Shown: positions 1-64,000 of the stretch, one piece after another
How positions within the stretch are numbered: the stretch's first letter is position 1
Layout of the letters: each line of letters begins with the position of its first letter
Source: Candidatus Latescibacterota bacterium
GTDB lineage: Bacteria > JAAXHH01
Direction of reading: 5' to 3'
Assembly (NCBI GenBank): GCA_022822725.1
Contig: JAJEAN010000007.1
Coordinates: forward strand, 1,499,045 to 1,563,044
DNA length: 64,000 bases
Made by a program: the position numbers and the translations under genes
Notes under the pieces: generated by a model
What the model saw: the letters and a program-made list of their open reading frames with translations, nothing else
Told to the model about the DNA's origin: nothing
The model's database searches: none

Positions 1-176
1 GCGGAAAAGATCAGGCCGGACTGGGTGTTGTTCAGTCCCCATTCCGAGCGGATGAACGGAAGGGACGCGACATAACTCGAGGAGGACAGCAGGATGAGAA
101 ACAGCACGCCGCTCAACCCGGCGAGCCAGGCTATGTCGGACCAGGAGGTCTGTGCGGCGCCGCTTCGATGGTTCAT
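1..176 (-). CDS. MFS transporter, N-terminal part (runs off left edge)
   Basis: Only the first 58 codons are inside the window. The start is the ATG at 176-174. A polar leader of about 13 residues is followed by a hydrophobic stretch (residues ~16-38) that reads as a first membrane helix, then by a loop containing EWGLNNTQSGLI and the start of a second hydrophobic segment. That loop pattern between helices 1 and 2 is typical of major facilitator transporters. The substrate cannot be told from this fragment, and another polytopic family is possible. Confidence 0.6.
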   Translation of the reverse strand, partial: MNHRSGAAQTSWSDIAWLAGLSGVLFLILLSSSSYVASLPFIRSEWGLNNTQSGLIFS

Positions 177-369
177 CTCGTCGTTTTGAGGGGAATCGGA
201 GTGGTTCGAAGGAAGCGACAGGATAGTACCTGCTGCAATTGGGACCCGGTAGCCACCGATATCTTGCTCAGAGTGAATCCCTCAGAAACTTCACGTGCAC
301 GGTAGTCTTAGTTCGGATACTATATTGGGGGTCGTTACAAGATTGACATTACAAAACTCAGCCGGCCTT

Positions 370-1470
370 CTACCCGCTGGAAACGTCACCGACGCTGTTG
401 TGAATCAGTTCCGCTACGATACGAATCTTCTCCGTTACGGAGTTCAGTACCGCGTCAAATTCGACTTCGGTGGGCAAAAGAATTGGGACGAGTAAGGTGG
501 AGCCTTCATCGAAACATTCGGGAGGGTCCTTTTGCATCAAGGGCCTCAGAACCTCCCGAGTACGGTCTATCGGAACCGAATTGATCTCTGTCCACTGTTC
601 AAAGTGCAACCAGAGCGGAGTATCGGGATATTCACCCCGGGCCCAACTGCCGGAATCTATACCGAACCACGTACCAGTACCGGCAATACGCAAGTATCGT
701 CCGTAACCCCTGTACTTCGGGGTGATCCGCAAACCGTCGATATCTGCGCATCCGTACTCAACCGCCCGCGTTGTTGAGTCGTCGACCAGTTGCCTAAGTC
801 CATTCAGGCGCCGTGGAAACCTGGGCGCCAATTCCTCTGGACCAATCGGTGGAAATTCACTTTCATCTATTCTTTTAACAAAACCCTTGAGTTGTTTGAT
901 CTCGTCGATCATTTCCGAGTCGACAGCGTTATCGAGGCGATTTAGTAGATCCGGCCAACTGGTTAACATCAGGTACTTTGGCCGGGAATCCTCTACAATT
1001 ACGCTGGTACTCTTGAATTCTGTATTGACTAAACTACGGATCGTACCGACAGCACCTGCCAGGCGCTGCAGTTCTGCCCAAAGCGTTTCGGTCCTGGAGA
1101 CAGGCGCGACGAACAATAAGGTTTTTGCTTTATCTGTTTCACTTGCCTCCAGTCGTTCAAGATATGCATTCGGCTGATTTCCGGTAAGTCCGGCCCAGAA
1201 CTTCGCTTCGATGATCAGGCACTCGTTGCTATTTCGATCAAATCCGACCAGATCGGGTCGCGTCCCGTCCTCGCCACCTACTTGTGTCAGGACACTACTT
1301 ATTTCCCCTATATCCGCGCCGCCGACTCTTGCCAACTCCCCCAAGACCTTCCGAGCGGCAGCGGACTTCAAAATGTACCCAAGTGCTTCCACAGCGACAT
1401 CTTCGTGCCGCGACGAAAGCATCCAGGCAAGATGAGCAAGCAATGAATCATCTTTCGTGTTTTTTATCAC
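370..1470 (-). CDS. PD-(D/E)XK nuclease-like protein
   Basis: 366 residues from a GTG at 1470, with an AGGA-type ribosome site just upstream. Residues 70-90 hold the likely catalytic core: TRPDLVGFD supplies an acidic residue (D73) on a hairpin and LIIEAKFW supplies E88-x-K90, the usual D...ExK arrangement of restriction-like nucleases. The flanking N-terminal helical part and the long C-terminal part (ending near a WLHFEQW motif) match no domain I recognise. No signal peptide or membrane segment is seen. It stands alone, without a methylase or helicase partner. A nucleic-acid or defence role is an inference from the fold motif only. Confidence 0.6.
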   Translation of the reverse strand: MIKNTKDDSLLAHLAWMLSSRHEDVAVEALGYILKSAAARKVLGELARVGGADIGEISSVLTQVGGEDGTRPDLVGFDRNSNECLIIEAKFWAGLTGNQPNAYLERLEASETDKAKTLLFVAPVSRTETLWAELQRLAGAVGTIRSLVNTEFKSTSVIVEDSRPKYLMLTSWPDLLNRLDNAVDSEMIDEIKQLKGFVKRIDESEFPPIGPEELAPRFPRRLNGLRQLVDDSTTRAVEYGCADIDGLRITPKYRGYGRYLRIAGTGTWFGIDSGSWARGEYPDTPLWLHFEQWTEINSVPIDRTREVLRPLMQKDPPECFDEGSTLLVPILLPTEVEFDAVLNSVTEKIRIVAELIHNSVGDVSSG

Positions 1471-1600
1471 TTTCCAATTCCTTTCGTGGTATTAGACATG
1501 GTTGCATCCAACGAACATTCAGCCAATTAAAAGCGTTCTTACCGGACTTATCAACGATTACATTTCATGAATTGGTTCAAACGAAGAAGGGGGGCGGACC

Positions 1601-2167
1601 ATAAGTACTCAAAAAAGCCAGGACAAAACCTACCTGGCCCTGCTGCGCGGAATCAATGTCGGTGGCAAGAACGTCATCAAGATGGCGGACCTGCGGGAAT
1701 GTTTCGAGGCTGAAGGCTTCCGCGATGTCGTCACCTACATCCAGAGCGGGAACGTGATCTTCCGTGCGCCTTCCTCCGGACTGAGGACCTTGACGAACCA
1801 GATCGAGAAGATGCTGGCCGCGGCGTTCGATTACGAAGCGAGTGTGGTGATGCGCTCTCGGAAGCAGATGCGGGCAGTGGTTTCCGATGCGCCGGCGGGG
1901 TTTGGCGAACAACCGGAGACGTACCGCTACGACGTCATTTTCCTGAAGGCCCCTCTTACGGCAACGGCCGCCATGGAGGGCGTCCCTGCCAGGTCAGGCG
2001 TGGATGAATCCTGGGCAGGCAGCGGTGTGCTTTACTTCTCAAGACGCATCGACCAGGCCTCGCGGAGCTATCTCAGCCGTCTTGCGTCGATGCCCTTGTA
2101 CCAGCGCGTGACCGTCCGCAACTGGAACACGACGACCCGGTTGCTAGAGCTGATGGAGAAAGCCTGA
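1601..2167 (+). CDS. DUF1697 family protein with no standard start codon
   Basis: The conserved DUF1697 opening (YLALLRGINVGG, then KNVIKMADLRECF) is encoded from about 1631, upstream of the first in-frame ATG at 1682. The reading frame is open back to a stop at 1568, but it contains no ATG, GTG or TTG before 1682. The best placed candidate is ATA at 1601, nine bases after an AGAAGGGGGG purine run; CTG codons at 1634-1643 are less likely because they fall inside the conserved block. From 1601 the product is 188 residues, normal for the family, whose function is unknown. Starting at 1682 would delete the first conserved strand. Confidence 0.7.
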   Translation: MSTQKSQDKTYLALLRGINVGGKNVIKMADLRECFEAEGFRDVVTYIQSGNVIFRAPSSGLRTLTNQIEKMLAAAFDYEASVVMRSRKQMRAVVSDAPAGFGEQPETYRYDVIFLKAPLTATAAMEGVPARSGVDESWAGSGVLYFSRRIDQASRSYLSRLASMPLYQRVTVRNWNTTTRLLELMEKA

Positions 2168-2205
2168 ATCCCGGCCAAACGGTCCAATCCCCTTGGCCGG
2201 TGCCA

Positions 2206-2307
2206 GCGGTCTTCCGTTCCCAGCGGTCTTCCGTTCCCAGCGGACTACCGTTACCTGCGGACTACCGTTCCCTGCGGATTACTGTTCCCTGCGGTCTACT
2301 GTTAGCG
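2206..2307. repeat. 17-bp tandem repeat, about six copies, intergenic
   Basis: Units begin GCGGTCTTCCGTTCCCA and drift to GCGGACTACCGTTACCT and GCGGATTACTGTTCCCT. The array starts 38 bases after the DUF1697 stop and fills most of the gap to the convergent lipoprotein gene. It is tandem without spacers, so it is not a CRISPR. Confidence 0.8.
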
Positions 2308-2357
2308 GACTTGAACAGTGCTGCCTGAGCAGAGCGATGCCAATCGAGGGCAAGGCA

Positions 2358-2894
2358 TCACTCCTTACCGCACCGTCCATCTCTAAACACCAAAGCCGGC
2401 TCGTTGGGAATCGAGCAGTCGGAAATGTATCCATAAAGCGCATTCATCTCGTCTTCAAAGGCGTCATACGCTGTCAGCCGTTCGACAAGCGCCGTAGAAT
2501 CTGTTGACGCGACGGAGTAAACGATGTACTCCCATGGACCGCCGCAGGGCTTGGAACCCAGGCCCGCGTAGCGACAATCGGCGATTGACGCGCCCTCGGC
2601 GTCGCCAATGAGCGCGTCGATTTCCCGCCGCATCTCCATTAACCGGGCACGGTCGCCATCCTCGGTCCGCTGCTCCTCCTCGACCGGAGGCTCCTCCTCG
2701 ACCGGTTGCTCCTCCTCGACCGGCTGCTCCTCCCCGACCGGCGGCTCCTCCCCGACCGGTTGCTCCTCCTCGGCCGGTTGCTCCTCCTCGGCCGGCTGCT
2801 CTTCGCCATTGTTGTCTGGTCCAACAATAGGATCGCGGTCTTCACAGGCGAGGAGGGAGACGGAGATCCATACCGCCGCAACCAGGTATCGCAT
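2358..2894 (-). CDS. Small lipoprotein with an acidic proline repeat
   Basis: 178 residues from the ATG at 2894, chosen because an AAAGGA site lies about 7 bases upstream and the product begins with a clean lipoprotein signal (MRYLVAAVWISVSLLAC, lipobox LLAC at residue 17). Export and lipid anchoring are therefore likely. Residues ~30-80 are eight copies of a six-residue acidic unit (EEQPVE variants), probably a spacer that holds the C-terminal domain off the membrane. The C-terminal ~95 residues contain several cysteines (ADCRY, KPCGG, SDCSI, GRCGK) that could form disulfides. No family recognised. Confidence 0.7.
   Translation of the reverse strand: MRYLVAAVWISVSLLACEDRDPIVGPDNNGEEQPAEEEQPAEEEQPVGEEPPVGEEQPVEEEQPVEEEPPVEEEQRTEDGDRARLMEMRREIDALIGDAEGASIADCRYAGLGSKPCGGPWEYIVYSVASTDSTALVERLTAYDAFEDEMNALYGYISDCSIPNEPALVFRDGRCGKE
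2668..2811. repeat. 18-bp tandem repeat, eight copies, inside the lipoprotein gene
   Basis: Eight contiguous 18-bp units (GGNNGCTCCTCCTCGACC on the plus strand) encode the six-residue acidic unit of the overlapping lipoprotein. Unit length is a multiple of three, so copy number can change without loss of frame. Confidence 0.9.
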
Positions 2895-3070
2895 GAGTTT
2901 TCCTTTCTGTCGAACAAGCGTCATCGTTCCTATAATGGGGAACGTTTCACTTCACGAATAGTTCCTCTTCCGAGCCTGGCGAATGACCATGCTGGCGACT
3001 TTGTTTTCCAACTGTCCGAAGAGCGGGTATTTCATCCGATGCCGCGTGTGAATCCTCTGGTTAATCTCTA

Positions 3071-3112
3071 TAGTAACCTTAACATAGTAGCCTTAACATA
3101 GTAGCCTTAACA
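3071..3112. repeat. 14-bp tandem repeat, three copies
   Basis: TAGTAACCTTAACA followed by two copies of TAGTAGCCTTAACA, about 45 bases upstream of the oxidoreductase start. The array is AT-rich and may overlap its promoter region. Confidence 0.85.
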
Positions 3113-3154
3113 CCTTCTTTTCTCGAGTTCCGTAGCAGGAAAGGTGAATTCACC

Positions 3155-4312
3155 ATGCGACAGTACCGTGTTGCTATTCTGGGCTGCCGCGGCCGGGGCA
3201 CGGCCGCGGGCCGCGCGTACCATCAGCATCCACGCACCGAGGTTGTGGCACTATGCGATCTCGTGCCCGAGCTATTGGCGACCCTCGGTGACGAACTGGG
3301 GGTTGCAGCTCGATATGACGATCTCGACCGGATGATCGAGGCCGAGGCCCCGGACATTGTCGCCATTCCCACGGGTACCGAGTTCCACTATCCGCTGGCC
3401 ATGCGCGTGCTGGAGCACGGAGTCCACATCGATATCGAAAAGCCGATCTGCACGACCCTGGCCGAGGCCGACGCGGTGCTGGCCAAGGCCGCAGAGAAAG
3501 GCGTCCAGGTAGCCGTGCATCACCAGGGGCGCACCGGCGGCGCGCTGCAAGCCGTCAAAGCGGCGATTGCCGAGGGCCGGATCGGCGACCTGCGCTACCT
3601 GCAGGGCAGCGGCAAAGGCTACTACGGCGGCTACGGCCTGATGAATATCGCCACGCATTCGCTAAATGCCATGCTCGGCGTTGCCGGCCCGGTGCGAAGC
3701 GTGCAGGCCGTGGCCCTGACCGATGGCCGCCAAATCACCCCCGAGGATGTGGTGCCTTCGCCAAGTGGCATGGGCTACATTGTCGGTGAGCACGTGACCG
3801 CGGCGCTTGCATTTGAACGCGGAATTTCGGGTGTCCTCCTGCAGCACCGCTTCCCGAAGATGGATTCAACGGCCTATATGATCGAGATCTATGGCACCGA
3901 GGGCAGGCTCTACTGGAAAAGCGGCGCCCCGTGGTTTCTGTCCACGCCGCACTTCGCCCCCGGCCATACCGAGTGGCAGCCGCTCGCTCCCATCGTGCCG
4001 GAGCACTACGATCCGGCGGGACCGGCTTCCCTGGAGGACTACCAGTTCGCCGATGAGTATGTGCAGGCGCTCGATGAGGGCCGTGCGCACGAGTGTTCGG
4101 GGGACGCCGGCCGCCATGTGCTGGAGATTCTGATGGGGATTTTCGAGTCGGGCGCACGCGGTCGGCGCGTGGACCTGCCGCAAGCGGAACGCGATCACCC
4201 GCTCCTGCGCTGGCGCGAGGAACACGGCCTGGGCCCGCCCGGCCCGATGCCGCGCCCCTATACGGAATGGATCGCCGCGGAAGACGGCCGTTTGGGCCGA
4301 AGTGCGGGCTAG
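3155..4312 (+). CDS. Gfo/Idh/MocA family oxidoreductase
   Basis: 385 residues from the ATG at 3155, preceded by AGGAAAGGTG. The N-terminal Rossmann fold binds NAD(P): VAILGCRGRGTAAG carries the glycine-rich loop (residues ~6-19). The family EKP motif appears in DIEKPICTT (residues ~95-103), where the lysine normally contacts substrate and cofactor. The C-terminal part (from ~130) is the mixed-sheet domain that binds a sugar or inositol-like substrate. No signal peptide, so cytosolic. It faces the amidohydrolase gene convergently. The specific substrate cannot be assigned. Confidence 0.88.
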   Translation: MRQYRVAILGCRGRGTAAGRAYHQHPRTEVVALCDLVPELLATLGDELGVAARYDDLDRMIEAEAPDIVAIPTGTEFHYPLAMRVLEHGVHIDIEKPICTTLAEADAVLAKAAEKGVQVAVHHQGRTGGALQAVKAAIAEGRIGDLRYLQGSGKGYYGGYGLMNIATHSLNAMLGVAGPVRSVQAVALTDGRQITPEDVVPSPSGMGYIVGEHVTAALAFERGISGVLLQHRFPKMDSTAYMIEIYGTEGRLYWKSGAPWFLSTPHFAPGHTEWQPLAPIVPEHYDPAGPASLEDYQFADEYVQALDEGRAHECSGDAGRHVLEILMGIFESGARGRRVDLPQAERDHPLLRWREEHGLGPPGPMPRPYTEWIAAEDGRLGRSAG

Positions 4313-4340
4313 CCGCCAGGCGCTTCCAACAGGCCGGCTT

Positions 4341-4394
4341 CAACCGCCAAGCCGGTCTCAACCGCCAAGCCGGTCTCAACCGCTGGGCCGCCTC
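4341..4394. repeat. 18-bp tandem repeat, three copies, between convergent genes
   Basis: CAACCGCCAAGCCGGTCT occurs twice exactly and a third time degenerate (CAACCGCTGGGCCGCCTC). It fills the short gap between the oxidoreductase stop and the amidohydrolase stop. Confidence 0.9.
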
Positions 4395-4398
4395 GTCC

Positions 4399-5514
4399 CT
4401 ATCCAGCCGACCTGCCCGTCCCCATGATACGCTCCATGTTCCCGCCCAATATCGCCGCCATCTCATCCTCGTCCAGGAACGAGCAGTAGCGCCTTACGTA
4501 ATCGAGGCTCTGGCGGTAGGTCCAATGCAGCAGTACGATGGGGATGTCCGTACCCCAGAGGATGCGGTCGGCGCCGAATCGCTCGACCATCCTTTCGAGG
4601 ACGGGACGCATCTGGGGCATGGGGTAGTCCCAGCGCGACTGCATGAACACGGCGAAGAGGATCTGGATGTGGAAGCGCGGGTGGTCCACGGGCGCGGTTT
4701 CGTAAATCTCATCGGGGATGTTGAACCGGTCGCCGTCGGCGAACATCCGCCAGGGGAATCCGTGGGTCACGATCACATCGACATCGGGAAAGCGGTCCAT
4801 CCAGGCTCGCAGTGAACGTAACTCTTCCAGGTACGCGGAAGGTGATCCGACCGCGCCGAGGGTGAAAAACACCGGGATGTCCAGCCCGGCCACCACCGTC
4901 CAGAACGGGTCGAAATCGGGCCCGGTCCATTCGGGCGACAGGTCGTAGAGCGGCCGGTGAAAGGGCGCGAACTGAAGCCCCGAAAGTCCGTGTACGCCGA
5001 TCGCCCGTTCCAGTTTCTCGATCGCGTCGCCGGTTCGGTCGGGCATCCACCACTCGGGCACCTGGGCCAGGCCCTGTATCCGCCCCGGATAGCGCCGGCA
5101 GCATGCCGCGATGTGCCTGTCGTCGAGTCCCATGTACGGCGTGCGGTGCAGGAGGGCCCGGTCGATGCCCGCGTAGTCCATTTCCGCTATCAGGAACTCC
5201 GCGGTGAAGGAGAAGTCCTCCGTCCACGGCGGCAAAGCCTGCTTTACATAATCCTCGCCATCTACCGTCCACTCCACCAGGCCGTGATCTCCGGTGCGGA
5301 AGTCCGCGTCCCGCAGGCCCTCGAATCGCCAGGATAGGTCGGGATCGTAAAGTCCCGTGGCGTCGGCCGGAGCGCGGTCATCGCGCCGCCAGACCGGTTG
5401 CTGACGGGCCTGAGACATGAACAGCTGCAGATGTCGCCGGAATTCGGCGGGGTCGTCGAAACCACCGATATCGCGTGGAGCGGGAAAGCAATAGGCATGT
5501 CCGTCGTAGATCAT
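4399..5514 (-). CDS. Amidohydrolase family 2 (metal-dependent TIM barrel) protein
   Basis: 371 residues, ATG at 5514. Metal-site motifs of the amidohydrolase-2 group are in order: DGHAY near the N-terminus (first metal strand), VIVTHGFPW around residue 245 (metal histidine) and ILWGTDIP around residue 315 (catalytic aspartate). The family includes decarboxylases and lactone hydrolases acting on aromatic or sugar acids. No signal peptide. The neighbouring oxidoreductase on the other strand may work on related compounds, but nothing in the sequence shows this. Confidence 0.82.
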   Translation of the reverse strand: MIYDGHAYCFPAPRDIGGFDDPAEFRRHLQLFMSQARQQPVWRRDDRAPADATGLYDPDLSWRFEGLRDADFRTGDHGLVEWTVDGEDYVKQALPPWTEDFSFTAEFLIAEMDYAGIDRALLHRTPYMGLDDRHIAACCRRYPGRIQGLAQVPEWWMPDRTGDAIEKLERAIGVHGLSGLQFAPFHRPLYDLSPEWTGPDFDPFWTVVAGLDIPVFFTLGAVGSPSAYLEELRSLRAWMDRFPDVDVIVTHGFPWRMFADGDRFNIPDEIYETAPVDHPRFHIQILFAVFMQSRWDYPMPQMRPVLERMVERFGADRILWGTDIPIVLLHWTYRQSLDYVRRYCSFLDEDEMAAILGGNMERIMGTGRSAG

Positions 5515-5578
5515 GTTTTAGTCTTTATAGTAAGCGGCCTATTGACAGACTGAACCAAAAAACCGACTACAAATCGCC

Positions 5579-5607
5579 TTTACATTTAAGCAATCATACT
5601 TCATAAT
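5579..5607 (+). promoter_or_regulatory. Possible sigma70-type promoter for the DUF4258/DUF2283 pair
   Basis: TTTACA, a 17-bp spacer and CATAAT lie about 64 bases upstream of the DUF4258 start in an AT-rich gap. Spacing is ideal; both hexamers are one or two bases off consensus. Confidence 0.4.
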
Positions 5608-5670
5608 ACCTATGGTGTTCTAAATGGCGAAGAGCAGGCTTCTTAAATTGCAGTACCCGAATTAATTAAG

Positions 5671-5916
5671 ATGGAATATACTGCACACGCCCTTCGTGTT
5701 ATAAAGGAACGAAAAATCCACTTGGAGTGGATAGATAGAGCAGTATCAGAACCGGATTTACGTATAGATGACCCAGAAGATATTGAAGTAGAGCGGTTCT
5801 ACAAACGCATTTCGGAGCGGAACGACCGTGTGTTGCGTGTGGCAGTAAACACACGGATAAATCCCTGGCGAGTCGTGAGTGTGTTTTTCGACCGTGGAAT
5901 GAGGAAGAGACTATGA
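5671..5916 (+). CDS. DUF4258 domain protein
   Basis: 81 residues from the ATG at 5671. It matches the DUF4258 pattern: an N-terminal helix with TAHALRVIKERKI, a central IDDPEDIEVERFYK strand region and a C-terminal VSVFFDRGMRKR. These small proteins share the compact fold of BrnT/RelE-like toxins, but DUF4258 members are not generally proven toxins. It overlaps the next gene by ATGA, so the two are co-translated. The pair is AT-richer than its surroundings, which suggests acquisition. Confidence 0.75.
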   Translation: MEYTAHALRVIKERKIHLEWIDRAVSEPDLRIDDPEDIEVERFYKRISERNDRVLRVAVNTRINPWRVVSVFFDRGMRKRL

Positions 5917-6113
5917 AACTCCAAGTAGACAAAGATGCAGACGCTCTTTATTTACGTCTCGACGATTCTAACATCGTCGAGTCTGTGGAAGTCTCACCTG
6001 GGGTCGTACTCGACTACAACGAGTCGAACGAAGTGGTGGGCGTGGAATTGCTTCAGCTTTCGAAACGCTCTGCTAACCTGAACCTCTCCGCACTAGAATT
6101 CGAAACAGCTTGA
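5913..6113 (+). CDS. DUF2283 domain protein
   Basis: 66 residues from the ATG at 5913, sharing four bases with the DUF4258 stop. The opening KLQVDKDADALYLRL and the later VVLDYNESNEVVGVELL are the two hallmark segments of DUF2283. These proteins often sit directly behind DUF4258 genes, an arrangement that looks like a toxin-antitoxin module although the activity is not established. A 172-bp gap with no recognisable feature follows. Confidence 0.8.
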   Translation: MKLQVDKDADALYLRLDDSNIVESVEVSPGVVLDYNESNEVVGVELLQLSKRSANLNLSALEFETA

Positions 6114-6285
6114 GCAAGTCCGTTTGCTGTGATACTCCCTCCCGGTAATTGAAAGCTCGCCTGATTACTTTAGTGTATTTTCCTATCTTAACAAAGATGC
6201 CAGACCGACTATCTCGGTGCTCGCAAACTACCTGCAACTGTTCTGCTAGCCCTGGAAGATACACCGTCCAAACGCCGGATAGTTC

Positions 6286-7095
6286 ATGTCAATGACCAAA
6301 ACCCCCGCCACGCCCGGCCATCCCACGGACGCCGAACGCTTCCTCTTCGACACCAACGGTTACCTGGTGCTGGAGGGCTTCCTTCCTCCAGCGCTGGTCG
6401 ATTCACTCAACGCCGCGCTGGCGCGGACGATTGCCCGCCGGCGCGAGCCCGGTTTCAGACGAGCGCACGAACCGGCCTTCGCCGACCGGCTGGGCAGGGC
6501 CAACGCGCGGGTCATGCACCTGCTGGCCGAAGACCCGCTCTTTCTGGACATGCTCGACTACGAGCCGATGATGGCCTACGTCCACGGCCTGTTCAACGAG
6601 ATGCCCCACCTGCATTCCACGGATGCCTTCTACGAGATCGAACCCGAGGAATACCACGGACAGGGCTGGCATACGGACGGGATCCAGGACGGATTCCGTG
6701 ACTTCCGGCCGCACGTTCCGTTGTTGCAGTTCAAGATAGGGTATTACCTGAGCGACATGTCCGAACCCGATCAGGGCAACCTGAACCTCGTTCCCGGCAG
6801 CCACAAGTCCCTGGTCGAACCGGACGCGAAGAACGGCATGCCTGGCGCGACGCAGATTTGCGGGCGGCCCGGCACGGCTGTGCTCTTCCACAACGGGGTA
6901 TTGCATTCGGCCGGTCCGTTCACGCGCCGCGGGGGGAAAAGGGTCATCCTGTACTACGGATACGAACACCCGTGGATGCTGGCGTGCGCGGAACAGTGGC
7001 GGTACGACAGGGGCTTCCTGAACAGTCTCACCCCGGCGCGGCGGCGCTTCTTCCATGGTTTCGTCTTCAATCCGCCGGAGTACCGCTGGGGTTGA
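6286..7095 (+). CDS. Phytanoyl-CoA dioxygenase (PhyH) family protein
   Basis: 269 residues. The Fe(II)/2-oxoglutarate site of the PhyH family is visible: GWHTDG gives the HxD pair (H129, D131) and VLHSAGPF gives the distal histidine (about H207). The likely 2-oxoglutarate-binding arginines follow in FTRRGGKR. The N-terminal GYLVLEGFLP is also typical. Members hydroxylate diverse small molecules, so the substrate is unknown. No signal peptide, hence cytosolic. Its last 29 bases overlap the convergent aspartic protease remnant. ATG at 6286 is used; a second ATG two codons later is equally possible. Confidence 0.88.
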   Translation: MSMTKTPATPGHPTDAERFLFDTNGYLVLEGFLPPALVDSLNAALARTIARRREPGFRRAHEPAFADRLGRANARVMHLLAEDPLFLDMLDYEPMMAYVHGLFNEMPHLHSTDAFYEIEPEEYHGQGWHTDGIQDGFRDFRPHVPLLQFKIGYYLSDMSEPDQGNLNLVPGSHKSLVEPDAKNGMPGATQICGRPGTAVLFHNGVLHSAGPFTRRGGKRVILYYGYEHPWMLACAEQWRYDRGFLNSLTPARRRFFHGFVFNPPEYRWG

Positions 7096-7477
7096 TTGGA
7101 CGGCGCGTCGCATTACGCTTCATCATGATGCCCGGGAGCCGCTTCAGTCCTTCATTGCGAGGATCGATCTCGAATCCGCCGGACTCCAGGGCGGTCACAC
7201 CGAGCAGTGGTTCCGTCCCTTCCGGGCCATAGGCTATGGTCCCGCCAACGATCACTCCTTCGAACTCGATCTCGGCGACCGTTGCTTCCAACGTCACCGG
7301 TTTTCCGTCCGCGAGTACCTAGTCGCGACTTCCCCTCGGTTGAAGGCCAATCGCTTCGAGGGTTCCCCCTGGCACGAGCGAGTCGAACGCCCCGGTATCG
7401 ACGATGAACTCACCTGTCCAGCTACGCCGCGGCTCCGCGGGATTGCGGATCGTCACATCGACATAAGTGGTGCCCAC
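7067..7477 (-). pseudogene. Retropepsin-like (clan AA) aspartic protease split by an in-frame TAG
   Basis: The reading frame starts at a GTG (7477-7475) placed ideally behind AGGAGGG and would encode 136 residues. GEFIVDTGAFDSLVP contains the DTG catalytic triad seen as DTGA in this family, and the C-terminal half includes LLGVTALESGG, the conserved segment near the end of the fold. Between them a single TAG codon (7321-7319) interrupts the frame after GSRD. Frame is preserved on both sides, so this is a point nonsense mutation or a readthrough site, not a deletion. The real codon there was probably a sense codon before VLADGKPV. Usual length for such bacterial retropepsins is 110-140 residues. 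Confidence 0.75.
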
Positions 7478-7613
7478 ACTAACTACCCTCCTGCTTGCGC
7501 ATTCTATTTGATGATTCTGGTCATACCGGATGATCCGACGTGCCCTGTCATTGAATATAGTCGAAATCCACCGGGTTTCTATTCGACTTTTTTCTGAAGT
7601 GTACTTTGATCGG

Positions 7614-7643
7614 GTGTACATTGGCTATGTGTACATTGGCTAT
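7614..7643. repeat. 15-bp exact tandem duplication
   Basis: GTGTACATTGGCTAT is present twice in a row, about 60 bases upstream of the giant lipoprotein start. Confidence 0.9.
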
Positions 7644-7703
7644 ATTAAGAATGGAACAATCCAAAAACGCAGTAACACGCATGATCCTCGACGCGTCTCG
7701 CCA

Positions 7704-10700
7704 ATGAATCGTGCCATGAGATTTCTTTTCGTTCCCGTCGTCCTCTCGATCTTACTCCTGCCTTCGTGCGGCAGGGAAAGTCCCACGGAACCGCCGCGGG
7801 CGGCCGGCATCGCGGTATCGCCCACCGAAGCCGTGCTGGACGCCATCGGCGCGGCCGTGCAGCTCACCGCGTCGGTCCGGGACGGGAACGATCGGGCGAT
7901 CGTGAACGCCGCCGTGTCTTGGACCAGCGGAAACACCGAAGTGGCCACCGTGACGGACGAGGGCCTGGTCACGGCCCTGAAGAACGGTTCCGCGGTCGTC
8001 ACGGCCGTTTCCGGGCAATTCCATGCGACTGCCGCCGTCACGGTATCGCAGGCGGTCGCCCGCATCGAGCTCGCGCCTGCCAGCGTGACGCTGACGAAGA
8101 CGGACGGGGCGCTGCGGGTGGACGCCGCGGCGAAGGACAGGAACGGCCACCCGGTGGCGAACGCGCGGCTCGTCTGGGCAAGCAGCGATCCCGTCGTGGT
8201 CTCGGTGAACGCGGCGGGCGTCCTCGAGGCGCAGTCGAACGGCAACGCCCGGATCACCGCTTCTTCCGGGGACGTATCGGCAGGCGTGGAAGTCACGGTC
8301 TCGGGATTCGGACCGGACGCGCCGGAACGCGCCGCACTGGTCGCGCTGTTCAACCGGTCCGGCGGACCGGAATGGACGCTCGCCACGAACTGGTCGAGCG
8401 ACGCGCCCCTGGACGAGTGGCACGGAGTCGCGACGGACGCCGAAGGAAGGGTGGTCGAACTGCTGCTCGACAGGAACGGCCTGGCGGGCGCGATCCCTTC
8501 GGAACTGTTCCGGCTGGAAAGACTCCGGTCTCTCTCACTCGCGCGCAATCAGCTGGCAGGGCGCATATCCCCAGAAATCGGACGGCTTGCCGGGCTGGAG
8601 GTGCTGGAGGTTTCCTTCAACCGGCTGACGGGAGACATACCGCCCGAAATCGGAAGACTCGCCGGGCTCAGGGTACTCGCAGCCAGGGACAATAACTTCT
8701 CGCACGGACCGTTGCCCCTTGCCATGGCCCATCTCGACAACCTCGAAACGCTGAGGCTTGACAGGACATTCCTTTGCGCGCCGCTGGACGCGGATTTCCA
8801 GGCCTGGCTCGGCACGATCGGCGACGTTGAAGTGGATAATTGCGAGGACCTGGAGCGAGGCGCACTGATCGCGTTGTACAACGCGGCGGACGGGGAGAAC
8901 TGGACAGAACGGGACAACTGGCTCACCGGTGCGCCATTGAGCGCCTGGCACGGCGTTGTGACCAATGATCAGGGCCAGGTAACGGACCTGGACCTGGAAG
9001 ACAACAACCTGAAGGGAACGCTGCCCTCCCGGCTGGGAGATCTCCAATCGCTAAACGCACTGGACCTGTCGAACAACTCCGGTCTGACGGGACCGCTGCC
9101 CGCGTCGCTCGTCGGTCTGGGTCTGACGGTCCTCAAGTTGGGCGGAACGGGTCTTTGCGCGCCGCCGGACCCCGATTACCAGGCCTGGCTGGCCACCGTC
9201 GGGGACATACGGGTCGACAACTGTCCCACCGCCATCACGCCCGATCGGGTGGCATTGACCGCGCTATACGGCGAAGCGGGCGGCGCGAACTGGCAGGCGG
9301 CCTCCAACTGGCTCAGCGAAGCGCCGCTGCGGGACTGGCACGGTATCGAGACCGATGACGAAGGACACGTGACCTCCATCGACCTGGGTTACAATAACCT
9401 AAAAGGGAGGCTGCCTCCGGAACTGGCGCTGATGGACCGGCTGGAAACGTTGCGTCTTATCGGCAACGGCCTGACCGGGCCCATACCGCCCGAACTCGCG
9501 CGTCTCGATCGACTCGCCACGTTGGATCTCTCGGTGAACCTGTTGACGGGGCCCATTCCGCCTGAACTGGGACGGCTGCAAAACCTCACCGTCCTCGACC
9601 TCTCCGCCAACAGGATGACCGGGTCCATTCCATCCGAACTGGGACGACTCGGCCGGGTCTCCGTCCTCGACCTCGGGCTCAACCGGTTCCACGGACCCGT
9701 GCCACCGGAACTGGGGAACCTCCGCAGCCTCGGGCGACTGACGCTCTCTTCCAACCAGTTTACCGGTCCTATTCCACCCGAACTGGGACGACTGGCAAGC
9801 CTCTCCATCCTCAACCTCCGCAACAACGGGCTGACGGGCCAGGTCCCACCCGAGCTGGGTCGCCTGGCAAACCTTGAGTACGTGAACCTCTCAACCAACG
9901 AGTTGACGGGCCCCGTTCCGTCGGAGCTGGGCCGTTTGACAAGCCTCGAGGACCTGGATCTCTCCGACAACGAGTTTACCGGTCCCGTTCCACTCGCACT
10001 GGGAAGACTGGAAAACCTCAAGGAACTGGACCTTTCCACCAACGGGCTGACGGGCCCTGTTCCACCCGAACTGGGACGACTGGAAAACCTCGTCACACTG
10101 AGCCTGGCGTCGAACCTGCTGAGCGGGTCGGTCCCGCCCGAACTGGGCGCGCTCGGGAAGCTCAGGACGCTGAGCCTTTCCGGCAACGCCGCGCTGTCGG
10201 GGCCGCTGCCGCACGCGTTGCTCAACCTGGACCTGGCCTCCCTGCTGCTGGCCGGCACGGAACTTTGCGCGGCCATGGACGACGAGACCCAGACGTGGTT
10301 ACTGGAAATAGACGAAAGGCGCGTTCCCAACTGCGGCGACCCCGTCGCGCGCGTCGCGTCCGCGTACCTCACGCAGGCGGTGCAGTCCCTCGAAAACCCG
10401 GTGCCCCTGGTTGCCGGCAAACCCGCACTCCTGCGGGTCTTCTTGACGAACGGCGGCGTGGCCGACGCAAGGCGGCCGCCGGTACGCGCCACGTTCTACC
10501 GGAACGATCGCCCGGTACACACGGTCGACATTCCGGGCCGAGACGAACCTTTGCCGGACCGTCCGGAGGAAGGCGACCTCGCGGCGTCATCCAATGCCGC
10601 GATACCGGCGGAAGTCGTTCGGCCGGGCCTTGAAATGGTGATCGAAATCGACCCCGGCGGAATGCCGGATTCCGTTTCGGACGCCGGTCGCCGCCTGCCG

Positions 10701-11849
10701 CCTGACGGACACGGCCTGCCGCCTGCCGGTCGCCGCCTGCCGCCTGCCGGCCGACTGGCCATTGAGGTGACGGAGGTGCCGCCCCTGGATCTTACCCTGG
10801 TCCCGTTTCTGTGGTCGCCGGATCCGGACCGGGCGTTCGCGGACTACGCCGCGGGACTGTCGTCCGATGACGAACTGTTCAGGATGACCCGGGAGACGCT
10901 GCCGGTCGGTGACTTGCGTCTGAACGTGCGCGAACCCGTATGGACCTCGATCAAGTCCGAGGCGAAGAACACCATATCGATCCTGGTCGAGGTCTACGTG
11001 GTCCGCATCCTGGACGGCGCCCAGGGTCACTATATGGGCATCATCCCGGCCAGCGAACGCGTGGGCGTCGCCGCCATCCCCGGAAAATACGGCGTGTCGG
11101 CGCTGAACGGAAACATCATTGCCCATGAACTCGGACACAATATGAACCTGGGGCACGCGCCCTGCGGCGGTCCGTCCGGGGTGGATCCCGACTACCCTTA
11201 TTTCGACGGGACGACCGGCGCATGGGGTTACGACGTCCTGTCGGGATCGCTGGTGTCGCCGCAGAACTTCGATCTGATGAGTTATTGCAGCCCCGACTGG
11301 ATCAGTGACTTCCACTTCACCAAGGCACTGATATACCGGCGGTCCGAGGATACGCCCGTTCCGGCGGCGCGCGCTGCTTCAGCGACCAACCTGCTGCTAT
11401 GGGGCGAAGTAAACGACCTGGGCGAACTGACCCTCCATCCCGCCTTCGCGGTCGACGCCCCGCCCGTCCTGCCGGAGACCGGCGGTCCCTATCGGCTCAC
11501 CGGTGAAGACGAAACGGGGAGCACGCTGTTCGCACTGTCCTTCGGCGCGGCGGAAATCGCGGATGCCGACGGGAGCGTTTTCGCGTTCGTGCTACCAGTC
11601 CGGCCGGACTGGCTCGATCGATTGCATCAGATCGCGATATCAGGACCGGAAGGGTTGAAAATGATGGATCGAAGTGGAGAAGGGCCTGCCGCCGCGATCA
11701 TGCTGGACCGGACCACCGGTGCGGTTCGGGGCATCCTCCGAGACTGGGCCGACCCGGGTGGTTCTCCGACGTTCGCCCGGCGCGTGCCGCCGGACGGGGA
11801 TTACGAAGTCCTGGTCAGCCGCGGCATCCCGGATTCGCCTCCAAGGTAG
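7704..11849 (+). CDS. Giant BIG2 / leucine-rich-repeat / metzincin surface lipoprotein
   Basis: 1381 residues from the ATG at 7704 (a start five codons later also fits). A signal with lipobox LLPSC (Cys22) indicates lipid anchoring. Order: two BIG2 Ig-like domains (~31-195); three blocks, each opening with a W-rich cap (NW...APL..WHGV) followed by leucine-rich repeats and ending with an LCA...WL...VDNC cap (~206-380, 383-510, 513-880); then a beta-rich region and a zinc protease. The third block has about a dozen 24-residue repeats of the LTGPIPPELGRL type also found in plant receptors. Residues ~1141-1151 read HELGHNMNLGH, and FDLMSYCSPDW about 50 residues on is the Met-turn, so this is a metzincin with an asparagine where the usual helix-breaking glycine sits. 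Likely a cell-surface adhesin-protease; substrate unknown. Confidence 0.85.
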   Translation: MNRAMRFLFVPVVLSILLLPSCGRESPTEPPRAAGIAVSPTEAVLDAIGAAVQLTASVRDGNDRAIVNAAVSWTSGNTEVATVTDEGLVTALKNGSAVVTAVSGQFHATAAVTVSQAVARIELAPASVTLTKTDGALRVDAAAKDRNGHPVANARLVWASSDPVVVSVNAAGVLEAQSNGNARITASSGDVSAGVEVTVSGFGPDAPERAALVALFNRSGGPEWTLATNWSSDAPLDEWHGVATDAEGRVVELLLDRNGLAGAIPSELFRLERLRSLSLARNQLAGRISPEIGRLAGLEVLEVSFNRLTGDIPPEIGRLAGLRVLAARDNNFSHGPLPLAMAHLDNLETLRLDRTFLCAPLDADFQAWLGTIGDVEVDNCEDLERGALIALYNAADGENWTERDNWLTGAPLSAWHGVVTNDQGQVTDLDLEDNNLKGTLPSRLGDLQSLNALDLSNNSGLTGPLPASLVGLGLTVLKLGGTGLCAPPDPDYQAWLATVGDIRVDNCPTAITPDRVALTALYGEAGGANWQAASNWLSEAPLRDWHGIETDDEGHVTSIDLGYNNLKGRLPPELALMDRLETLRLIGNGLTGPIPPELARLDRLATLDLSVNLLTGPIPPELGRLQNLTVLDLSANRMTGSIPSELGRLGRVSVLDLGLNRFHGPVPPELGNLRSLGRLTLSSNQFTGPIPPELGRLASLSILNLRNNGLTGQVPPELGRLANLEYVNLSTNELTGPVPSELGRLTSLEDLDLSDNEFTGPVPLALGRLENLKELDLSTNGLTGPVPPELGRLENLVTLSLASNLLSGSVPPELGALGKLRTLSLSGNAALSGPLPHALLNLDLASLLLAGTELCAAMDDETQTWLLEIDERRVPNCGDPVARVASAYLTQAVQSLENPVPLVAGKPALLRVFLTNGGVADARRPPVRATFYRNDRPVHTVDIPGRDEPLPDRPEEGDLAASSNAAIPAEVVRPGLEMVIEIDPGGMPDSVSDAGRRLPPDGHGLPPAGRRLPPAGRLAIEVTEVPPLDLTLVPFLWSPDPDRAFADYAAGLSSDDELFRMTRETLPVGDLRLNVREPVWTSIKSEAKNTISILVEVYVVRILDGAQGHYMGIIPASERVGVAAIPGKYGVSALNGNIIAHELGHNMNLGHAPCGGPSGVDPDYPYFDGTTGAWGYDVLSGSLVSPQNFDLMSYCSPDWISDFHFTKALIYRRSEDTPVPAARAASATNLLLWGEVNDLGELTLHPAFAVDAPPVLPETGGPYRLTGEDETGSTLFALSFGAAEIADADGSVFAFVLPVRPDWLDRLHQIAISGPEGLKMMDRSGEGPAAAIMLDRTTGAVRGILRDWADPGGSPTFARRVPPDGDYEVLVSRGIPDSPPR
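10686..10748. repeat. 21-bp tandem repeat, three copies, in the lipoprotein gene
   Basis: GGTCGCCGCCTGCCGCCTGCC-type units encode GRRLPPA repeats in a linker just before the metalloprotease part. The unit keeps frame. Confidence 0.9.
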
Positions 11850-12110
11850 CATCCCCGGAGGCGATGATTGCCCGCCGAAATCCCTCGGTTGGTACGCCGG
11901 TTCGTCGATCCCGCACGACAAACAGATAAGCCGGTTCAAATAACTGTTCCGGGCATCGCATATGGGGTATACTGATTACATATAATGTGGATCGGTGATA
12001 TCGCCCAGACCGGTGGTATCGCTCAGGTCGGGGGCGCCGCCGAGACCTGAGTAATCACCCGGACTGGTCCCTGTGTAAACCCGGATCGACCCGGATTCCA
12101 GCCCTCTTCC

Positions 12111-13070
12111 ATGAATCTTGTGCTTACCCTGATTCTGACTGCCGTCTGCCTGGGTGGCGAGACCTTCTTCCACGCACCACGGAACTACCTGGGAGAGCGG
12201 GCTTTCTCGCTTCGCCTTTCCGATGAGCGGGTGGCGAACGGCCACACCTTGTTGCTTGAGTGCATCCCGGCCGGTCCTGGCGAGGAACCCGGTCGCTTGG
12301 CTGATCTGACCGTTTCGACCGGTTCACGGATCCATCGCCTGTACCCTCATCCGACCTCCCCCGACGGTGTTGTATTTGCCCTGATCGGCATTCCCTATCG
12401 CGCGGTGCCGGGTCCGGATACCATCCACGTGGAGTGGACCGAAAGCGACCGGATCTACGGACGGGATCTGCCCTTCAACGTAGTGGCCGGTCCGTATCGG
12501 TCGGAGCAGATCCGCGGCGTGCCGCAGAGCCGGGTAACGCCCTCGGTCACGGACTTCCGGCGCATAGCACGGGAGCAGAAGATCATCGCCGCGGCGTACG
12601 AGGCGGTTCGGGATACCTTGATGATGGAAGATACATTTCGTTATCCCGTGGAGAAGAAAACCATCACCAGCCCGTACGGAACTCGAAGAGTGTTCAACGG
12701 ACAGCTTCGAAGCTACCACGGCGGCCTCGACCTGCGGGCCTACGAAGGTACGCCCCTGTACGCAGCCCAGTCCGGCGTGGTCAAACTGGCGCAGAACCTG
12801 TTCTATTCGGGCAACCACGTCCTCATCGAACACGGCATGGGCATCCACACCGGGTATTCGCACATGAGCAGGCTGTACGTAAAGACTGGGGACGAAGTGT
12901 CCCGGGGACAGTTGCTGGGACTGTCGGGGGCCACGGGCCGGGTGACCGCCGCGCACCTGCACTGGACGGTAAGCGTGGACGGCGTAGGGGTCAGCCCGCT
13001 CCAGTTCACCGAGATCCTTGCCATGCTCTACCAGAAGCCTGTCGAGGTGCGCCATCCGAATGACGGATGA
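12111..13070 (+). CDS. M23 family (LytM-like) metallopeptidase
   Basis: 319 residues with an N-terminal hydrophobic signal. The C-terminal LytM domain (residues ~180-300) has the zinc ligands: SYHGGLDLR gives HxxxD near residue 203 and AAHLHW gives HxH near residue 282. SPYGTRR and the GNHVLIEHG strand are also typical. Such enzymes cut peptidoglycan cross-links or are inactive activators of amidases; here the ligands look complete. The N-terminal 150 residues are a beta-rich region without a family name I can give. The stop overlaps the next ATG (ATGA), so it is coupled to a binding protein. The 261-bp gap before it holds two degenerate ~18-bp repeats (11996-12030) and an imperfect inverted repeat around CTCAGGTC/GACCTGAG. 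Confidence 0.87.
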   Translation: MNLVLTLILTAVCLGGETFFHAPRNYLGERAFSLRLSDERVANGHTLLLECIPAGPGEEPGRLADLTVSTGSRIHRLYPHPTSPDGVVFALIGIPYRAVPGPDTIHVEWTESDRIYGRDLPFNVVAGPYRSEQIRGVPQSRVTPSVTDFRRIAREQKIIAAAYEAVRDTLMMEDTFRYPVEKKTITSPYGTRRVFNGQLRSYHGGLDLRAYEGTPLYAAQSGVVKLAQNLFYSGNHVLIEHGMGIHTGYSHMSRLYVKTGDEVSRGQLLGLSGATGRVTAAHLHWTVSVDGVGVSPLQFTEILAMLYQKPVEVRHPNDG

Positions 13071-13081
13071 ACGGAGTAGTC

Positions 13082-14866
13082 ATGCGATCGAAGATCTGCC
13101 TGTTGCTCCCGGCTTCTTTTCTCGTGCTCACGGTCGCCCTGGCCACGGAGAAATCCACCGTATCGCCTGACTCCACCGGGCGCGTCGAGTCCACCGTATC
13201 GTCCGACGCTTCGCGGCACGTCAACTCCATAGGCGTCACCCTTCCCCAGGACGCCGCGCCGCCGGAATACCAGCACCTGCGCACCTTCGAGTTGAACAAC
13301 CGGTTCATGGACCGGGCCACCTCCTCGTACCAGAAGATCTTCGGCTTCGCGTTGACCAACGAGCCGCTGACCCGCGTCGACCGGGATTTCAACCTGCTCC
13401 CCGCCGCGGCGACACTCTGGGAAGTGACCGAAGACGGCCACACCTGGGTTTTCCATCTGCAAAAGGACCTTATCTTCGGCGACGGCCGGCCCGTCACGGC
13501 CTATGACTACGAGGCTTCGTTCCTGCGCTGGGCCGACCCGAAGACCGGGTTCGACTTCGAATGGTACTACCGGCCCATCAGGAACTGGGGCGAAGTCGTA
13601 TCCGGCCGCATGCCCCTGGATTCCCTGGGCGTCGAAGCGCTGGACCGCCACACGATCGCCATCACCACGACCCAGCCGACGCCCTACGCGCCGGAGCTGC
13701 TCAACTACAGCTGGGTGACCCCCACCCATCTTTTCGAGAAATACGGGCCGGCCTGGTCGACCCGTCCGGAGACCCACATGGGCAACGGTCCGTTCCGGCT
13801 CAAAGAATGGACGATCAACGGCCACATCGTCCTCGAACCGAGTCCCACGTACCGGGGCCCCAACAAACCCTACCTGGAACGTATCACGGCGCAGCTCTTC
13901 AACGCCGCCGCGCAGCCGCCCTACCTTGCCGCCTACGAGGCCGGCGAAGTCGACTACATCGTGCTGAGCAACCAGGCCGAGATCAACCGGGTCAAGTCCA
14001 TCCCTTCGTTGAAGGACGACCTGAACACCTACGTGGATTTTCAGACCTATTACCTGATGCTGGACACCCACAATCCTCCCTTTAACGACTTGAGGGTCCG
14101 CCAGGCCTTCAGCCACGCCGTCGACCAGGCTTCGCTCATGAATTCCGCCCTGCGTGATATCGCGCTGCCGGCGTCGTCCATGCTGCAGCCGGGGTTTCCC
14201 GCGGCCAACACGGAAGCGCTGGCCTCCATACAACGGTACGATCCGGATCTGGCTCGCGGGCTCCTGGCTGAAGCCGGTTACCCGGACGGCAGGGGATTCC
14301 CAGCAGTAAGCATGTGGTTGCGGGGGGAACCCATCGTGATTAACACGGCGGCCGAAGCGGTCCAGGCCATGCTGAAGCAGAACCTGAATGTCGAAATCGG
14401 TGTACAAAACGTGGAGCGGAAGGTGTTTACGGAGGCGATGAATGCCCGGGAGATCACCCTGGCGCTCATTCCATACCGTTACGATTACGTCGACGCGAGC
14501 AATCAGCTCACGCTGTGGCTGTCGAACGGCAGGCATCCGTGGTATAATAAGCGCTTCGAAGACTTGGTGCTACGGGCGAATGTCCTGGTGGGAGACCCGG
14601 ACCGGCGCACCGTGCTATATCAGGAAGCGGAGGAGATCCTCGTCCGTGACGTGGGCGGCGTTTTCCTCTGGTACACCCTGATCAACGAGATGTGGCGGCC
14701 CTACGTGCGCGGCGCCGCGCTGGAGACCAACAACTGGGGATACAAGGCGTGGCGGGGCAACCAGATGCTGAACCTGATGCCGACCCTGTATATCTCGGAA
14801 GAAGTTCTGGAATCGGCCGATGAGCAGGAATCCACCGGCTTCTGGGACTGGTTGACGACGCGGTAG
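13082..14866 (+). CDS. ABC transporter substrate-binding protein, peptide/nickel family (SBP_bac_5)
   Basis: 594 residues. The ATG at 13082 is preferred over the overlapping ATG at 13067 because it has GGAG seven bases upstream and starts directly with a signal sequence (MRSKICLLLPASFLVL). The mature part shows family-5 features: EPLTRVDRDFNLLPAAATLWEV, the DGHTWVFHLQKD segment, FGDGRPVTAYDYEASF and the later NPPFNDLRVRQAFSHAVD. These bind oligopeptides or similar ligands in the periplasm for an ABC importer. No permease or ATPase genes of that importer are nearby, so the partner is elsewhere. The N-terminal linker contains two degenerate 36-bp repeats (STVSPDS... / STVSSDA...). Confidence 0.88.
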   Translation: MRSKICLLLPASFLVLTVALATEKSTVSPDSTGRVESTVSSDASRHVNSIGVTLPQDAAPPEYQHLRTFELNNRFMDRATSSYQKIFGFALTNEPLTRVDRDFNLLPAAATLWEVTEDGHTWVFHLQKDLIFGDGRPVTAYDYEASFLRWADPKTGFDFEWYYRPIRNWGEVVSGRMPLDSLGVEALDRHTIAITTTQPTPYAPELLNYSWVTPTHLFEKYGPAWSTRPETHMGNGPFRLKEWTINGHIVLEPSPTYRGPNKPYLERITAQLFNAAAQPPYLAAYEAGEVDYIVLSNQAEINRVKSIPSLKDDLNTYVDFQTYYLMLDTHNPPFNDLRVRQAFSHAVDQASLMNSALRDIALPASSMLQPGFPAANTEALASIQRYDPDLARGLLAEAGYPDGRGFPAVSMWLRGEPIVINTAAEAVQAMLKQNLNVEIGVQNVERKVFTEAMNAREITLALIPYRYDYVDASNQLTLWLSNGRHPWYNKRFEDLVLRANVLVGDPDRRTVLYQEAEEILVRDVGGVFLWYTLINEMWRPYVRGAALETNNWGYKAWRGNQMLNLMPTLYISEEVLESADEQESTGFWDWLTTR

Positions 14867-14933
14867 ATCTTGGCACGCGTACTTACCGAGTTTCCGAAAC
14901 GCTACCTCACCGAATCCCTGTTCCAACCCCCTA

Positions 14934-15608
14934 CTACGCCGCAGCCTCCTGCACAATCCGTCCGTCGAAGAGCCGGATGGTCCGGTGGGCGTGGTCGGCC
15001 AGCGCCTGGTCGTGGGTCACCATGATGATGGTCGTGCCCGCCTGGTTGAGGCCGGTCAGGAGTTCCATCACCTCGGCGCCGTTGGCCGAGTCCAGGTTAC
15101 CCGTCGGTTCATCGGCCAGGATCAGCTTGGGATTGCCGATGACCGCCCGCGCCACGGCCACGCGCTGCTGCTGGCCGCCGGAGAGCTGCTGCGGGAAATG
15201 GTTCCGGCGGTGCGGGATCTGCATGTGTTCCATCGCCGCGTCCACTCGCTGCTTACGTTCCTGCTTCGAGGTGCCCAGGTAGATCAGCGGCAGTTCGATG
15301 TTCTCGTACACGGTGAGTTCGTCGATCAGGTTGAAGCTCTGGAAGACGAAGCCGATGTTGTTCTTGCGCAGGTTGGCCCGTTGCCGCTCGGAGTGGCGGG
15401 ACACTTCCTGTTCGAGGAAATAATACTCCCCGCCCGATGGGTTGTCGAGGAGTCCTAGGATGTTGAGCAGGGTGGACTTGCCGCAGCCCGAAGGACCCAT
15501 GACCGCCACGAATTCTCCCTGATCCACGGCCATGCTCACGTCGTTCAAGGCCGACGTCTCCACTTCTTCGGTCGTGTAGAGCTTCTTGAGGTTTTCTGTC
15601 CTGATCAT
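14934..15608 (-). CDS. ABC transporter ATP-binding protein (MacB/LolD type)
   Basis: 224 residues. All nucleotide-binding motifs are intact: Walker A GPSGCGKST (~38-46), Q-loop in GFVFQSFNLI, signature LSGGQQQRVAVARA (~143) and Walker B LILADEPTGNLD. The NLD after the Walker B glutamate and the overall length place it in the MacB/LolD/FtsE group that powers FtsX-like permeases. It follows the HlyD-type adaptor by 23 bases on the same strand, suggesting a MacA-MacB-like efflux pump. However, the permease gene expected next is absent; the next gene is convergent. Confidence 0.9.
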   Translation of the reverse strand: MIRTENLKKLYTTEEVETSALNDVSMAVDQGEFVAVMGPSGCGKSTLLNILGLLDNPSGGEYYFLEQEVSRHSERQRANLRKNNIGFVFQSFNLIDELTVYENIELPLIYLGTSKQERKQRVDAAMEHMQIPHRRNHFPQQLSGGQQQRVAVARAVIGNPKLILADEPTGNLDSANGAEVMELLTGLNQAGTTIIMVTHDQALADHAHRTIRLFDGRIVQEAAA

Positions 15609-15631
15609 GGTATGCTCCCGTGATGTGATGA

Positions 15632-16966
15632 CTACTGCAATACCAGCCTTTCCATGTCACCGAAGTTGTCGTACATGGAGGTGATGACCGTCTCTCCCTC
15701 TTCGAGTCCTTCGAGCACCTCGAAATACTGGCTGTTCTGCCGACCGAGGCGGATCTGCCGCCGCACGGCGAACTCGCCCGCGGGATCCAGCACGTAGATC
15801 CAGCGCCCGCCCGTCTTCTGATAGAAACCGCCCCGGGGCACCTGCATGGCGTCGACCAGCTCGCCCAGCGCGACCCGCACCTGCAGGGTCTGGCCGCGGC
15901 GAAGCCCGTCGGGCATGCCTTCGGGGAACACCATGTCCGCCTCGAACTGGCCTTCGATCACCTCGGGATACACCCGGTCGATCACCAGGTCGTAGGTGCC
16001 GCCCGCAAAATCGAAGGAACCGGTCTGGCCCGTCCGGATGCGGGCGATGTAATGCTCGTCGATGGCCGCCCGCACCTTGAACTCGTCCTCCACGTCGATC
16101 TGCCCGAGCCGTTCCCCGCCGGGCTTCGACTCGCCCACCTCGGCGATGAGCGAGGACAACAGTCCCGTTATCGGCGCGCGGATCGTCAGGTTCTCCTGGT
16201 TCTGCTTGATGAGTTCCAGGTTCAGGCGCAGCCGGTCGATCGACTCCTCCAGCTGCTGGATCTGGATCGTCTGGTAGAGCGAATCCTGGCGTAGCGTCTC
16301 GACGGTTACGTCCCGGTTGCGCGTCAGGTATTCGAGATTGTCCCTGGCCTCGTCGTATTCCTTGCGCGAGGTCAGGTCCGCCTTGAACATCTCGTCCTGC
16401 CGCGCGTGCTCCCTCTCGGCCTGCCGCACCCTGTAGTCCAGTTCGACCAGCGTGGCGCGCAGGTTCAGCCGCCGCTGCTCCATGGTGACCCGCGTCTCCC
16501 TGAGCCGGTTCACTTCGCGGAACAGATCGGCCTCCCGTTGCATGACGCTGAGCTGGAGCGTGGCGTTGGAAAGGCGCAGGATGGGCGTGCCCTCCTCGAT
16601 CTGCGAACCTTCCAGGACATACACTTCCTCTACCCGTCCGCCTTCCACCGCATCCAGGTAGATCGTCCTCAGGGGCATCACCTCGCCCTGCTCCACGATG
16701 TATTCGAGGAAGGGACCGTGGGTCACCTGGGCCAGGGTCAGCTTCTCGGCGTCCACGTTCAGCGAGGACGGGTTGACGCTGAGAAGCGCGTAGGCCCCGA
16801 AGGCGATCACCGCGACGGCCAGGCCGCCTAAGGCGATCCGGCGCGGGGTGAAGCGCTTCTTCTCGATCTTGCGGTCCATGGTGCCGTGCTGCTCACGTTG
16901 CCGTTCTTCCGTGAACATGCCCACCAGGCCCTTAGGCTCTTCGCCGTTTTTCTGATTGTCGCTCAT
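15632..16966 (-). CDS. HlyD/MacA-type periplasmic adaptor protein
   Basis: 444 residues with one N-terminal membrane anchor (residues ~43-63, IALGGLAVAVIAFGAYALL). It then shows the adaptor architecture: a barrel-sandwich half (PFLEYIVEQGEVMPL), a long coiled-coil hairpin (~115-255), the second half-motif (LTIRAPITGLLSSL) and beta-barrel/membrane-proximal domains. It would link an inner-membrane ABC pump to an outer-membrane channel. The first 35 bases overlap the end of the lactonase gene; starts at 16918 (MFTEER) or 16879 (MDRKIE) would remove the overlap, and no ribosome site is decisive. Confidence 0.85.
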   Translation of the reverse strand: MSDNQKNGEEPKGLVGMFTEERQREQHGTMDRKIEKKRFTPRRIALGGLAVAVIAFGAYALLSVNPSSLNVDAEKLTLAQVTHGPFLEYIVEQGEVMPLRTIYLDAVEGGRVEEVYVLEGSQIEEGTPILRLSNATLQLSVMQREADLFREVNRLRETRVTMEQRRLNLRATLVELDYRVRQAEREHARQDEMFKADLTSRKEYDEARDNLEYLTRNRDVTVETLRQDSLYQTIQIQQLEESIDRLRLNLELIKQNQENLTIRAPITGLLSSLIAEVGESKPGGERLGQIDVEDEFKVRAAIDEHYIARIRTGQTGSFDFAGGTYDLVIDRVYPEVIEGQFEADMVFPEGMPDGLRRGQTLQVRVALGELVDAMQVPRGGFYQKTGGRWIYVLDPAGEFAVRRQIRLGRQNSQYFEVLEGLEEGETVITSMYDNFGDMERLVLQ

Positions 16967-18002
16967 ACGCTCTGTCCAGGGTCGTCGCCATCACCCAGAA
17001 TGGCTTGTCTCCTACAGTATAATCCCGTAACGGATGCAGGGTGCCGTCTGACTGGTTCACGCTGTAGGCCGTCATCACCCCGGCCGCCTCGCCGGCACAG
17101 TAGAGGAACCGTCCGTCCGGATCGACGTTGAAGGACCGCGGACTGGCCGGAACCGAAACGTGTCCGAAGTCGCTCAGCGCGCCGTCGGCCGCCACGTTGA
17201 AGCCCACGATACTGTCGTGCCCCCGGTTGGAGGCATAGGCCCACTTCCCGTTCCGGTGCACCTCCACGTGCGCGGTGAATCCGCCCTCCTCCCAGTCGTC
17301 GGGCAGGGTCGAAACGTTCTGGAAGATCTCGAGGGTTCCGCTATCCGCGTCGAAGTTATGCGCCGTCACCGTGTTGCCCTGTTCGTTGACGATGTAGGCC
17401 ACGTCGCCCCCGGGTCGGAAGCAGATGTGCCGCGGACCCGTGTTTTCGTCCGGGGGATCCAGGACCGCGGGTTCATTGGGGGTCAGCTGCCCCGCTTCCG
17501 CGTCGAATCGGAACTGGTTGGTCTTGTTGGTGGGACAGACGTGGGGGACGATCACGTACCGGTCCTCGACCGCCAGGTAGACGGCGTGGGCCTTTTCGCC
17601 CGTGTCGATGTACTGGACGAGCTCGCCGATCGCGCCGTCCCCGCCCAGCCGGTGCACGGTGATGCCGCCGCCCCCGTAGTAGACGGTCAGCAGAAAACGG
17701 CCGCGCCGGTCCGTGACGAGGTGTGCGGGGATCCCGATGCCCGTATCTACCTTGTTAATGAGGGAGAGTTCCCCGGAACCCGTGTCCAGTAGGTAGGAAG
17801 CCAGCGTGGTGGATTCCACGTGGGCGTTGTACATGAGGTTGCCCGCCGGATGCAGGCACAGCGCCCCGGACGGACCGTGGGCGTCACTGGTGGACCGAAG
17901 CGTCAGAGCGCCCGTCTCCCGGTCCTGGTCGTACGCCTTCACCTGCTCGTCACCGGTTAACGAGACGAAAACAACGGTGCGTCCTGACGAGGAATCAGCC
18001 AT
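16932..18002 (-). CDS. Lactonase family beta-propeller protein (6-phosphogluconolactonase, YbhE/Pgl type)
   Basis: 356 residues with seven-bladed propeller repeats. Family segments seen are GPSGALCLHPAGNLMY near the start, IPAHLVTDRRGRFLLTVYYGGGG, DTGEKAHAV, GPRHICFRPGGDVAYIVNE and the C-terminal SPRSFNVDPDGRFLYCAGE. These enzymes hydrolyse 6-phosphogluconolactone or other lactones in the cytosol; no signal peptide is present. It is the first gene of the run with the HlyD adaptor and ABC ATPase, overlapping the adaptor start, but a functional tie is not obvious. Confidence 0.85.
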   Translation of the reverse strand: MADSSSGRTVVFVSLTGDEQVKAYDQDRETGALTLRSTSDAHGPSGALCLHPAGNLMYNAHVESTTLASYLLDTGSGELSLINKVDTGIGIPAHLVTDRRGRFLLTVYYGGGGITVHRLGGDGAIGELVQYIDTGEKAHAVYLAVEDRYVIVPHVCPTNKTNQFRFDAEAGQLTPNEPAVLDPPDENTGPRHICFRPGGDVAYIVNEQGNTVTAHNFDADSGTLEIFQNVSTLPDDWEEGGFTAHVEVHRNGKWAYASNRGHDSIVGFNVAADGALSDFGHVSVPASPRSFNVDPDGRFLYCAGEAAGVMTAYSVNQSDGTLHPLRDYTVGDKPFWVMATTLDRAYERQSEKRRRA

Positions 18003-18139
18003 GCTTTTCCGATCTCCTGTTTTTGATAAAGACTACTTCAACGGTTAAGACTTCAAAATATACTCCGAGGTTGCGTCCTCAAAGTGTATTTTGGAATTTA
18101 GACTCCCCGTTCCGGTGATCGTAATGCAAGGTTGGCACG

Positions 18140-18300
18140 CCATGATCGGCTGCGCTCAAGGCATGACCGGTCACATCCATTGCAGGGTCGGACGCGCTCA
18201 AGGCAGGCTGGACGCATCCACCGCTGAGTCGGCCGGAACCACCGTATTGCCGACCGCGCTCAAGGCGGGGGCGATCGCATCCACCGCGGGACCGGCCGCG
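18140..18300. repeat. Degenerate repeats in the gap before lpxB
   Basis: The 326-bp gap from 18003 to 18328 holds no gene. GCGCTCAAGGC occurs three times and GCATCCACCGC twice in a loose pattern, with related CGGCCG(G/C) stretches between. No clear promoter or terminator is seen in the rest of the gap. Confidence 0.6.
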
Positions 18301-18328
18301 CGGATTCAGTATGAAGGAGACAGGACCA

Positions 18329-19645
18329 TTGCGGATCATGATCATCGCCGGTGAAGCTTCGGGCGAAATGCATGGTGCGGGTGTCGTGGCCGCGCTCAAG
18401 GCCAGGCACCCGGATATGGACGTATTCGGCGTCGGCGGGGACCGCATGGAACGGGCCGGTTGCGATTTGATCTACCCTATCGAGCGGTTCTCAGTCATGG
18501 GCATCACCGAGGTCGTCCGGCATCTGCCCTTCATTCGCCGGGCGCTGCGGCGGCTGGACGGCCTGCTCGAATCGCGGCGTCCAGACCTGGTCATCCTCAT
18601 CGACTATCCCGACTTCAATCTCCGCCTCGCCCGCAAGGCACGAAAGCGAGGCATACCGGTCCTCTACTATATCAGTCCCCAGGTCTGGGCCTGGAGGCCG
18701 CGGCGGATCCACGCCATCGTCCGGAACGTCGACAGCATGGCCGTTGTCTTTCCATTCGAAGTGGAACTGTACGAGCAAGCCGGGGGAAAGGTCGTCTTCG
18801 TCGGACACCCTCTGCTGGAGGTGCTCGAGAGCCGACAATCCAGGGCTGAATTCTGCGAAGCCGCGGGCCTCGATCCCGACCGGCCGATCATAGGGATGCT
18901 GCCGGGCAGCCGAATCATGGAAGTGGAACGCATGCTGCCGGCGATGGCGGGCACGCTGAAGACCGTCCGGAAGAAACTGCCCGGTACCCAGGGGGTCATC
19001 GGACTGGCGCCAACGGTCTCCCGGACCGACCTGGCGGCGTGTCTCGCGGCGAATGCGGCGCTGGAAGAAGACGCAAAGAAGGTGCCCGTGGTGGAAGGGA
19101 GCACCTATGAGGTCATGCGCCACGCCGACCTGTTGCTCGTCACGTCGGGAACGGCAACCCTGGAGTCCGCCTGCTTCGGCACGCCCCTGCTGGTCCTGTA
19201 CCGCATGTCCCGCCTGTCCTGGTGGATCGCCCGGCGCCTGGTCAGTATACCGGACATCGGCCTGGTAAACGTGGTGGCGGGCCAGCGCATCGCACCGGAA
19301 TTCCTCCAGGACGCCGTCAACCCGGAAACGCTGTCACCCATGGTCCTGGATCTGCTGAAGAACCCGGAAAAGCGCCAGGCCATGGCGCAGGAACTCCGGG
19401 AAGTACGGACCCGCCTGGGTACGCCGGGCGCATCATCGCGCGTCGCCGATCTGGCCCTGAACATGGCGGGTGGCACGGGCGGGAACCAAATGGACATGGT
19501 GGGTGGCACGGGCGGGCGCCACATGGACATGGCGGGTGGTACGGGCGAGCACCAAATGGACGCGGCGGAAGGCACGGGCGAGCATCAAACGAATGATCGG
19601 GAAAACGGACCGCGCGGGGAAGGGACTGCCGATGACGGGCATTGA
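18329..19645 (+). CDS. lpxB: Lipid-A-disaccharide synthase
   Basis: 438 residues from a TTG at 18329, preferred over the ATG at 18311: AAGGAG sits nine bases before the TTG, and the protein then begins RIMIIAGEASGE, exactly where LpxB proteins begin. LpxB joins UDP-2,3-diacylglucosamine to lipid X at the inner face of the inner membrane. Further motifs are VFGVGGDRMERAG, VILIDYPDFNLRLA, YYISPQVWAWR and FVGHPLLE, then TSGTATLE in the UDP-sugar site. The last ~60 residues are extra: four copies of an 11-residue glycine-rich unit. The downstream acyltransferase start lies inside this tail. Confidence 0.95.
   Translation: MRIMIIAGEASGEMHGAGVVAALKARHPDMDVFGVGGDRMERAGCDLIYPIERFSVMGITEVVRHLPFIRRALRRLDGLLESRRPDLVILIDYPDFNLRLARKARKRGIPVLYYISPQVWAWRPRRIHAIVRNVDSMAVVFPFEVELYEQAGGKVVFVGHPLLEVLESRQSRAEFCEAAGLDPDRPIIGMLPGSRIMEVERMLPAMAGTLKTVRKKLPGTQGVIGLAPTVSRTDLAACLAANAALEEDAKKVPVVEGSTYEVMRHADLLLVTSGTATLESACFGTPLLVLYRMSRLSWWIARRLVSIPDIGLVNVVAGQRIAPEFLQDAVNPETLSPMVLDLLKNPEKRQAMAQELREVRTRLGTPGASSRVADLALNMAGGTGGNQMDMVGGTGGRHMDMAGGTGEHQMDAAEGTGEHQTNDRENGPRGEGTADDGH
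19463..19594. repeat. 33-bp tandem repeat, four copies, in the 3' end of lpxB
   Basis: Four contiguous 33-bp units encode MAGGTGGNQMD-type 11-residue repeats that lengthen LpxB beyond its normal C-terminus. Confidence 0.92.
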
Positions 19646-20291
19646 TGGCTCCGTATACACCCTGATTGGAAAACTAAGTGCCGGGACCATCGGCCTACTT
19701 GGAAGGACCCTTTCCATCCGCAGGATCGGAGCAGAGCATCTTGAACAAGCGCGGGAAGGCGGCGGGAAGGTGCTTTACGCCTTCTGGCACGAGGGTCTGC
19801 TGGTGGCCACCTATGCCTTTCGCCGGCAGGGGATACGGGTACTGGTCAGCCAGCACCGGGACGGCGAGTGGATTGCCCGGGCAATCGAGTGCATGGGATA
19901 CGGGACCATACGCGGATCTTCTACCCGAGGTGGCACGCGCGCCCTGTTCCGCATGGCGGCGGCCGGCGCGGCCGGCGACGACCTGGGGGTGACCGTGGAC
20001 GGCCCCCGGGGGCCCCGTCTCGAGGTTAAGCCGGGTACGCTGATCATCGCCGGCCGGTCCGGTCTTCCCATCGTGCCCTTCGCGGTTGCGTCGCGCAAGC
20101 CCTGGGAGCTTTCTAGCTGGGACCGTTTCATGATTCCCCGTCCCTTTTCCACGGCGGCGATCGCCTTCGGAGAACCGCTGGAAGTGCCCGGAGACGCGCC
20201 CATCGAGCGTCTCGAACCCTACCGGACCGAACTCCAGCGACGCCTGTTGGAAGCACGCGAAATCGCCGGACAGAGTCTGGATGCGTCCTGA
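19632..20291 (+). CDS. DUF374 lysophospholipid acyltransferase-like protein
   Basis: 219 residues from the ATG at 19632, chosen for the AAGGGA seven bases upstream; the gene overlaps the lpxB end by 14 bases. DUF374 features are VLYAFWHEGLLVATY (the acyltransferase histidine), SQHRDGEWIA, IRGSSTRGGTRAL and VTVDGPRGPRLEVKPG, followed by SGLPIVPFAVA. Members are related to the LpxL/PlsC acyltransferases and usually lie in Kdo/lipid A operons. Here the position between lpxB and waaA-lpxK supports a role in acylating lipid A or a precursor at the inner membrane, though the donor and site are not known. Confidence 0.85.
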   Translation: MTGIDGSVYTLIGKLSAGTIGLLGRTLSIRRIGAEHLEQAREGGGKVLYAFWHEGLLVATYAFRRQGIRVLVSQHRDGEWIARAIECMGYGTIRGSSTRGGTRALFRMAAAGAAGDDLGVTVDGPRGPRLEVKPGTLIIAGRSGLPIVPFAVASRKPWELSSWDRFMIPRPFSTAAIAFGEPLEVPGDAPIERLEPYRTELQRRLLEAREIAGQSLDAS

Positions 20292-20309
20292 ATAGCCGGG
20301 CGGATTCGT

Positions 20310-20383
20310 GACATTGCGGCAGATCCCGATATTGCTGCAGACTCCTGACATTGCTGCGGATTCCCGACATTACGGCAGGTTCC
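20310..20383. repeat. 18-19-bp tandem repeat, four copies, abutting the waaA-lpxK start
   Basis: GACATTGCGGCAGATCCC-like units fill the whole gap up to the ATG at 20387, leaving no recognisable ribosome site. Confidence 0.85.
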
Positions 20384-20386
20384 GAT

Positions 20387-22894
20387 ATGGTCTTTGCCTA
20401 TACCATTCTATATTCCGCGCTGACCGTGCTGCTCTCGCCGGTCCTGGCCTGCCTGTCCGTCCTGAACCGGTACGGGATCCACCAGCGGCTTGGCCGGCTG
20501 CCCCTCGTCCCCGACGGGGAAAACCGGCCGGTCGTCTGGTTCCACTGCGCGTCCGTGGGCGAGGCCACCGGCCTGGCGGCCGTGATCGAAGGATTCGCGA
20601 AACGCCATCCCCGATTCCAGGTGCTGGCCACCACGATGACCGAAACCGGCCTGGCCTATGTCAGGAAGCACGTACCCCAAGCCCGGTACGCCGGACTGGC
20701 GCCCCTCGACGCGCCCTTCATCGTCCACCGGGTATTCAATCGGGTACGCCCCCGCGCGCTGGTGCTGCTCGAAGGAGAACTCTGGCCCGGCATGCTCGGT
20801 GTGGCCGCCGCCCACGGTTGCCCGGTGGCCCTGGTCAACGGCCGCATGTCGGATCGCAGTCTCGCGCGAAACCGTTTCGTGAAACCGCTGTTCAGGTCCA
20901 TGTTGCGGGGGCTGGCCGTCGTGGGCGTCCAGCATGCACTCGACGGAGAACGGTTCATTGCCTACGGTGCGGCCCCGGACCGGGTGCGGGTGACCGGAAA
21001 TGTCAAGTTCGACCTGGCTGCCGAACAGAAGGGCCCCGGGCGGGAAGCGCTGCGCCGTGAACTCGGCCTGTCCGCGTCCGTGCCGGTCGTCATGGCGGGA
21101 TGCCCCCGGCCCGTGGAAGAGGAACGCGCCGTGCTGGAGGCCTTCGTACGCGTACGGGAACGGCATCCCGAGTTGAAAATGATCTGGGCGCCCCGGCACC
21201 TTCAGCGCATACCCGAGGTAGAGGAGATGCTGCGGGGCGCGGGATTAAGGTTCATACACAGGACGCAGCAAGGAGGTTCAGGCAGTCCGGCCAGCCCGGA
21301 ACCCGGGCAGTTCGACGTGATCATTCTGGACACCATGGGCGAACTGGCGGTCATGTACGCCGCCGCAGACATGGCCTTCGTCGGCGCCACGCTGGTTCCC
21401 CTCGGCGGCCACAACCTGCTCGAGCCCGCGACCTGTGGCATACCGGTCCTCTTCGGTCCCCACACCGAGAACGTCCGGGCAAGCGCCGCGGCCCTGCTGC
21501 GAACCGGGGGCGGCATGGTTGTGCACGACGGCGACGGGCTCGCCCGGCAGTGGCTCGAACTGCTGGATGACCCCGGCAAGCGTGCACAGGCCGGCAAGGC
21601 CGCCCGGCAAGCCGTGCTCGAGTCCGCGAAGGCCGTGGACCGCACCCTGGACCTGATCGACCGGCGGATCCTGAAGGCGGCCCCGGAGGGATCCGGACCG
21701 TGGCACTTCCCGCATCGCACGCCGTTCATTACCCGGCTGATGGACCCCGGCGAACGCGCACCGGCCATTCGATTCCTGCGCGTCGCGCTGCTGCCCGCGT
21801 CCCTGCTGATGGGCCTGGCGGTCCGGTTACGCAACGGGCTGTACGACAAGAAACTGCTGACCTCCGACCAACTGCCGGTCCCGGTGATCAGCGTGGGCGC
21901 ACTGACCGCGGGCGGCGCGGGGAAGACGCCCGTGGTCAGGTACCTTGCCCACCGCCTGCGGGACGCCGGCTACCGGCCCGCCGTGCTGAGCCGTGGCTAT
22001 GGGAGAAAGACCAGCGCGACACGCCCGGCCGAACCCGGCGCAGCCTGGCAGGTAGTAGGCGACGAACCGGCCTTCCTGGTCTCGACCCTTCCCGATGTGC
22101 CGGTGATCGTCGGCCCGAGCCGCACCACGGCGGGACGAATGGCCATCGACCAATACGGTGCGGACGTGCTGCTGCTGGACGACGGATTCCAGCACCGGAG
22201 CACGGCCCGCGCGGTGGACATCGTGGTGCATGACGCCACCAGCCGGATCGGGCCGGGGGCCAACCTGGTGCGCTTGCTCCCCGCCGGACCCTATCGCGAA
22301 CCGGTTGCCTCGCTCCGGCGCGCTCACGCACTGATGCTGACGCGGACGGACCAGGCCCGTTCCTCGGCGGTCGACACGGCGCATATCAAAGGCGAGTTCC
22401 CCCACCTGGCGTTGATCGAAGCCGTCTACGAACCCGTAGGCCTGCGAAGGCTGGGTGACGGCACGACGCTGCCATCGGACGGCGACAAACTGCCATTGGC
22501 CGGCCGGACGATGCCGGTAGACGACGGGACGCTTCCGGTGACCGACGGCACATCGCTGCCCGTGGACTGGCTGGCCGGCCGCGAAGTGCTCGTCCTCTGC
22601 GCGATCGCGAACCCGGCTTCCTTCGTGCAGACGATCACGGACGCCGGGGGACGCGTGACCCGGGTCCTGGCGTACCGGGATCACCATCCCTTCACCCCGC
22701 ACGACCTGGACCGGGCGTTGTCCCTGGCCGAAGAATCCGGCGCGGAATGCATCGTCACCACGGAAAAAGACGCCGTCCGGATCCCACAGCACGCCATCGT
22801 CAACCACCTGGTCGTCCTGGATATCGCGCTCCGGTTGGCTTCAGGTGAAGACGCGCTTGAAGGTATACTTTCCACGCTGGACGAAACGAAATGA
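20387..22894 (+). CDS. waaA-lpxK: Fused Kdo transferase (WaaA/KdtA) and lipid A 4'-kinase (LpxK)
   Basis: One open frame of 835 residues. Residues 1-~430 are WaaA: an N-terminal anchor, WFHCASVGEATG with the catalytic glutamate, EGELWPGML, VQHALDGERF, VTGNVKFD, and the GGHNLLEPA nucleotide-sugar site. From ~445 the sequence is LpxK: a membrane-associated segment (LLPASLLMGLAVRL), P-loop GALTAGGAGKTP (~504), SRGYGRK, DDGFQHR and a C-terminal YRDHHPF...TTEKDAVR. The first adds Kdo to lipid IVA and the second phosphorylates the lipid A disaccharide, so sequential lipid A enzymes are joined. A 35-residue insert at ~691-725 is a seven-residue tandem repeat. ATG 20387 is chosen because the upstream ATG at 20351 lies inside the repeat array. 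Confidence 0.93.
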   Translation: MVFAYTILYSALTVLLSPVLACLSVLNRYGIHQRLGRLPLVPDGENRPVVWFHCASVGEATGLAAVIEGFAKRHPRFQVLATTMTETGLAYVRKHVPQARYAGLAPLDAPFIVHRVFNRVRPRALVLLEGELWPGMLGVAAAHGCPVALVNGRMSDRSLARNRFVKPLFRSMLRGLAVVGVQHALDGERFIAYGAAPDRVRVTGNVKFDLAAEQKGPGREALRRELGLSASVPVVMAGCPRPVEEERAVLEAFVRVRERHPELKMIWAPRHLQRIPEVEEMLRGAGLRFIHRTQQGGSGSPASPEPGQFDVIILDTMGELAVMYAAADMAFVGATLVPLGGHNLLEPATCGIPVLFGPHTENVRASAAALLRTGGGMVVHDGDGLARQWLELLDDPGKRAQAGKAARQAVLESAKAVDRTLDLIDRRILKAAPEGSGPWHFPHRTPFITRLMDPGERAPAIRFLRVALLPASLLMGLAVRLRNGLYDKKLLTSDQLPVPVISVGALTAGGAGKTPVVRYLAHRLRDAGYRPAVLSRGYGRKTSATRPAEPGAAWQVVGDEPAFLVSTLPDVPVIVGPSRTTAGRMAIDQYGADVLLLDDGFQHRSTARAVDIVVHDATSRIGPGANLVRLLPAGPYREPVASLRRAHALMLTRTDQARSSAVDTAHIKGEFPHLALIEAVYEPVGLRRLGDGTTLPSDGDKLPLAGRTMPVDDGTLPVTDGTSLPVDWLAGREVLVLCAIANPASFVQTITDAGGRVTRVLAYRDHHPFTPHDLDRALSLAEESGAECIVTTEKDAVRIPQHAIVNHLVVLDIALRLASGEDALEGILSTLDETK
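22457..22561. repeat. 21-bp tandem repeat, five copies, inside the LpxK part
   Basis: Five contiguous 21-bp units encode DGTTLPS-like seven-residue repeats inserted in the LpxK domain, between EPVGLRRLG and the WLAGREVL strand. Frame is kept. Confidence 0.9.
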
Positions 22895-22963
22895 ACCGGC
22901 TATATTATCAACTCTGTTTTTTTGACTTTGTCGCCCATCTTACTTACCTCCGAAACCCCATAA

Positions 22964-24505
22964 ATGGCTGACTCGAACTGGATTGCCATTCTCGATTTCG
23001 GCGCGCAATACACGCAGCTCATCGCGCGGCGCATACGGGAGAGCCACGTCTACTGCGAGGTGCTGCCCTACGATACGCCGGCATCCGAACTCTCGGCGCG
23101 CAACGTCACCGGCATCGTCCTTTCGGGCGGTCCGGCCAGCGTATACGGGGAAGACGCGCCTCATCCCGATCCGGCCATATTCGAGACGGGCAAGCCGATC
23201 CTGGGGATCTGCTACGGCCTGCAGCTGATGGGGCATTACCACGAAGGCGAGGTCGCCCACGCCGGTACCCGCGAATACGGCAATGCGGGGATCAAGACGA
23301 CGGGCGGCACGCCCCTGTTCCGCGATCTGCCCGAACGCATGACGGTCTGGATGAGTCACGGCGACGAGCTCAAGGCGCCGCCGCCGGATTTCGACGTCAT
23401 CGCCCGGTCCGACAACGGGCACATCGCCGCCGTCGGCCAGCCGGAACGCCGGATCTACGGCGTGCAGTTCCACCCGGAAGTGGTGCACACGGTCCATGGC
23501 CGCGAGATCCTCGGAAATTTCGTATTCGCCATTTGCGGCTGCGAGGGCAGCTGGACGCCGCGGACCTTCATCGACGAGGCCCTTGCCTCCATCCGGGAGA
23601 CCGTGGGCGAGCGCCGTGTGGCCTGCTTCGCCAGCGGCGGTGTGGATTCCTCGGTCGTGGCGGCGCTGATCGGGCGGGCCATCGGAGACCGCCTGACCTG
23701 CGTCTTCGTAGACACGGGTATGCTCCGGAAGGACGAGGCCAGACAGGTCGAGGAGACCTACCGCCGCACCATCAACGCCCGCTTCCGCTTCGTGGACGCC
23801 TCGGACCGGTTCCTCGACCGGTTGAAAGGCGTGGAAGAACCGGAACAGAAGCGCAAGATCATCGGCGACGAGTTCATTCGGGTGCTCGAAAGCGAACTGA
23901 CCTCGCTGCGCGGCGTGCACATCCTGGCCCAGGGCACGCTCTACCCCGACGTCATCGAAAGCGCTTCCGTGAAGGGGCCGGCCAGCGTCATCAAGACCCA
24001 CCACAACGTGGGCGGACTGCCGGACGACCTGGAACTGGAACTGCTGGAGCCGGTTCGCAACCTTTTCAAGGACGAGGTCCGCACTGTGGGCCGGGAGCTT
24101 GGCCTGCCGGACGAGATCATCGACCGGCATCCCTTCCCGGGACCGGGCCTGGGCATCCGCGTGCTGGGAGAAGTGACCCGGGAACGGGTGGCCATGCTGC
24201 AGGACGCGGACAAGATTTTCATCGACGAACTGCGCGCGGTGGGCCTGTACAACGAAGTCTCCCAGGCGCTGGCCGTGCTGCTTCCGGTCAAGACCGTCGG
24301 CGTCATGGGCGACGCCCGCACCTATGAGCGCGTCATCGCCCTCAGGGCGGTGACCACACTGGACTTCATGACGGCCGACTGGGCGCGCCTGCCCACCGAC
24401 TTCCTGGCCCACGTGTCGAACCGCATCATAAACGAAGTAAGGGGCGTGAACCGCGTAGTCTACGACCTCAGTTCCAAGCCGCCCGGCACCATTGAATGGG
24501 AATGA
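22964..24505 (+). CDS. guaA: GMP synthase (glutamine-hydrolysing)
   Basis: 513 residues, the normal length. The N-terminal class I glutamine amidotransferase has the nucleophile in ILGICYGLQLMG and the His-Glu pair in GVQFHPEVVH. The ATP-pyrophosphatase domain follows with the PP-loop FASGGVDSSVV (~residue 225). The C-terminal dimerisation domain ends in the canonical KPPGTIEWE. It converts XMP to GMP in the cytosol. It stands alone, with an intrinsic terminator 45 bases downstream. Confidence 0.97.
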   Translation: MADSNWIAILDFGAQYTQLIARRIRESHVYCEVLPYDTPASELSARNVTGIVLSGGPASVYGEDAPHPDPAIFETGKPILGICYGLQLMGHYHEGEVAHAGTREYGNAGIKTTGGTPLFRDLPERMTVWMSHGDELKAPPPDFDVIARSDNGHIAAVGQPERRIYGVQFHPEVVHTVHGREILGNFVFAICGCEGSWTPRTFIDEALASIRETVGERRVACFASGGVDSSVVAALIGRAIGDRLTCVFVDTGMLRKDEARQVEETYRRTINARFRFVDASDRFLDRLKGVEEPEQKRKIIGDEFIRVLESELTSLRGVHILAQGTLYPDVIESASVKGPASVIKTHHNVGGLPDDLELELLEPVRNLFKDEVRTVGRELGLPDEIIDRHPFPGPGLGIRVLGEVTRERVAMLQDADKIFIDELRAVGLYNEVSQALAVLLPVKTVGVMGDARTYERVIALRAVTTLDFMTADWARLPTDFLAHVSNRIINEVRGVNRVVYDLSSKPPGTIEWE

Positions 24506-24550
24506 TGCCACCGCCAGCAACGCCCGGCACTTAAAGACATCAAATCTCAC

Positions 24551-24579
24551 AAACGCCCGCGTAAAAGCGGGCGTTTTTC
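24551..24579 (+). terminator. Intrinsic terminator of guaA
   Basis: ACGCCCGC, a six-base loop GTAAAA and GCGGGCGT form an eight-pair stem followed directly by a T run. It marks the left border of the zinc operon. Confidence 0.92.
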
Positions 24580-24681
24580 GTGTCAAGCCGACACTTGTTG
24601 GCACTTGACGGTACTTGTCGCCTTGCCGGCACGAACGTGTCTCCACGAGCAGCCTATTTGACGGAATATGTAATCTTGTGC

Positions 24682-24709
24682 TTGACAACGTATCTCGATA
24701 TGCTATACT
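24682..24709 (+). promoter_or_regulatory. Strong sigma70-type promoter of the zinc operon
   Basis: TTGACA, a 16-bp spacer and TATACT. Transcription would begin near 24716, immediately before the Zur-like palindrome. Confidence 0.75.
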
Positions 24710-24720
24710 GTGTCGGTTTC

Positions 24721-24738
24721 GTTATGTTATAACATTAC
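24721..24738. promoter_or_regulatory. Zur-like operator
   Basis: GTTATGTTATAACATTAC is an 18-bp near-perfect palindrome (one mismatched pair) that fits the known proteobacterial Zur box around ATGTTATAACAT. It sits right at the predicted transcription start, where a zinc-loaded Zur dimer would block RNA polymerase. A zur gene lies in the same operon, so the system is probably self-repressing under zinc sufficiency. Confidence 0.85.
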
Positions 24739-24827
24739 AATATTCATTCGACAATTACCCGTCTGGCACCTGTGAAAGCGTAAGCGATGACCTCGGCATT
24801 CAGTTCGTCGAAAAAAGTGGCAGTCCG

Positions 24828-25883
24828 ATGCATATGATGCGCCAGAGTTGCAACGTGGCAGTCTTTCTCGCATGGCTGTGTGCCGTCGCATGCACGGCGG
24901 ATCTACACGCGACAACGATGCTGCCGGGCGAGCCTCTCGACGCCGATCAGTCCCTGGGTGACCGTCACGCCGTCACCGTGCTGGCAGCTTCAATCTGGGA
25001 TCAAACCGCAACATGGGTTTGGACAAAGCAGCAGGAATACCTCCTGCAACTGTCGCAGGAGCTGGGATCTCTGCGTGGCCAGCATAGCGTCGGCTGGGCC
25101 CTGGTGCTGATGAGCTTTCTATATGGTGTCTTGCATGCTGCAGGACCTGGGCACGGGAAAGTCGTGTTGACGACCTACCTGTTGACCCACCGGAGCCGGC
25201 TGAATCGCGGTATCGCCATGGGCACCGCAGCAGCGTTTCTCCAGGGCATGACGGCCTTGTTGATGATTTACGCCCCGATTGGACTGGCTGGTTGGCTGCC
25301 GGTGGAGACAGATACGGCAACCCTGTGGGCTACGCGAGTCAGTTTCACCATGCTGGCGATCGTCGGAATCTACTTGCTGGTACGCGCTTCACGTGCCTTG
25401 TACGAGAGTATTCGCCAGTTCCGGCGCGAAACCGGCGAAGTCGGCCACGACCATGTCGGCCACGACCATGCCGGACACGGTCACGGGGACGGGGCAGGTT
25501 GCGGCTGCCGGCATATGCCCAGCGCAGCCGAGATCGATACAGCCGGAAGCCGGCATGCGGCGGCTGGCGTGGTTCTGGCCATCGGGATGCGCCCGTGCAG
25601 CGGAGCACTGTTTGTGCTGATTATCGCCGCCATGATGGGGTTGATCTGGCATGGCACGCTTTCCGTGATCGCCATGTCCACAGGTACCGCGATCACTGTC
25701 GTAATCCTGGCCATTGTTGCGACGAAGGCGCGAGACCTGGCGCGTAAGGTGGTCGCGCACCGGTCACCCTTGTGGGCACTCTTGGCCGCTGGCCTGGGCG
25801 CGCTTGGCGGCGCCATCCTGTTGCTTATGGCGCTGTGGGCGCTGAACACGTCGTTTATGTTGAATCAGATCGTGGATTTGTAA
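24828..25883 (+). CDS. NicO-family metal permease (nickel/cobalt-transporter-like)
   Basis: 351 residues from the ATG at 24828; in-frame ATGs at 24834 and 24837 are alternatives. An N-terminal signal-like segment is followed by six or so membrane helices. HAAGPGHGK (from H103) is the metal-site motif of the NicO/RcnA group, and a second motif GMRPCSGALF lies in the later half. A cytosolic loop (~205-222) is histidine-rich (VGHDHVGHDHAGHGHG), encoded by a 15-bp repeat, and ends in a cysteine pair, suitable for metal sensing or buffering. As first gene behind the Zur-like box it more likely handles zinc or a zinc substitute than nickel, but that is inference. The 322-bp gap before it carries only the terminator, promoter and operator listed. 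Confidence 0.85.
   Translation: MHMMRQSCNVAVFLAWLCAVACTADLHATTMLPGEPLDADQSLGDRHAVTVLAASIWDQTATWVWTKQQEYLLQLSQELGSLRGQHSVGWALVLMSFLYGVLHAAGPGHGKVVLTTYLLTHRSRLNRGIAMGTAAAFLQGMTALLMIYAPIGLAGWLPVETDTATLWATRVSFTMLAIVGIYLLVRASRALYESIRQFRRETGEVGHDHVGHDHAGHGHGDGAGCGCRHMPSAAEIDTAGSRHAAAGVVLAIGMRPCSGALFVLIIAAMMGLIWHGTLSVIAMSTGTAITVVILAIVATKARDLARKVVAHRSPLWALLAAGLGALGGAILLLMALWALNTSFMLNQIVDL
25440..25484. repeat. 15-bp tandem repeat, three copies, encoding the histidine loop
   Basis: GTCGGCCACGACCAT twice exactly, then a diverged third unit. Each unit adds two histidines to the permease loop. Confidence 0.9.
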
Positions 25884-25884
25884 C

Positions 25885-26007
25885 ATGACCCAAATATCAA
25901 AAAATCCTGGATTCTCTCCCCTTCGGGCCGGCATCGGAACGCGTCTCGCACTGGCGGGTGTCGCTGCCGGACTATTATGGTTTACCGTCCTCTGGGCCCT
26001 GCTATGA
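25885..26007 (+). CDS. Single-pass membrane microprotein of the zinc operon
   Basis: 40 residues between the permease and znuC, too short for usual gene calls. The ATG at 25885 is one base after the permease stop, and the TGA overlaps the znuC ATG (ATGA), so translation is coupled on both sides. A polar N-terminus with two basic residues is followed by a hydrophobic helix (LALAGVAAGLLWFTVLWALL) reaching the C-terminus. It could be a small accessory subunit of the ZnuBC transporter. Function unknown; conservation in other znu operons would confirm it. Confidence 0.7.
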   Translation: MTQISKNPGFSPLRAGIGTRLALAGVAAGLLWFTVLWALL

Positions 26008-26753
26008 GTACGACAATGGACAGTACGATCCTGCAATTCGTTAACCTGACCCTCGGTTATGACCGGCATCCGGCGGTCCATCATCTCGATTACGCCATTC
26101 GGGCCGGCGCCCTGGTCGCCGTGGTGGGACCGAACGGTGCCGGAAAGTCGACGCTGCTCAAGGGCACCGTCGGCAGCCTCACGCCGCTCGGCGGCGAGAT
26201 CAGGCTGACGGGGATTGAAGTCTCGGATATCGCATACCTTCCCCAGCAGTCCGAAATCGATCAGGGTTTTCCGATCTCGGTCTTCGACATGGTGGCCATG
26301 GGACTGTGGCGAAAGACCCGGGCTTTCCGCCGATTCGGACGGGAGGGCTACCGGAAGATCGGCGAGGCGCTGGATACCGTGGGACTGAGTGGTTTCGAGA
26401 AGCGTCCCATCGGCACCCTCTCCGGAGGGCAAATGCAACGTGCCCTGTTCGCCCGCCTGCTCCTCCAGGACGCGCGGCTGATTCTTCTGGACGAACCGTT
26501 CACGTCCATCGATTCGGCGACCGTGCGTGATCTCAAGGGGCTTATCCGTCGCTGGCACGAGGAGCGGCGGACGGTGGTCGCCGTCCTGCACGACCTGGAT
26601 CAGGTCCGGACGGAATTCCCGGAGACCCTTCTGCTGGCCCGTGAACAGATCGCGGCCGGACCGACGGAGCACGTCCTGTCTCCAGCGAATCTCGACCAGG
26701 CACGCCGGCTTACCGAGGCCTTTGACGAAGGAGCGGCCGTATGCGAGCGATGA
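26004..26753 (+). CDS. znuC: Zinc ABC transporter ATP-binding protein
   Basis: 249 residues from the ATG at 26004, which overlaps the microprotein stop; an upstream in-frame start at 25977 would overlap that gene and is rejected. Walker A GPNGAGKST begins at residue 42, the Q-loop is in YLPQQSEIDQGFPI, the signature is LSGGQMQRALFAR and Walker B is LILLDEPF. The DQGFPISVFDMVAMG segment is typical of the manganese/zinc/iron chelate ATPases. It powers ZnuB for zinc import. Confidence 0.95.
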   Translation: MSTTMDSTILQFVNLTLGYDRHPAVHHLDYAIRAGALVAVVGPNGAGKSTLLKGTVGSLTPLGGEIRLTGIEVSDIAYLPQQSEIDQGFPISVFDMVAMGLWRKTRAFRRFGREGYRKIGEALDTVGLSGFEKRPIGTLSGGQMQRALFARLLLQDARLILLDEPFTSIDSATVRDLKGLIRRWHEERRTVVAVLHDLDQVRTEFPETLLLAREQIAAGPTEHVLSPANLDQARRLTEAFDEGAAVCER

Positions 26754-26790
26754 ACGCCATGACTTCCTCCCTTCCGGTGGAGACTTCGTG

Positions 26791-27657
26791 ATGTACGATG
26801 CCATAATCGCTCCATTTGTCGAATTCAGTTTCATGCGCCGGGCCCTTGTCGGGTGCCTTGCCCTTTCACTGGGGGCGACGCCCATCGGGGTGTTCCTGAC
26901 CCTGCGGCGGATGAGTCTGACCGGGGACGCCATGGCTCATGCCATTCTACCCGGTGCGGCGCTCGGATACCTGGTGGCGGGGCTGTCCCTCGGCGCCATG
27001 ACACTCGGCGGGGTGATCGCCGGGGTGACGGTGGCATTGCTCTCCGGACTGGTAGCCCGGACCACCGTGGCCCGTGAGGATTCCAGCCTGGCCGCCTTCT
27101 ATCTGATATCCCTCGCCGTCGGGGTCGTGATCGTATCGACGCGCGGAAGCAATGTCGACCTGTTGCATATCCTGTTCGGCACGGTGCTCGCCTTGAACGA
27201 TGCGGCCATATTCCTGGTCGCGGGGATCGCCACGGTCACCCTGTTCGGACTCGCCTTCATCTACCGCCCCCTGGTGATGGAGTGCTTCGACCCGGGGTTT
27301 CTCCGCTCGGTCAGTTCCCTGAGTCCGGTGGCCCATTACAGCTTCCTCGTCCTGGCGGTCCTCAATCTGGTAGGCGGGTTTCATGCCCTGGGGACCCTGA
27401 TGGCGGTAGGGATCATGATCCTCCCCGCCGCCGCCGCGCGGTTCTGGACGCGCGACGTCACGCCCTTGTTGGCCATCGGTATGACGGCGGCCTTCCTGGG
27501 CGGATTCGTCGGCCTGCTGTTGTCCTATCACGCCAGTCTGCCTTCCGGTCCCGCCATCATCCTGACGGCCGGCGTGTTCTATCTTTTCTCGCTGACCTTC
27601 GGACCTGACGGCGTAATCATGACGCGCCTCAGGTCCCATCATCATCTTGAAGCATGA
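26791..27657 (+). CDS. znuB: Zinc ABC transporter permease
   Basis: 288 residues from the ATG at 26791, nine bases after GGAG; the longer upstream frame only overlaps znuC. Eight or so hydrophobic helices are visible. Family hallmarks are RRMSLTGDAMAHAILPGAALGYL, EDSSLAAFYLISLAVGVV, VDLLHILFGTVLAL and the later GTLMAVGIMILPAAAARFW. It forms the inner-membrane channel that receives zinc from ZnuA. The C-terminal RSHHHLEA tail is histidine-rich and may bind metal. Confidence 0.95.
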   Translation: MYDAIIAPFVEFSFMRRALVGCLALSLGATPIGVFLTLRRMSLTGDAMAHAILPGAALGYLVAGLSLGAMTLGGVIAGVTVALLSGLVARTTVAREDSSLAAFYLISLAVGVVIVSTRGSNVDLLHILFGTVLALNDAAIFLVAGIATVTLFGLAFIYRPLVMECFDPGFLRSVSSLSPVAHYSFLVLAVLNLVGGFHALGTLMAVGIMILPAAAARFWTRDVTPLLAIGMTAAFLGGFVGLLLSYHASLPSGPAIILTAGVFYLFSLTFGPDGVIMTRLRSHHHLEA

Positions 27658-27685
27658 TCCCAAGACCGAACAATAGAGCATCCCT

Positions 27686-28588
27686 ATGACATCAATACGT
27701 TCTATCCTTTCCTGCACATTCGCCGCTGTTTTGATCGCCGTGTCAGGGTCGGTAACTGCCCGGGCAAACGCCTCCATCGACGTTGTCGCCACCTTCAGCA
27801 TCCTCGGTGACATGGTCCGGCAGGTAGGCGGGGACCGGGTGCGCGTCACTACCCTCGTCGGTCCCGACAGCGACGCCCACGTCTATCGTCCAACCCCGGC
27901 AGACGCCCGGGCCGTCGCCGGGACCAGGCTGCTGGTCATCAACGGATTGGGTTTTGAGGGCTGGATAGAACGCCTGACGGAGGCATCCGGCTACAAAGGA
28001 CGCGTCGTGACGGCGACCGACGGCGTCGAGCCCCGCAGGATGACGGATGACGGGCAGGGCGAGATCGATCCCCATGCCTGGCAGAATCTGGCCAATGCCC
28101 GGATCTATGTCCGCAACATCGTCGATGGCCTGGCCGCGATCGATCCTGCGGGGGCCGATATCTATCACGGCAACGCGGCGCGTTACTTGGAGGAGATCGA
28201 CGTGGTCGAGGCACAGGTTCGCGAGGCGGTCGATTCGCTGCCGGTCGAACGGCGCAAGGTGGTCACGTCCCATGACGCCTTCGGCTATCTGTCGGCAGCC
28301 TACGGCATCGAGTTCCATGCTCCAGTCGGTTTCAGCACCGAAGCGGAGGCGTCCGCGGGTGACGTCGCCAGGCTGATCCGTCAGATCAACAGGGATAAGA
28401 TCCCGGCCGTCTTCCTCGACAACATCTCCGACCGCCGCCTGCTCGACCAGATCGTCCGGGAAACCGGAGCGCGGATCGGCGGCACGCTCTATTCCGACGC
28501 GCTGTCGAAGGAGGACGGACCGGCTGGCAGCCATCTTGGCATGATACTGCACAATATTCGAACACTGGTCGCCGCATTAGGCGATTGA
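27686..28588 (+). CDS. znuA: Zinc ABC transporter periplasmic binding protein
   Basis: 300 residues with a signal peptide of about 28 (ends SVTARANA). The cluster A-I zinc ligands are in place: H65 in DSDAHVY, H130 in DPHAWQN, H196 in SHDAFGY and an acidic residue near 250 in FLDNISD. Unlike E. coli ZnuA, no His/Asp-rich loop follows the first ligand. It captures zinc in the periplasm and hands it to ZnuB. The stop-to-zur gap of 126 bases has no second clear Zur site. Confidence 0.95.
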   Translation: MTSIRSILSCTFAAVLIAVSGSVTARANASIDVVATFSILGDMVRQVGGDRVRVTTLVGPDSDAHVYRPTPADARAVAGTRLLVINGLGFEGWIERLTEASGYKGRVVTATDGVEPRRMTDDGQGEIDPHAWQNLANARIYVRNIVDGLAAIDPAGADIYHGNAARYLEEIDVVEAQVREAVDSLPVERRKVVTSHDAFGYLSAAYGIEFHAPVGFSTEAEASAGDVARLIRQINRDKIPAVFLDNISDRRLLDQIVRETGARIGGTLYSDALSKEDGPAGSHLGMILHNIRTLVAALGD

Positions 28589-28714
28589 TCGGGATCGGAG
28601 ACCGAGAGCCTGTGTATTGTCTGCAACGTTGACGCAGTCCGTGATCGCCGCAGTGCGCAACTGGCCGCCGTGCACAACGGGCCGCCACAATAGGTGCGTG
28701 ACAAGGAGAGACCC

Positions 28715-29176
28715 ATGAATAACGAAGCGGTTTCCCATGTACTCGAACGAGCCGAAGTACTGTGCCGTGAGCGCGGCGCGCGGCTGACCGAACAACGCAA
28801 GGCCGCGCTTCAACTGCTGTGTCTATCCGAAAAACCGCTCAGTGCCTACGAGCTATTGGAGCGCATGCGTGGCGTAGTCAGGAATCCCGCACCGCCGACG
28901 GTCTACAGGGCATTGCATTTCCTGCTCGAGCATGGCCTGGTGCACAAGCTCGAAAGCCTGAACGCGTATGTGGGTTGCGCGCATCCGGATCATCCTCACG
29001 TCTGCCAGTTCCTGATCTGCGATGACTGCGGCGAGGTGGCCGAGGTTGAAGACCCCAGTGTGGCCAGGAGCCTGAAGGCGGCAGGCAACGAGATTGGGTT
29101 CCGTACCAGGCGGCCGGTCATCGAACTGCTGGGAACCTGTGCGCAGTGCAGTTCGGAGAAAAACGGTAGATCCTGA
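28715..29176 (+). CDS. zur: Zinc uptake regulator (Fur family)
   Basis: 153 residues from the ATG at 28715, eight bases after AAGGAG; a GTG seven codons earlier lies before that site and is rejected. The winged helix contains LTEQRKAALQLL and PPTVYRALHFLLEHGLVHKLES. The metal part has HPDHPHVCQFLICDDCGE and a C-terminal CAQC, giving the two CxxC pairs of the structural zinc site and the histidines of the sensor site. With zinc it should bind the palindrome at 24721 and shut the operon. Confidence 0.93.
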   Translation: MNNEAVSHVLERAEVLCRERGARLTEQRKAALQLLCLSEKPLSAYELLERMRGVVRNPAPPTVYRALHFLLEHGLVHKLESLNAYVGCAHPDHPHVCQFLICDDCGEVAEVEDPSVARSLKAAGNEIGFRTRRPVIELLGTCAQCSSEKNGRS

Positions 29177-29213
29177 TACGAATCCAGTTCACCCTTAGCG
29201 AAAAGGAATTGAA

Positions 29214-30449
29214 GTGCCCCTGACAGAGAGACTTCCCGTTACTGTCCTGTCCGGCTTTCTCGGCGCAGGCAAGACCACGCTGCTCAACAACATACTGAAT
29301 AACCGCGCGGGCAAGCGCGTCGCGGTCATCGTCAATGACATGAGTGAGGTCAACATCGATGCGGCGCTCGTTGAACGCGGCGGTGCGGAACTCTCGCGGA
29401 CTGAAGAGAAGCTGGTCGAGATGTCGAACGGCTGCATTTGCTGCACGTTGCGAGACGATCTGCTCGCCGAGGTTTCGCGGCTCGCGCAGGAGAGACGTTT
29501 CGACTACCTGCTCATCGAGTCCACCGGGATCTCTGAACCCATCCCCGTCGCACAGACCTTCACCTTCGAGGACGAGAACGGGGTGAGCCTGAGCCAGCTT
29601 TCCCGGCTCGACACGATGGTCACGGTCGTGGACGCGGCGAGCTTCCTGCGGGACTACGACGCCGGCGATGCGATCCAGGACCGCGGTGAGTCGCTGGGCG
29701 AAGACGACCACCGGACGGTGACCGACCTGCTCATCGACCAGATCGAGTTCGCCGACGTCATCGTGCTCAACAAGCTCGATCTCGTGAGCACCGACCAGGC
29801 GCTCGAGGTCTCGGCCATCGTGAAAGCACTCAACCCCGGCGCGAAGATCCTAATGGCGTCGCACGGAGAGGTCCCGATCGAAAGCGTGCTCGACACGGGC
29901 CTGTTCGATTACGAGAAGGCCGAACGCTCCGCCGGCTGGATCCGGGAGCTCCAGGGCGAGCACACGCCGGAGACCGAGGAGTACGGCATCTCCAGCTTCA
30001 CCTATCGGACGTCGCAGCCTTTCGACGCCGAGAAGCTTTGGGCGTTCCTGCACGACGACCAGAACTGGAACGGCGTGCTGCGTTCGAAGGGTTTCTTCTG
30101 GGTCGCCGCCGACCATCGGGTCGCCTACGAGTGGGCGCAAGCCGGAGGCGTCAGCAGCGTGAACTCCGCCGGGATGTGGTGGGCGGCCGTGCCTCGCGAA
30201 CACTGGGGTCACCCCGAAGGCCAGCGGCCCGATCAGCAGCCGGGTTGGGATCCTCGTTTCGGCGACCGCGTGCAGCAACTCGTTTTCATCGGCCAGCAGA
30301 TGCCAGAGGAGGCCATGCGCGCTCGCCTCGACGCGTGCCTGCTCGACAGGCGCCTCACCGACGCCGGCAGCAAGGCCTGGGCAGCGCTCGAGAACCCGTT
30401 TCCGGAGCTTGTCCTGGAGGAGGAGCCAGCAGAGGAGGAGCCAGCATGA
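29214..30449 (+). CDS. COG0523 GTPase, putative zinc metallochaperone (first copy)
   Basis: 411 residues from a GTG at 29214 behind AAAAGGA. G-loop GFLGAGKTT (~13-21), the COG0523 metal motif GCICC (73-77), ESTG, the base-recognition NKLD motif and the CobW C-terminal domain ([14 protein letters not shown] onward) are all present. Zur-regulated members (ZigA, ZagA, YciC) deliver zinc to client enzymes during starvation, which fits this operon. The C-terminus is acidic ([10 protein letters not shown]). The second copy downstream has a different architecture, so the two probably serve different clients. Confidence 0.92.
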
Positions 30450-30581
30450 CAGAAACAGCTTCAGTTCAAGCTTCACAAACCCTTGGACGCCGTTGATGCC
30501 GATGACCTGACCCGGGTCTGCACGGCGTGGGGTTTCGACGTCCGGATGGCCGCCTTCGAACCGCTCACACGGGAGAAATAA
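30450..30581 (+). pseudogene. Remnant of a small gene between the two COG0523 genes
   Basis: An ATG at 30446 overlaps the preceding stop (ATGA) and would start a coupled gene, but it hits TGA after 16 codons. The frame reached by a one-base shift stays open for 43 codons to a TAA at 30579-30581 and reads like protein (FKLHKPLDAVDADDL, then CTAWGFDVRMAAFEPL). I take this as a frameshifted short gene. No family recognised. Confidence 0.4.
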
Positions 30582-30600
30582 CCGCTCACACGGGAGAAAT
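30559..30600. repeat. 21-bp exact tandem duplication carrying the ribosome site of the second COG0523 gene
   Basis: AACCGCTCACACGGGAGAAAT occurs twice. The first copy spans the end of the remnant frame; the second supplies GGGAG before the ATG at 30603, so two ribosome sites are present in series. Confidence 0.92.
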
Positions 30601-30602
30601 AG

Positions 30603-31949
30603 ATGAATACGCAACAAAAAGTACCAGTTTCCATCCTAACCGGCTTCCTGGGGTCTGGCAAAACGACCCTGCTCAACCGGATCCTGACCGAGGAGCACGG
30701 CAAACGCATCGCCGTGATCGAGAACGAATACGGAGAGGTCGGCATCGATCAGGCCCTCGTCATCGACGCGGACGAAGAGATCTTCGAGATGTCGAACGGC
30801 TGTATCTGCTGTACGGTGCGCGGAGACCTGATTCGCGTGCTCGGCAATCTCATGAAGCGCCGCGACAAGTTCGACTATGTGCTGGTGGAGACCACGGGGC
30901 TCGCCGATCCCGGCCCGGTCGCCCAGACCTTCTTCATGGACGACGAGATTCGCGCGGAGTTCTCGCTTGACGGGATCGTCACGCTCGTCGACGCGGCCCA
31001 CATCGAGCAACAGCTCGGCCGAAGCGACGAAAGCACCGAGCAAATCGCCTTCGCGGACGTCCTGGTGCTCAACAAGACGGACCTCGTCGACGACGAGGCA
31101 CTCGACCGGCTCGAAACCCGGCTCCGGGAAATGAACCGTATGGCGAAAGTCGTGCGCAGCAAACAGGCAGACGTCCCGGTCGACACGGTAATGAACCTCG
31201 AGGCCTTCGACCTGGACCAGGTGCTCGAGGTTCGTCCCACGTTCCTCGAGCCGGAATACCCCTTCGAATGGACCGGCGTGTATACGCTCGATGCCGGCCG
31301 CTACGAACTCAGTCTCGCCGAAGGGCCTGATCCCGCGATGTCGCTCGTCGTCGTGTCCGACCAGGGCACCGATGATGCTGAACTTCGTGAAGGCGCGGAG
31401 TGGTGCGTGCGGCGGTACGCCGAACCCGCGGAAGACGTCAGTCCGGGGGATGATATTCCTGCCGGAAAACACGTGAACCTCAAGCTCGATATTCCAGGGG
31501 ACAAATCGTTCTTCCTGGAGGTCGACACGCCGCAGCGGGTTGGCCTCTTCGCCCAGCACACGGCAGAAGAGTTCGATCTCCAACTGAAGAACGCAATTGG
31601 CGAGACCATCGGGCATGAGGCCGAGCGCACCTGGGTCGCACAGCACGAGCACGACGACGAAGTGGGCTCGATCGCAATCGAGCGGGACGGCGACGTCGAT
31701 CCCGAGCGGCTCAACGCGTGGCTTGGCAAACTGCTCATGGAACGCGGGGTGGACATCTTCCGTATGAAGGGCTTCATCAGCCTCGCGGGCGAGTCGCGCC
31801 GCTTCGTCTTCCAGGGCGTTCACATGCTCTTCGACGGCCAGCCGGATCGCCCATGGGGGGACGAGCCCCGCCGCAATCAGCTCGTCTTCATCGGCCGCAA
31901 CCTGGATGAGCAGGACATGAGGCTGGGGTTCGACGCATGTCTGGTTTGA
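30603..31949 (+). CDS. COG0523 GTPase with a beta-rich insert (second copy)
   Basis: 448 residues. G-loop GFLGSGKTT, metal motif GCICC (66-70), ETTG and NKTD are intact. Instead of going straight into the CobW C-terminal domain, ~105 extra residues (about 219-323, starting FEWTGVYTLDAGRYEL) are inserted; they look beta-rich and acidic. A His/Glu cluster follows (HEAERTWVAQHEHDDE, ~338-353) that could hold zinc. The C-terminal domain resumes near 385 (FRMKGFISLAG). A metallochaperone role is inferred from family and operon. The last 13 bases overlap the WD40 gene start. Confidence 0.9.
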   Translation: MNTQQKVPVSILTGFLGSGKTTLLNRILTEEHGKRIAVIENEYGEVGIDQALVIDADEEIFEMSNGCICCTVRGDLIRVLGNLMKRRDKFDYVLVETTGLADPGPVAQTFFMDDEIRAEFSLDGIVTLVDAAHIEQQLGRSDESTEQIAFADVLVLNKTDLVDDEALDRLETRLREMNRMAKVVRSKQADVPVDTVMNLEAFDLDQVLEVRPTFLEPEYPFEWTGVYTLDAGRYELSLAEGPDPAMSLVVVSDQGTDDAELREGAEWCVRRYAEPAEDVSPGDDIPAGKHVNLKLDIPGDKSFFLEVDTPQRVGLFAQHTAEEFDLQLKNAIGETIGHEAERTWVAQHEHDDEVGSIAIERDGDVDPERLNAWLGKLLMERGVDIFRMKGFISLAGESRRFVFQGVHMLFDGQPDRPWGDEPRRNQLVFIGRNLDEQDMRLGFDACLV

Positions 31950-32983
31950 ATGCCGGCAGTACGCGGGGCGTAATTCGCCAGGGGTGGTCCGCGACGGTCG
32001 GCGACTATGCCATCGCCGGGGGCTGGAGCCTGGGCGGCGAGGCCCTGATGGTCGGTGACGCCGAGGGGAGCGTCTACGCATTCGCCGGCAAGTCCGGTGC
32101 GACTGCGTGGGCGCGTCGCGAGATCCATGAAGGCGGTCTGCTCGCCATGGCGGTCCACCCGGGCGGATCCACGTTCGCTACGGCCGGCCAGGACAGCCGG
32201 GTCTTGATCTGGAATGCCACCGATGGCCAGGTAAGCCGGACGATCGACGTAGGAAGCGCCTGGGTAGAAAACGTGGCGTGGTCGCCGGATGGCCGATGGC
32301 TGGCGCTCTCCTGCTCCAGGCAGGTTCACGTATATGGTGCGGACGGCGCGGAGGCCTGGCGATCCGAGGATCATCCCAGCACCGTCAGCGCGATCGCCTG
32401 GTCGAACGCGGAGGAGCTGGCGACGGCCTGTTACGGTCGGGTATCGTTCTTCGAAGCGTCCACTGGCAAGCTTCAGCAGAAGCTGGAGTGGCAGGGATCC
32501 CTGGTGTCGATGGTACTGAGCCCGGACGGGGGCATCGTGGTCTGCGGCAGCCAGGACAATTCGGTGCACTTCTGGCGTCGCGACACGGGGAATGACTCCA
32601 TGATGTCCGGATATCCGGCCAAGCCGTCGGCCCTGGCCTTCGATTCGACCGGCACGCTTCTGGCCACCGGCGGCGGGGAGGCGGTGACGGTCTGGAGCTT
32701 CCTGGGCAGGGGTCCCGAAGGTACGCGCCCCGGCGTACTGGAGTATCATGTCCAACCCGTCACGAAGCTTTCCTTCGCGCCCGGCGCGATGCGCCTGGCA
32801 TCGGGGGGCCGTGACGGGGCCGTGGTTGCGTGGTCGCTTAACAGAGACGGCGAAGGCAGTCGGATTGGGAATGGATTTCTGGCGGATGTGGTTGCCGGGT
32901 TATACTGGCGGCCGGACGGCCGGGCCCTGGCCGCGCTCGACGCGCAGGGCGGCGTGACGGTTTGGAGAGTGGGCAACAATTGA
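31937..32983 (+). CDS. WD40-repeat protein of the zinc operon
   Basis: 348 residues, cytosolic (no signal). Seven or so WD-type blades can be followed, for example LAMAVHPGGSTFATAGQDSR then VLIWNATDG, VENVAWSPDGRWLAL, GSLVSMVLSPDGGIVV then SVHFWRRDTG, and VTKLSFAPGAMRLASGG then VVAWSLN. Such propellers are protein docking platforms. Its start lies inside the second COG0523 gene and its TGA overlaps the next start, so it is made together with them. A scaffold for the GTPase or its clients is a reasonable guess, nothing more. Confidence 0.88.
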   Translation: MSGLNAGSTRGVIRQGWSATVGDYAIAGGWSLGGEALMVGDAEGSVYAFAGKSGATAWARREIHEGGLLAMAVHPGGSTFATAGQDSRVLIWNATDGQVSRTIDVGSAWVENVAWSPDGRWLALSCSRQVHVYGADGAEAWRSEDHPSTVSAIAWSNAEELATACYGRVSFFEASTGKLQQKLEWQGSLVSMVLSPDGGIVVCGSQDNSVHFWRRDTGNDSMMSGYPAKPSALAFDSTGTLLATGGGEAVTVWSFLGRGPEGTRPGVLEYHVQPVTKLSFAPGAMRLASGGRDGAVVAWSLNRDGEGSRIGNGFLADVVAGLYWRPDGRALAALDAQGGVTVWRVGNN

Positions 32984-34524
32984 GGCACGCCACAAACGTC
33001 CGCCGGTGGCTCCACCTCACCCGCCGCTGGCTCTATCTCTCCCACCGCTGGCTGGGGATCTTCATGTGCCTGCTCGTGGCCATGTGGTTTTTCTCCGGCG
33101 TGGTGATGATGTATGTCGGTTTTCCGTCATTAACGCGGGCGGAACGCCTCGCTGCGCTGCCGGAACTCGAACAGGACAGGCTTCGGGTTGAACCCGCTGA
33201 ACTGTTGCGGCGCCTCGATCCGGCGCAGACCATAGAGGAATTGCGGCTTACCTCCGTGCTTGGACGGCCCGCCTGGCTTGTGCGTACCGGCGATGACACG
33301 CGCCATGGCCTGTTCGCCGACACCGGCGGTATGATCGGCGGGATCGACGCGGAAGACGCCCTTCACGCGAGCCGGGTTTATGCCCACGCTACCGGCCTCT
33401 CGTCGACGCAACCGGTTCACAAGGCGCTCCTGTTCATGGACCAGTGGTCCGTGTCCAGCGGCCTCCATCCCCATCGGCCCCTGCACGCAGTGGCGCTGAA
33501 CGATCCGGCGGGCACTGAACTGTATGTCTCTTCGGTAACCGGGGAAGTGGTGCGGGATACCAGCGCGCTTGAACGCGGCTGGAACTGGCTGGGGGCGAAC
33601 CTGCACTGGATATATCCGATGCAGCTGCGCCGCCACAGCTCGGTCTGGCACTGGGTCGTCGTGGTGCTCTCAATTGCCGGCCTGGTATCCATTGTCACCG
33701 GCGCGGTGATCGGTGTTGTGCGTTTGAGGTTTCGCAGGCGCTATCGCGGCAAAGACGTGACCCCTTATCGGGGAACAATGCAGCTGCACCATATCCTGGG
33801 GCTGATTTTCCTGGTACCGCTGACGACCTATCTGTTCAGCGGCCTCCTGTCGATGAATCCCTGGGGGGTGTTTGACGATGAAGTCCCTTTCAGCGCGCGA
33901 CTCGCCGCGTACAAAGGCGCTCCCACCGTCCGCGACAACCTGACTGATGAAGCTCTATCCTCACCGGCCCGCAACCTGGATCTCCCGCCTGACACGCGCG
34001 AACTGGTGTGGCAATGGATCGGTGGATCAAACTATGCCTATGCCGTCACCGGCGACGGCCAGCGTCAAATGCTTACTTCATTGAAGCAGGACTGCCTGGA
34101 GGAATCCGCCCTCGCACAAATACAACAGGTCATGGAAAGCCACAGGACCGTCTCAATCGAGAAACTTTCTGATTACGACCTCTACTATTACTCCCACCAC
34201 AAGCGCTGGCGAGCGTTACCCATATTGCGGGTGCGCTTCGATGATGCCAACGCAACCTGGTACCACATCGACCTCACCACCGGCGAGCTGATAAACCAGC
34301 TCACTGAGACGGGACGGGCGCGCCGCTGGCTGTACAACGGCCTTCACAGCCTGGACTTCCGTTTCCTCATCGACAATCGCCCCGCCTGGGACCTGGCGGT
34401 GATCGGGCTGTGCAGCGCCGGATTCCTGTTCTCTACAACGGCGGTTGTCGTCTCCTGGCGACGCCTGCTTCGCATCCGCAAACGTCAACGCACGCAACAA
34501 GCGCGACAAGCGCGACAATCATGA
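32980..34524 (+). CDS. PepSY-associated transmembrane protein
   Basis: 514 residues from a TTG at 32980 whose last two bases form the preceding TGA; GGAGAG lies upstream. Four membrane helices are clear: near residues 20-45 (GIFMCLLVAMWFFSGVVMMY), ~225-250, ~270-295 and ~470-495. The first helix is preceded by RRWLYLSHRWLG and the third by LHHILGLIFLV, the pattern of PepSY_TM proteins. Two large periplasmic loops carry PepSY-like stretches. Relatives include iron-siderophore reductases and peptidase regulators. In this operon it may act on an extracellular zinc chelate, which is inference. Confidence 0.85.
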   Translation: MRHATNVRRWLHLTRRWLYLSHRWLGIFMCLLVAMWFFSGVVMMYVGFPSLTRAERLAALPELEQDRLRVEPAELLRRLDPAQTIEELRLTSVLGRPAWLVRTGDDTRHGLFADTGGMIGGIDAEDALHASRVYAHATGLSSTQPVHKALLFMDQWSVSSGLHPHRPLHAVALNDPAGTELYVSSVTGEVVRDTSALERGWNWLGANLHWIYPMQLRRHSSVWHWVVVVLSIAGLVSIVTGAVIGVVRLRFRRRYRGKDVTPYRGTMQLHHILGLIFLVPLTTYLFSGLLSMNPWGVFDDEVPFSARLAAYKGAPTVRDNLTDEALSSPARNLDLPPDTRELVWQWIGGSNYAYAVTGDGQRQMLTSLKQDCLEESALAQIQQVMESHRTVSIEKLSDYDLYYYSHHKRWRALPILRVRFDDANATWYHIDLTTGELINQLTETGRARRWLYNGLHSLDFRFLIDNRPAWDLAVIGLCSAGFLFSTTAVVVSWRRLLRIRKRQRTQQARQARQS

Positions 34525-34961
34525 ATGCTCAAACGCAACGCATCCTCGAAAAGCTGGACAGACACGAAGCGCTGGTCACGGGCCGGGGCCAGGTGCTTGG
34601 GCAGATCGTGTTCTGCGAAGGCTGTTGCTGCGGCCAGACCGGCAAGGGGTTCCCGTCATTGCCCCGCGACTGGCTCAAGCAGCAGTGGAAGGAAGAAAAA
34701 CTCAACCGGTCGGTGCAGCTGACGATCTCCGGGTGCCTTGGCCCCTGCGATCTGGCCAATGTCTTCTGTGTCATCTCGTCAGAAGGTCTGCAGTGGTTTG
34801 GCGGCCTCCATGAACAGTGGCAATACGACTTGCTCCTGGACTGGGCCCTGGCCTCCCGCGACGCGGGTGTATTATTCGAATTGCCTGCCGAACTGAATCA
34901 CCACCGGTTTGAACGGTTCGCTGTTCCCCTCCCCTGTGAGAATGGAGTTGACCCGGTTTAG
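34521..34961 (+). CDS. Thioredoxin-like [2Fe-2S] ferredoxin-type protein
   Basis: 146 residues; the ATG at 34521 overlaps the PepSY stop (ATGA). Cysteines are arranged FCEGCCCGQTGKG (Cys32, 35, 36, 37) and ISGCLGPCDLANVFC (Cys72, 76, 83), matching the thioredoxin-like ferredoxin pattern of C-x(n)-C ... C-x3-C that binds a [2Fe-2S] cluster. Similar proteins lie next to cobalamin/CobW-type genes. It is the last gene of the zinc operon and may feed electrons to the PepSY membrane protein. Role unproven. Confidence 0.8.
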   Translation: MNAQTQRILEKLDRHEALVTGRGQVLGQIVFCEGCCCGQTGKGFPSLPRDWLKQQWKEEKLNRSVQLTISGCLGPCDLANVFCVISSEGLQWFGGLHEQWQYDLLLDWALASRDAGVLFELPAELNHHRFERFAVPLPCENGVDPV

Positions 34962-35001
34962 TGTGGACATGTAACTTCTTGTGTCTATGAAGGAGTGCCA
35001 C

Positions 35002-35091
35002 ATGTCCAAATGCCATGGTACCTGTCCCGCGGCCTTCCGCCGGCAGGTGGTCGACCTCGTTCGTTCCGGCCGTTCACAAGTAAGCCGTTGA
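35002..35091 (+). pseudogene. IS3-type transposase OrfA remnant
   Basis: An ATG behind AAGGAG starts 29 codons that include FRRQVVDLVRSGRSQVS, the start of the helix-turn-helix of IS3-family OrfA proteins, then stops. An inverted repeat (TGGACATGT at 34964 and ACATGTCCA at 35000) brackets its leader and may be part of the element end. Only this scrap is left. It sits exactly at the right end of the zinc operon. Confidence 0.65.
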
Positions 35092-35139
35092 TATCAAATC
35101 GTCAAAATTGCTCGTTTACAATCGGGTGGGAATGATCCC

Positions 35140-37371
35140 TTGATCCTCCAGGAATACCTCGCCGCCCTGCCCATGGGCGACTTGAAATCCATCGCCGTCA
35201 CCCTCGGCGTGCAGCCCGGCATGATCTCCCGCGCCCGCCTGATCCGGGAAATCACCGACCAGGTCTTCCAGCCCGGATACATCGACCAAAGCCTGGACGA
35301 TCTGTCCGAAGAAGGGCGGGAGATCCTGCTGGCCGTGCTTGCGGCCGGCGCAACGGGACGGGTATACGATACGAGAAAGCCTGGCAACGCCGGGTTGATC
35401 GAGCAGCTTCACGGACTGCTGAGCCGTGGACTCGTCGTCGGCCGGCGCAGGGCGTTCCGTACCGTCGACTTCATCGTTCCGGAAGATCTCCGCGACATGC
35501 TGATCCGCTACTATACGGACCGGCTGGCGGGCTTCTTTCAGACGGAAGCGGCGGGCTCGGAAGAAGACGAGAGCCGGGATCTCACCGCCGTCCGCAATGT
35601 CTTCGCTCTGGTGAATGGCCTGCGCCACAATCCGGCGCGGCTCACGGACCGCGGCACGCCCTATAAACGAGCCCTCGACGTCATGGTGGAGCGGCAGGAA
35701 CCCACCACGAACGGCAGGACGGATGCGTCAGGGGACATCAGCGAACAGCTGCGCTTCGTCATGGAGTATGCGCGCTGGCGGGGATTGACGCGCGTTGAGG
35801 ACGGCCGCCTCCGGGCCACATCCGAATTCGAGTCGTGGCTGGGACTGCCCACGTCCGATAAGCTAGAAGACCTGCTGGCATTCTGGCACGTGCGGGAACG
35901 GGCGCGACCTCCCGCGGTTTCCGCGCTGCCCGGCATCCTTCAGCTTTGCGTGGGATTCGCCCACGTGGAGCTGGACCAGATCATGCGTTGCGCGCTGACC
36001 TGCTCGTCTCCCCACGTGCGGACGGATGCATTCAGCGACCAGGAAAGACATGAAATCCACGCCGCGCTACGTGAACTGGAATGGATCGGCCTCCTTCGCC
36101 TGTACGGCGGGAAGAACGGCTCCGGCGACGGCCTGGTCGTAACCCCGGCGGGCAGACACGTATTCGGCGGGCGGGACTGGTCGGACGAGCAGGCGTGGAG
36201 CGACCGGTTCATAGTCCAGCCCACCTTCGAAATCATCGCACCCCGGGACCTGGACCTGAAGATCCGGGAAAGACTCGAGCTCTTCGCCGACCTGGTAAAA
36301 GTCGACCTCACGCTGACCTACCGCGTTACCCGCGATACCATCTACCGGGCGGCCAATTCGGCACTGTCCGGCGACGAGGTCAACGGGTTCCTGGCGGACC
36401 ATTCCGAAAAGGACGTGCCGCAGAACGTCGCGTACTCGATACAATCCTGGGGCGACGCGTACGGACAGGTGTATTTCATGGAAACCTTCCTCCTGCGGAC
36501 CGCCAACGCCGAGATCGCCAGCCACATCAAGGCCCACGGGGAACTCGCGCCATACATATTGGGTGAAGTAGGTCCCGAAGCACTGATCGTGGAGCGCAAG
36601 ATGTACCGGGAACTGATGGACCTGCTGCAGAAACAGGGCTACATGCCGAAGTCCGAGATCGTCGGATCGAAAGAACCGGCTGCAGGCCGGGGCGCCGGCC
36701 GTGGTGCCGGCCAGCGGGTACAGTCCGGCGAAACGGATACGGCACAGTCCGGCCAGCAGGATAGGGCGCGGTCCGGACAGGCGGACAGGGCGAGGTCCGG
36801 CGAATCGGATGGGGTACGGTCCGGACAGGCAGACAGGACGAGGTCCGGTCAGGCGGACAGGGCGAGGTCCAGCGAAGCGGATGAGGCACGGTCTGGCCAA
36901 GGGGATAGGCCACAGTCCGGCCAGGCGGACAGGGCGAGGTCCGAATCGCGCGATGGTAGCATTGTTTCCGGGAACGGGGAACCACCGCATACCCCACCTG
37001 CTGCCGATCAGAAACCGGTGCTCGGGTTCGGGGACTGCCTGCCGGGCTACCAGCTGCACAAAGGTTCGGGCGGGGCCGACCGGAACGCGCCGCACATCGA
37101 ACAGGCCGCAAACCTGCAGTACCTGGCGCCGGGGCAGACGGAAGAGCTCCTGGAAATGGCGGTAAAAAACAACCACCGGGCCGTCATCGACTACTACCTG
37201 GGGAACCGAAGCCGCAGCTTCCTGCACCGGATCAAGCCCGTCCGTATCGAGCGGACCCGGGGCACGCCATTCGTCGAGGCGCACCGCATTCCCGAGGGCG
37301 ACGTGCATGCCTTCAAGATCGCCAACATCAGGGCGATCCGGATCGTGTATGAGAACGATGGAAACGACTGA
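35140..37371 (+). CDS. XPB/Ssl2 helicase-associated domain protein
   Basis: 743 residues from a TTG at 35140 (no better start seen). The N-terminal half is helical (LAALPMGDLKSIAVTLG, then winged-helix-like LIEQLHGLLSRGLVV). Around residues 360-500 is the conserved domain found at the N-terminus of XPB-like helicases: FIVQPTFEIIAPRDL, then LFADLVKVDLTLTYRVT, then FLADHSEKDVPQNVAYSIQSWGD. No helicase motor motifs are present. After a ten-copy 8-residue charged repeat (~528-607) comes a C-terminal domain (AVKNNHRAVIDYYLGNRSRS to IRIVYEND) resembling WYL-type ligand domains. Probably a DNA-repair or regulatory accessory protein; unassigned. Confidence 0.75.
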   Translation: MILQEYLAALPMGDLKSIAVTLGVQPGMISRARLIREITDQVFQPGYIDQSLDDLSEEGREILLAVLAAGATGRVYDTRKPGNAGLIEQLHGLLSRGLVVGRRRAFRTVDFIVPEDLRDMLIRYYTDRLAGFFQTEAAGSEEDESRDLTAVRNVFALVNGLRHNPARLTDRGTPYKRALDVMVERQEPTTNGRTDASGDISEQLRFVMEYARWRGLTRVEDGRLRATSEFESWLGLPTSDKLEDLLAFWHVRERARPPAVSALPGILQLCVGFAHVELDQIMRCALTCSSPHVRTDAFSDQERHEIHAALRELEWIGLLRLYGGKNGSGDGLVVTPAGRHVFGGRDWSDEQAWSDRFIVQPTFEIIAPRDLDLKIRERLELFADLVKVDLTLTYRVTRDTIYRAANSALSGDEVNGFLADHSEKDVPQNVAYSIQSWGDAYGQVYFMETFLLRTANAEIASHIKAHGELAPYILGEVGPEALIVERKMYRELMDLLQKQGYMPKSEIVGSKEPAAGRGAGRGAGQRVQSGETDTAQSGQQDRARSGQADRARSGESDGVRSGQADRTRSGQADRARSSEADEARSGQGDRPQSGQADRARSESRDGSIVSGNGEPPHTPPAADQKPVLGFGDCLPGYQLHKGSGGADRNAPHIEQAANLQYLAPGQTEELLEMAVKNNHRAVIDYYLGNRSRSFLHRIKPVRIERTRGTPFVEAHRIPEGDVHAFKIANIRAIRIVYENDGND
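36721..36960. repeat. 24-bp tandem repeat, ten copies, inside the XPB-like gene
   Basis: Exactly 240 bp: ten in-frame units coding RSGQADRA variants. They form a charged, flexible linker between the helicase-associated and WYL-like domains. No spacers, so not CRISPR. Confidence 0.95.
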
Positions 37372-37407
37372 AGAAACTCTGCAACGCTTTGAGGTGGAGG
37401 ACCGGCC

Positions 37408-38259
37408 ATGCACACCACGCTGATCGACGTTCAGACATTGCACCAGCATATACAGGATCCGAACTGGAGCGTGATCGACGCCCGGTTCTCCCTGGCCGAC
37501 GCGGGGCAGGGCGCCAGGGAATACGCGGAAGGCCACGTGCCCGGTGCCGTGTACGCCCACCTGGACGACGACCTCTCCGGACCTATCATTCCAGGAGAAA
37601 CGGGCCGGCATCCGCTGCCATCGGTGGACCGGGCCGCGGAGGTATTCTCGCGAATGGGGATCGACGAAAACGTACAAGTCGTTGTCTACGACGGTGCGGG
37701 CGGTTCGGTAGCCGCCAGGGTGTGGTGGATGCTCCGCTGGCTGGGTCATGATGCCGTCGCCGTGGTGGATGGCGGCTGGCCGGCCTGGACCGGCGCGGGC
37801 CTGCCGGTTACGCGGGACGTACCGGAGGCGAGTCCGCGGACGTTCAAGGCCAATGTCCAGGCGCATATGGTCACCGACGTGGAGGGCGTTGACAGGTACC
37901 GGAAGAATGTGGACTGGGCCGTCCTGGATGCCCGCACACAGGAACGATTCCGCGGCGAACAGGAACCCATTGATCCTATCGCCGGCCACATTCCTGGGGC
38001 ACGGTGTGCGACCTTCGATGCGAATCTGGGGGAGGACGGGTGCTTCCTGCCACCGGAGGAACTGAGACGGAGATTCGAAGGGTTATTCGGCGACGTGCCG
38101 GCCGACCGCGCCGTAAACTACTGTGGTTCAGGGGTCTCGGCCTGCCACAACCTGCTCGCCATCGCCCACGCGGGACTGGGCGACGCCGTGCTCTACCCTG
38201 GGTCCTGGAGCGAGTGGATTACCGATGAGGAACGGCCGGTTGGGGTGGGGGAGGAGTGA
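37408..38259 (+). CDS. Sulfurtransferase with two rhodanese domains (thiosulfate or 3-mercaptopyruvate type)
   Basis: 283 residues from the ATG at 37408. Two rhodanese modules are visible: the inactive N-terminal one (VIDARF...GHVPGAVYAHLDDDLSG, then VVVYDG) and the catalytic one (VLDARTQERFRGE, GHIPGA, then NYCGSGVSACHN with the active cysteine around residue 237). The CGSGVSA loop is closer to mercaptopyruvate sulfurtransferases than to classical rhodanese. It moves sulfane sulfur to cyanide or thiol acceptors. No signal peptide. Confidence 0.92.
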   Translation: MHTTLIDVQTLHQHIQDPNWSVIDARFSLADAGQGAREYAEGHVPGAVYAHLDDDLSGPIIPGETGRHPLPSVDRAAEVFSRMGIDENVQVVVYDGAGGSVAARVWWMLRWLGHDAVAVVDGGWPAWTGAGLPVTRDVPEASPRTFKANVQAHMVTDVEGVDRYRKNVDWAVLDARTQERFRGEQEPIDPIAGHIPGARCATFDANLGEDGCFLPPEELRRRFEGLFGDVPADRAVNYCGSGVSACHNLLAIAHAGLGDAVLYPGSWSEWITDEERPVGVGEE

Positions 38260-38609
38260 GATCGCGGACATTCGACTTGGCATGTAGGTAGGCACATTTC
38301 TATCTCACCGGGCAGCATGGTGAATCGATTCATCTAGCTAAACTCCAGACTGTGTTTCTATTGAAAACAAATTGTCGGATTGCCGACGATTCCTCCTAGT
38401 CTGGCCCAATTTTAGGTGGCAAGAATATGGAATCATACTTAGTCACATTGAAATGAGGCGGTAGTTTGAAGTTAGATGAGTTAACAGACCGGAAATGCCA
38501 TGGGGAGTAGGGGATCGTAACAAAGACCGTCAGGAGCGATAAACCTGCTACTATTTCTGACCAATCTCTTCAGATTTTCCTTCGTTCATAGCGCTCTCAG
38601 ATGGAATGG
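38260..38609. other. 350-bp AT-richer gap, no feature recognised
   Basis: Lies between the converging sulfurtransferase and the unknown three-gene cassette. No reading frame with coding character, tRNA, clear hairpin or repeat was seen. Its composition matches the cassette more than the sulfurtransferase, so the border of acquired DNA may be near 38260. Confidence 0.5.
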
Positions 38610-39014
38610 CTATCGGTCTTTGGAAACAAACTCAGTAAGAGTAGCGAGGCTTTTTGCGTGTTGTTCAGTCTCGAACTCAGAAAGACCTTCTGGTAGGACT
38701 ATGTTGCCATGAAATGGGTTGCAGCGTGTAGGGGACCTTTCTACTGACCTACCCTGCCGACAAACATCGTCAACCTGCAGTACCCTCCACCCATAGAACC
38801 TTCGTACATCGGTATTCTTGTTTGTATGATACGTCACCAGAAAATCAAAGTCATCGAGATTACTGGGATCGAATAGATCAACCGATAGTTTGTGCTCCCC
38901 CTTCGGCGGTAAGAATGGCTTGATTTGCTGGTTCCGATGTTTCCGAGAATAGATTCCTCTGCCAATTCTGATGTACAGTTTCTGAGAATTTGAAATGGAA
39001 ACTACCGAGGGCAA
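38610..39014 (-). CDS. Unknown protein, third gene of an AT-rich cassette
   Basis: 134 residues from a TTG at 39014, chosen because GGAGGT stands five bases upstream. No family named. Coding character is good in the middle and end: FLPPKGEHKLSVDLFDP, a FYGWRVLQVDDV segment and a SPTRCNPFHGNIVLPEG segment followed by an alanine-rich helix (AKSLATLTEF). Its first 137 bases overlap the preceding gene in another frame, which is long for bacteria; either translation is coupled there or the two were one gene before a frameshift. No signal or membrane segments. Confidence 0.55.
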   Translation of the reverse strand: MPSVVSISNSQKLYIRIGRGIYSRKHRNQQIKPFLPPKGEHKLSVDLFDPSNLDDFDFLVTYHTNKNTDVRRFYGWRVLQVDDVCRQGRSVERSPTRCNPFHGNIVLPEGLSEFETEQHAKSLATLTEFVSKDR

Positions 39015-39447
39015 GATGTACCTCCATTACTCTTGTCAGAGAACTTACCTCTTTACTTGAAGAAAACTCCCTTAACCACTCCATATCTGAAAGCAACATC
39101 GAACGGTATCTTTTCCGTTTGACCTCGTGAACCGAAATAGTCCTATCTGGCTTGCAGATGAACGATACAGAATGCCCTTTTTTTATATCAAAATTGATAG
39201 CGACCTTCCCCTCATCAAGAAGTTCCGCGCCTATCGAAAGGCCGGGAGAGAGATATTGTTCCACCACAGTCTTAGCATCGGACAATACCTCTTCCGATGG
39301 AGGAGTCAAACCTTCGGCAATCTCCTCATCGAAATCGAACAGGACCTCATCATTTGTATGAGCAAGAGTCTCAAACCCCGTCCAGGTGTGATTAACAATA
39401 AATACCTGAGTGGTTTCAGTAGGAGCAGGAGACGTTTCATTTGTCAT
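38878..39447 (-). CDS. Unknown protein, second gene of the cassette
   Basis: 189 residues. ATG at 39447 lies 11 bases inside the end of the preceding gene, with a GGGGG purine run upstream. Acidic N-terminal half (VLFDFDEEIAEGL, then PPSEEVLSDAKTVVEQYL), central strands VAINFDIKKGHSVSFICK and a basic VHEVKRKRYR segment. No known motif, no cysteine pair, no membrane helix. The last ~45 residues run in the region shared with the third gene and look less protein-like than the alternative frame. Confidence 0.55.
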   Translation of the reverse strand: MTNETSPAPTETTQVFIVNHTWTGFETLAHTNDEVLFDFDEEIAEGLTPPSEEVLSDAKTVVEQYLSPGLSIGAELLDEGKVAINFDIKKGHSVSFICKPDRTISVHEVKRKRYRSMLLSDMEWLREFSSSKEVSSLTRVMEVHLALGSFHFKFSETVHQNWQRNLFSETSEPANQAILTAEGGAQTIG

Positions 39448-39799
39448 TTTCCGTACCCCCTTCGAGTTGACCTATCTTTTCCCCGAGCCATTTATGCAAC
39501 GATTTTGCCGAACTCGGACTCAACACTAGTTCTACCTCGAACTCCCGATGTATTTGGCCGTGCATCTTCCTTTCGATTTCTTCTCCAACCCTGAACCCAT
39601 CCTTATCGGGGGACTCCAAGGCCTTGTGCACAATTTCGGTCGGATACGCGGTGCGCTCAGAATATGGACAAATAACGAGATTCCCGGTATGTGACGCCCC
39701 TCCGAAACACCCATCAACATGGATAACCCGATAGTGTTTGGATCGCTCAATTTGCACCACCACTTTATCAGGCAATGGGCTTGAATCACCATTGGACAT
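39437..39799 (-). CDS. Unknown protein, first gene of the cassette (weak DUF3467-like pattern)
   Basis: 120 residues from the ATG at 39799, seven bases after GGAG; upstream in-frame ATGs lack such a site. HYRVIHVDGCFGGASHTGNL followed by PYSERTAYP and, near the end, EVELVLSPSSAKSLHKWLGEKI resembles the DUF3467 layout (a strand pair with a surface glycine turn, then a helix that ends in a leucine-tryptophan motif). That likeness is from memory and weak. Expressed with the two genes that follow it on the minus strand. Confidence 0.6.
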   Translation of the reverse strand: MSNGDSSPLPDKVVVQIERSKHYRVIHVDGCFGGASHTGNLVICPYSERTAYPTEIVHKALESPDKDGFRVGEEIERKMHGQIHREFEVELVLSPSSAKSLHKWLGEKIGQLEGGTENDK

Positions 39800-39841
39800 G
39801 ACCTGACTCCTCATTAGTTGAGTGGAGATTCTGTAAGACAC

Positions 39842-39876
39842 AAAAACCCCGTAGCGGATAAGCTACGAGGCTTTTG
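39842..39876 (-). terminator. Hairpin with T run ahead of the cassette
   Basis: CCCCGTAGC and GCTACGAGG flank a short loop (one mismatch); on the minus strand the stem is followed by TTTTTG. It would stop transcripts arriving from the right, insulating the cassette, though it also has CTTTTG on the plus side. The remaining bases to 40108 show nothing else. Confidence 0.6.
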
Positions 39877-40108
39877 TATTTCGAATGACAACTCATCAAT
39901 AACTAAATTAACATACCTATCAATAGAACTCAAGTGGTTTTTGCTTGACTTTCTTGATTGTAAGGTTATTGGTTTCTCCTCAGCCTTAGTGATACTCTCA
40001 CGCGCCTAAGTATTGAGACTACAGAAAAATGAAATTCTTAATTAAGGACCATGGCTATCGCCCTCTACCGAACACAGCAGGGATTGTATCGGAAGTCGTA
40101 TAGCAGGA

Positions 40109-40390
40109 TTACTTTATTTCGCGCCAATCGATTACCTTGCGACCTACCACATTCGCAGGTTTCTCAAGTGTTGTCAGTATGTTGAATTCCACTTTGAGTT
40201 CAGTCTTAGTAGATTTATAACGCTCCGGCTTTAGCATGATGACCGGGCGGATCGGACGGCGATAAATGAGATCAAGAACGCCGCCAACCTCGTTAAAACT
40301 GCAGTCTCCAATCTCGCGATTGACCACGCCTCCTGACCTCGTTGTAGTCGAAATCCTCACTTCCCAAACGCATACCTGAAAGTCACCCAC
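40109..40390 (-). CDS. Hypothetical short protein
   Basis: Up to 93 residues in an AT-richer stretch behind the glycosyltransferase, overlapping its end by 34 bases. The C-terminal two thirds (GGVLDLIYRRPIRPVIM, then KTELKVEFNILTTLEKPANVV) read as plausible protein, with alternating strands. The start is uncertain: a GTG at 40390 or internal GTG codons are possible, and none has a convincing ribosome site. Could be a gene fragment. Confidence 0.35.
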   Translation of the reverse strand: MGDFQVCVWEVRISTTTRSGGVVNREIGDCSFNEVGGVLDLIYRRPIRPVIMLKPERYKSTKTELKVEFNILTTLEKPANVVGRKVIDWREIK

Positions 40391-41061
40391 AGAATCTTCA
40401 CCCCCGCCCTCACCGCGCCGGACAGTGTCCCGGTGATCTTGGAAACTCCGACTCGCTTGCGGTAGCGCACAGGCACGTCTAGCGTTCTATATCCCTTTTG
40501 CGCCGCCTTGATCTGCATTTCGACGGTCCAGCCGAAGTTCTGATCCACCATGCCCAGTTCAAGCAGTCGGTCGTAACGGATGGCCCGGAACGGTCCCAGG
40601 TCGGTGTATCGGTGGCCGTAGAGCCACTGGACGATACGGGGTACGAGGATGTTGCCGATCAGGGCCTGGACCGGCATGGCACCCGGTGCGCGGCGTCCCA
40701 TCATCCGGGATCCGATCACCATGTCGTACCCGTCTTCCACGATCGGCCGCACCAGGTCCGCCATCTCTTCCGGGTAATCGCTGTAGTCGCCGTCCAGGAA
40801 CACGATGACGTCCGGATCGAACCGGGCGGCCTCGGCCATGCCACGCAGGCAGGCGGCCCCGTAACCGCGCCGGGGTTCTCGCACCACGACGGCCCCGCCC
40901 TCCTCGGCCACGGCGCCGGTCCGGTCCGTCGAACCATTGTCCACGACGATCACGGCCGTCGCCATCCCCTCCGGGATATGCTCCAGGACCAGCCCGATCG
41001 AATCCTCTTCGTTCAGGACCGGTATGATGACCACGATGGTCTGGTTGTTTGTTGGTCTTCC
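40357..41061 (-). CDS. Family 2 glycosyltransferase (polyprenyl-phosphate type)
   Basis: 234 residues from the ATG at 41061; the longer upstream frame is only repeat DNA. GT-A features: IVVIIPVLNEEDSIG at the start, VDNGSTDRT, then LDGDYSDYPEE containing the DxD metal site, and the acceptor region with GSRMMGRRAPGAM. LGPFRAIRYD and the NFGWTVEMQIKA segment place it with dolichol/undecaprenyl-phosphate mannosyl- or glucosyltransferase-like enzymes. It lacks the C-terminal membrane pair of some relatives. Works at the cytosolic face of the inner membrane, substrate unknown. Confidence 0.88.
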   Translation of the reverse strand, partial: GRPTNNQTIVVIIPVLNEEDSIGLVLEHIPEGMATAVIVVDNGSTDRTGAVAEEGGAVVVREPRRGYGAACLRGMAEAARFDPDVIVFLDGDYSDYPEEMADLVRPIVEDGYDMVIGSRMMGRRAPGAMPVQALIGNILVPRIVQWLYGHRYTDLGPFRAIRYDRLLELGMVDQNFGWTVEMQIKAAQKGYRTLDVPVRYRKRVGVSKITGTLSGAVRAGVKILWVTFRYAFGK

Positions 41062-41065
41062 CATA

Positions 41066-41128
41066 TCAGGCCGCGCCGATCTAATTTCAGGCCGCGCCGA
41101 TCCAGTTTCAGGCCGCGCCAAATCCCCT
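41066..41128. repeat. 21-bp tandem repeat, three copies, abutting the glycosyltransferase start
   Basis: TCAGGCCGCGCCGATCTAATT and two variants lie directly upstream of the ATG at 41061 and create an apparent N-terminal extension (SARPEIRSARPDM). The rest of the gap to smc (41129-41335) shows no further feature. Confidence 0.88.
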
Positions 41129-41335
41129 TCGATCCCCACCTCGATCCGCCTCAAACCCCTGTCTGTCCGCGCTCCGGGCGGATGCTCACCTGCCATACAT
41201 GATGTATAAATCGCTTGACATGGCCCCTACATATACTAATATATCCCCTTAACAGTCTCCTGAAACCCATTTTCAACCCGATCCGACTTTACCGTATTTC
41301 AAACCGGCTGTATTCGCCATCAGGATCCGTGTCCG

Positions 41336-44300
41336 ATGCGTCTCTCCCATCTTGAAATGATCGGTTTCAAGTCATTCTCCACCCGGCTGAAGGTGAAGTT
41401 CAGCGACGGCATCACGGCCGTGGTCGGTCCGAACGGCTGCGGCAAGTCCAATATCGTCGATGCCATTCGCTGGGCGCTGGGGGAGCACCGCGCGACCTCG
41501 CTGCGGGGCGACCGGATGGAAGACATCATCTTCAACGGCACGGCCGCCCGCAAGCCCCTCGGCATGGCGGAAGTATCGCTGACCATCGACAACAGCGAGC
41601 AGATGCTGCCCGTCGAATACAGCGAAGTCACGATCACGCGCCGCTATTTCCGCTCCGGCGCGAGCGAGTACCAGATCAACAAGGTGCCCTGCCGCCTCAA
41701 GGACATCACCAACCTCCTGCTGGACACGGGCATGGGCGCCCACGCCTACTCCATCATCGAGCAGGGCATGGTGGAATCGGTGGTGAACGGCAGCACGCTG
41801 GAACGGCGCCAGCTCATCGAGGAAGCCGCCGGCATCAACAAGTACAAGACGCGGCGCCGCCTGGCGCAGCGCAAGCTCGAAGGGACCGAGCACGACCTGG
41901 TCCGCATCGCCGATCTCCTGGACGAGGTCGAACGCAGCGTGAGCACGTTGCGGCGGCAGGTTCGCAAGTACGAGCGGTACGAGCGGCTGATGCAGCAGAT
42001 GAAGGACGTGGAGATCGTGGTCGCCTGTCACGCGTTCCAGGACCTGCGCCGGCAGACCGAGCCCGTCCGCGCCCGGATCCGGCAGTTCGCGGAGCGGAAG
42101 GAAGCCATCCAGACGCGCATACGGACCGCCGAGGCGGAGGTCGAGAAGAGCAAGGCCGTCCAGTTGGAAAAGGAGGAAAAACTCCAGCAGCGGCAGGACG
42201 CCGTCAACCAGATCGACGACCAGATCAGGACGCTGGAAGAGGAGCTCCTGGTCAGCAGGGAGCGTCGTACCGGCCTGGAGCAGCGGGCTCGTTCCGCGTC
42301 GGGGGAAGCCGAACAGGCGGAGGCTGAGCTGGAAGGCATACGGTCCCAGCTTGGCCGGATCGGGGACGACCGGAAGACGCTGGAAACGGCGCTGGAACAG
42401 GCGCGCGCTTCCTTCGCGGAGCGGGACGAGGCGTCCCGGACCTACGCCGGCCGGATCGCGGCGCAGAAAGAAGCTACCCAGGCGCTGCGGGACCGGAGCA
42501 TGGCGGCGATTCAGCAGCACTCGAGCGAGCTGGCGGAGATCAGTTCGCTTGAAGCCCGCGAAGCGTCCCTTCGCGGCAGAAGCGCCGAGGTGGCGTCCGC
42601 CCGGAAGAAACTCGCCGAAGAGCTGGCATCGAAGAACGCGGCCGCCCAGGCCGTGCAGAAGGAACTGCGCGCCGTCCGGGGCGTGGTGGAAGAGAACGCG
42701 TCGCTGCACGCGAACCTGGCGGAGTCCGTCCAGGACGCGCATCAGTGCATCGAGTCGGCCCGGGACGAGTTGACCGGCCTCGAAACGACCATTACGACGG
42801 CGGAAAAGGAATGGACGCTCCTCGACCGCATGCACCGGCAGTACGAAGGGTACGGGCAGGGCGTCCGGACGCTGCTCACCAACGGCGCGGACGTCGATGG
42901 ACTTCGCGGCGTGCTGGCGGACAGGATCACCATCGACAAGGCCTACGAAACGGTGATCGCGGCCTACCTGGACGACATGCTGCAGTACGTCGTGGCCGGT
43001 CGCACGGAAGATGCCGAGGCGGGCCTCCGCCATCTGCGGGAACAGGAAGCCGGACGGGCTTCCTTCATCCTCCTGGACCGGATGAAGTCCCGCCCCGCGC
43101 CCTCGGACCTGCCCTTCGAGGACGACGGCATCATCGGCCGCGCAAGCAGCATGGTCACGGCCGACAAGGCGCTGGATCCGGCGGTGACCCACCTGCTCTC
43201 CCGGGTCGTGCTCGTGAAGGACGTCGAAACAGCCCTGCGGCTGTCCCCGTTGTTCGACACCGACCAGGACTGGAAACTGCTGACGGCCGGCGGCGAGGTC
43301 GTCGACCCGGCCGGCGTGTTGACGGGTGGTTCCTCCGGACCTTCAGAGGCGGGCGAATCGGACCTCCTACGCCGAGCGGAGCGGATCGCGGAGATCGAAC
43401 GGGAACTGGAGGAAGGCCGGGCGCAACGGGACAAGGTTGCGGGCGAACTGGAAGGCCTGGAGACGGAACTGGCCGCGCTGACGGAACGGCAGGCCTCCGT
43501 TGAAAAGGTACACGGCGAGTCCCGGCGCAAGATGATGGAAACGGAGTCCAGGGAACGGCAGTTGGACTTCGAGCGGACACGCATGACGCAGCAGGACGAA
43601 GAACTCGCGCGCGAGTTGGAATCCCTGGCCGCGAACGCGAAGGCCGCGGGCGGGGAGCGCGAGAAACGCAAGAAAGCGATGGCGTCTCTCGCCCGCGACC
43701 GTGTATCGGCCGAAGAAGAAGAGCGGACCAACCAGCAGACCCTGGACGAGATGGAGGCGGAACGCCAGCACCTGGCCGAAGCGGCCAACGAAGCCCGGGT
43801 CGCCCTCGTGTCCATGGAGAGCCGGAGCAACGAACTGAGCACCACCGATGAATTCCTCACCCAGGAGAACGAGCGCCTGGCCAATCTCCTGGCACAGCGA
43901 AAGACCGAAGCGGTGGAGGCCGGCAGCCAGTCCAGGGAGCTGGAGAAGGCCCAGCAGAAAAACGAGAAGCAGTTGGAGACGCACTACGCGTCCCGGCGGG
44001 AGCGCGCGGTGGACCGCGACACCGTCCTCGAAGAGCACCAGAACCTGCAGGAGGCCGAACGCCGGTTGCAGCAGCACCTCGGCGAGAACCGCAACGAACT
44101 GACCCAGGTGCAGGAACAGGTCCACCAGGCGGAACTGGAAGACGCCGAATTGTACATGAAAAGCAACGAGATCCGGCGGCAGCTGATGGACAGGCACGAC
44201 ACCGATCCCGAGACCATGGACGAACTGCCGCGGATCGAGGAACTGGACGACGAATACTCGCCCGACGCCGCCCAGACCTTAAGGGACGGCATCCAGCGCA

Positions 44301-45010
44301 AGGTGGACGATCTGGGACCCATCAACATGGCGGCGGTGGAAGAGTACCGGGCGGGCAAGGAGCGGCTCGACTTCCTCCAGCAGCAGCGGGACGACCTCAT
44401 CGAGGCCAAGGACAACCTGGAAAAAACCATCATCAAGATGAACAAGGCCGCCCGATCCCGCTTCATGACCACCTTCGAAGAGGTCCGGACCAACTTCATG
44501 ACCACGTTCCAGACGCTGTTCGAAGGCGGCGAGGCCGACCTCATGCTCGAAGAAGGGGACCCCCTCGAAACGGGCATCGAGATCATGGCGCGGCCGGGAG
44601 GAAAACGGCTGCAGAGCCTGGCCCTGCTGTCCGGCGGCGAGACGGCCCTCACGGCCATCGCCCTGCTCTTCGCCATCTACCTCGTGAAACCCAGCCCCTT
44701 CTGCGTGTTCGACGAGGTGGACGCGCCGCTGGACGATGCCAACGTCCGGCGCTTCGCCAGCGCCCTGCGCCAGTTTACCAGCGACACGCAGTTCCTGGTG
44801 GTCACCCACAACAAGCGGACCATGGAAGCCGCCGATTACCTCTACGGCATTACCATGGAAGAACCCGGCCTGTCCAAGATGGTCTCCGTGCGCCTCGAGG
44901 ATGCCGAATCGGATGCGCTGGAACCCGCGGCCGCTTCCGGCGAAGCCGCTCCGGGCGAAGAGGCCAACGGCGCCGGTACGGCCAACGGCGCCGGTACGGT
45001 CGGTGTATAG
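41336..45010 (+). CDS. smc: Chromosome segregation ATPase SMC
   Basis: 1224 residues, slightly longer than typical (about 1180). The N-terminal head has LEMIGFKSFSTR and Walker A VVGPNGCGKSN (~residue 30-40), then the Q-loop. Long coiled coils run from ~165 to ~500 and ~670 to ~1000, separated by the hinge (~510-660, with TNGADVDGLRGVLADRI and a DPAGVLTGGSSG turn). The C-terminal head has the signature LLSGGETALTAIALL and Walker B PFCVFDEVDAPLDDANV. It organises and compacts chromosomes with ScpAB. The tail ends in an NGAGTA repeat. The next gene, coaE, begins eight bases later. Confidence 0.96.
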   Translation: MRLSHLEMIGFKSFSTRLKVKFSDGITAVVGPNGCGKSNIVDAIRWALGEHRATSLRGDRMEDIIFNGTAARKPLGMAEVSLTIDNSEQMLPVEYSEVTITRRYFRSGASEYQINKVPCRLKDITNLLLDTGMGAHAYSIIEQGMVESVVNGSTLERRQLIEEAAGINKYKTRRRLAQRKLEGTEHDLVRIADLLDEVERSVSTLRRQVRKYERYERLMQQMKDVEIVVACHAFQDLRRQTEPVRARIRQFAERKEAIQTRIRTAEAEVEKSKAVQLEKEEKLQQRQDAVNQIDDQIRTLEEELLVSRERRTGLEQRARSASGEAEQAEAELEGIRSQLGRIGDDRKTLETALEQARASFAERDEASRTYAGRIAAQKEATQALRDRSMAAIQQHSSELAEISSLEAREASLRGRSAEVASARKKLAEELASKNAAAQAVQKELRAVRGVVEENASLHANLAESVQDAHQCIESARDELTGLETTITTAEKEWTLLDRMHRQYEGYGQGVRTLLTNGADVDGLRGVLADRITIDKAYETVIAAYLDDMLQYVVAGRTEDAEAGLRHLREQEAGRASFILLDRMKSRPAPSDLPFEDDGIIGRASSMVTADKALDPAVTHLLSRVVLVKDVETALRLSPLFDTDQDWKLLTAGGEVVDPAGVLTGGSSGPSEAGESDLLRRAERIAEIERELEEGRAQRDKVAGELEGLETELAALTERQASVEKVHGESRRKMMETESRERQLDFERTRMTQQDEELARELESLAANAKAAGGEREKRKKAMASLARDRVSAEEEERTNQQTLDEMEAERQHLAEAANEARVALVSMESRSNELSTTDEFLTQENERLANLLAQRKTEAVEAGSQSRELEKAQQKNEKQLETHYASRRERAVDRDTVLEEHQNLQEAERRLQQHLGENRNELTQVQEQVHQAELEDAELYMKSNEIRRQLMDRHDTDPETMDELPRIEELDDEYSPDAAQTLRDGIQRKVDDLGPINMAAVEEYRAGKERLDFLQQQRDDLIEAKDNLEKTIIKMNKAARSRFMTTFEEVRTNFMTTFQTLFEGGEADLMLEEGDPLETGIEIMARPGGKRLQSLALLSGGETALTAIALLFAIYLVKPSPFCVFDEVDAPLDDANVRRFASALRQFTSDTQFLVVTHNKRTMEAADYLYGITMEEPGLSKMVSVRLEDAESDALEPAAASGEAAPGEEANGAGTANGAGTVGV
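44963..44998. repeat. 18-bp tandem duplication at the 3' end of smc
   Basis: GCCAACGGCGCCGGTACG twice, encoding ANGAGT twice just before the stop. Confidence 0.9.
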
Positions 45011-45017
45011 GTGAGAC

Positions 45018-45608
45018 TTGATCGTCATCGGAATAGCCGGCGGCATCGCCTCGGGTAAGTCGACGGCGGCCCGGGTTTTCGAGAGGCTTGGCGCCCGCGT
45101 TCTGGACGCCGACGCCATCGGCCACGACCTGCTGCGTACCGGTCGGATGCGCGACGATATCCGGTCGGCCTTCGGCGAGACCGTCATTACGGCCGAAGGG
45201 GAAGTGGACCGGCGGGCACTCGGCCGCCTGGTCTTCGGCGACGTGCAGGCCCGGATGCGGCTGAACCGTCTGGCAAGACCCGCCATCCGCGCGGAAATCC
45301 GCCGCCGGATCGCCGGGTTGCGCGGCGAGGGCTACGACGGGGTCGTCGTGGTGGACGCCCCCCTGCTGGTCGACACCGGCCCCACCGACCTTGCCGACCG
45401 GGTCATCCTGGTCACCGCCCCGGCCCCCACGCGAAAAGATCGGATCATCCAACGCGGCCTGACCGGGCAAGAGGCCGATCAGCGTATCGCCGCCCAGGAC
45501 CCCGACTCGAAACAGGCCCGGTGGGCGGATTTTATCCTGGAAAACAACGGATCGCGAGACGAATTGGTCGAAAAGGCCGAGGCGCTCTGGAAGCGCATCG
45601 TCTCCTGA
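45018..45608 (+). CDS. coaE: Dephospho-CoA kinase
   Basis: 196 residues from a TTG at 45018, seven bases after the smc stop, with AGGTGAG upstream. P-loop GIAGGIASGKST (~5-16) and the substrate segment LGARVLDADAIGHDLL are diagnostic; VVVDAPLLVDTG and the arginine-rich lid follow. It makes coenzyme A from dephospho-CoA in the cytosol. Translation is probably coupled to smc. Confidence 0.95.
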   Translation: MIVIGIAGGIASGKSTAARVFERLGARVLDADAIGHDLLRTGRMRDDIRSAFGETVITAEGEVDRRALGRLVFGDVQARMRLNRLARPAIRAEIRRRIAGLRGEGYDGVVVVDAPLLVDTGPTDLADRVILVTAPAPTRKDRIIQRGLTGQEADQRIAAQDPDSKQARWADFILENNGSRDELVEKAEALWKRIVS

Positions 45609-45717
45609 AGCCGGGCCGCTGGCCCACACCGCGCCAACCCTGCCCGCACCGGTTCAGCCTATCCGACCGTACCGTCCATCCTTCGCGCACCGCACGCAAC
45701 ACCCCAGTAAGGCCGCG

Positions 45718-46308
45718 TTACCTGTACAGTCCGCGTTCTTCGATGTAATCCGCTACTTCCTCCGGGACCAGGTGGCCTATGGGAAGCCCTGCTCCGGCGC
45801 GGCGGCGGATGTCCGTGGAGGAGATGTCGATCTCGGGGAGCTTCAGGGCGACGACCCGGTCCCGCCAGCGGGGATCAAGCCCGGTGAGGTCTTTGCCGGG
45901 CCTGGGGACCGTCACGACCGTCGCCAGTTCGAATACCCGGTCCGGCGCATGCCAGGTGTCGATCTCGAGCAGGCTGTCGGCTCCGATGACAAGGTGGAAC
46001 ACACACGCCGCACCGTATGTCCCACGCAGCGCTTCCAGCGTGTCCACGGTGTAGGACAGGCCGGGCCGGTTGATCTCCGTGTCCGACACCTCGAACCGGG
46101 GATCGTGCCACGCGGCCAGCTGCGTCATGCGGTACCGGTCATCCGGCGGGGCGAAGGCCTGTCCCCGCTTGTGCGGAGGGCGGGCTGACGGGACGAACAG
46201 GAGCCGGTCGAGGGCGCAGTACTCGACGACGCCCCGTGCAATGACCAGGTGGCCGGTGTGGATCGGGTCGAACGTACCCCCGTAAATCCCGAGCCGTTGG
46301 ATGTTCAC
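45718..46308 (-). CDS. nadD: Nicotinate-nucleotide adenylyltransferase
   Basis: 196 residues. GIYGGTFDPIHTGHL carries the HxGH nucleotidyltransferase site; FVPSARPPHK, then LVIGADSLLEIDTWH and the C-terminal EIDISSTDIRRR (ISSTxIR motif) are all NadD signatures. It adenylates nicotinate mononucleotide in NAD synthesis. It is the last gene of the minus-strand set, its ATG overlapping the bamD stop by ATGA. The gap to coaE (109 bp) is a convergent region with nothing recognisable. Confidence 0.95.
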   Translation of the reverse strand: MNIQRLGIYGGTFDPIHTGHLVIARGVVEYCALDRLLFVPSARPPHKRGQAFAPPDDRYRMTQLAAWHDPRFEVSDTEINRPGLSYTVDTLEALRGTYGAACVFHLVIGADSLLEIDTWHAPDRVFELATVVTVPRPGKDLTGLDPRWRDRVVALKLPEIDISSTDIRRRAGAGLPIGHLVPEEVADYIEERGLYR

Positions 46309-47261
46309 GGTGAGTTGCCGCGCTCAGAGTCAGCCGATGAGTCGCTGCGCTCGGAGTCTGCCGGTGAGTTGCTGCGCCCGGAGTCAGCCGGTGAGTTGCT
46401 GCGCTCGGCGTCTGCCGATGAGGATCCGTCCCTGGCAGCAGGGTCGTTCCCGGCACTTCCGTATTCCACGGGCTGGCCGGGCGGCGCCACGTAGTCTTCT
46501 CTCAGGTCGGAAAGACGCTTTACGGCCTCCGCCGACAGTTCGTTTTCGGGATAGCTCTGGATAAAGATCTCGAACTGCTCTATGGCTGCCCGGTGATCCC
46601 CTTCCCTCGCGTAGCTATCGGCGATCTCGTATTGCGCCCGCCAGGCCCAGTTGCTCATGGGGTAGGTTTCCAGCAATTCCCCGAAATAGAGACGGGCTGC
46701 TTCCCAGTCCTTCATCTTGTAGTAGAGGTTGCCGATCCGGTAGTCCTTCTCGGCCACCTTGTCGAAACACTCCTGCAGCAGATCGTGGACTTCCTCGCTC
46801 CATTCGCTTTCGGGATACTCCTGGAGGAAGAACTGAAGTTCGCGGATGGCTTCGAAGGTCTTGTCCTGCGTGAGATGGGGCGGATTGGACTGGAGGAACG
46901 TGGCGTAGGCCAGCTTGTACTGGCTTTCATCGTTGTACGGGCTCTGGGGAAAATCGCTGATCAGCCGGCGGAACACGAGCGTGGCAAGAGGATATTCCTT
47001 CAGTTTGATGTGCATCTCGCCCTGGTGGTACAGCGCGTCGTCCACGATGTCGCTGCCAGAATAGCTGAGGGTGATGGCCCGGAAGGCGTCCAGCGCATTC
47101 AACCAGTCTTCCTGTTCCATACGCTCCATGCCATAGTCGTAGAGTTCCTCCACGGTCCAGTCGGACTCGAAACCGGGCGGACCGCACGCGGGCAGCACGA
47201 GCAGGGCGAGGAATATCACCGTGAAGGGAATCCTGTAGCGGCGTAAGGACGGGATGGTCAT
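46305..47261 (-). CDS. bamD: Outer membrane assembly lipoprotein BamD
   Basis: 318 residues. A lipoprotein signal ends in LVLPACG (Cys26). TPR-type helices follow, with the BamD/YfiO pattern: ELYDYGMERMEQEDWLNALDAF, then QGEMHIKLKEYPLATLVFRR, FPQSPYNDESQYKLAYATF and later YPMSNWAWRAQYEIADSYA. It anchors to the outer membrane and helps BamA insert beta-barrel proteins. The last ~36 residues are four 9-residue Ser/Asp/Arg repeats not part of the family. It overlaps rimO and nadD by four bases each. Confidence 0.9.
   Translation of the reverse strand: MTIPSLRRYRIPFTVIFLALLVLPACGPPGFESDWTVEELYDYGMERMEQEDWLNALDAFRAITLSYSGSDIVDDALYHQGEMHIKLKEYPLATLVFRRLISDFPQSPYNDESQYKLAYATFLQSNPPHLTQDKTFEAIRELQFFLQEYPESEWSEEVHDLLQECFDKVAEKDYRIGNLYYKMKDWEAARLYFGELLETYPMSNWAWRAQYEIADSYAREGDHRAAIEQFEIFIQSYPENELSAEAVKRLSDLREDYVAPPGQPVEYGSAGNDPAARDGSSSADAERSNSPADSGRSNSPADSERSDSSADSERGNSP
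46308..46415. repeat. 27-bp tandem repeat, four copies, ending at the bamD stop
   Basis: Four in-frame units coding ADSERSNSP variants. The stop codon follows the last unit immediately. Confidence 0.92.
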
Positions 47262-48691
47262 GCCAGTGTTCCGAATTGGGCGGGAAACGTATGCGGGTCT
47301 GATTCACCGGGCACGGGCGCGCCGGGCACGGGCGCACCAGGCACGGGCCCACCAGGCACGGGCGCCCCGGTCGAGACCGCGCCGACCAGGTCGTATTCCA
47401 TGGCGTCGGTGATGTCCACGGAGGCGAATTCCCCGGGCGCCAGGCCGTCGCCGGTGACCAGCACCTCGTTGTCGACTTCCGGCGCATCCGCGGCGGTCCG
47501 CCCGGTGTAGTGCCCTTCATCGGCGCGTTCGTCGATCAGCACGTCGACCGTCTTCCCCACAAAGGAACGGTTGCGTTCGAGCGATATCTCGCGCTGCAGC
47601 GCCATGAGCCGGTCGTGCCGCTCCTGCTTGACGGGTTCGGGGACCTGGCCGTCGTACCGGTCGGCCGGCGTCTGCTCCTCCTTCGAATACATGAACACGC
47701 CCATGCGGTCGAACCGCGTTTCCTCGACGAAGTCGTAAAGCTGCTCGAAGTCCTCTTCCGTCTCACCCGGAAAACCCACGATGAAGGTGGTCCGCATCGT
47801 CGCGTCCGGCATCCGGTCGCGGATCCGCTTCAGGAGCGCGCGCGTCTCCTTCGAGGTCGTCTCGCGGTTCATGCGCGCGAGCATGGGGTCCGATATGTGC
47901 TGCAGCGGCATGTCGATGTAGTCGCAGACCCGTTCCAGGTCGGCGAAAGCATGGATCAGCGTGTCGGTAAACCGCACGGGGTGATTGTACAGCGCACGGA
48001 TCCAGCGCACGCCCTCTACGTCGTTCAGGGCGGCGAGCAGGTCCTCCAGCCGGGCCGGTTGCGCCAGGTCCTTGCCGTACCAGGTGGTGTCCTGCGAGAT
48101 CAGGTTCAGTTCGACGGCACCCTGGCCGGCCAGCGCCCGGGCCTCTTCCACCAGGGAATCGACCGTCCGGCTCCGCTGGCCGCCCCGGATGGCCGGAATG
48201 ATGCAGAACGTGCATCTGCGGTCGCACCCCTCGGCGATCTTGAGATAGACTGAATGGCGGGGCGTGGTGATGACCCGCGGATAGGAATAGTCGGTGGGCA
48301 GGGGCTGCCTGCGTATCTCCCGCAGGGTCTCGCGCCGGTCCCGCAGGCGGTCCAGCAGCTGGACGATACGCGGGTACTGATGCACCCCGATCACGGCGTC
48401 CACTTCCGGCATTTCTGCGACCAGGCCGTGGGCGTAACGCTGCGCCATGCATCCGGTGACCACGAGCGAATCGCACCGGCCGTCCTCCTTGAACCGTGCC
48501 AGGTCCAGGATGGTCTCGATGGACTCCTCTTTGGCGGGACCGATGAACGCGCAGGTGTTCACGATGATGACGTCCGCGTCGCCGTGGTCGGCCACCACGT
48601 TGTATCCGGCCCGGGTGAGCTGGCCCAGCATCACTTCGGAATCCACCAGGTTCTTCGAGCAACCCAGACTGGCGAGACTGATGTTCGGCAA
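47258..48691 (-). CDS. rimO: Ribosomal protein S12 methylthiotransferase
   Basis: 477 residues from a TTG at 48691, eight bases after GGAG, which gives the family's standard opening PNISLASLGCSKNLVDSE; the upstream GTG at 48757 would add 22 unusual residues. Three UPF0004 cysteines come first (LGCSKN, NTCAFI, VTGCMA), then the radical-SAM CDRRCTFCIIP site and a TRAM domain (VDVLIDERADEGHYTGRT). It adds a methylthio group to an aspartate of S12. The tail after the TRAM domain is a GAPVP repeat. Both [4Fe-4S] sites look complete. Confidence 0.95.
   Translation of the reverse strand: MPNISLASLGCSKNLVDSEVMLGQLTRAGYNVVADHGDADVIIVNTCAFIGPAKEESIETILDLARFKEDGRCDSLVVTGCMAQRYAHGLVAEMPEVDAVIGVHQYPRIVQLLDRLRDRRETLREIRRQPLPTDYSYPRVITTPRHSVYLKIAEGCDRRCTFCIIPAIRGGQRSRTVDSLVEEARALAGQGAVELNLISQDTTWYGKDLAQPARLEDLLAALNDVEGVRWIRALYNHPVRFTDTLIHAFADLERVCDYIDMPLQHISDPMLARMNRETTSKETRALLKRIRDRMPDATMRTTFIVGFPGETEEDFEQLYDFVEETRFDRMGVFMYSKEEQTPADRYDGQVPEPVKQERHDRLMALQREISLERNRSFVGKTVDVLIDERADEGHYTGRTAADAPEVDNEVLVTGDGLAPGEFASVDITDAMEYDLVGAVSTGAPVPGGPVPGAPVPGAPVPGESDPHTFPAQFGTLA
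47309..47368. repeat. 15-bp tandem repeat, four copies, at the 3' end of rimO
   Basis: Four units encode GAPVP/GGPVP pentapeptides near the C-terminus of RimO. Confidence 0.92.
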
Positions 48692-48731
48692 ATGCTTTCT
48701 CCGCTTTCCACGCCATCGGCGCGGCACCGCT

Positions 48732-49472
48732 TTAGCGCAGGTCGACCCATTCGACACCCTCGGGCGCTTTCATTTCAAACAGCCCGGGAGCGAGTTTCTC
48801 GTTCAGACGGTAATCCGTGAAACGCAGGATGGTCTCAGACCCCATGTCGTCCTTATACGTCACTTTCCGCGTTAGCCAGTTCTCCTCGTCCACCCAGATG
48901 CGCAGCTCCGGAAGGTCATCGGCCGGTTCGACCGCGGTGAGCCTGAGCAGTGCGCAAGGCATCCCATCGACCGGTTCTCTGCTCTCCAGCTCATACAGGT
49001 AGCGGTTCGAATAAGTGAACAGGAAGTCGTCCGGCCGGCCCGTAAGCCCGGTGCCGGATTCCGACCCCTCTTGCCCCGCCGGAGAGATGATGATCTGACG
49101 GTTGCCAGGCACGTAGGTCCACAGCGTCTCGCCGTCTGAAACGATGGTCTGGCCGGCCTCTTCCAGTCTTAGTAGGTTCCGGTCCCTTTGAATATAGAGG
49201 TTCCCCCCGGTCTCACTCCGGCTTTCGAGCACGGCCGCAAACGTCGTAACGGTATACCGGGCTGCCAGCGAACGAATGCCGTCAAGGCGCTGGCGCATCT
49301 TTCCGGTGACGGATTCCGCGGTATGAATCTCACCCGGCGCGGCCAAGCCCTGCAAAGGACCGGCGTCTCCGCGCGGTCCAACCGTCTCCGGCTGCCCCGC
49401 ATTTCCCGACACACCAACGCCCTGCAGCGCCATCAGTCCGGTCAACAGGCCTGCCCAGAGATGCGCGGCCAT
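48732..49472 (-). CDS. lolA: Outer-membrane lipoprotein carrier LolA
   Basis: 246 residues from the ATG at 49472, six bases after AGGAG; an upstream in-frame ATG has no such site and would put 27 polar residues before the signal peptide (AAHLWAGLLTGLMALQGVGV). The mature part has LolA segments: MRQRLDGIRSLAARYTV, GGNLYIQRDRNLLRLEE, then VSDGETLWTYVPGNRQIIIS and a C-terminal RFTDYRLNEKLAPGLFEM. It shuttles lipoproteins across the periplasm. It heads the lolA-rimO-bamD-nadD set; rimO begins 40 bases after its stop. Confidence 0.88.
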   Translation of the reverse strand: MAAHLWAGLLTGLMALQGVGVSGNAGQPETVGPRGDAGPLQGLAAPGEIHTAESVTGKMRQRLDGIRSLAARYTVTTFAAVLESRSETGGNLYIQRDRNLLRLEEAGQTIVSDGETLWTYVPGNRQIIISPAGQEGSESGTGLTGRPDDFLFTYSNRYLYELESREPVDGMPCALLRLTAVEPADDLPELRIWVDEENWLTRKVTYKDDMGSETILRFTDYRLNEKLAPGLFEMKAPEGVEWVDLR

Positions 49473-49581
49473 GCCGTCTCCTCTCGCGGAACACCCATGC
49501 GAATCACGTCCTGCGCAGCTTGGAAATATGCATCCGATTCGCGCCTGCGTCAAGTGCTACGCCATCAAATGAATCTCCTGA

Positions 49582-49623
49582 TAAAAAGAACGGGGAAAGC
49601 CCCCTAAGGGTTCCCTCCCCGTT
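49582..49623 (-). terminator. Intrinsic terminator after the amidohydrolase gene
   Basis: On the minus strand AACGGGGA...TCCCCGTT forms a stem with an AAG-containing loop, followed by TTCTTTTTA. It lies 35 bases past the amidohydrolase stop and just before lolA. Confidence 0.8.
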
Positions 49624-49657
49624 CCCTGCATCGCTGGTTGTACTTCGGCCGGCCCAG

Positions 49658-51364
49658 TCACGGTATCGCGGGCCGCCCTCTTTCGTACCGCACTATCCCA
49701 TCCACGATGGTATAGGCGATTTCCGTTCCCAGGATCTCGTTCTCGGGCACGGTCATGATGTCCTGCGACAGCACCGTGAAATCGGCAAGCTTGCCAACCT
49801 CGATGGACCCGAGCACGTCTTCGTGAAACGAGCCGTAGGCGGCGTCCAGGGTATAGGATCGCAGCGCCTCCTGGCGCGACATGCGCTGGTCGCCGAACAT
49901 CCCGCCTTCGGGCGTCCCGTCCGGCAGCTCACGGGTCACGCTGGCATAGAACGACGCGATGGGGTTGACGTCCTCGACCGGCGCGTCGGTCCCGTTGATG
50001 ATCTTAACGCCGTGCTGCAGCAGCTTCTGCCAGACATAGCCGCCCTCCGCCGTGCGGTCCTGGCCCAGCCGGTCCGTAGCCCAGGGAAGGTCCGAGGTCG
50101 CGTGTATCCCCTGCATCGACGCGATCACGCCCAGCTGGGCGAACCTGGGGATGTCCGCCTCGTCCAGGATCTGGGTATGTTCGTCGCGGAACCGGTGATC
50201 CTTCACGTGGGGGAATTCTTCCATCGCCTTTTCGTACATGTCGAGCATCATGCGGTTGCCCCGGTCGCCGATGGCGTGGGTGCACACCTGCCAGCCATGC
50301 TCCAGGCCGAATCGGGCGGCCTCGTAGATCATGACGGGCGGGGTCGTGGGGAACCCGGTATTCCCCGGGTCGTCTTCGTAGGGCTCCAGCAGCCAGGCGC
50401 CCCGCGAGCCGAGTGCCCCGTCGCCGTACAACTTGACGGCCCGGACGGTGAGAAACCCATCGGGGTGAGACCATGGTTTCTGCAGGGCGACCATGGTGTG
50501 CAGATTCGAGGCCATAACATAGACGCGCATGTCCAGTTTGCCCGCATCCGCGTACTCCTTGTACAGGTCTATCCCGTCCTCGCCGACCCCGGCGTCGTCG
50601 AACATGGTGATGCCGTTCGCCAGGCATTCCTGGATGCCGAGTTCAAGGGCCTGCCGCCGCTGGTTCTCGGTGAAGCCTGGAACGCGCACCAGTCCCATTG
50701 CTTTGTCCACCAGGATGCCCGTGGGGTTGCCGTCCGCATCCTTTATGATATTTCCGCCTTCGGGAGACTGCGTGTTCCGGTCGATCCCCATCAGATCCAT
50801 GGCCCTGGCGTTGGCAAAGGCGGCATGGCCGTCGGCCCGCCGGACGTATACCGGTATATCGGGCACGGCCTCGCTCAGCTTGTGGTGGGTCATGAACCCG
50901 CGGACCGTGAGCGAACTGCGGTCCGTCCACTTCTCTTCGTGCCACCCGCGGCCGGTGATCCACTCGCCTTCCTCCACGCCTTCGGCCGCCGCAAGCACCC
51001 GTTCGATGAGCTCGTCATAACCCGAAATGCCGACCAGGTCGACCGTCATCCTGGCAACCCCGATGCTCATGAGGTGGCCGTGGCTCTCCTTCAACCCGGG
51101 TACCATGGTCTGGCCTTCGAGATCGATCACCCGGGTATCGGGACCGATGAAGGGCTCCACGTCCGCATCGACGCCCACCACGGCGATTCGATTGCCGATG
51201 ACGGCCACGGCCTGCGCCTTGGGACGATTGACATCCAGCGTGTATACTATGCCGTTGACCAGCACCAGGTCCGCGCTGGATTTGCGTACCTGGGCCTCTC
51301 CGCCGGCGAACCAGATCAGGGACATCAGTCCCGCGATGGTCGCTGCAATTATTGATTTACGCAT
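49658..51364 (-). CDS. Exported amidohydrolase (YtcJ-like, amidohydrolase-3)
   Basis: 568 residues from the ATG at 51364, which has an ideal GAGGAGG site; longer frames contain only repeat DNA. A signal peptide (RKSIIAATIAGLMSLIWFAGGEA) precedes the barrel. Family features: ADLVLVNGIVYTLD, VVGVDADVEPFIG, then GLKESHGHLMSIG carrying the HGH (one His shift from the usual HxH) metal pair, GRGWHEEKW, a VCTHAIGDRGN histidine and GTDAPVEDVNP. Members hydrolyse amides in the periplasm or cytosol; the substrate is unknown. ESHGHL matches YtcJ proteins where the second His is two on. Confidence 0.88.
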   Translation of the reverse strand: MRKSIIAATIAGLMSLIWFAGGEAQVRKSSADLVLVNGIVYTLDVNRPKAQAVAVIGNRIAVVGVDADVEPFIGPDTRVIDLEGQTMVPGLKESHGHLMSIGVARMTVDLVGISGYDELIERVLAAAEGVEEGEWITGRGWHEEKWTDRSSLTVRGFMTHHKLSEAVPDIPVYVRRADGHAAFANARAMDLMGIDRNTQSPEGGNIIKDADGNPTGILVDKAMGLVRVPGFTENQRRQALELGIQECLANGITMFDDAGVGEDGIDLYKEYADAGKLDMRVYVMASNLHTMVALQKPWSHPDGFLTVRAVKLYGDGALGSRGAWLLEPYEDDPGNTGFPTTPPVMIYEAARFGLEHGWQVCTHAIGDRGNRMMLDMYEKAMEEFPHVKDHRFRDEHTQILDEADIPRFAQLGVIASMQGIHATSDLPWATDRLGQDRTAEGGYVWQKLLQHGVKIINGTDAPVEDVNPIASFYASVTRELPDGTPEGGMFGDQRMSRQEALRSYTLDAAYGSFHEDVLGSIEVGKLADFTVLSQDIMTVPENEILGTEIAYTIVDGIVRYERGRPAIP

Positions 51365-51400
51365 GTATACCTCCTCGTATTCTGGTTTGGCACTTGCTTC

Positions 51401-51480
51401 CGTCATGCTACCGGCACAGGGCGCTACCGGCGCGCTACCGGCGCGGGGCGCTACCGTCATGCTACCGGCGCGGGGCGCGG
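51401..51480. repeat. GCTACCG-core repeat upstream of the amidohydrolase
   Basis: Five GCTACCG cores with GGCGCGGGGC tails at irregular 11-27-bp intervals fill the short space between the B12-binding gene stop and the amidohydrolase leader. Confidence 0.75.
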
Positions 51481-51481
51481 C

Positions 51482-51898
51482 CTAGATCTCGTCCGCCACG
51501 CGGCGGTGGCCCACTTCCTCTTTGATATATGCGATGATATCCCGCGTCGAGGTACCGGGACCGAACAACTTCCCCACGCCGATTTCCGCGAGTTCCTCCG
51601 CGTCGGATGTCGGGATGATCCCTCCGCCGGTGAGGAGCATGTGCTGGACGCCCCTTTCCCGCAGCAGTTCCATGACCCGGGGGAAGATGGTCATGTGGGC
51701 GCCTGAGAGGACGCTCAGCGCGACTACGTCCACGTCCTCCTGCACCGCCGCTTCCACGATCATTTCCGGCGTCTGCCGGAGCCCGGTGTAGATCACTTCC
51801 ATGCCGGCGTCGCGCAAAGCGGCGGCCACCACCTTGGCGCCCCGGTCATGGCCGTCCAGGCCCGGTTTGGCGACGAGAACCCGAATATTTTCCGCCAT
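51482..51898 (-). CDS. Cobalamin-binding (methylmalonyl-CoA mutase small-domain type) protein
   Basis: 138 residues from the ATG at 51898, nine bases after GGAG; an ATG at 51913 overlapping the meaB stop as TGATG is an alternative and would give five more residues. [12 protein letters not shown] carries the DxHxxG B12 motif whose histidine ligates cobalt; [10 protein letters not shown] and LLTGGGIIP complete the base-off binding fold. A stand-alone mutase small subunit. Together with MeaB it indicates a methylmalonyl-CoA (or similar acyl-CoA) mutase, but the large subunit is not in the window. Confidence 0.9.
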
Positions 51899-51912
51899 GA
51901 TCGCCTGCTCCA

Positions 51913-52851
51913 TCAATCCGCTGCCTCTTCCATCATCTCCCGGGCGGCCGCCAGCGGGGTCAACTCCCTGCGGGCCACGCGTTCGGAAAGGCGGTCCATC
52001 GCGTCTCCGGACTCCCGGAGCGCCGTAAGCCTGCCCTGCCACAATTCGGCGAGCGCTTTCTCGATGGCCGAACGCCCCTGGCGCAGCCGGCGCGCCTGCA
52101 GCCTGCCTTCTCCGGCGAGATAATCGCCGTGGGCGCCCAGTCGTTCATACAGGTCGTCGATACCGGTATCGTCCCGCGCGCTGGCGCTGAGGACGGACGG
52201 TTTCCAGCCTTCCTCCCACCGCCCCATGTCCACGATCATCTTCAGTTCCGACGCGAACCGGTCCGCGCCTTCGCGATCGGACTTGTTGACGACCAGCACG
52301 TCGGCGATTTCCATCAGGCCGGCCTTCATGGCCTGTATGCTGTCGCCCGATTCCGGTGTGAGCAGAACTACGGTCGTATCGCTGACGTCGGAGACATCGA
52401 GGGTGGACTGGCCTACGCCTACGGTCTCCACAATGATAACGTCTGTGCCGAAGGCGTCAAGGGCCGTCATCGCATGCGGCGTCGCTTCTGAAAGCCCGCC
52501 GGTATGGTTCCGGTCGGCCAGGCTGCGCATAAACACCCGCGGATCGTCCCAGGATCCCTGCATGCGGAGCCGGTCGCCGAGCAACGCGCCGCCGGTGAAG
52601 GGGCTGGTCGGGTCCACCGCGATGATGCCTACCGTTCTGCCGTGCTGAAGAAGCCGGGCGGTGAGGCGGTCTGCAAGGGTGCTCTTGCCGGAACCGGGGG
52701 GACCCGTGATCCCGATGCGACGGGCCTTGCCGGAACGGGGATACAGCCGGTCCAGGATATCGGACCGTCGGGCCCGGTCGTTTTCAAGCAGGGTGATGAC
52801 GCGGGACAGGGCGGCCCTGTCGCCGGCGAAGAAACGGTCGAGTAGCTTCAT
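51913..52851 (-). CDS. meaB: G-protein chaperone of B12-dependent acyl-CoA mutase
   Basis: 312 residues. P-loop [12 protein letters not shown] (~43-54), the family segment [21 protein letters not shown] with the magnesium aspartate, [15 protein letters not shown] as switch/Walker B and NKSDREGAD for guanine recognition. MeaB loads and protects the mutase cobalamin. Its stop overlaps or abuts the B12-binding gene, which is consistent with a joint role. It is separated from recJ by 14 bases. Confidence 0.93.
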
Positions 52852-52865
52852 AGCGGGATCTGAGG

Positions 52866-54575
52866 CTAAACCGTGCCGAGTCTAATGTCTTTTATTCTCA
52901 ACTGGAGGTTGGTTTCGCCCCGAAAGGTGTTTTCCTCGAGGGTGTAGGCCAGGTCCAGCCGGTCCCGGCTGTCGTTCAGGCGATCGGCGAAGTGCGCCAT
53001 GCCGAATCCGATCGCGTCCATGGTCCGGCCTTTCTGCCTGACCCTGAACCGCAGGTGCCTGTTGTCCATCCCGATGGTCCTTGGCTTTCCAACTACGCTC
53101 AGGTCGCGGGATACGAGCACGGGGTGGTGGTTCGCCGGACCGAAGGGCCCGATCATCTTCATGAGCTTGACCATGCGCGGGGTCACTTCGTCGAGTTCGA
53201 TTTCCGAGTCGATTTCGAGTTTGGGGATGAAATCGGCCGGTGTCGCGCGCGCCGCTACCACTTCGTTGAATCTCCGCCTGAATTCGTCGATGCGGCTTTT
53301 TTCGATGGACAGGCCCGCCGCGTGGTGGTGGCCGCCGAACTGGATCAGCAGGTCGGAGCACTCCTTGATGGCGTTGTACAGGTGGAAATCGCCCACGGTG
53401 CGCGCCGAGCCGCGCCCCTTCTCCCCGGTCGTCGAGATCATCACGACCGGCCGGTTGAAGGCCTCCACCATGCGGGAGGCCACGATGCCGATGATACCGG
53501 GATGCCAGGTGTCCGATGCGAGCACGAGACCCTTGGCCTCCCGGAGAAACGGATCATTCTCCACGACGTCCCGGGCCGCTTCGAAAGTGAGCGTATCCTC
53601 CTTCCGCCGTCGCTTGTTCTCCACGTTCAGCTCTTCGGCGAGCTGCGCCGCTTCTTTCTGGTCTTCGGTAATCAGCAGGTCGACCACGCGCGTGGCGTCG
53701 CCCATGCGGCCGGCGGCGTTTATCCGAGGCGCCAGCAGAAAGAGCATGTGGCCCGTGGACAGCTCCTTCTCCCGCAGCCCCGCAACGTCCAACAGGGCCA
53801 GCAGGCCCGATTTGTGCGTCTGCTGCATCATGTCCAGCCCGTACTTGGTCAGCACCCGGTTCTCGTCGCGCAAGGGGACGATGTCCGCCGTGGTGCCCAG
53901 GGCGACGAGGTCCATGTGAGTATACACCGTGTTCTCAGGCAGTCCCACGTGCTCGGCCAGCGCCTGCGCCACTTTATAGGCCAGACCGACACCGCAAAGT
54001 TCCTTGAAAGGGTATCCGCAGTCGTCCCGCTTCGGATTCAGAATGGCCACGCCGTTCGGAAGGGTATCGCCCGGAACATGATGATCGATGATGACGACGT
54101 CGATGCCCATTTCGCGCGCCTGTTCCACCTCGGCGTTCGCCGTAATCCCGCAGTCGACGGCCAGGATCAGCGTTACGCCGCGGTTTTTGGCTTCCTGCAG
54201 GCCTTCGATGGACAGTCCGTAACCATCGGTCATGCGGTTGGGAATGTAGGAGGATATCCGGTCCGTCAGCAGCTTGATCGTCAGGTACAGCAGCGTGGTC
54301 GCCGTCGTACCGTCCACGTCGTAATCGCCGAAGACCATGATGTGTTCCCCGCGCTGGATGGCGTCGTGGATCCGCTCCACGGCCAGGTCCATGTCCGCCA
54401 TGAGAAAGGGACTGTGCAGGTCTTCGAGGGTGGGCTTCAGGAAATAGCGGGCGTCGTCAAAGGTCGAAACGCCCCGGTTGAGCAGGATCTGCGCGATCAC
54501 GCGCGGGACGTTGATCAGCTCCATCATCTGGGGAACCTGGGGATGTTCGTCTAGTAGGACCCAGCGGCTGTTCAT
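52866..54575 (-). CDS. recJ: Single-stranded-DNA-specific 5'-3' exonuclease RecJ
   Basis: 569 residues, normal length. DHH-family motifs: VFGDYDVDGTTATTLL (motif I), AVDCGITANAEV (motif II), DVVIIDHHVPG (motif III, DHH) and a later GGHHHAAGLSIEKS DHHA1 motif. The C-terminal OB-fold part includes RFRVQKGRT-like strands. It degrades single strands in recombination repair and mismatch repair. The gene follows rnpB on the minus strand with a ~40-base gap. Confidence 0.95.
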   Translation of the reverse strand: MNSRWVLLDEHPQVPQMMELINVPRVIAQILLNRGVSTFDDARYFLKPTLEDLHSPFLMADMDLAVERIHDAIQRGEHIMVFGDYDVDGTTATTLLYLTIKLLTDRISSYIPNRMTDGYGLSIEGLQEAKNRGVTLILAVDCGITANAEVEQAREMGIDVVIIDHHVPGDTLPNGVAILNPKRDDCGYPFKELCGVGLAYKVAQALAEHVGLPENTVYTHMDLVALGTTADIVPLRDENRVLTKYGLDMMQQTHKSGLLALLDVAGLREKELSTGHMLFLLAPRINAAGRMGDATRVVDLLITEDQKEAAQLAEELNVENKRRRKEDTLTFEAARDVVENDPFLREAKGLVLASDTWHPGIIGIVASRMVEAFNRPVVMISTTGEKGRGSARTVGDFHLYNAIKECSDLLIQFGGHHHAAGLSIEKSRIDEFRRRFNEVVAARATPADFIPKLEIDSEIELDEVTPRMVKLMKMIGPFGPANHHPVLVSRDLSVVGKPRTIGMDNRHLRFRVRQKGRTMDAIGFGMAHFADRLNDSRDRLDLAYTLEENTFRGETNLQLRIKDIRLGTV

Positions 54576-54617
54576 GTAAATTGTCGGATATTGAGGGTGA
54601 TCGTGGCGCGAGGTGCC

Positions 54618-55011
54618 GTAAAACGTCCAAGCCGACCGTAAGCCGAGTTCTGTACCTTCGCGGTGAAGGTGGCGATCATCTATCTGGGACGGCTGTCGCC
54701 AGCCGCCTCGTGCGACCTTACCCGAGAGTCTCCGGTTTCCCGGCGGTCGAGACGGGCCGTCTCTCCTCTCCTATTCGGTCTTGCACCGGATGGGGTTTGT
54801 CCTGCCGGCCCGGTTACCCGGACCGCGGTGAGCTCTTACCTCGCCTTTTCACCTTTGCCTCCCCGAAGGGATCGGCCGTGTGTTTTCTGTGACACTTTCC
54901 GTGGCATCACTGCCCCCTGCCGTTAGCAGGCATCCCGCCCTGCGGTGCTCGGACTTTCCTCGTCCGCCTTGCCGGCGAACGCGATCGCCTGGTCGACTTG
55001 GGACGTTTTAC
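54618..55011 (-). ncRNA. rnpB: RNase P RNA (bacterial A-type)
   Basis: The minus strand reads AAAACGTCCCAAGTCG at the 5' end and CTTGGACGTTTTAC at the 3' end, so both ends pair as the P1 stem. Inside are the universal elements GAGGAAAGTCCG (P4/J region) near the 5' end and ACAGAACTCGGCTTAC near the 3' end, and a GCAGGGGG region in between. The length (~394 nt) is typical. It forms the catalytic part of the enzyme that trims tRNA 5' leaders. Transcribed from its own promoter at 55018-55046. Confidence 0.93.
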
Positions 55012-55017
55012 AGCTTC

Positions 55018-55046
55018 AATATAACACGGGACTCGGCCCAGTTCAA
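55018..55046 (-). promoter_or_regulatory. rnpB promoter
   Basis: On the minus strand TTGAAC, a 17-bp spacer and TATATT, seven bases before the RNA 5' end. The -35 overlaps the stop end of the zinc-ribbon gene. Confidence 0.75.
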
Positions 55047-55759
55047 TACTCCAGCCCTTCTTCCGTGATCAGGATCCGGCCGCAGCTCTCACAGGATACC
55101 AGCCTCTGCCCCTGGCGGATCTGCATGACGACCTGCAACGGGATCACGTGGAAGCAGCCGGAGCAGGCGCCTTTCTTTATCGGTACGACGGTCATCCCCC
55201 GCAGGTTCCGCCGGATCCGGTCATATACCTTCAGGACCCGGTTCTCCACGCGCATGGCCATCCGCTTCCGCTCGTCCATCTTGACGGCGACGTCCTCGTC
55301 CACCGCCGACAACCTGGACTCGAGCGCCGTGCGCTCCTCGCCGAAACGTTCGATGAGCGATTCGGTCTCGCCCCGTATGGTTTCCAGCGTCTCCTGCTCG
55401 GCCTCCGCCTCGCTGATCAACTGAAGTATTCCGTCTTCGAGTTCGGCGATCAGGTTCTTCTGCGCCTGGATCTCCGCCTGGAGGGCGTCGTACTCCTTGT
55501 TGGTCTTCACGCTGTAAAGCTGTCCCTGGTACTTCTTGACCTGTTCCTGCGCGGCCTCCAGGTTCCGTTCATACTGACGCCGGTTCTTTTCGATGTCCGA
55601 GACCTTCGTTTCCTGGTCCGAAAGCCTGGTTTCCGCCTCGGACTGGGCCGTCTCCATCTTCTGCAGCTCGTTGGGTATGTCCACCTTGTACTGTTCGAGT
55701 TCGTGCAAATCCTGATCCGTCTTCTGCAATTCCAACAGCGCTCTCAAGCTTTCCTGCAT
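55043..55759 (-). CDS. Coiled-coil zinc-ribbon protein (COG1579 type)
   Basis: 238 residues. Residues ~1-170 form a long coiled coil (LLELQKTDQDLHELEQYK, a SVKTNKEYDALQAEIQAQK segment), and the C-terminus is a four-cysteine zinc ribbon: ACSGCF and SCESCGR. The order and the TNKEYDAL motif are typical of COG1579, whose members are thought to bind nucleic acid or act in an RNA-related process. It lies directly upstream of rnpB on the same strand, but the rnpB promoter is separate. Function not established. Confidence 0.88.
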   Translation of the reverse strand: MQESLRALLELQKTDQDLHELEQYKVDIPNELQKMETAQSEAETRLSDQETKVSDIEKNRRQYERNLEAAQEQVKKYQGQLYSVKTNKEYDALQAEIQAQKNLIAELEDGILQLISEAEAEQETLETIRGETESLIERFGEERTALESRLSAVDEDVAVKMDERKRMAMRVENRVLKVYDRIRRNLRGMTVVPIKKGACSGCFHVIPLQVVMQIRQGQRLVSCESCGRILITEEGLEY

Positions 55760-55795
55760 GCGGCCTCAGCCCTCCCCGAAAATGAAAACGCGGAC

Positions 55796-55824
55796 AAAAA
55801 AAAATGCACGCTGACCGTGCATTT
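55796..55824 (-). terminator. Intrinsic terminator-like hairpin in the leader of the zinc-ribbon gene
   Basis: AAATGCACG and CGTGCATTT flank a CTGAC loop; on the minus strand the stem is followed by nine T residues. It ends 37 bases upstream of the zinc-ribbon start codon. The surrounding gap (55760-56008) shows no gene and no other feature. Confidence 0.8.
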
Positions 55825-56008
55825 CCCTTCGCTTCAATCTGGTTTCACCGCGCCCCGGGTCCGAAGAGGCAACCGCAGTCGGACCATACAGACAATAGGG
55901 CACGTAGTCATATCCATCCTCTTTCCGATACTACTTGATTTTTTGATCATAGACAGTCAAGATAATGCCGATGGCATGCAGTGTCAACCTAAATCAGGGG
56001 AGGTTATC

Positions 56009-56527
56009 ATGGGCTCGACCGTACGTATTCGGGGCAGTAGAAGAGAAGAAAGCTTCGAGTTGAACATCGTGGTTTCCAAGTGGCTGTTCGCCGGCCTGAC
56101 GGCGCTGATCGTCGCCGCCGTTTCGCTGGGGTACGCCGTGTTGCCCGCCCAGTCGCAGGACGACCGGGGCCGCAAGGCGGTGAACCCGGGCCAGAACTAC
56201 AGCGAGGCCATCGAGGCGGGCGATTTCGTGTTCCTGTCCGGAAAGATCGCGGCCGTCCGGGGCCGGATCATCCCCGGCGGAATCGAGGCGGAAACGAAAA
56301 TGGTGATGGACAACCTGCAGACGGCGCTGGCCAAGTCCGGTCTGACCATGGACGACGTGGTCAAGGCCACGGTGTTTCTCGACGACCTGAACGACTTTTC
56401 CGCCATGAACGAAGTGTACCGGTCCTACTACACGGGCGATCCGCCGGCCCGGTCCACCATACAGTCCGGTGTCGTGCTGAACGCCGGCATTGAGATCGAT
56501 CTGATCGCCTACCGAGGCGGCAAGTAG
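56009..56527 (+). CDS. RidA family protein with an N-terminal membrane/signal segment
   Basis: 172 residues from the ATG at 56009, five bases after GGGGAGG. An unusual N-terminal extension of about 50 residues contains a hydrophobic helix (SKWLFAGLTALIVAAVSL, residues ~24-41), so the protein is probably exported or anchored. The RidA domain follows: NPGQNYSEAIEAGDFVFLSGKIA, then MDNLQTALAKSGLTMDDVVKATVFL and RSTIQSGVVLNAGIEIDLIA. RidA enzymes deaminate reactive enamines/imines in the cytosol; the catalytic arginine is present (PARST). An extracytoplasmic member is uncommon. Confidence 0.87.
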   Translation: MGSTVRIRGSRREESFELNIVVSKWLFAGLTALIVAAVSLGYAVLPAQSQDDRGRKAVNPGQNYSEAIEAGDFVFLSGKIAAVRGRIIPGGIEAETKMVMDNLQTALAKSGLTMDDVVKATVFLDDLNDFSAMNEVYRSYYTGDPPARSTIQSGVVLNAGIEIDLIAYRGGK

Positions 56528-56538
56528 CAGCCAGACAG

Positions 56539-56582
56539 CCGGTAAGTGACAGGCAAGTAGCCGGTAAGTGACAGGCAAGTAG
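56539..56582. repeat. 22-bp exact tandem duplication after ridA
   Basis: CCGGTAAGTGACAGGCAAGTAG occurs twice, with further partial copies on both sides, filling the gap before the oxidoreductase gene. Confidence 0.9.
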
Positions 56583-56619
56583 CAGGCAAGTGGTCACCGG
56601 ATCATTTCAGTAGAGGCGA

Positions 56620-57732
56620 ATGAGCGAAAAAACGACGGCTGGCGTGATCGGGCTGGGTCTGGGGAAGGCCCATCTCGCCGGATATCTCGCGGACGAACGG
56701 GTGGAGGTCGTCGGGCTCGCCGACCTCGACGTCGGGCTGGCCGAACGGACCGCGTCGGAACACGGCGTGCCCCACGCGTTTGCCGCCTACCGGGACCTGC
56801 TCGCCCTGGAACCCGATCTCGTCAGCGTCTGCCTGCCGAATTTCCTGCACGCGCCCGTGACCATCGACGGTCTGGACGCCGGCGTGCACGTGCTGTGCGA
56901 AAAGCCCATGGCGCTGAACGCGGGCCAGGCGCGCGACATGGCCGATGCCGCACGGCGCAACGGCCGCTTCCTCATGATCGCCCTGAACAACCGGTTCCGG
57001 ACCGAGACGCAGATCCTGAAGAAGCTCGTCGAGCAGGACGTGCTGGGCGAGATCTACTACGCGAAGACCGGATGGCTGCGGCGGAGCGGCATTCCGGGCG
57101 CCGGGACCTGGTTTACGCGCAAGGCCCAGGCCGGCGGCGGGCCCTTGATCGACCTGGGCGTCCACATGATCGATCTGACGCGCTGGCTCATGGGCAATCC
57201 CCGGCCGGCATCCGTTGTGGGCGCCACCTACGCCCGGCTGAGCGGTTCGGTGGAAGGCGACTTCGACGTGGAGGACCTTGCGGCGGCCTTTATCCGGTTC
57301 GAGGGCGATGCCACGCTCGTCGCGGAGACGAGCTGGGCGTCCCATGTGCCCGGGGAAGGCTCCTATGTCAAACTCATGGGCACCCGGGGCGGCGCCGAGA
57401 TCACGGGCAACGATCTGACCGTCTATACCGACCTGCACGGTGAACAGGTGGATATCACGCCCGCCTACACGCCGCGGGAATGGTCGGACTGCATCGCGGC
57501 CGAGATCGCCCATTTCGTGGACTGCATCCGGTCCGGCCGCACGCCCATGTCTACGGGCGAGCAGGGCGTCGAGATCATGCAGATCCTGGATAGTATATAC
57601 GCATCGGCCGCGGACAACCGGATGGTCCGGATCGACCAGCGCACCTCGGATGGTCCGGATCGACTAGCGGGCCTCGGGGAGTCCGAACGCCCGGCTGTTG
57701 ACCTGGATCGTCCGGTCGCCGGGCCTCATTGA
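56620..57732 (+). CDS. Gfo/Idh/MocA family oxidoreductase (second copy)
   Basis: 370 residues. GVIGLGLGKAHLAGYL is the nucleotide loop (GxGxGK variant), LCEKPMALNA the EKP motif (~residue 93-97) and GGPLIDLGVHMIDLTRWLMG the family's GG..D.G.H segment with the putative catalytic His around residue 184. About 25 extra residues at the C-terminus (after MVRID) come from a 28-bp duplication that displaces the original stop, see the repeat at 57620. The gene end overlaps the convergent lipoprotein gene by 69 bases. Cytosolic; substrate unknown. Confidence 0.9.
   Translation: MSEKTTAGVIGLGLGKAHLAGYLADERVEVVGLADLDVGLAERTASEHGVPHAFAAYRDLLALEPDLVSVCLPNFLHAPVTIDGLDAGVHVLCEKPMALNAGQARDMADAARRNGRFLMIALNNRFRTETQILKKLVEQDVLGEIYYAKTGWLRRSGIPGAGTWFTRKAQAGGGPLIDLGVHMIDLTRWLMGNPRPASVVGATYARLSGSVEGDFDVEDLAAAFIRFEGDATLVAETSWASHVPGEGSYVKLMGTRGGAEITGNDLTVYTDLHGEQVDITPAYTPREWSDCIAAEIAHFVDCIRSGRTPMSTGEQGVEIMQILDSIYASAADNRMVRIDQRTSDGPDRLAGLGESERPAVDLDRPVAGPH
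57620..57664. repeat. 17-bp direct repeat, 28 bp apart, at the oxidoreductase end
   Basis: GGATGGTCCGGATCGAC occurs at 57620 and 57648. The first copy is read MVRID in frame; the second is followed by TAG, so it would read MVRID-stop in another frame. The 28-bp spacing is not a multiple of three. Confidence 0.92.
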
Positions 57733-58665
57733 AAGCGCGCTTCGGTAGGCGGCCGCGGCATCGGCCAGGCGGCCGGACCGTTCGTAGGCGACCGCCAGGT
57801 TGTTCCATGCCTCGGCGTTGTTCGGGTCCTCCTCCACCAGGCCTTCCCAGATCACCTCCGCCCGGGACCAGTTCCCTTCCCTGGCCGCAGCGATCCCCGC
57901 GCGGTTGCCGTCGGGGATCAGCCTTCGCGAAACCTGGACATCCTCTCGGACGATGGATGCCATCAGCCGGTTCACGATGCGCCTGGCGATCACCTCGGTC
58001 AACATCGGCGATACGATCTCGACGGAGATCGACCCCTCCGGCGGAGACTCCACGGGTTCGGGCAACACCGTTCGGTAGGATTCGGTTTCCGTGACGGAAA
58101 AGCTGCCGATCAGTTCGTTCGAGCCGACGTCGTAGGCCCGTAGCGTAGCCGTCATGACCGCCGTCTGATCGATATGCGGGACGATATAGGACTTGTTTAC
58201 GATCTTGATATCGGTTCGGCCGAGTCCCACCTCCATGGCCTCCTCCTCCCGAAAGACCTTTACCTCCCCGTACGCTTCCGTGTAAGCCCGCTCGAGCGCG
58301 CCGACGAGTGCGATGTCGGCGTTGATTTCCCTGCCTACGACCAAAGCGAGAGAATCGGGGAGCTGGCCGGCCTCGTGAGGGTGGCGGGACAGCGTCCGGA
58401 GCACCGGTCTCATTTCGATGGCCGTCAGCGTGGGATTCGAAACGAGGGCGCGGGCGAAGAGGAACCCGGTCAGGTTGTTCAGGGCCAGGTCCGTCCCGTT
58501 GAAACCCAGCAGGGCGATCGTCTCCTGTTCGCCGGGGAGACCGAGCAGGGGCGAACGGTAGACATCGAAGCGGACGGAGAGCGAAGAAGCCGCGCATCCG
58601 GGGACATGCGCCAGGGTTGCCGCGGCAAGCAGCGGCAGGACCGTTCTGTAAAATGAAGCGGCCAT
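57664..58665 (-). CDS. TPR-containing lipoprotein
   Basis: 333 residues. The N-terminal signal ends in a lipobox around Cys24 (LAHVPGCA). The middle part looks like the CsgG/DUF6340 type of outer-membrane lipoproteins: EQETIALLGFNGTDLALNN, NADIALVGALERAYTEAYG, SGSFSVTETES-like strands. The C-terminal ~75 residues are two TPR units (WSRAEVIWEGLVEEDPNNAEAWNNLAVAYERSG, split here in two strings around GLVEEDPNN). Probably a periplasmic-facing scaffold. Its stop is inside the preceding convergent gene. Confidence 0.75.
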   Translation of the reverse strand: MAASFYRTVLPLLAAATLAHVPGCAASSLSVRFDVYRSPLLGLPGEQETIALLGFNGTDLALNNLTGFLFARALVSNPTLTAIEMRPVLRTLSRHPHEAGQLPDSLALVVGREINADIALVGALERAYTEAYGEVKVFREEEAMEVGLGRTDIKIVNKSYIVPHIDQTAVMTATLRAYDVGSNELIGSFSVTETESYRTVLPEPVESPPEGSISVEIVSPMLTEVIARRIVNRLMASIVREDVQVSRRLIPDGNRAGIAAAREGNWSRAEVIWEGLVEEDPNNAEAWNNLAVAYERSGRLADAAAAYRSALSMRPGDRTIQVNSRAFGLPEAR

Positions 58666-58841
58666 GGTATCTGAATAGGTACGCCCTTTCGTCCCGGTGT
58701 GTCAAGCCGATTCGGGGTAGGCGCACGCCCGACCAGACCCCGCCCGAACTCCGCCCGAACCCCCCGAAAGAGGTTGACAACCGGGACGGCGGGCCTTAAT
58801 CTACGCATGTTCAGAAGCCATGTCATTACGGATAATGTTTC

Positions 58842-59336
58842 ATGTCCTCGTCAAAGAAGCCACCCGGGTCTGCCGCACCCGGTGAGAAGTCCGGCAAAAC
58901 CCCCGGGAAGACGCCTCCCGACCCGGTCCGCCGCCGCCGATTCCTGCAGAAATGCCTCGGCGCGCTGGGCAGTATCGGTTCTTTGATGGCCGTCTACCCG
59001 CTCATCCGTTACATCGAACCGCCTCCCGAAGCCGAAGGCGCCAACCGGGTCGAAATCGACCGGGCGTCGCTGCCTCCCGGCACGTCCAGAACGGTGATCT
59101 ACCGGGGCCGGCCGACCATCGTGGTCAACACTTCCGACGGATACATCGCCTACAACGCCGTTTGTCCCCACCTGGGTTGCGTCGTCAAATGGGAGGGGGG
59201 AACGCAGAACCTGATCTGTCCCTGTCACGGCGGCATATTCGGCACGGACGGCAGCGTCCTCGGCGGCCCGATCCCCGGTCCCCTGACCGCGGTCGAACTG
59301 TCCGTAACCGACGACAAGATCATCGTCGGCGTGTAA
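58842..59336 (+). CDS. Rieske [2Fe-2S] subunit of a cytochrome bc/b6-type complex
   Basis: 164 residues from the ATG at 58842. A twin-arginine-like signal (RRRRFLQKCLG) precedes the membrane helix (GALGSIGSLMAVYPLIRYI). Rieske ligands are CPHLGC (~residue 108) and CPCHGGIFG (~126), giving the Cys-His pairs of the 2Fe-2S centre. It accepts electrons from quinol at the periplasmic side. It is the first gene of a three-gene set with cytochrome b and a pentaheme cytochrome c. Confidence 0.93.
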   Translation: MSSSKKPPGSAAPGEKSGKTPGKTPPDPVRRRRFLQKCLGALGSIGSLMAVYPLIRYIEPPPEAEGANRVEIDRASLPPGTSRTVIYRGRPTIVVNTSDGYIAYNAVCPHLGCVVKWEGGTQNLICPCHGGIFGTDGSVLGGPIPGPLTAVELSVTDDKIIVGV

Positions 59337-59386
59337 CCACCGGTGTCCGGACGGTCATTTTCACGCGGAGCACGAAACCAGCCACC

Positions 59387-60586
59387 ATGATCAGACGCCT
59401 GTCCAACGAGGTGTACAACTGGCTCGATGACCGTACGGAAATATCTGTCATCATCGGCTTCTGCCACCGCCAGCTGACCAAGCCCGTGCCCCGCCATCTC
59501 AACTGGCTGTTTTCCTTCGGGACGGTCACCCTGATGTTCTTCCTTTCCCAGGCCGTCTCGGGCGTCTTCCTGATGATCTACTACGAGGCGTCGGCCGATA
59601 CGGCCTACGAAAGCGTGAAGTACATCATGGAGCAGGTGCGCTTCGGCTGGCTCATGCGCCAGGTGCATACCTACGGCGCCAATTTCATGATCGCCTTCCT
59701 GCTGCTGCACTCGGTCCGCGTATTCTTCTACGGCGGTTACAAGAAGCCCAGGGAGCTTACCTGGCTCTTCGGGGTCGGCCTGCTGGCCGTGACCCTGGCC
59801 TTCGGCTTTACGGGCTATCTCCTTCCCTGGGACCAGCTTTCCTACTGGGGCACGACGGTGGGTACGGAGATCGCCGCCGCGACACCGCTCATCGGCGAGT
59901 ATCTGCTGATCCTCATGCGGGGCGGTGAAATCATCTCCGACGTGACCCTCACCCGCTTTTTCGTCCTGCACGTGGTGCTGCTGCCGTGGGCATTCATCGC
60001 CCTGGTCACCGTACACCTGGTCCTCATCCGGTACAAGGGCATCTCGCCGCTCGAAGGAACGGACGTGCCGGAGAAGTCGCCGGAAGAACTGAAGCAAGCC
60101 GGCGGCAAGCCATTCTACCCCCAGCACGTGATGAAAGAAGCCATCGTGGTCCTGCTGGTCCTGGCGTCGATGATCTTCATGATCATCTACTACCCCCTGC
60201 CGCTTCACGAAAAGGCCGATCCCTTCAACACGCCGGTCGGGGTCAAGCCGGAATGGTATTTCCTATCCTCCTACCAGGCGCTGAAATACCTCCCGAAAAC
60301 CATCGGCATCATCGGATCCGGCCTGGTGGTACTGGCCATCTGCCTGCTGCCCTTCTGGGACCGGACGCCGGCCCGACATCCCTCCCGCCGGCCGATCGCG
60401 ACGTCCCTCGGCATTCTGTTCATCGTGCTGAACATCGCTCTGGCCCTGCTCGGAAAGATCTCGGAAACGGAGATGACCTTCATGGGCACGAGGTATCATT
60501 TCGACATCTACGGCTGGCCCCACGCCATCGGGACGGTCGAGGAACCGGCTGCCCTTCCGGACACAGGCGGCGAGGGGACCGAATGA
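59387..60586 (+). CDS. Cytochrome b (b6-plus-subunit-IV type) of a quinol-oxidising complex
   Basis: 399 residues from the ATG at 59387. Both haem-ligand His pairs are present: VHTYGANFMIAFLLLH (13 residues between) and LHVVLLPWAFIALVTVH (14 between). The 13/14 spacing is that of plastid-type cytochrome b6 and not of mitochondrial cytochrome b. The quinol-site PEWY motif follows in VGVKPEWYFLSSYQ, in the part corresponding to subunit IV, so both halves are fused. About eight membrane helices. Its stop overlaps the cytochrome c gene start (ATGA). Confidence 0.93.
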   Translation: MIRRLSNEVYNWLDDRTEISVIIGFCHRQLTKPVPRHLNWLFSFGTVTLMFFLSQAVSGVFLMIYYEASADTAYESVKYIMEQVRFGWLMRQVHTYGANFMIAFLLLHSVRVFFYGGYKKPRELTWLFGVGLLAVTLAFGFTGYLLPWDQLSYWGTTVGTEIAAATPLIGEYLLILMRGGEIISDVTLTRFFVLHVVLLPWAFIALVTVHLVLIRYKGISPLEGTDVPEKSPEELKQAGGKPFYPQHVMKEAIVVLLVLASMIFMIIYYPLPLHEKADPFNTPVGVKPEWYFLSSYQALKYLPKTIGIIGSGLVVLAICLLPFWDRTPARHPSRRPIATSLGILFIVLNIALALLGKISETEMTFMGTRYHFDIYGWPHAIGTVEEPAALPDTGGEGTE

Positions 60587-61506
60587 GCAGTCAGATGCAT
60601 ACCGGGCAAAGTGCCGGACACCGAACGCGCGCCGGAACATGGCATAGCCTGATCCCACGCAAGGCAGCCCTTGAACGGGCGGCCTATCGGGCACGGACGG
60701 CCCTCATACTCCTTCCGCTGCTGGTCCTCTCCTGGACGCCCGTGGATTCCGCGGAAGCGCAACAGACCGCAGCGGCCAACAACTGCGTCAGCTGCCATGC
60801 CGATCTGGACGACGAGGACATGAGCCTGCCGGTGTTCGAATGGCAACGGAGCGTGCACCGTCCGGCGGACATCTACTGCCAGGATTGTCACGGAGGGAAC
60901 CCCTCCACCATGGTGGAGGACGAAGCACACGACGTCGAGATGGACTTCGTGGGCCTGCCCGACCCCTACGACGTCCACGAACTGTGCGGCGAGTGTCACC
61001 AGATACAGATGAATAACTATGTACCCAGTCCCCATGGCCTCGAGGGGGATTTCTGGCCCAACTGCATGGATTGCCACTCGAACCACGAAGTGGTCTTCCC
61101 CCAGGCGTCCATGATTTCCATACCCGACAACTGCGAGGACTGCCACGAGCAGGCGATCATGGACGATTACATTGCCCTGACCGACCGGGGGCTCGAGCCC
61201 ATCGTCGAGTTCCGGCGCGCCGCGGAGGAGATCCGTTCTTCGGGGGTCCCGGTCGACCTGATCCTGACCCAGGCCACCCTGGCGCGCGATGCCTACGTCG
61301 AACGGGCCTCCCACGTATTCGTACTCGAGAAAATGGTCGCCGTCGTCGATTCGCTGGAACAGATCTACCCGAGTATCAGAGAGAAAGTGGAAACCGCGCG
61401 CACCGAAGTCGATACCCGGCGCAGGTTCGGCTGGATGTTCATCGGTCTCTTCCTCGTAGCGGCGGGTATCCTCTGGCTGTATCGCCGGTCGCTGCCGGAC
61501 GCCTGA
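60583..61506 (+). CDS. Pentaheme membrane-anchored cytochrome c
   Basis: 307 residues; the ATG at 60583 overlaps the cytochrome b stop. A signal/anchor helix (TALILLPLLVLSWTPV, ~41-56) is followed by five CxxCH haem sites: CVSCH, CQDCH, CGECH, CMDCH and CEDCH, all in residues ~65-190. A C-terminal helix (WMFIGLFLVAAGILWLY) anchors it in the membrane. It takes the place of cytochrome c1 or f, so the complex would pass electrons from the Rieske centre into a multihaem chain. Confidence 0.92.
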   Translation: MSSQMHTGQSAGHRTRAGTWHSLIPRKAALERAAYRARTALILLPLLVLSWTPVDSAEAQQTAAANNCVSCHADLDDEDMSLPVFEWQRSVHRPADIYCQDCHGGNPSTMVEDEAHDVEMDFVGLPDPYDVHELCGECHQIQMNNYVPSPHGLEGDFWPNCMDCHSNHEVVFPQASMISIPDNCEDCHEQAIMDDYIALTDRGLEPIVEFRRAAEEIRSSGVPVDLILTQATLARDAYVERASHVFVLEKMVAVVDSLEQIYPSIREKVETARTEVDTRRRFGWMFIGLFLVAAGILWLYRRSLPDA

Positions 61507-61542
61507 TCGTACCGCCGGTCGCTGCCGGACGCCTGATCGTAC
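61483..61542. repeat. 30-bp exact tandem duplication spanning the cytochrome c stop
   Basis: CGCCGGTCGCTGCCGGACGC and the following ten bases (ending at TGATCGTAC) are present twice. The first copy contains the real stop; the second repeats it downstream. Confidence 0.95.
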
Positions 61543-61554
61543 CGGAGCCCCATC

Positions 61555-64000
61555 ATGTATACCAGGTCTCTCCTTTGCCTCCTCCTCGCTCTCTCCGCAC
61601 CGCCCGTCGCGGCCTCCACGGCCGGAGACATCCGTCCGGTGCCCGACGGCAAGGGGACGTCCACCCTGGCCCAGGCCGTGCTTCGCCTGCCCGTCGTGGC
61701 CAGCATGCTGCACACCGGCGCCCATCCCGACGATGAGAACAGTGCCCTGGTCGCCTATGTGAGCCGCGGGCTGCACGCGCGGACCGCCTACCTTTCCCTT
61801 AACCGCGGCGAAGGCGGACAGAACCTCATCGGCCCCGAACTTTACGACGCCATCGGCGTGATCCGGACGGAGGAGTTGCTGACGGCCCGGCGTTTCGACG
61901 GCGCGGAGCAGTTTTTCACGCGGACGTTCGACTTCGGGTTTTCCAAGTCGGCCGAGGAAACCCTGGAATACTGGAATCATGATGAAATGCTGCTTTCGGA
62001 CGTGGTGCGCGTCATCCGCCGATTCCGGCCCGACGTGATCGTATCGGTGTTCGCCGATTCCCCCCGCGACGGCCACGGGCATCACCAGGCAAGCGGCAGG
62101 ATCACCCGCGAAGCGTTTTTTGCCGCTGCCGACCCGGAACGCTTTCCCGAACATCTGCGGGACGGGCTGCGTCCCTGGCAGGCAAGTAAGCTTTACATCA
62201 ACAACACGCGGGCATCCTTCGACAGCATCGACTCCCTGGTGGTAGATACAGGCACCTACAGTCCCGTGCTGGACCGGTCATACCGCGAACTCGGCCTGGC
62301 GGGCCGCAGCATGCACCGCTCCCAGGATATGGGGACCCTGCAGCCGAAGGGGCCGGCGACGACGAAAATCAAGCTGGTCGCGCGCGCGGGCATGGAGGAC
62401 GCGGACGGAGACGCCCACCTGTTCGACGGCCTGGACACAAGTTTTATGCGGTTCCATACCATGGCCGGACCGGATGCCGGGAAGATCCCCGGATTCGCCG
62501 GCCGGCTCGAGCGGCTGGACGCGCTGGCACGAGAGGCCGTGGACGCCTACCGCCCGCTGGACCCTCCCGCCGTGCTGGACCCCGTGTTGGAGGGCCTGCG
62601 GATGATCCGGGCGCTGAGGAGCGACCTTGAAAAGGGCGGCCTGCCGACCGACGTCATGGCGGACATCGTCTTTCTACTGGATCAGAAGGAAGAAGACTTC
62701 GCCAACGCGGCGGTCCTGGCCCTGGGCATGGCCTTCGAAGTGCTGACCAGCGACGACCGGGTCGTCCCGGGCAACCTGCTCGGCGTGCACCTCGTGTTGC
62801 TGAACCGCAGTGCGCGGCCCGTCCGCGTCACCGGCCTGGCGCTGGACGTACCGGAGGGTTGGACCGCGGCGCCCGATTCGATGCCCGCCAGACCGGCCAG
62901 GCAGACCGAGGATATCGGCTACAATGAGAGCTTCGCGGAGAACTGGCGGGTCGCCGTACCGACCGACGCCCGTCTCACCCGGCCCTACTGGCATCGCCGC
63001 GCCTTGAACGACGCGCGGGTCGTGGTGGACGACACGGCCTTGATCGGGCTTCCCTGGCGCCCGCAGCCCGTGATCGGCCGAGCCCGGTTCGTCGTGGACG
63101 ACGTCGAAATCGAAATCCGGCAGCCCGCGCAGTACCGCTTCGCCGACCGCGCCTTCGGTGAAATCCGCCGCGAACTCCAGGTCGTGCCCGCGCTGTCGGT
63201 CATCATGGACCCACAGGTGGTGGTCGCCCCGTCCGGACGGGAAAGCCCCTTGCGGTTCAGCGTGTCCGTGGTCAGCAACGTTGACGGAGTTATCGAAGGC
63301 GGATTGTCCCTCGAGGCGCCGGATGGTTGGGAAGTCTCGCCCGGGGAAGTTCTCCTTTCGTTCTCGGGAAGGGGACAGGCCGCCACGTTCAGTTACACGG
63401 TCGTACCGGCACCGGACGCCCGGGACGGGGCTTACGATGTACGGGCGGTGGCGAAGGCCGGCGGGAACGAATACCGCGAGGGATACGAGGTGATCGCCTA
63501 TCCCCACATCGAACCGAGGCACCTGTACCGCGGTTCGTCATCTGCCGTGCAGGTGGCCCGGGTCGATCTGCCGGACGATCTGCGCGTGGGCTACATCATG
63601 GGAACCGGCGACCAGGTCCCGCTCGTGCTGGAGCAGATGGGCCTGCAGGTGCGATTGCTGACGAGGGAGGATCTCGCCACGGCCGACCTGGGCGCCTACG
63701 ACCTGATCATCGCGGGCATCCGCGCCTATGAAGTCCGCGAGGATCTCATCGCCGTGAACCAGCGCCTGCTGGACTACGTGGAGGCCGGGGGCGTCTACAT
63801 CGTGCAGTACAACAAGTACGCCTTCAACCTCCACCAGTACGGGCCCTACCCCTTCCAGATCAACCGCCCCCATGACCGGGTGACCCGGGAAGACGCGCCG
63901 GTGGACATACTGGTTCCGGACCATCCGGTCTTCAACCGGCCCAACCGGATCACCGAAGCGGACTTCGAAGGGTGGGTGCAGGAACGCGGTCTGTACTTCC
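61555..64000 (+). CDS. PIG-L deacetylase-domain protein, cut by right edge
   Basis: 815 codons are inside the window with no stop; the gene continues beyond it. The ATG at 61555 has GGAG upstream. A signal peptide (YTRSLLCLLLALSAPPVAAS) is followed by the PIG-L/LmbE domain (~residues 45-270): LHTGAHPDDENSAL contains the zinc AHPDDE motif and DGHGHHQASG the later zinc histidine. After it come beta-rich domains (VPEGWTAAPDSM, APDGWEVSPGEVLLS) typical of exported NEW3/Ig-like sugar-binding parts, and a DUF4350-like part (IIAGIRAYEVREDL). Probably an exported GlcNAc-type deacetylase or sugar hydrolase. Confidence 0.85.
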   Translation, partial: MYTRSLLCLLLALSAPPVAASTAGDIRPVPDGKGTSTLAQAVLRLPVVASMLHTGAHPDDENSALVAYVSRGLHARTAYLSLNRGEGGQNLIGPELYDAIGVIRTEELLTARRFDGAEQFFTRTFDFGFSKSAEETLEYWNHDEMLLSDVVRVIRRFRPDVIVSVFADSPRDGHGHHQASGRITREAFFAAADPERFPEHLRDGLRPWQASKLYINNTRASFDSIDSLVVDTGTYSPVLDRSYRELGLAGRSMHRSQDMGTLQPKGPATTKIKLVARAGMEDADGDAHLFDGLDTSFMRFHTMAGPDAGKIPGFAGRLERLDALAREAVDAYRPLDPPAVLDPVLEGLRMIRALRSDLEKGGLPTDVMADIVFLLDQKEEDFANAAVLALGMAFEVLTSDDRVVPGNLLGVHLVLLNRSARPVRVTGLALDVPEGWTAAPDSMPARPARQTEDIGYNESFAENWRVAVPTDARLTRPYWHRRALNDARVVVDDTALIGLPWRPQPVIGRARFVVDDVEIEIRQPAQYRFADRAFGEIRRELQVVPALSVIMDPQVVVAPSGRESPLRFSVSVVSNVDGVIEGGLSLEAPDGWEVSPGEVLLSFSGRGQAATFSYTVVPAPDARDGAYDVRAVAKAGGNEYREGYEVIAYPHIEPRHLYRGSSSAVQVARVDLPDDLRVGYIMGTGDQVPLVLEQMGLQVRLLTREDLATADLGAYDLIIAGIRAYEVREDLIAVNQRLLDYVEAGGVYIVQYNKYAFNLHQYGPYPFQINRPHDRVTREDAPVDILVPDHPVFNRPNRITEADFEGWVQERGLYF

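Follow-up and report, generated by a model that had tools for sequence, protein, structure and literature searches.

Downstream of guaA, the window (the whole stretch of 64,000 nucleotides that was analysed) carries a long co-directional run of genes, preceded by a promoter and a predicted Zur operator and bordered on both sides by a short direct repeat.

24489 to 24505, plus strand: 3' end of guaA, left copy of an att-like direct repeat, CCATTGAATGGGAATGA, repeated at the right border
24682 to 24709, plus strand: sigma-70-type promoter TTGACA-16-TATACT (11/12)
24721 to 24738, no strand: predicted Zur operator GTTATGTTATAACATTAC, palindromic at 16/18 positions, just downstream of the -10 element
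24828 to 25883, plus strand: nicO, NicO-family permease with a His-rich loop (PF03824, 4e-29)
25885 to 26007, plus strand: microprotein of 40 aa with a hydrophobic stretch (65-93% identity across same-genus loci; present in L107 too)
26004 to 26753, plus strand: znuC/aztA-like zinc ABC ATPase (best NCBIfam AztA, 219.9 of 220 bits)
26791 to 27657, plus strand: znuB/aztB-like permease (AztB, 257 of 280 bits)
27686 to 28588, plus strand: znuA/aztC-like periplasmic binding protein (PF01297, 4e-81; AztC, 296 of 350 bits)
28715 to 29176, plus strand: zur repressor (PRK11639, 5e-38, 130 of 167 bits)
29214 to 30449, plus strand: zigA, COG0523 zinc metallochaperone GTPase (NF038288, 627.6 bits)
30446 to 30602, plus strand: remnant of a conserved 101-aa gene (small101), intact in five relatives
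30603 to 31949, plus strand: cobW2, second COG0523 GTPase, with an inserted domain at about 215-346 (PF02492/PF07683)
31937 to 32983, plus strand: WD40 beta-propeller protein (family match), N-terminal hydrophobic stretch not seen by eye
32980 to 34524, plus strand: PepSY_TM membrane protein, TTG start (PF03929, 6e-12)
34521 to 34961, plus strand: [2Fe-2S] ferredoxin-like protein related to part of CobN (tblastn up to 3e-17)
35002 to 35091, plus strand: short ORF, transposase-remnant-like by eye, with a similar stretch at 8/8 right borders
35119 to 35135, plus strand: right copy of the att-like direct repeat (15/17 match; the region's next best is 12/17), cleaner in relatives

A preliminary description, made from the letters of the window, had called this run a twelve-gene operon. 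Twelve members are indeed present, on the same strand and in the order that it gave, but eleven are intact and one is broken. Its family assignments for nicO, znuCBA, zur, both COG0523 genes and the WD40 and PepSY genes are borne out by matches, while the Fe-S assignment stands in part: in tblastn the matched part is annotated as CobN in six of seven records and the PDB gives weak [2Fe-2S] ferredoxin matches, but no Pfam match appears even at E 5. A PDB search with the PepSY protein gave no match. The overlaps it reported are all there, namely ATGA between the microprotein gene and znuC (26004-26007), 13 nt between cobW2 and the WD40 gene (31937-31949), TTGA between the WD40 and PepSY genes (32980-32983) and ATGA between the PepSY and Fe-S genes (34521-34524). 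The most likely start of nicO is 24828. At the place of the broken gene between the two GTPase genes, five relatives have an intact 101-aa gene, the N-terminal part of which is absent in the window. This small101 gene occurs in 20 of 80 loci examined elsewhere, one of these being same-genus; the AlphaFold model of its product is poor (pLDDT 52). These 80 loci are among the matches listed, the scan having found 384 further relatives; all are titled MAGs, and the record titles name about a dozen phylum-level groups.

Predicted Zur control and the metal uptake genes

The promoter and the near-perfect 18-bp Zur palindrome proposed earlier both hold up. The TTGAC of the -35 element is kept in all eight same-genus upstream regions, and the exact -10 TATACT is found only in the window and in G007; promoter-like sites scoring at least 9/12 number 5 as against 2.6 +/- 1.6 in shuffles, the other four scoring 9. 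The core of the palindrome is kept in relatives, with 11-12 of its 12 positions in each of the eight same-genus upstream regions examined. This 12-bp core occurs a single time in the 3.80 Mb of its own genome, and a reversed-pattern control does not occur. When up to two mismatches are allowed, there are 19 genomic sites versus 14 for the reversed pattern, which is no clear excess; at three of the 18 imperfect places (L002, L006, L015), read by eye as candidates for further Zur sites, no zinc gene was recognised. A different Zur-type pattern, tried first, had 0 matches. In 12 of the 80 listed loci (1.19 Mb) there are 16 Zur-like boxes, compared with 0 in one block shuffle.

AztABC is the best family for the ABC genes, yet all three stay just below the NCBIfam equivalog cutoffs; Zur is below its own equivalog cutoff (130 of 167 bits), and its nearest solved chains are 7DH7 (9e-34) and the zinc uptake regulator 4MTD (7e-30). 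ZigA passes its cutoff (627.6 against 600 bits for NF038288); here, in contrast to ZigA systems, it is accompanied by a second, differently built COG0523 GTPase. The operon is reminiscent of AztABCD of Paracoccus denitrificans, as described in the available part of PMC6689063, in that its ABC subunits are closest to AztA, AztB and AztC, in its predicted Zur control, and in the CobW neighbours reported for AztD. AztD, according to the same text, is a periplasmic propeller, whereas by eye the WD40 protein lacks a signal peptide; an identity with AztD was therefore set aside. A further difference is that the WD40 gene overlaps a GTPase gene. As in Zur-regulated zinc-uptake operons, a zur-family gene and zinc ABC importer genes stand behind a promoter Zur box that is kept in relatives; there is good support for predicting a zinc-starvation operon under Zur control.

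That cobalt or nickel, or cobalt in place of zinc, is supplied by the operon as much as zinc is rather unlikely. Such a role would accord with the presence of NicO here and, at the same core elsewhere, of CbiM (8 of the 80 listed loci), HupE (2) and DUF1636 (9), and with the resemblance of the Fe-S protein to part of CobN, but zur, the AztABC-like transporter and ZigA share the operon behind the Zur box.

A discrete insert beside guaA

The operon is a discrete insert, present or absent as one unit beside guaA. In three same-genus species (G005, G006 and G008) guaA is joined directly to the following gene, which leaves empty sites. Where the unit is present, gene order is constant among the same-genus loci compared. 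The seven left repeat copies shown read GAATGGGA; at the right border an exact GAGTGGGA core occurs in G007, G009, G010 and G011, while in the window, G002, G003 and G004 the core there deviates by a single base. The genes of the operon do end at 34961, as was described before, but the inserted unit reaches to about 35135. To a reader of the window alone, neither the borders of the island nor any horizontal spread could be visible.

Insertion at the 3' end of guaA, empty sites in relatives and a border direct repeat are features of guaA-integrating islands. As far as the accessible parts of the reports on ICERspD18B (PMC7775301) and GIsul2 (PMC9376610) go, the operon has in common with these islands both the guaA 3'-end insertion and a border repeat like ACAATNGAGTGGGAATNNTT; it differs in its zinc-operon cargo and in that no integrase or transfer gene was found. 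A scan of the insert's ten main proteins gave no integrase. We infer that entry was integrase-mediated. Among the 80 listed loci guaA was detected solely in a same-genus locus, and therefore guaA islands fail as a general explanation of the spread described below.

The cobW2-WD40 core and its accessories

The core of the operon is the pair cobW2-WD40. The WD40 gene is preceded by cobW2 in 79 of the 80 listed loci, directly in 72 and across an FAD oxidoreductase gene in seven, and is therefore no accidental member; the exact overlap seen in the window recurs in 60. Absence of the WD40 gene from other Zur-controlled operons, which would have spoken against its membership, is not what the comparison shows: at six other-lineage loci Zur-like boxes lie between a divergent zur and cobW2 or zigA. 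Given the adjacency and the fixed gene overlap, the WD40 protein most likely works with the second GTPase, either as its partner or as a scaffold for its clients. The AlphaFold model of CobW2 is poor (mean pLDDT 62.6). With this model, Foldseek ranks YjiA first at low TM-scores; the C-terminal domain is the only clear YjiA match (Z 11.7, 97 residues, rmsd 2.3), and the inserted domain gives middling beta-sandwich matches (best Z 5.9).

The link between COG0523, WD40, znuABC and Zur was published in 2009. In the available part of Haas et al. 2009 (PMC2770081), WD40 genes adjoin COG0523 subfamily 5 genes, several of them downstream of predicted Zur sites, and GTPase genes cluster with WD40 and znuABC as they do here. 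By its neighbourhood (WD40 and znuABC genes and a Zur site), cobW2 is a candidate member of this subfamily. That part of the account contains no cross-phylum transfer, 101-aa gene, PepSY or Fe-S gene, and in the literature we found neither a cross-phylum spread nor an island setting of the cobW2-WD40/zinc operon. What is new here is the operon as a discrete insert, the spread of its core across phyla and the accessory status of PepSY and Fe-S.

The preliminary description regarded the run as one larger uptake-and-delivery system. This is borne out in part: the WD40 gene is linked to cobW2, but PepSY and Fe-S are optional accessories. Among the 56 listed loci that lie outside the genus and have 5 kb downstream, PepSY is close by on the same strand in seven and Fe-S in six; same-genus G002 has no PepSY. 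In all four annotated plasmid loci viewed, PepSY relatives follow TonB-dependent receptors, a setting that suggests a part in the handling of metallophores more than a task specific to zinc. It is possible, if rather doubtful, that PepSY and Fe-S are hitchhikers belonging to iron acquisition. The TonB-receptor neighbours and the gap in G002 would fit this, as would a PepSY gene of Caulobacter that neighbours a TonB receptor gene (CC2927-CC2928) and is assigned to the Fur regulon in the available part of PMC4176598. Against it, PepSY overlaps WD40 and Fe-S overlaps PepSY by four bases each, and PepSY or Fe-S lies close downstream of cobW2-WD40 on the same strand in 12 of the 56 loci, one of the Fe-S matches being weak (29%).

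On sequence grounds, the cobW2-WD40 core has moved horizontally between phyla. This rests mainly on a reversal of identities and on core-only DNA matches. Across the 49 genomes of other lineages that were compared, which represent 49 of the 80 listed loci, identity to the window is 81-89% for cobW2 and 69-82% for WD40, as against 43-60% for GuaA, the single housekeeping control gene (one full-length match in 46 genomes, a split one in 1 and no match in 2). Within the genus the order is the opposite (GuaA 97%, cobW2 89%, WD40 80%), the core pair diverging faster than GuaA, and the same-family G013 has 75% for GuaA, 56% for cobW2 and 41% for WD40. Furthermore, a locus of Chloroflexi (L128) and one of Acidobacteriota (L113) agree at 96.5% of DNA positions along the 2,433 nt that cover cobW2-WD40, with no DNA match outside the core within 13.5 and 21 kb. 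Tree topology alone indicates few transfers, with 15 changes of lineage label for GuaA, 16 for WD40 and 19 for cobW2, compared with about 32 when shuffled. A search of plasmids for WD40 gave 0 matches at 1e-40.

Contamination of metagenome bins is a very improbable source of the similarity between phyla. All listed loci are titled MAGs, and some cases do look suspicious: two bins titled Alphaproteobacteria from one sample series (L105 and L106) match at 99.8% along 6.3 kb, their contigs being only 6-7 kb long, and a third bin of that series (L110) shares 97% of the core with L105. However, most copies differ mutually and lie among different genes, the module occurs in 4.2-6.3 Mb records titled chromosome (OX638322, OY282457, OX638377, OX638345, OX638375), the window's operon is on a 2.5-Mb contig, and L128 and L113, whose contigs measure 90 and 206 kb, match in the core but differ in their flanks. 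A vertically inherited Zur operon with merely very slow-evolving cobW2 and WD40 genes would suit the constant gene order within the genus and the clustering of lineage labels on both trees, but is scarcely tenable, being contradicted by the identity reversal and opposed by the low values of G013, the three same-genus species without the unit and the L128/L113 match.

Proposed working and the sponge link

In the preferred reading, which seems quite probable, a zinc-starvation operon that is complete in itself and regulates its own zur gene lies as one unit at the guaA 3' end, and its core, the cobW2-WD40 pair, was transferred between phyla. Its zinc response is predicted from the sequence. Zinc-loaded Zur would occupy the operator, which follows closely on the -10 element, and would shut off the single promoter and with it the zur gene itself. 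At low zinc, the AztABC-like importer and the NicO permease would be made for uptake, together with the two COG0523 GTPases, which would pass metal to client enzymes; the WD40 protein would most likely assist the second of these. PepSY and the ferredoxin-like protein could form an accessory membrane redox pair, which elsewhere may be tied to TonB metallophore receptors and is here without a receptor.

Sponge origin was verified for four of the 80 listed loci, and further sponge symbionts are likely among them; for further MAG sets, it was not found in the literature. It could be imagined, although we would put this at somewhat less than an even chance, that one zinc-starvation cassette circulates horizontally among sponge-associated bacteria of some ten phyla, zinc being a shared limiting resource of the sponge. 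As tentatively, the cassette may consist of a cobW2-WD40 core that hardly varies and is frequently joined by small101, DUF1636 or ZigA. To this core, on an equally provisional view, the lineages might couple importers of their own, whether AztABC-like, ZnuABC-like, CbiM/ECF, HupE or NicO. Robbins et al. 2021 treated WD40 as a eukaryote-like repeat, and in their sponge MAGs such repeats were not enriched and did not figure among the transfers detected; a transferred WD40 gene in sponge symbionts would therefore be new. If the cassette exists, some WD40 genes counted in sponges as eukaryote-like symbiosis factors would be zinc-delivery scaffolds; for such genes of sponge symbionts this gives a different interpretation that can be tested. 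The transfer of the core shows a metal-starvation module that moves between phyla with its core pair kept together, which makes the so far unexplained WD40 partner of COG0523 GTPases a direct experimental target. Most eukaryotic COG0523 homologues, the human one included, belong, according to the available text of Haas et al. 2009 (PMC2770081), to the subfamily whose genes in prokaryotes cluster with WD40 genes.

The operon and its insertion at guaA

The gene set and gene order proposed for the window in the preliminary description are supported by gene boundaries and family matches, and together they very probably constitute a zinc starvation operon.

Genes of the operon (coordinates in the window; family matches)
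24828-25883: nicO; Pfam NicO
25885-26007: microprotein
26004-26753: znuC; Pfam ABC transporter; closest NCBIfam model AztABC, below cutoff
26791-27657: znuB; Pfam ABC-3; closest NCBIfam model AztABC, below cutoff
27686-28588: znuA; Pfam ZnuA; closest NCBIfam model AztABC, below cutoff
28715-29176: zur; Pfam FUR; NCBIfam zinc repressor model, below cutoff
29214-30449: zigA, first COG0523 gene; Pfam cobW and CobW_C; NCBIfam ZigA, above cutoff
30446-30602: small101 remnant
30603-31949: cobW2, second COG0523 GTPase gene; Pfam cobW and CobW_C
31937-32983: WD40 gene; Pfam WD40
32980-34524: PepSY gene, TTG start; Pfam PepSY_TM
34521-34961: Fe-S gene; no Pfam match

Among solved chains, 7DH7 and 4MTD, a zinc uptake regulator, come closest to Zur. 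A broken gene had been placed between the two GTPases, and an intact 101-residue gene (small101), without a match in Pfam or NCBIfam, indeed stands there in five relatives; the window retains its C-terminal part only.

The window promoter scores 11/12, and the other four promoter-like sites scanned score 9 each. The 12-bp core of the predicted Zur operator (24721-24738) occurs once in the 3.80-Mb genome. Since there is no clear excess at two mismatches (19 sites versus 14 in the control), the predicted operator may be the sole strong site of its kind in this genome. In all eight same-genus upstream regions, the window included, the core is kept at 11 or 12 of 12 positions, as is the TTGAC of the -35 element. 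Only the window and G007 have an exact -10 element; the remaining regions are shorter there.

Sixteen genomes of the phylum were compared, 12 of them, including the source genome, of the same genus. The WD40 gene is present in 9 of these 12. The operon's gene order is constant within the genus wherever contigs are readable, apart from the PepSY gene, which is missing in G002. In three genomes (G005, G006 and G008), the 743-residue gene that forms the operon's right flank in the window begins 4 nt past the guaA stop codon. In carriers the guaA 3' end recurs at the right border, with the exact core GAGTGGGA in four of eight; the window's copy fits the pattern at 15 of 17 places, and the region's next best site reaches 12. 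In two papers on guaA islands (PMC7775301, PMC9376610), the border repeat is ACAATNGAGTGGGAATNNTT, with the core GAGTGGGA. The right border of the window agrees with this published repeat at 15 of 17 specified positions. The insert would thus have entered as a guaA-type island whose integrase has since been lost, and such an entry is considered likely. Its GC content does not set it strongly apart. A short open reading frame resembling a transposase start (35002-35091) separates the Fe-S gene from the right repeat, and a similar stretch occurs at all eight right borders compared. Further on, at 38000-39999, GC content drops from about 64% to 45-50% to the right of the rhodanese gene.

Distribution of the cobW2-WD40 pair

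A seven-sequence WD40 alignment was scanned against one genome per species (84,980 species), matching 515 stretches and yielding 464 relatives, of which the best 80 were analysed. These are 69-82% identical, under titles naming Binatia, Latescibacterota, Gemmatimonadota, Chloroflexota, Acidobacteria, Alpha-, Gamma- and Deltaproteobacteria, Spirochaetaceae, Planctomycetota, SAR324, Myxococcota, Bipolaricaulota and others. Record titles can mislead: of two loci titled Gemmatimonadetes, L084 groups with Latescibacterota by GuaA and L077 belongs to the same-genus G003. In even genome draws, with WD40 sought at 1e-60 and up to five candidates scored per genome (hence minimum counts), the gene occurs in at least 16 of 400 Chloroflexota (15 at 72% or more, one at 37%) and at least one of 398 Pseudomonadota, the centre genome itself.

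In 79 of the 80 best loci, cobW2 lies upstream of the WD40 gene on the same strand: directly in 72 (60 with exactly the window's overlap) and with an FAD oxidoreductase gene between in seven. The eightieth, L080, ends 1.15 kb upstream of WD40; wherever 1,700 nt or more of upstream sequence is present (60 loci), cobW2 is there. That the WD40 protein is a partner of CobW2 is therefore modestly favoured. The FAD oxidoreductase gene stands just before WD40 in eight loci (L076, L078, L079, L080, L081, L095, L100, L120), mostly titled Binatia, and follows cobW2 in seven. Other neighbours, counted per locus on either strand with loose zur and znu thresholds, are znuA-like (22 of 80), zur-like (21), small101 (20; 15 of the copies share 66-87% identity with the reference copy), zigA (13), DUF1636 (9), CbiM (8), FAD oxidoreductase (8), nicO (2) and HupE (2). 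One Chromatiales locus, L107, has nicO through WD40 in common with the window, without zigA, at 60-90% identity; behind it, at L107:12416-17200, stands a further zinc-type cluster that has its own zur (79%). G007 carries a second WD40 fragment (77%; L034, G007:C7) beside its 97% copy, either a second copy or contamination.

Across the 1.19 Mb covered by the 80 loci, 16 sites, spread over 12 loci, differ from the operator core at no more than one position; one block-shuffled control has none. Such sites lie between divergent zur and cobW2 or zigA (L106, L108, L110, L147, L150, L151), ahead of transporter genes (L105, L106, L107) or away from the pair (L141, L145). Apart from L077, every site-bearing locus carries an alpha- or gammaproteobacterial or a SAR324 title. 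The Chloroflexota and Acidobacteriota loci among the 80 have no such site, and identity in their Fur-family matches is only about 30%.

Transfer versus slow evolution

The similarity of the pair between phyla could reflect slow evolution or transfer. As a control, GuaA was compared across 53 genomes: those behind 50 of the 80 loci (L077 and 49 from other lineages) together with G000, G013 and G015. Among the 49, 46 have a full-length GuaA match at 43-60% identity, in one GuaA is divided between two contigs (50 and 65%), and no match at 1e-60 exists in G026 or G038; for these 49, cobW2 is 81-89% and WD40 69-82% identical to the window's. The same-genus G016 shows 97% for GuaA, 89% for cobW2 and 80% for WD40, and the same-family G013, with cobW2 and WD40 on separate contigs, 75, 56 and 41%. 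From these identities, the pair has changed more quickly than GuaA inside the genus and yet is far more alike between phyla. Its similarity is attributed to transfer, not to slow evolution, and inter-phylum transfer is very likely. The Chloroflexi locus L128 is 96.5% identical at the DNA level to L113 (Thermoanaerobaculia) over 2,433 nt, cobW2-WD40 alone, and 92.8% to L111 over the same stretch.

Trees were built by a quick method, with long branches flagged by the program, for 48 of 52 genomes, leaving out G024, G026 and G038 (no single GuaA locus) and G022 (short cobW2 piece). Lineage labels change 15 times in the GuaA tree, 16 in WD40 and 19 in cobW2, compared with roughly 32 for shuffled labels. 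Therefore, topology alone shows few transfers, and later inheritance looks mostly vertical. Starred support marks two exceptions. Chloroflexi G051 (L128) falls inside Acidobacteriota, with differing flanks. The alphaproteobacterial G035 and G036 group with the gammaproteobacterial G040, which may be a binning error, since the contigs are near-identical, short and from one sample series.

Possible sponge association and putative redox accessories

Record sets such as SB06xx and OX638xxx presumably stem from sponge or symbiosis projects. Four loci (L076, L094, L114, L133) come from bins that Slaby et al. 2017 (PMC5649159) tabulate for Aplysina aerophoba. Nineteen of the 80 best loci bear the codes RHO, COS, CAR, IRC or APA, whose initials fit host species in Robbins et al. 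2021 (PMC8163846). Since the name of L153 (bacterium TMED88) suggests a planktonic organism and another 384 relatives rank below the best 80, sponge-specificity of the module is not proved. Literature on sponge zinc yielded nothing on this module, and the available text of that on COG0523 and Zur nothing beyond the papers cited.

Of the 80 loci, 56 lie outside the genus and have 5 kb of downstream sequence. Close downstream on the same strand, PepSY stands in seven of these, a TonB receptor in eight and Fe-S in six, one of the Fe-S matches being just 29% identical. Eight of the 80 loci have both a TonB receptor and PepSY downstream of WD40 and in its orientation. The one such receptor scanned scores above the siderophore-receptor cutoff; at 1e-10 it is unmatched in the source genome, and the 12 same-genus genomes give a single weak match. 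Of 16 plasmid matches to PepSY, all four annotated loci viewed place it directly after TonB-dependent receptors; a fifth, H14, is without annotation. The Fe-S protein is 30-38% identical to seven plasmid records, six annotated as CobN at that place; the single annotated example inspected shows it matching the CobN N-terminus, with CbtA and CbtB genes alongside. Against the PDB it gives four weak matches, three to hydrogenase or ferredoxin chains and one to an antibody fragment. PepSY can be read as a metallophore-handling redox protein retained without its receptor; that PepSY and the ferredoxin-like protein form a redox accessory is tentatively suggested, at slightly less than even likelihood. 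The PepSY open frame reaches about 605 residues in G003, G009 and G010 (L028, L029, L030), against 514 for the window product, with extra sequence near residue 317.

Follow-up and report, generated by a model that had tools for sequence, protein, structure and literature searches.

A low-GC three-gene cassette of a Latescibacterota genome as a candidate horizontally acquired tripartite toxin-antitoxin module

Three overlapping genes, here termed A, B, and C, lie on the minus strand of the window, i.e., the whole stretch of 64,000 nucleotides of Candidatus Latescibacterota DNA analyzed in this study. We consider that A-B-C probably represent a horizontally acquired tripartite toxin-antitoxin (TA) module, which follows the logic of the toxin-antitoxin-chaperone (TAC) systems with a different first component, a helper of a type not connected with them before. 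In the proposed mechanism, C would be a toxin that stops growth, and B would be an unstable antitoxin, the core of which binds C. A, the putative chaperone or sensor, would recognize the low-charge tail at the N-terminus of B and fold or protect B. If A were titrated or sensed away, for instance by a phage protein, B would be lost, C would be released, and growth would stop. We infer that C is toxic, that B neutralizes it, that A acts as a chaperone, and that the release is triggered in this way.

Gene A (39437..39799, 120 aa) starts with ATG at 39799, preceded by the Shine-Dalgarno sequence GAGGAG (39807..39812, minus strand); an alternative GTG start at 39841 would extend the product to 134 aa. 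A is directly upstream of gene B (38878..39447, ATG at 39447, 189 aa), the start of which overlaps the stop of A. Gene C (38610..39014, 134 aa) starts with TTG at 39014, overlaps B by 137 bp, and has its own Shine-Dalgarno sequence, GGAGG, inside B (39021..39025, minus strand). These coordinates, the lengths of the three open reading frames, and the ribosome site of C agree with the sequence-only reading of this DNA, as does the presence of a terminator-like hairpin on the upstream side. The hairpin (39838..39879), which was detected by a terminator scan, comprises an 18-bp stem (RNA fold z = -4.7) and is flanked by a U-run on either strand, albeit the pattern scanner listed it on the plus strand. 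As the stem is nearly symmetric, termination could occur on either strand, and the hairpin is a putative bidirectional terminator that could insulate the cassette. The three genes were also claimed to be AT-richer than their surroundings, and their third-position GC contents (0.50, 0.42, and 0.47 for A, B, and C, respectively) are indeed low versus those of the neighbor genes (0.76-0.86).

The overlap between B and C invites another explanation, namely that the cassette is a remnant in decay that no longer functions, with the overlap and the TTG start of C as traces of a frameshift. The 137-bp overlap sets B apart from the majority of its homologues, which end ahead of C, and two of the related copies (L022 and L024) appear damaged. 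On the other hand, none of the three reading frames is interrupted, their ribosome sites are good, the structure of C was predicted with a pTM of 0.77, and C retains the residues invariant among its relatives. Furthermore, B of the nearest relative (L009) overruns C in the same manner by 74 bp, and it is the more distant B proteins that stop just before C. Thus, the frameshift suspected in the earlier reading is not needed to explain the overlap, and we regard the decaying remnant as very improbable.

The tripartite module that we favor resides in a low-GC island (38260 to about 40354-40356; 45.3% GC versus 62.4% for the window), which is sandwiched by convergent genes encoding a sulfurtransferase (37408-38259, plus strand) and a glycosyltransferase (40357-41196, minus strand). 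In five congeners (L103, L104, L106, L107, and L109), the two flanking genes abut with only a few to ~20 bp between them. The island is therefore a clean insertion of ~2.1 kb (about 2.09 kb) in the genome of the window. A search for direct repeats at the insertion ends found none. Gene A was not found in any of the 11 other genomes of the genus, and gene C was found in one of them (G007) at a different place in the genome.

The same junction carries other cargoes in the relatives. In the congener G001, it is occupied by a phosphorothioation defense island of ~15 kb (L118, 170-15390), which comprises the genes for SspA (or DndA), SspB, SspC, SspD, an MzaB-like ATPase, PLD-like and GIY-YIG proteins, and a relative of DndB. 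In G007, an Ssp island of this kind begins at the junction, where the contig ends (L117), while G008 possesses a gene for an Ig-like protein of 622 aa there (L116). At its right end (40266..40346), the island of the window is identical at 69 of 81 positions (85%) to the glycosyltransferase-proximal end of the different island in G007; different cargoes at the junction thus have a boundary remnant in common. A minus-strand open reading frame of 93 aa at this end (40109-40390), the upstream part of which is common to G007, is probably a remnant as well. Altogether, the absence of the insertion from five congeners, the foreign composition, and the Ssp island at the site in a sister genome strongly support that the cassette was acquired horizontally and is mobile. 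With variable insertion and known defense genes at the site in relatives, the cassette has the marks of mobile defense-island cargo, and the sulfurtransferase/glycosyltransferase junction emerges as a defense-island hotspot in the genus.

None of A, B, and C matched Pfam, NCBIfam, PADLOC, or PHROGs above the thresholds, and these protein family searches, together with PDB and fold searches, ruled out that the products are pieces of a known enzyme. When plasmids and phages were searched with single proteins, no match was detected for A, B, or C and likewise none for the relatives of C. The sole match in the plasmid search was an A relative on a Methylorubrum megaplasmid, and the search of viral contigs retrieved one A relative and no C relative.

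Relatives of C were found in Latescibacterota, Poribacteria, Chloroflexi, Gammaproteobacteria, and Aestuariivita, and in nearly all of these loci a B relative lies immediately upstream of the C relative. The adjacent B-C pair was recognized in L009, L010, L016-L021, L023, and L024, and we count the co-occurrence of B and C in at least nine loci other than the window. B has, besides an N-terminal tail of low charge (about residues 1-32), a core with the conserved 'PPSxxALxxAKxLL ... EGxIAIxF', while C is characterized by 'SVxRxD ... F[YW]GW ... NP[YF]HxxI.LP', the invariant residues of which are kept in the window. The homologues in other phyla carry the motifs pointed out earlier as signs of genuine proteins, and we regard the products as such. 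A weak match to B in G048 (L008/L011, E 9.5e-4) was dropped, as the region is ordinary metabolic. In L017, VapBC-like (PIN) toxin-antitoxin genes are located directly downstream of the B-C pair (3370-4096).

In most of the B-C loci, a first gene of ~230 aa is present, which belongs to one of three sequence types, all distinct from the A family. In the closest B-C loci (L009, L010, and L018), the first gene belongs neither to the A family nor to TIGR04255 (see below), and no obvious first gene was seen in L016 and L017. Homology of the ~230 aa first genes (the A21 and A22 groups) to TIGR04255 was not supported when tested. The association of B-C with several unrelated first genes, or with none seen, fits an alternative in which B-C is an ordinary two-gene TA pair and A either regulates transcription or is a passenger with no relation to the pair; that orphan genes of the A family exist points in the same direction. 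However, A sits directly upstream of B with the stop and start overlapping, as A-family genes do with several different TA pairs, and the same pair is found behind both A and TIGR04255 with the N-terminal tail exchanged (see below). In addition, the predicted structure of A lacks a DNA-binding element, which is at odds with a regulator. We thus regard the ordinary two-gene pair as unlikely.

The tripartite reading draws on operons led by TIGR04255, a family detected in 30 of 240 sampled genomes. TIGR04255 is typically followed by a small variable gene and then by a third gene. A trio of TIGR04255 (117.8 bits against a cutoff of 30), a B-like gene, and a C-like gene was identified in L029 by a profile search, and relatives of both B and C follow TIGR04255 in L045, L052, L062, and L066 as well. 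In the profile comparisons with hhalign, C and the TIGR04255-linked third genes matched with 97.8% (E 8e-13), and the B family and the TIGR04255-linked second genes matched with 87% (E 4e-6). Among the loci read (L040-L069), the third genes behind TIGR04255 include PIN (L049, L056, L059, and L063), HEPN (L040, with L041 just under the cutoff), and DUF7689 (L044). In these loci, TIGR04255 appears to serve generally as the first component of tripartite toxin modules, with PIN, HEPN, DUF7689, and other uncharacterized pairs. The literature searched contained no mention of TIGR04255 or DUF7689, and the only paper in it that mentions DUF3467 was unrelated.

The A family, the alignment of which comprises 31 sequences (A16), was detected in 9 of 384 sampled genomes; within one phylum, 39 of 395 genomes possess it. 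Its members are located upstream of PemK/MazF (L002, 52 bits; L081, 39 bits), of weakly HicA-like genes below the Pfam cutoff (L079 and L086), and of a pair composed of a 149 aa protein and a DUF7689-like protein (L014 and L033). The order of A followed by a B-like gene was found in L072, L074, and L080, and the B family and the A-linked second genes matched with 92% (hhalign, E 8e-7). The third genes in these three loci bear 'NYSHSEI'; they have no more than a motif in common with C, and their homology to C was not significant in the profile comparison. For this reason, the strict trio of A, B, and C homologues is confirmed only in the genome of the window. The refutation named in the sequence-only reading, namely that the three do not co-occur in other genomes, thus applies only in part, as B occurs with C and A with B-like genes elsewhere. 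Many members of the A family stand alone next to housekeeping genes such as miaB, and the A family is thus not confined to conflict modules. For instance, an orphan A-family gene is directly upstream of a miaB-like gene in L088-L097, all of one genus. In L085 (1815-2433) and L091 (1799-2439), an A-family gene is followed by a gene of 141-144 aa, the product of which has a coiled-coil and winged-helix-like look, and then by a gene of 69-78 aa; these loci are another candidate tripartite module.

The two first-gene families, A and TIGR04255, and likewise the B-C pair, occur in tripartite operons that often have a known toxin (PIN, HEPN, or PemK) as the third gene, and we read the cassette as a conflict system on these grounds. 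In the sequence-only reading, the cassette was a candidate for a mobile defense or conflict system. Mobility stands on the insertion described above, and the conflict role is supported by guilt by position. A different kind of conflict system can be considered as well, namely an anti-phage effector complex without TA logic, with A as the phage sensor, B as the adaptor, and C as an enzyme that is activated directly. Such a complex would suit the absence of a known toxin fold in C, the insertion at the site where the sister genome has SspABCD, and the restriction-modification genes adjoining several of the B-C copies (a type III methylase in L018 and, by inspection, an Eco57I-like methylase in L009), of which the latter two also count in favor of the tripartite TA module. 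Nevertheless, both first-gene families repeatedly precede the classical TA toxins PIN, HEPN, and PemK, which argues for the control of a toxin rather than direct activation, and we regard the effector complex as improbable.

The pair of the 149 aa and DUF7689 proteins is located behind A in L014 (4143-5022) and L033 (1845-2733) but behind TIGR04255 in L044 (2229-3135). Residues 53-148 of the second protein in L033 align with residues 62-157 of that in L044 with a score of 244, whereas the first 52 and 61 residues, respectively, are unrelated to each other. This is the one homologous pair in which an exchanged tail, located N-terminally, was seen. In a set of ten A-linked second genes, the charged fraction was 0.19 in the first 35 residues versus 0.33 in the core (paired Wilcoxon p = 0.002). 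An exchanged N-terminal tail of low charge has the appearance expected if the first gene product reads the tail. The addiction tails of TAC systems are transferable and usually C-terminal but also work when grafted at the N-terminus (PMC5105189).

The AF2 model of C (pLDDT 82.6) had no significant fold match in PDB; weak matches to topoisomerase, aminotransferase, and triosephosphate isomerase were at the chance level. As C bears no known fold, a toxic activity cannot be read off the model. Among the viral predictions (BFVD), there was a single candidate, A0A9E7QQI2, an unnamed protein of 149 aa (probability 1.00, E 0.012, TM 0.51), which is perhaps a phage-carried copy of C. In the AF2 model of A (pLDDT 90.7, pTM 0.63), antiparallel strands precede a single long helix at the C-terminus. 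Neither the comparison of the 31-sequence profile with PDB sequences nor that of the model with PDB structures (Foldseek top 50) found a match, SecB included. Tests of whether A or TIGR04255 is SecB gave no support for this idea. In its role in the operon and its general alpha+beta build, the modeled A resembles a SecB-type chaperone, and its identity as a chaperone is putative.

If the proposed module is genuine, the two widespread unnamed families, TIGR04255 and the A family, gain a hypothesis for their function, chaperone-addiction control extends beyond SecB, and C becomes a new candidate toxin, the structure of which is predicted with confidence and matches no known fold. We further raise, as a tentative possibility, that the control of TA systems by chaperones reaches far beyond SecB. 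At least the A family (DUF3467-like) and TIGR04255, mutually unrelated, would then be chaperone-sensors that plug into modules with many different toxins, each being matched by an N-terminal tail of the antitoxin that can be exchanged, and C would be a toxin with a fold absent from solved structures.

Among known families, DUF3467 (PF11950) shares a faint similarity with the A family (13-15 bits, best in the last strand and helix), albeit every tested member fell below the 25-bit cutoff and A of the window had no match. The TAC systems, exemplified by HigB1-HigA1-SecBTA of M. tuberculosis with a SecB-like chaperone (PMC5105189), consist of three co-directional genes like the cassette. They also resemble the A-type modules in that unrelated TA families can exchange the helper gene and the antitoxin has, or in the A-type modules may have, a transferable, variable tail. 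However, neither the sequence profile nor the predicted fold identifies A as SecB, A is the first gene of the operon, and the exchanged tail is N-terminal here while the known addiction tails are C-terminal. In addition, B and C match no known TA family, unlike the HigBA, HicAB, and MqsRA pairs of TAC; the relatives of A, unlike A of the window, do precede PemK and weakly HicA-like toxins. As the cassette failed the defining SecB test, we do not file it as a TAC member. CmdTAC, a toxin-antitoxin-chaperone defense system in which CmdC is drawn off by the T4 capsid protein (PMC11618068), shares with the cassette the defense setting and the tripartite logic proposed here and offers a model for the release of a toxin triggered by a phage protein, but neither an ADP-ribosyltransferase such as CmdT nor a SecB-like protein such as CmdC was detected in the cassette. 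The operons led by TIGR04255 ('sporadTIGR04255' in NCBIfam, with no function given) differ from the cassette in the first gene, as TIGR04255 (about 250 aa) is unrelated to A by profile (0.2%) and A of the window has no NCBIfam match, yet their second and third genes are homologous to B and C.
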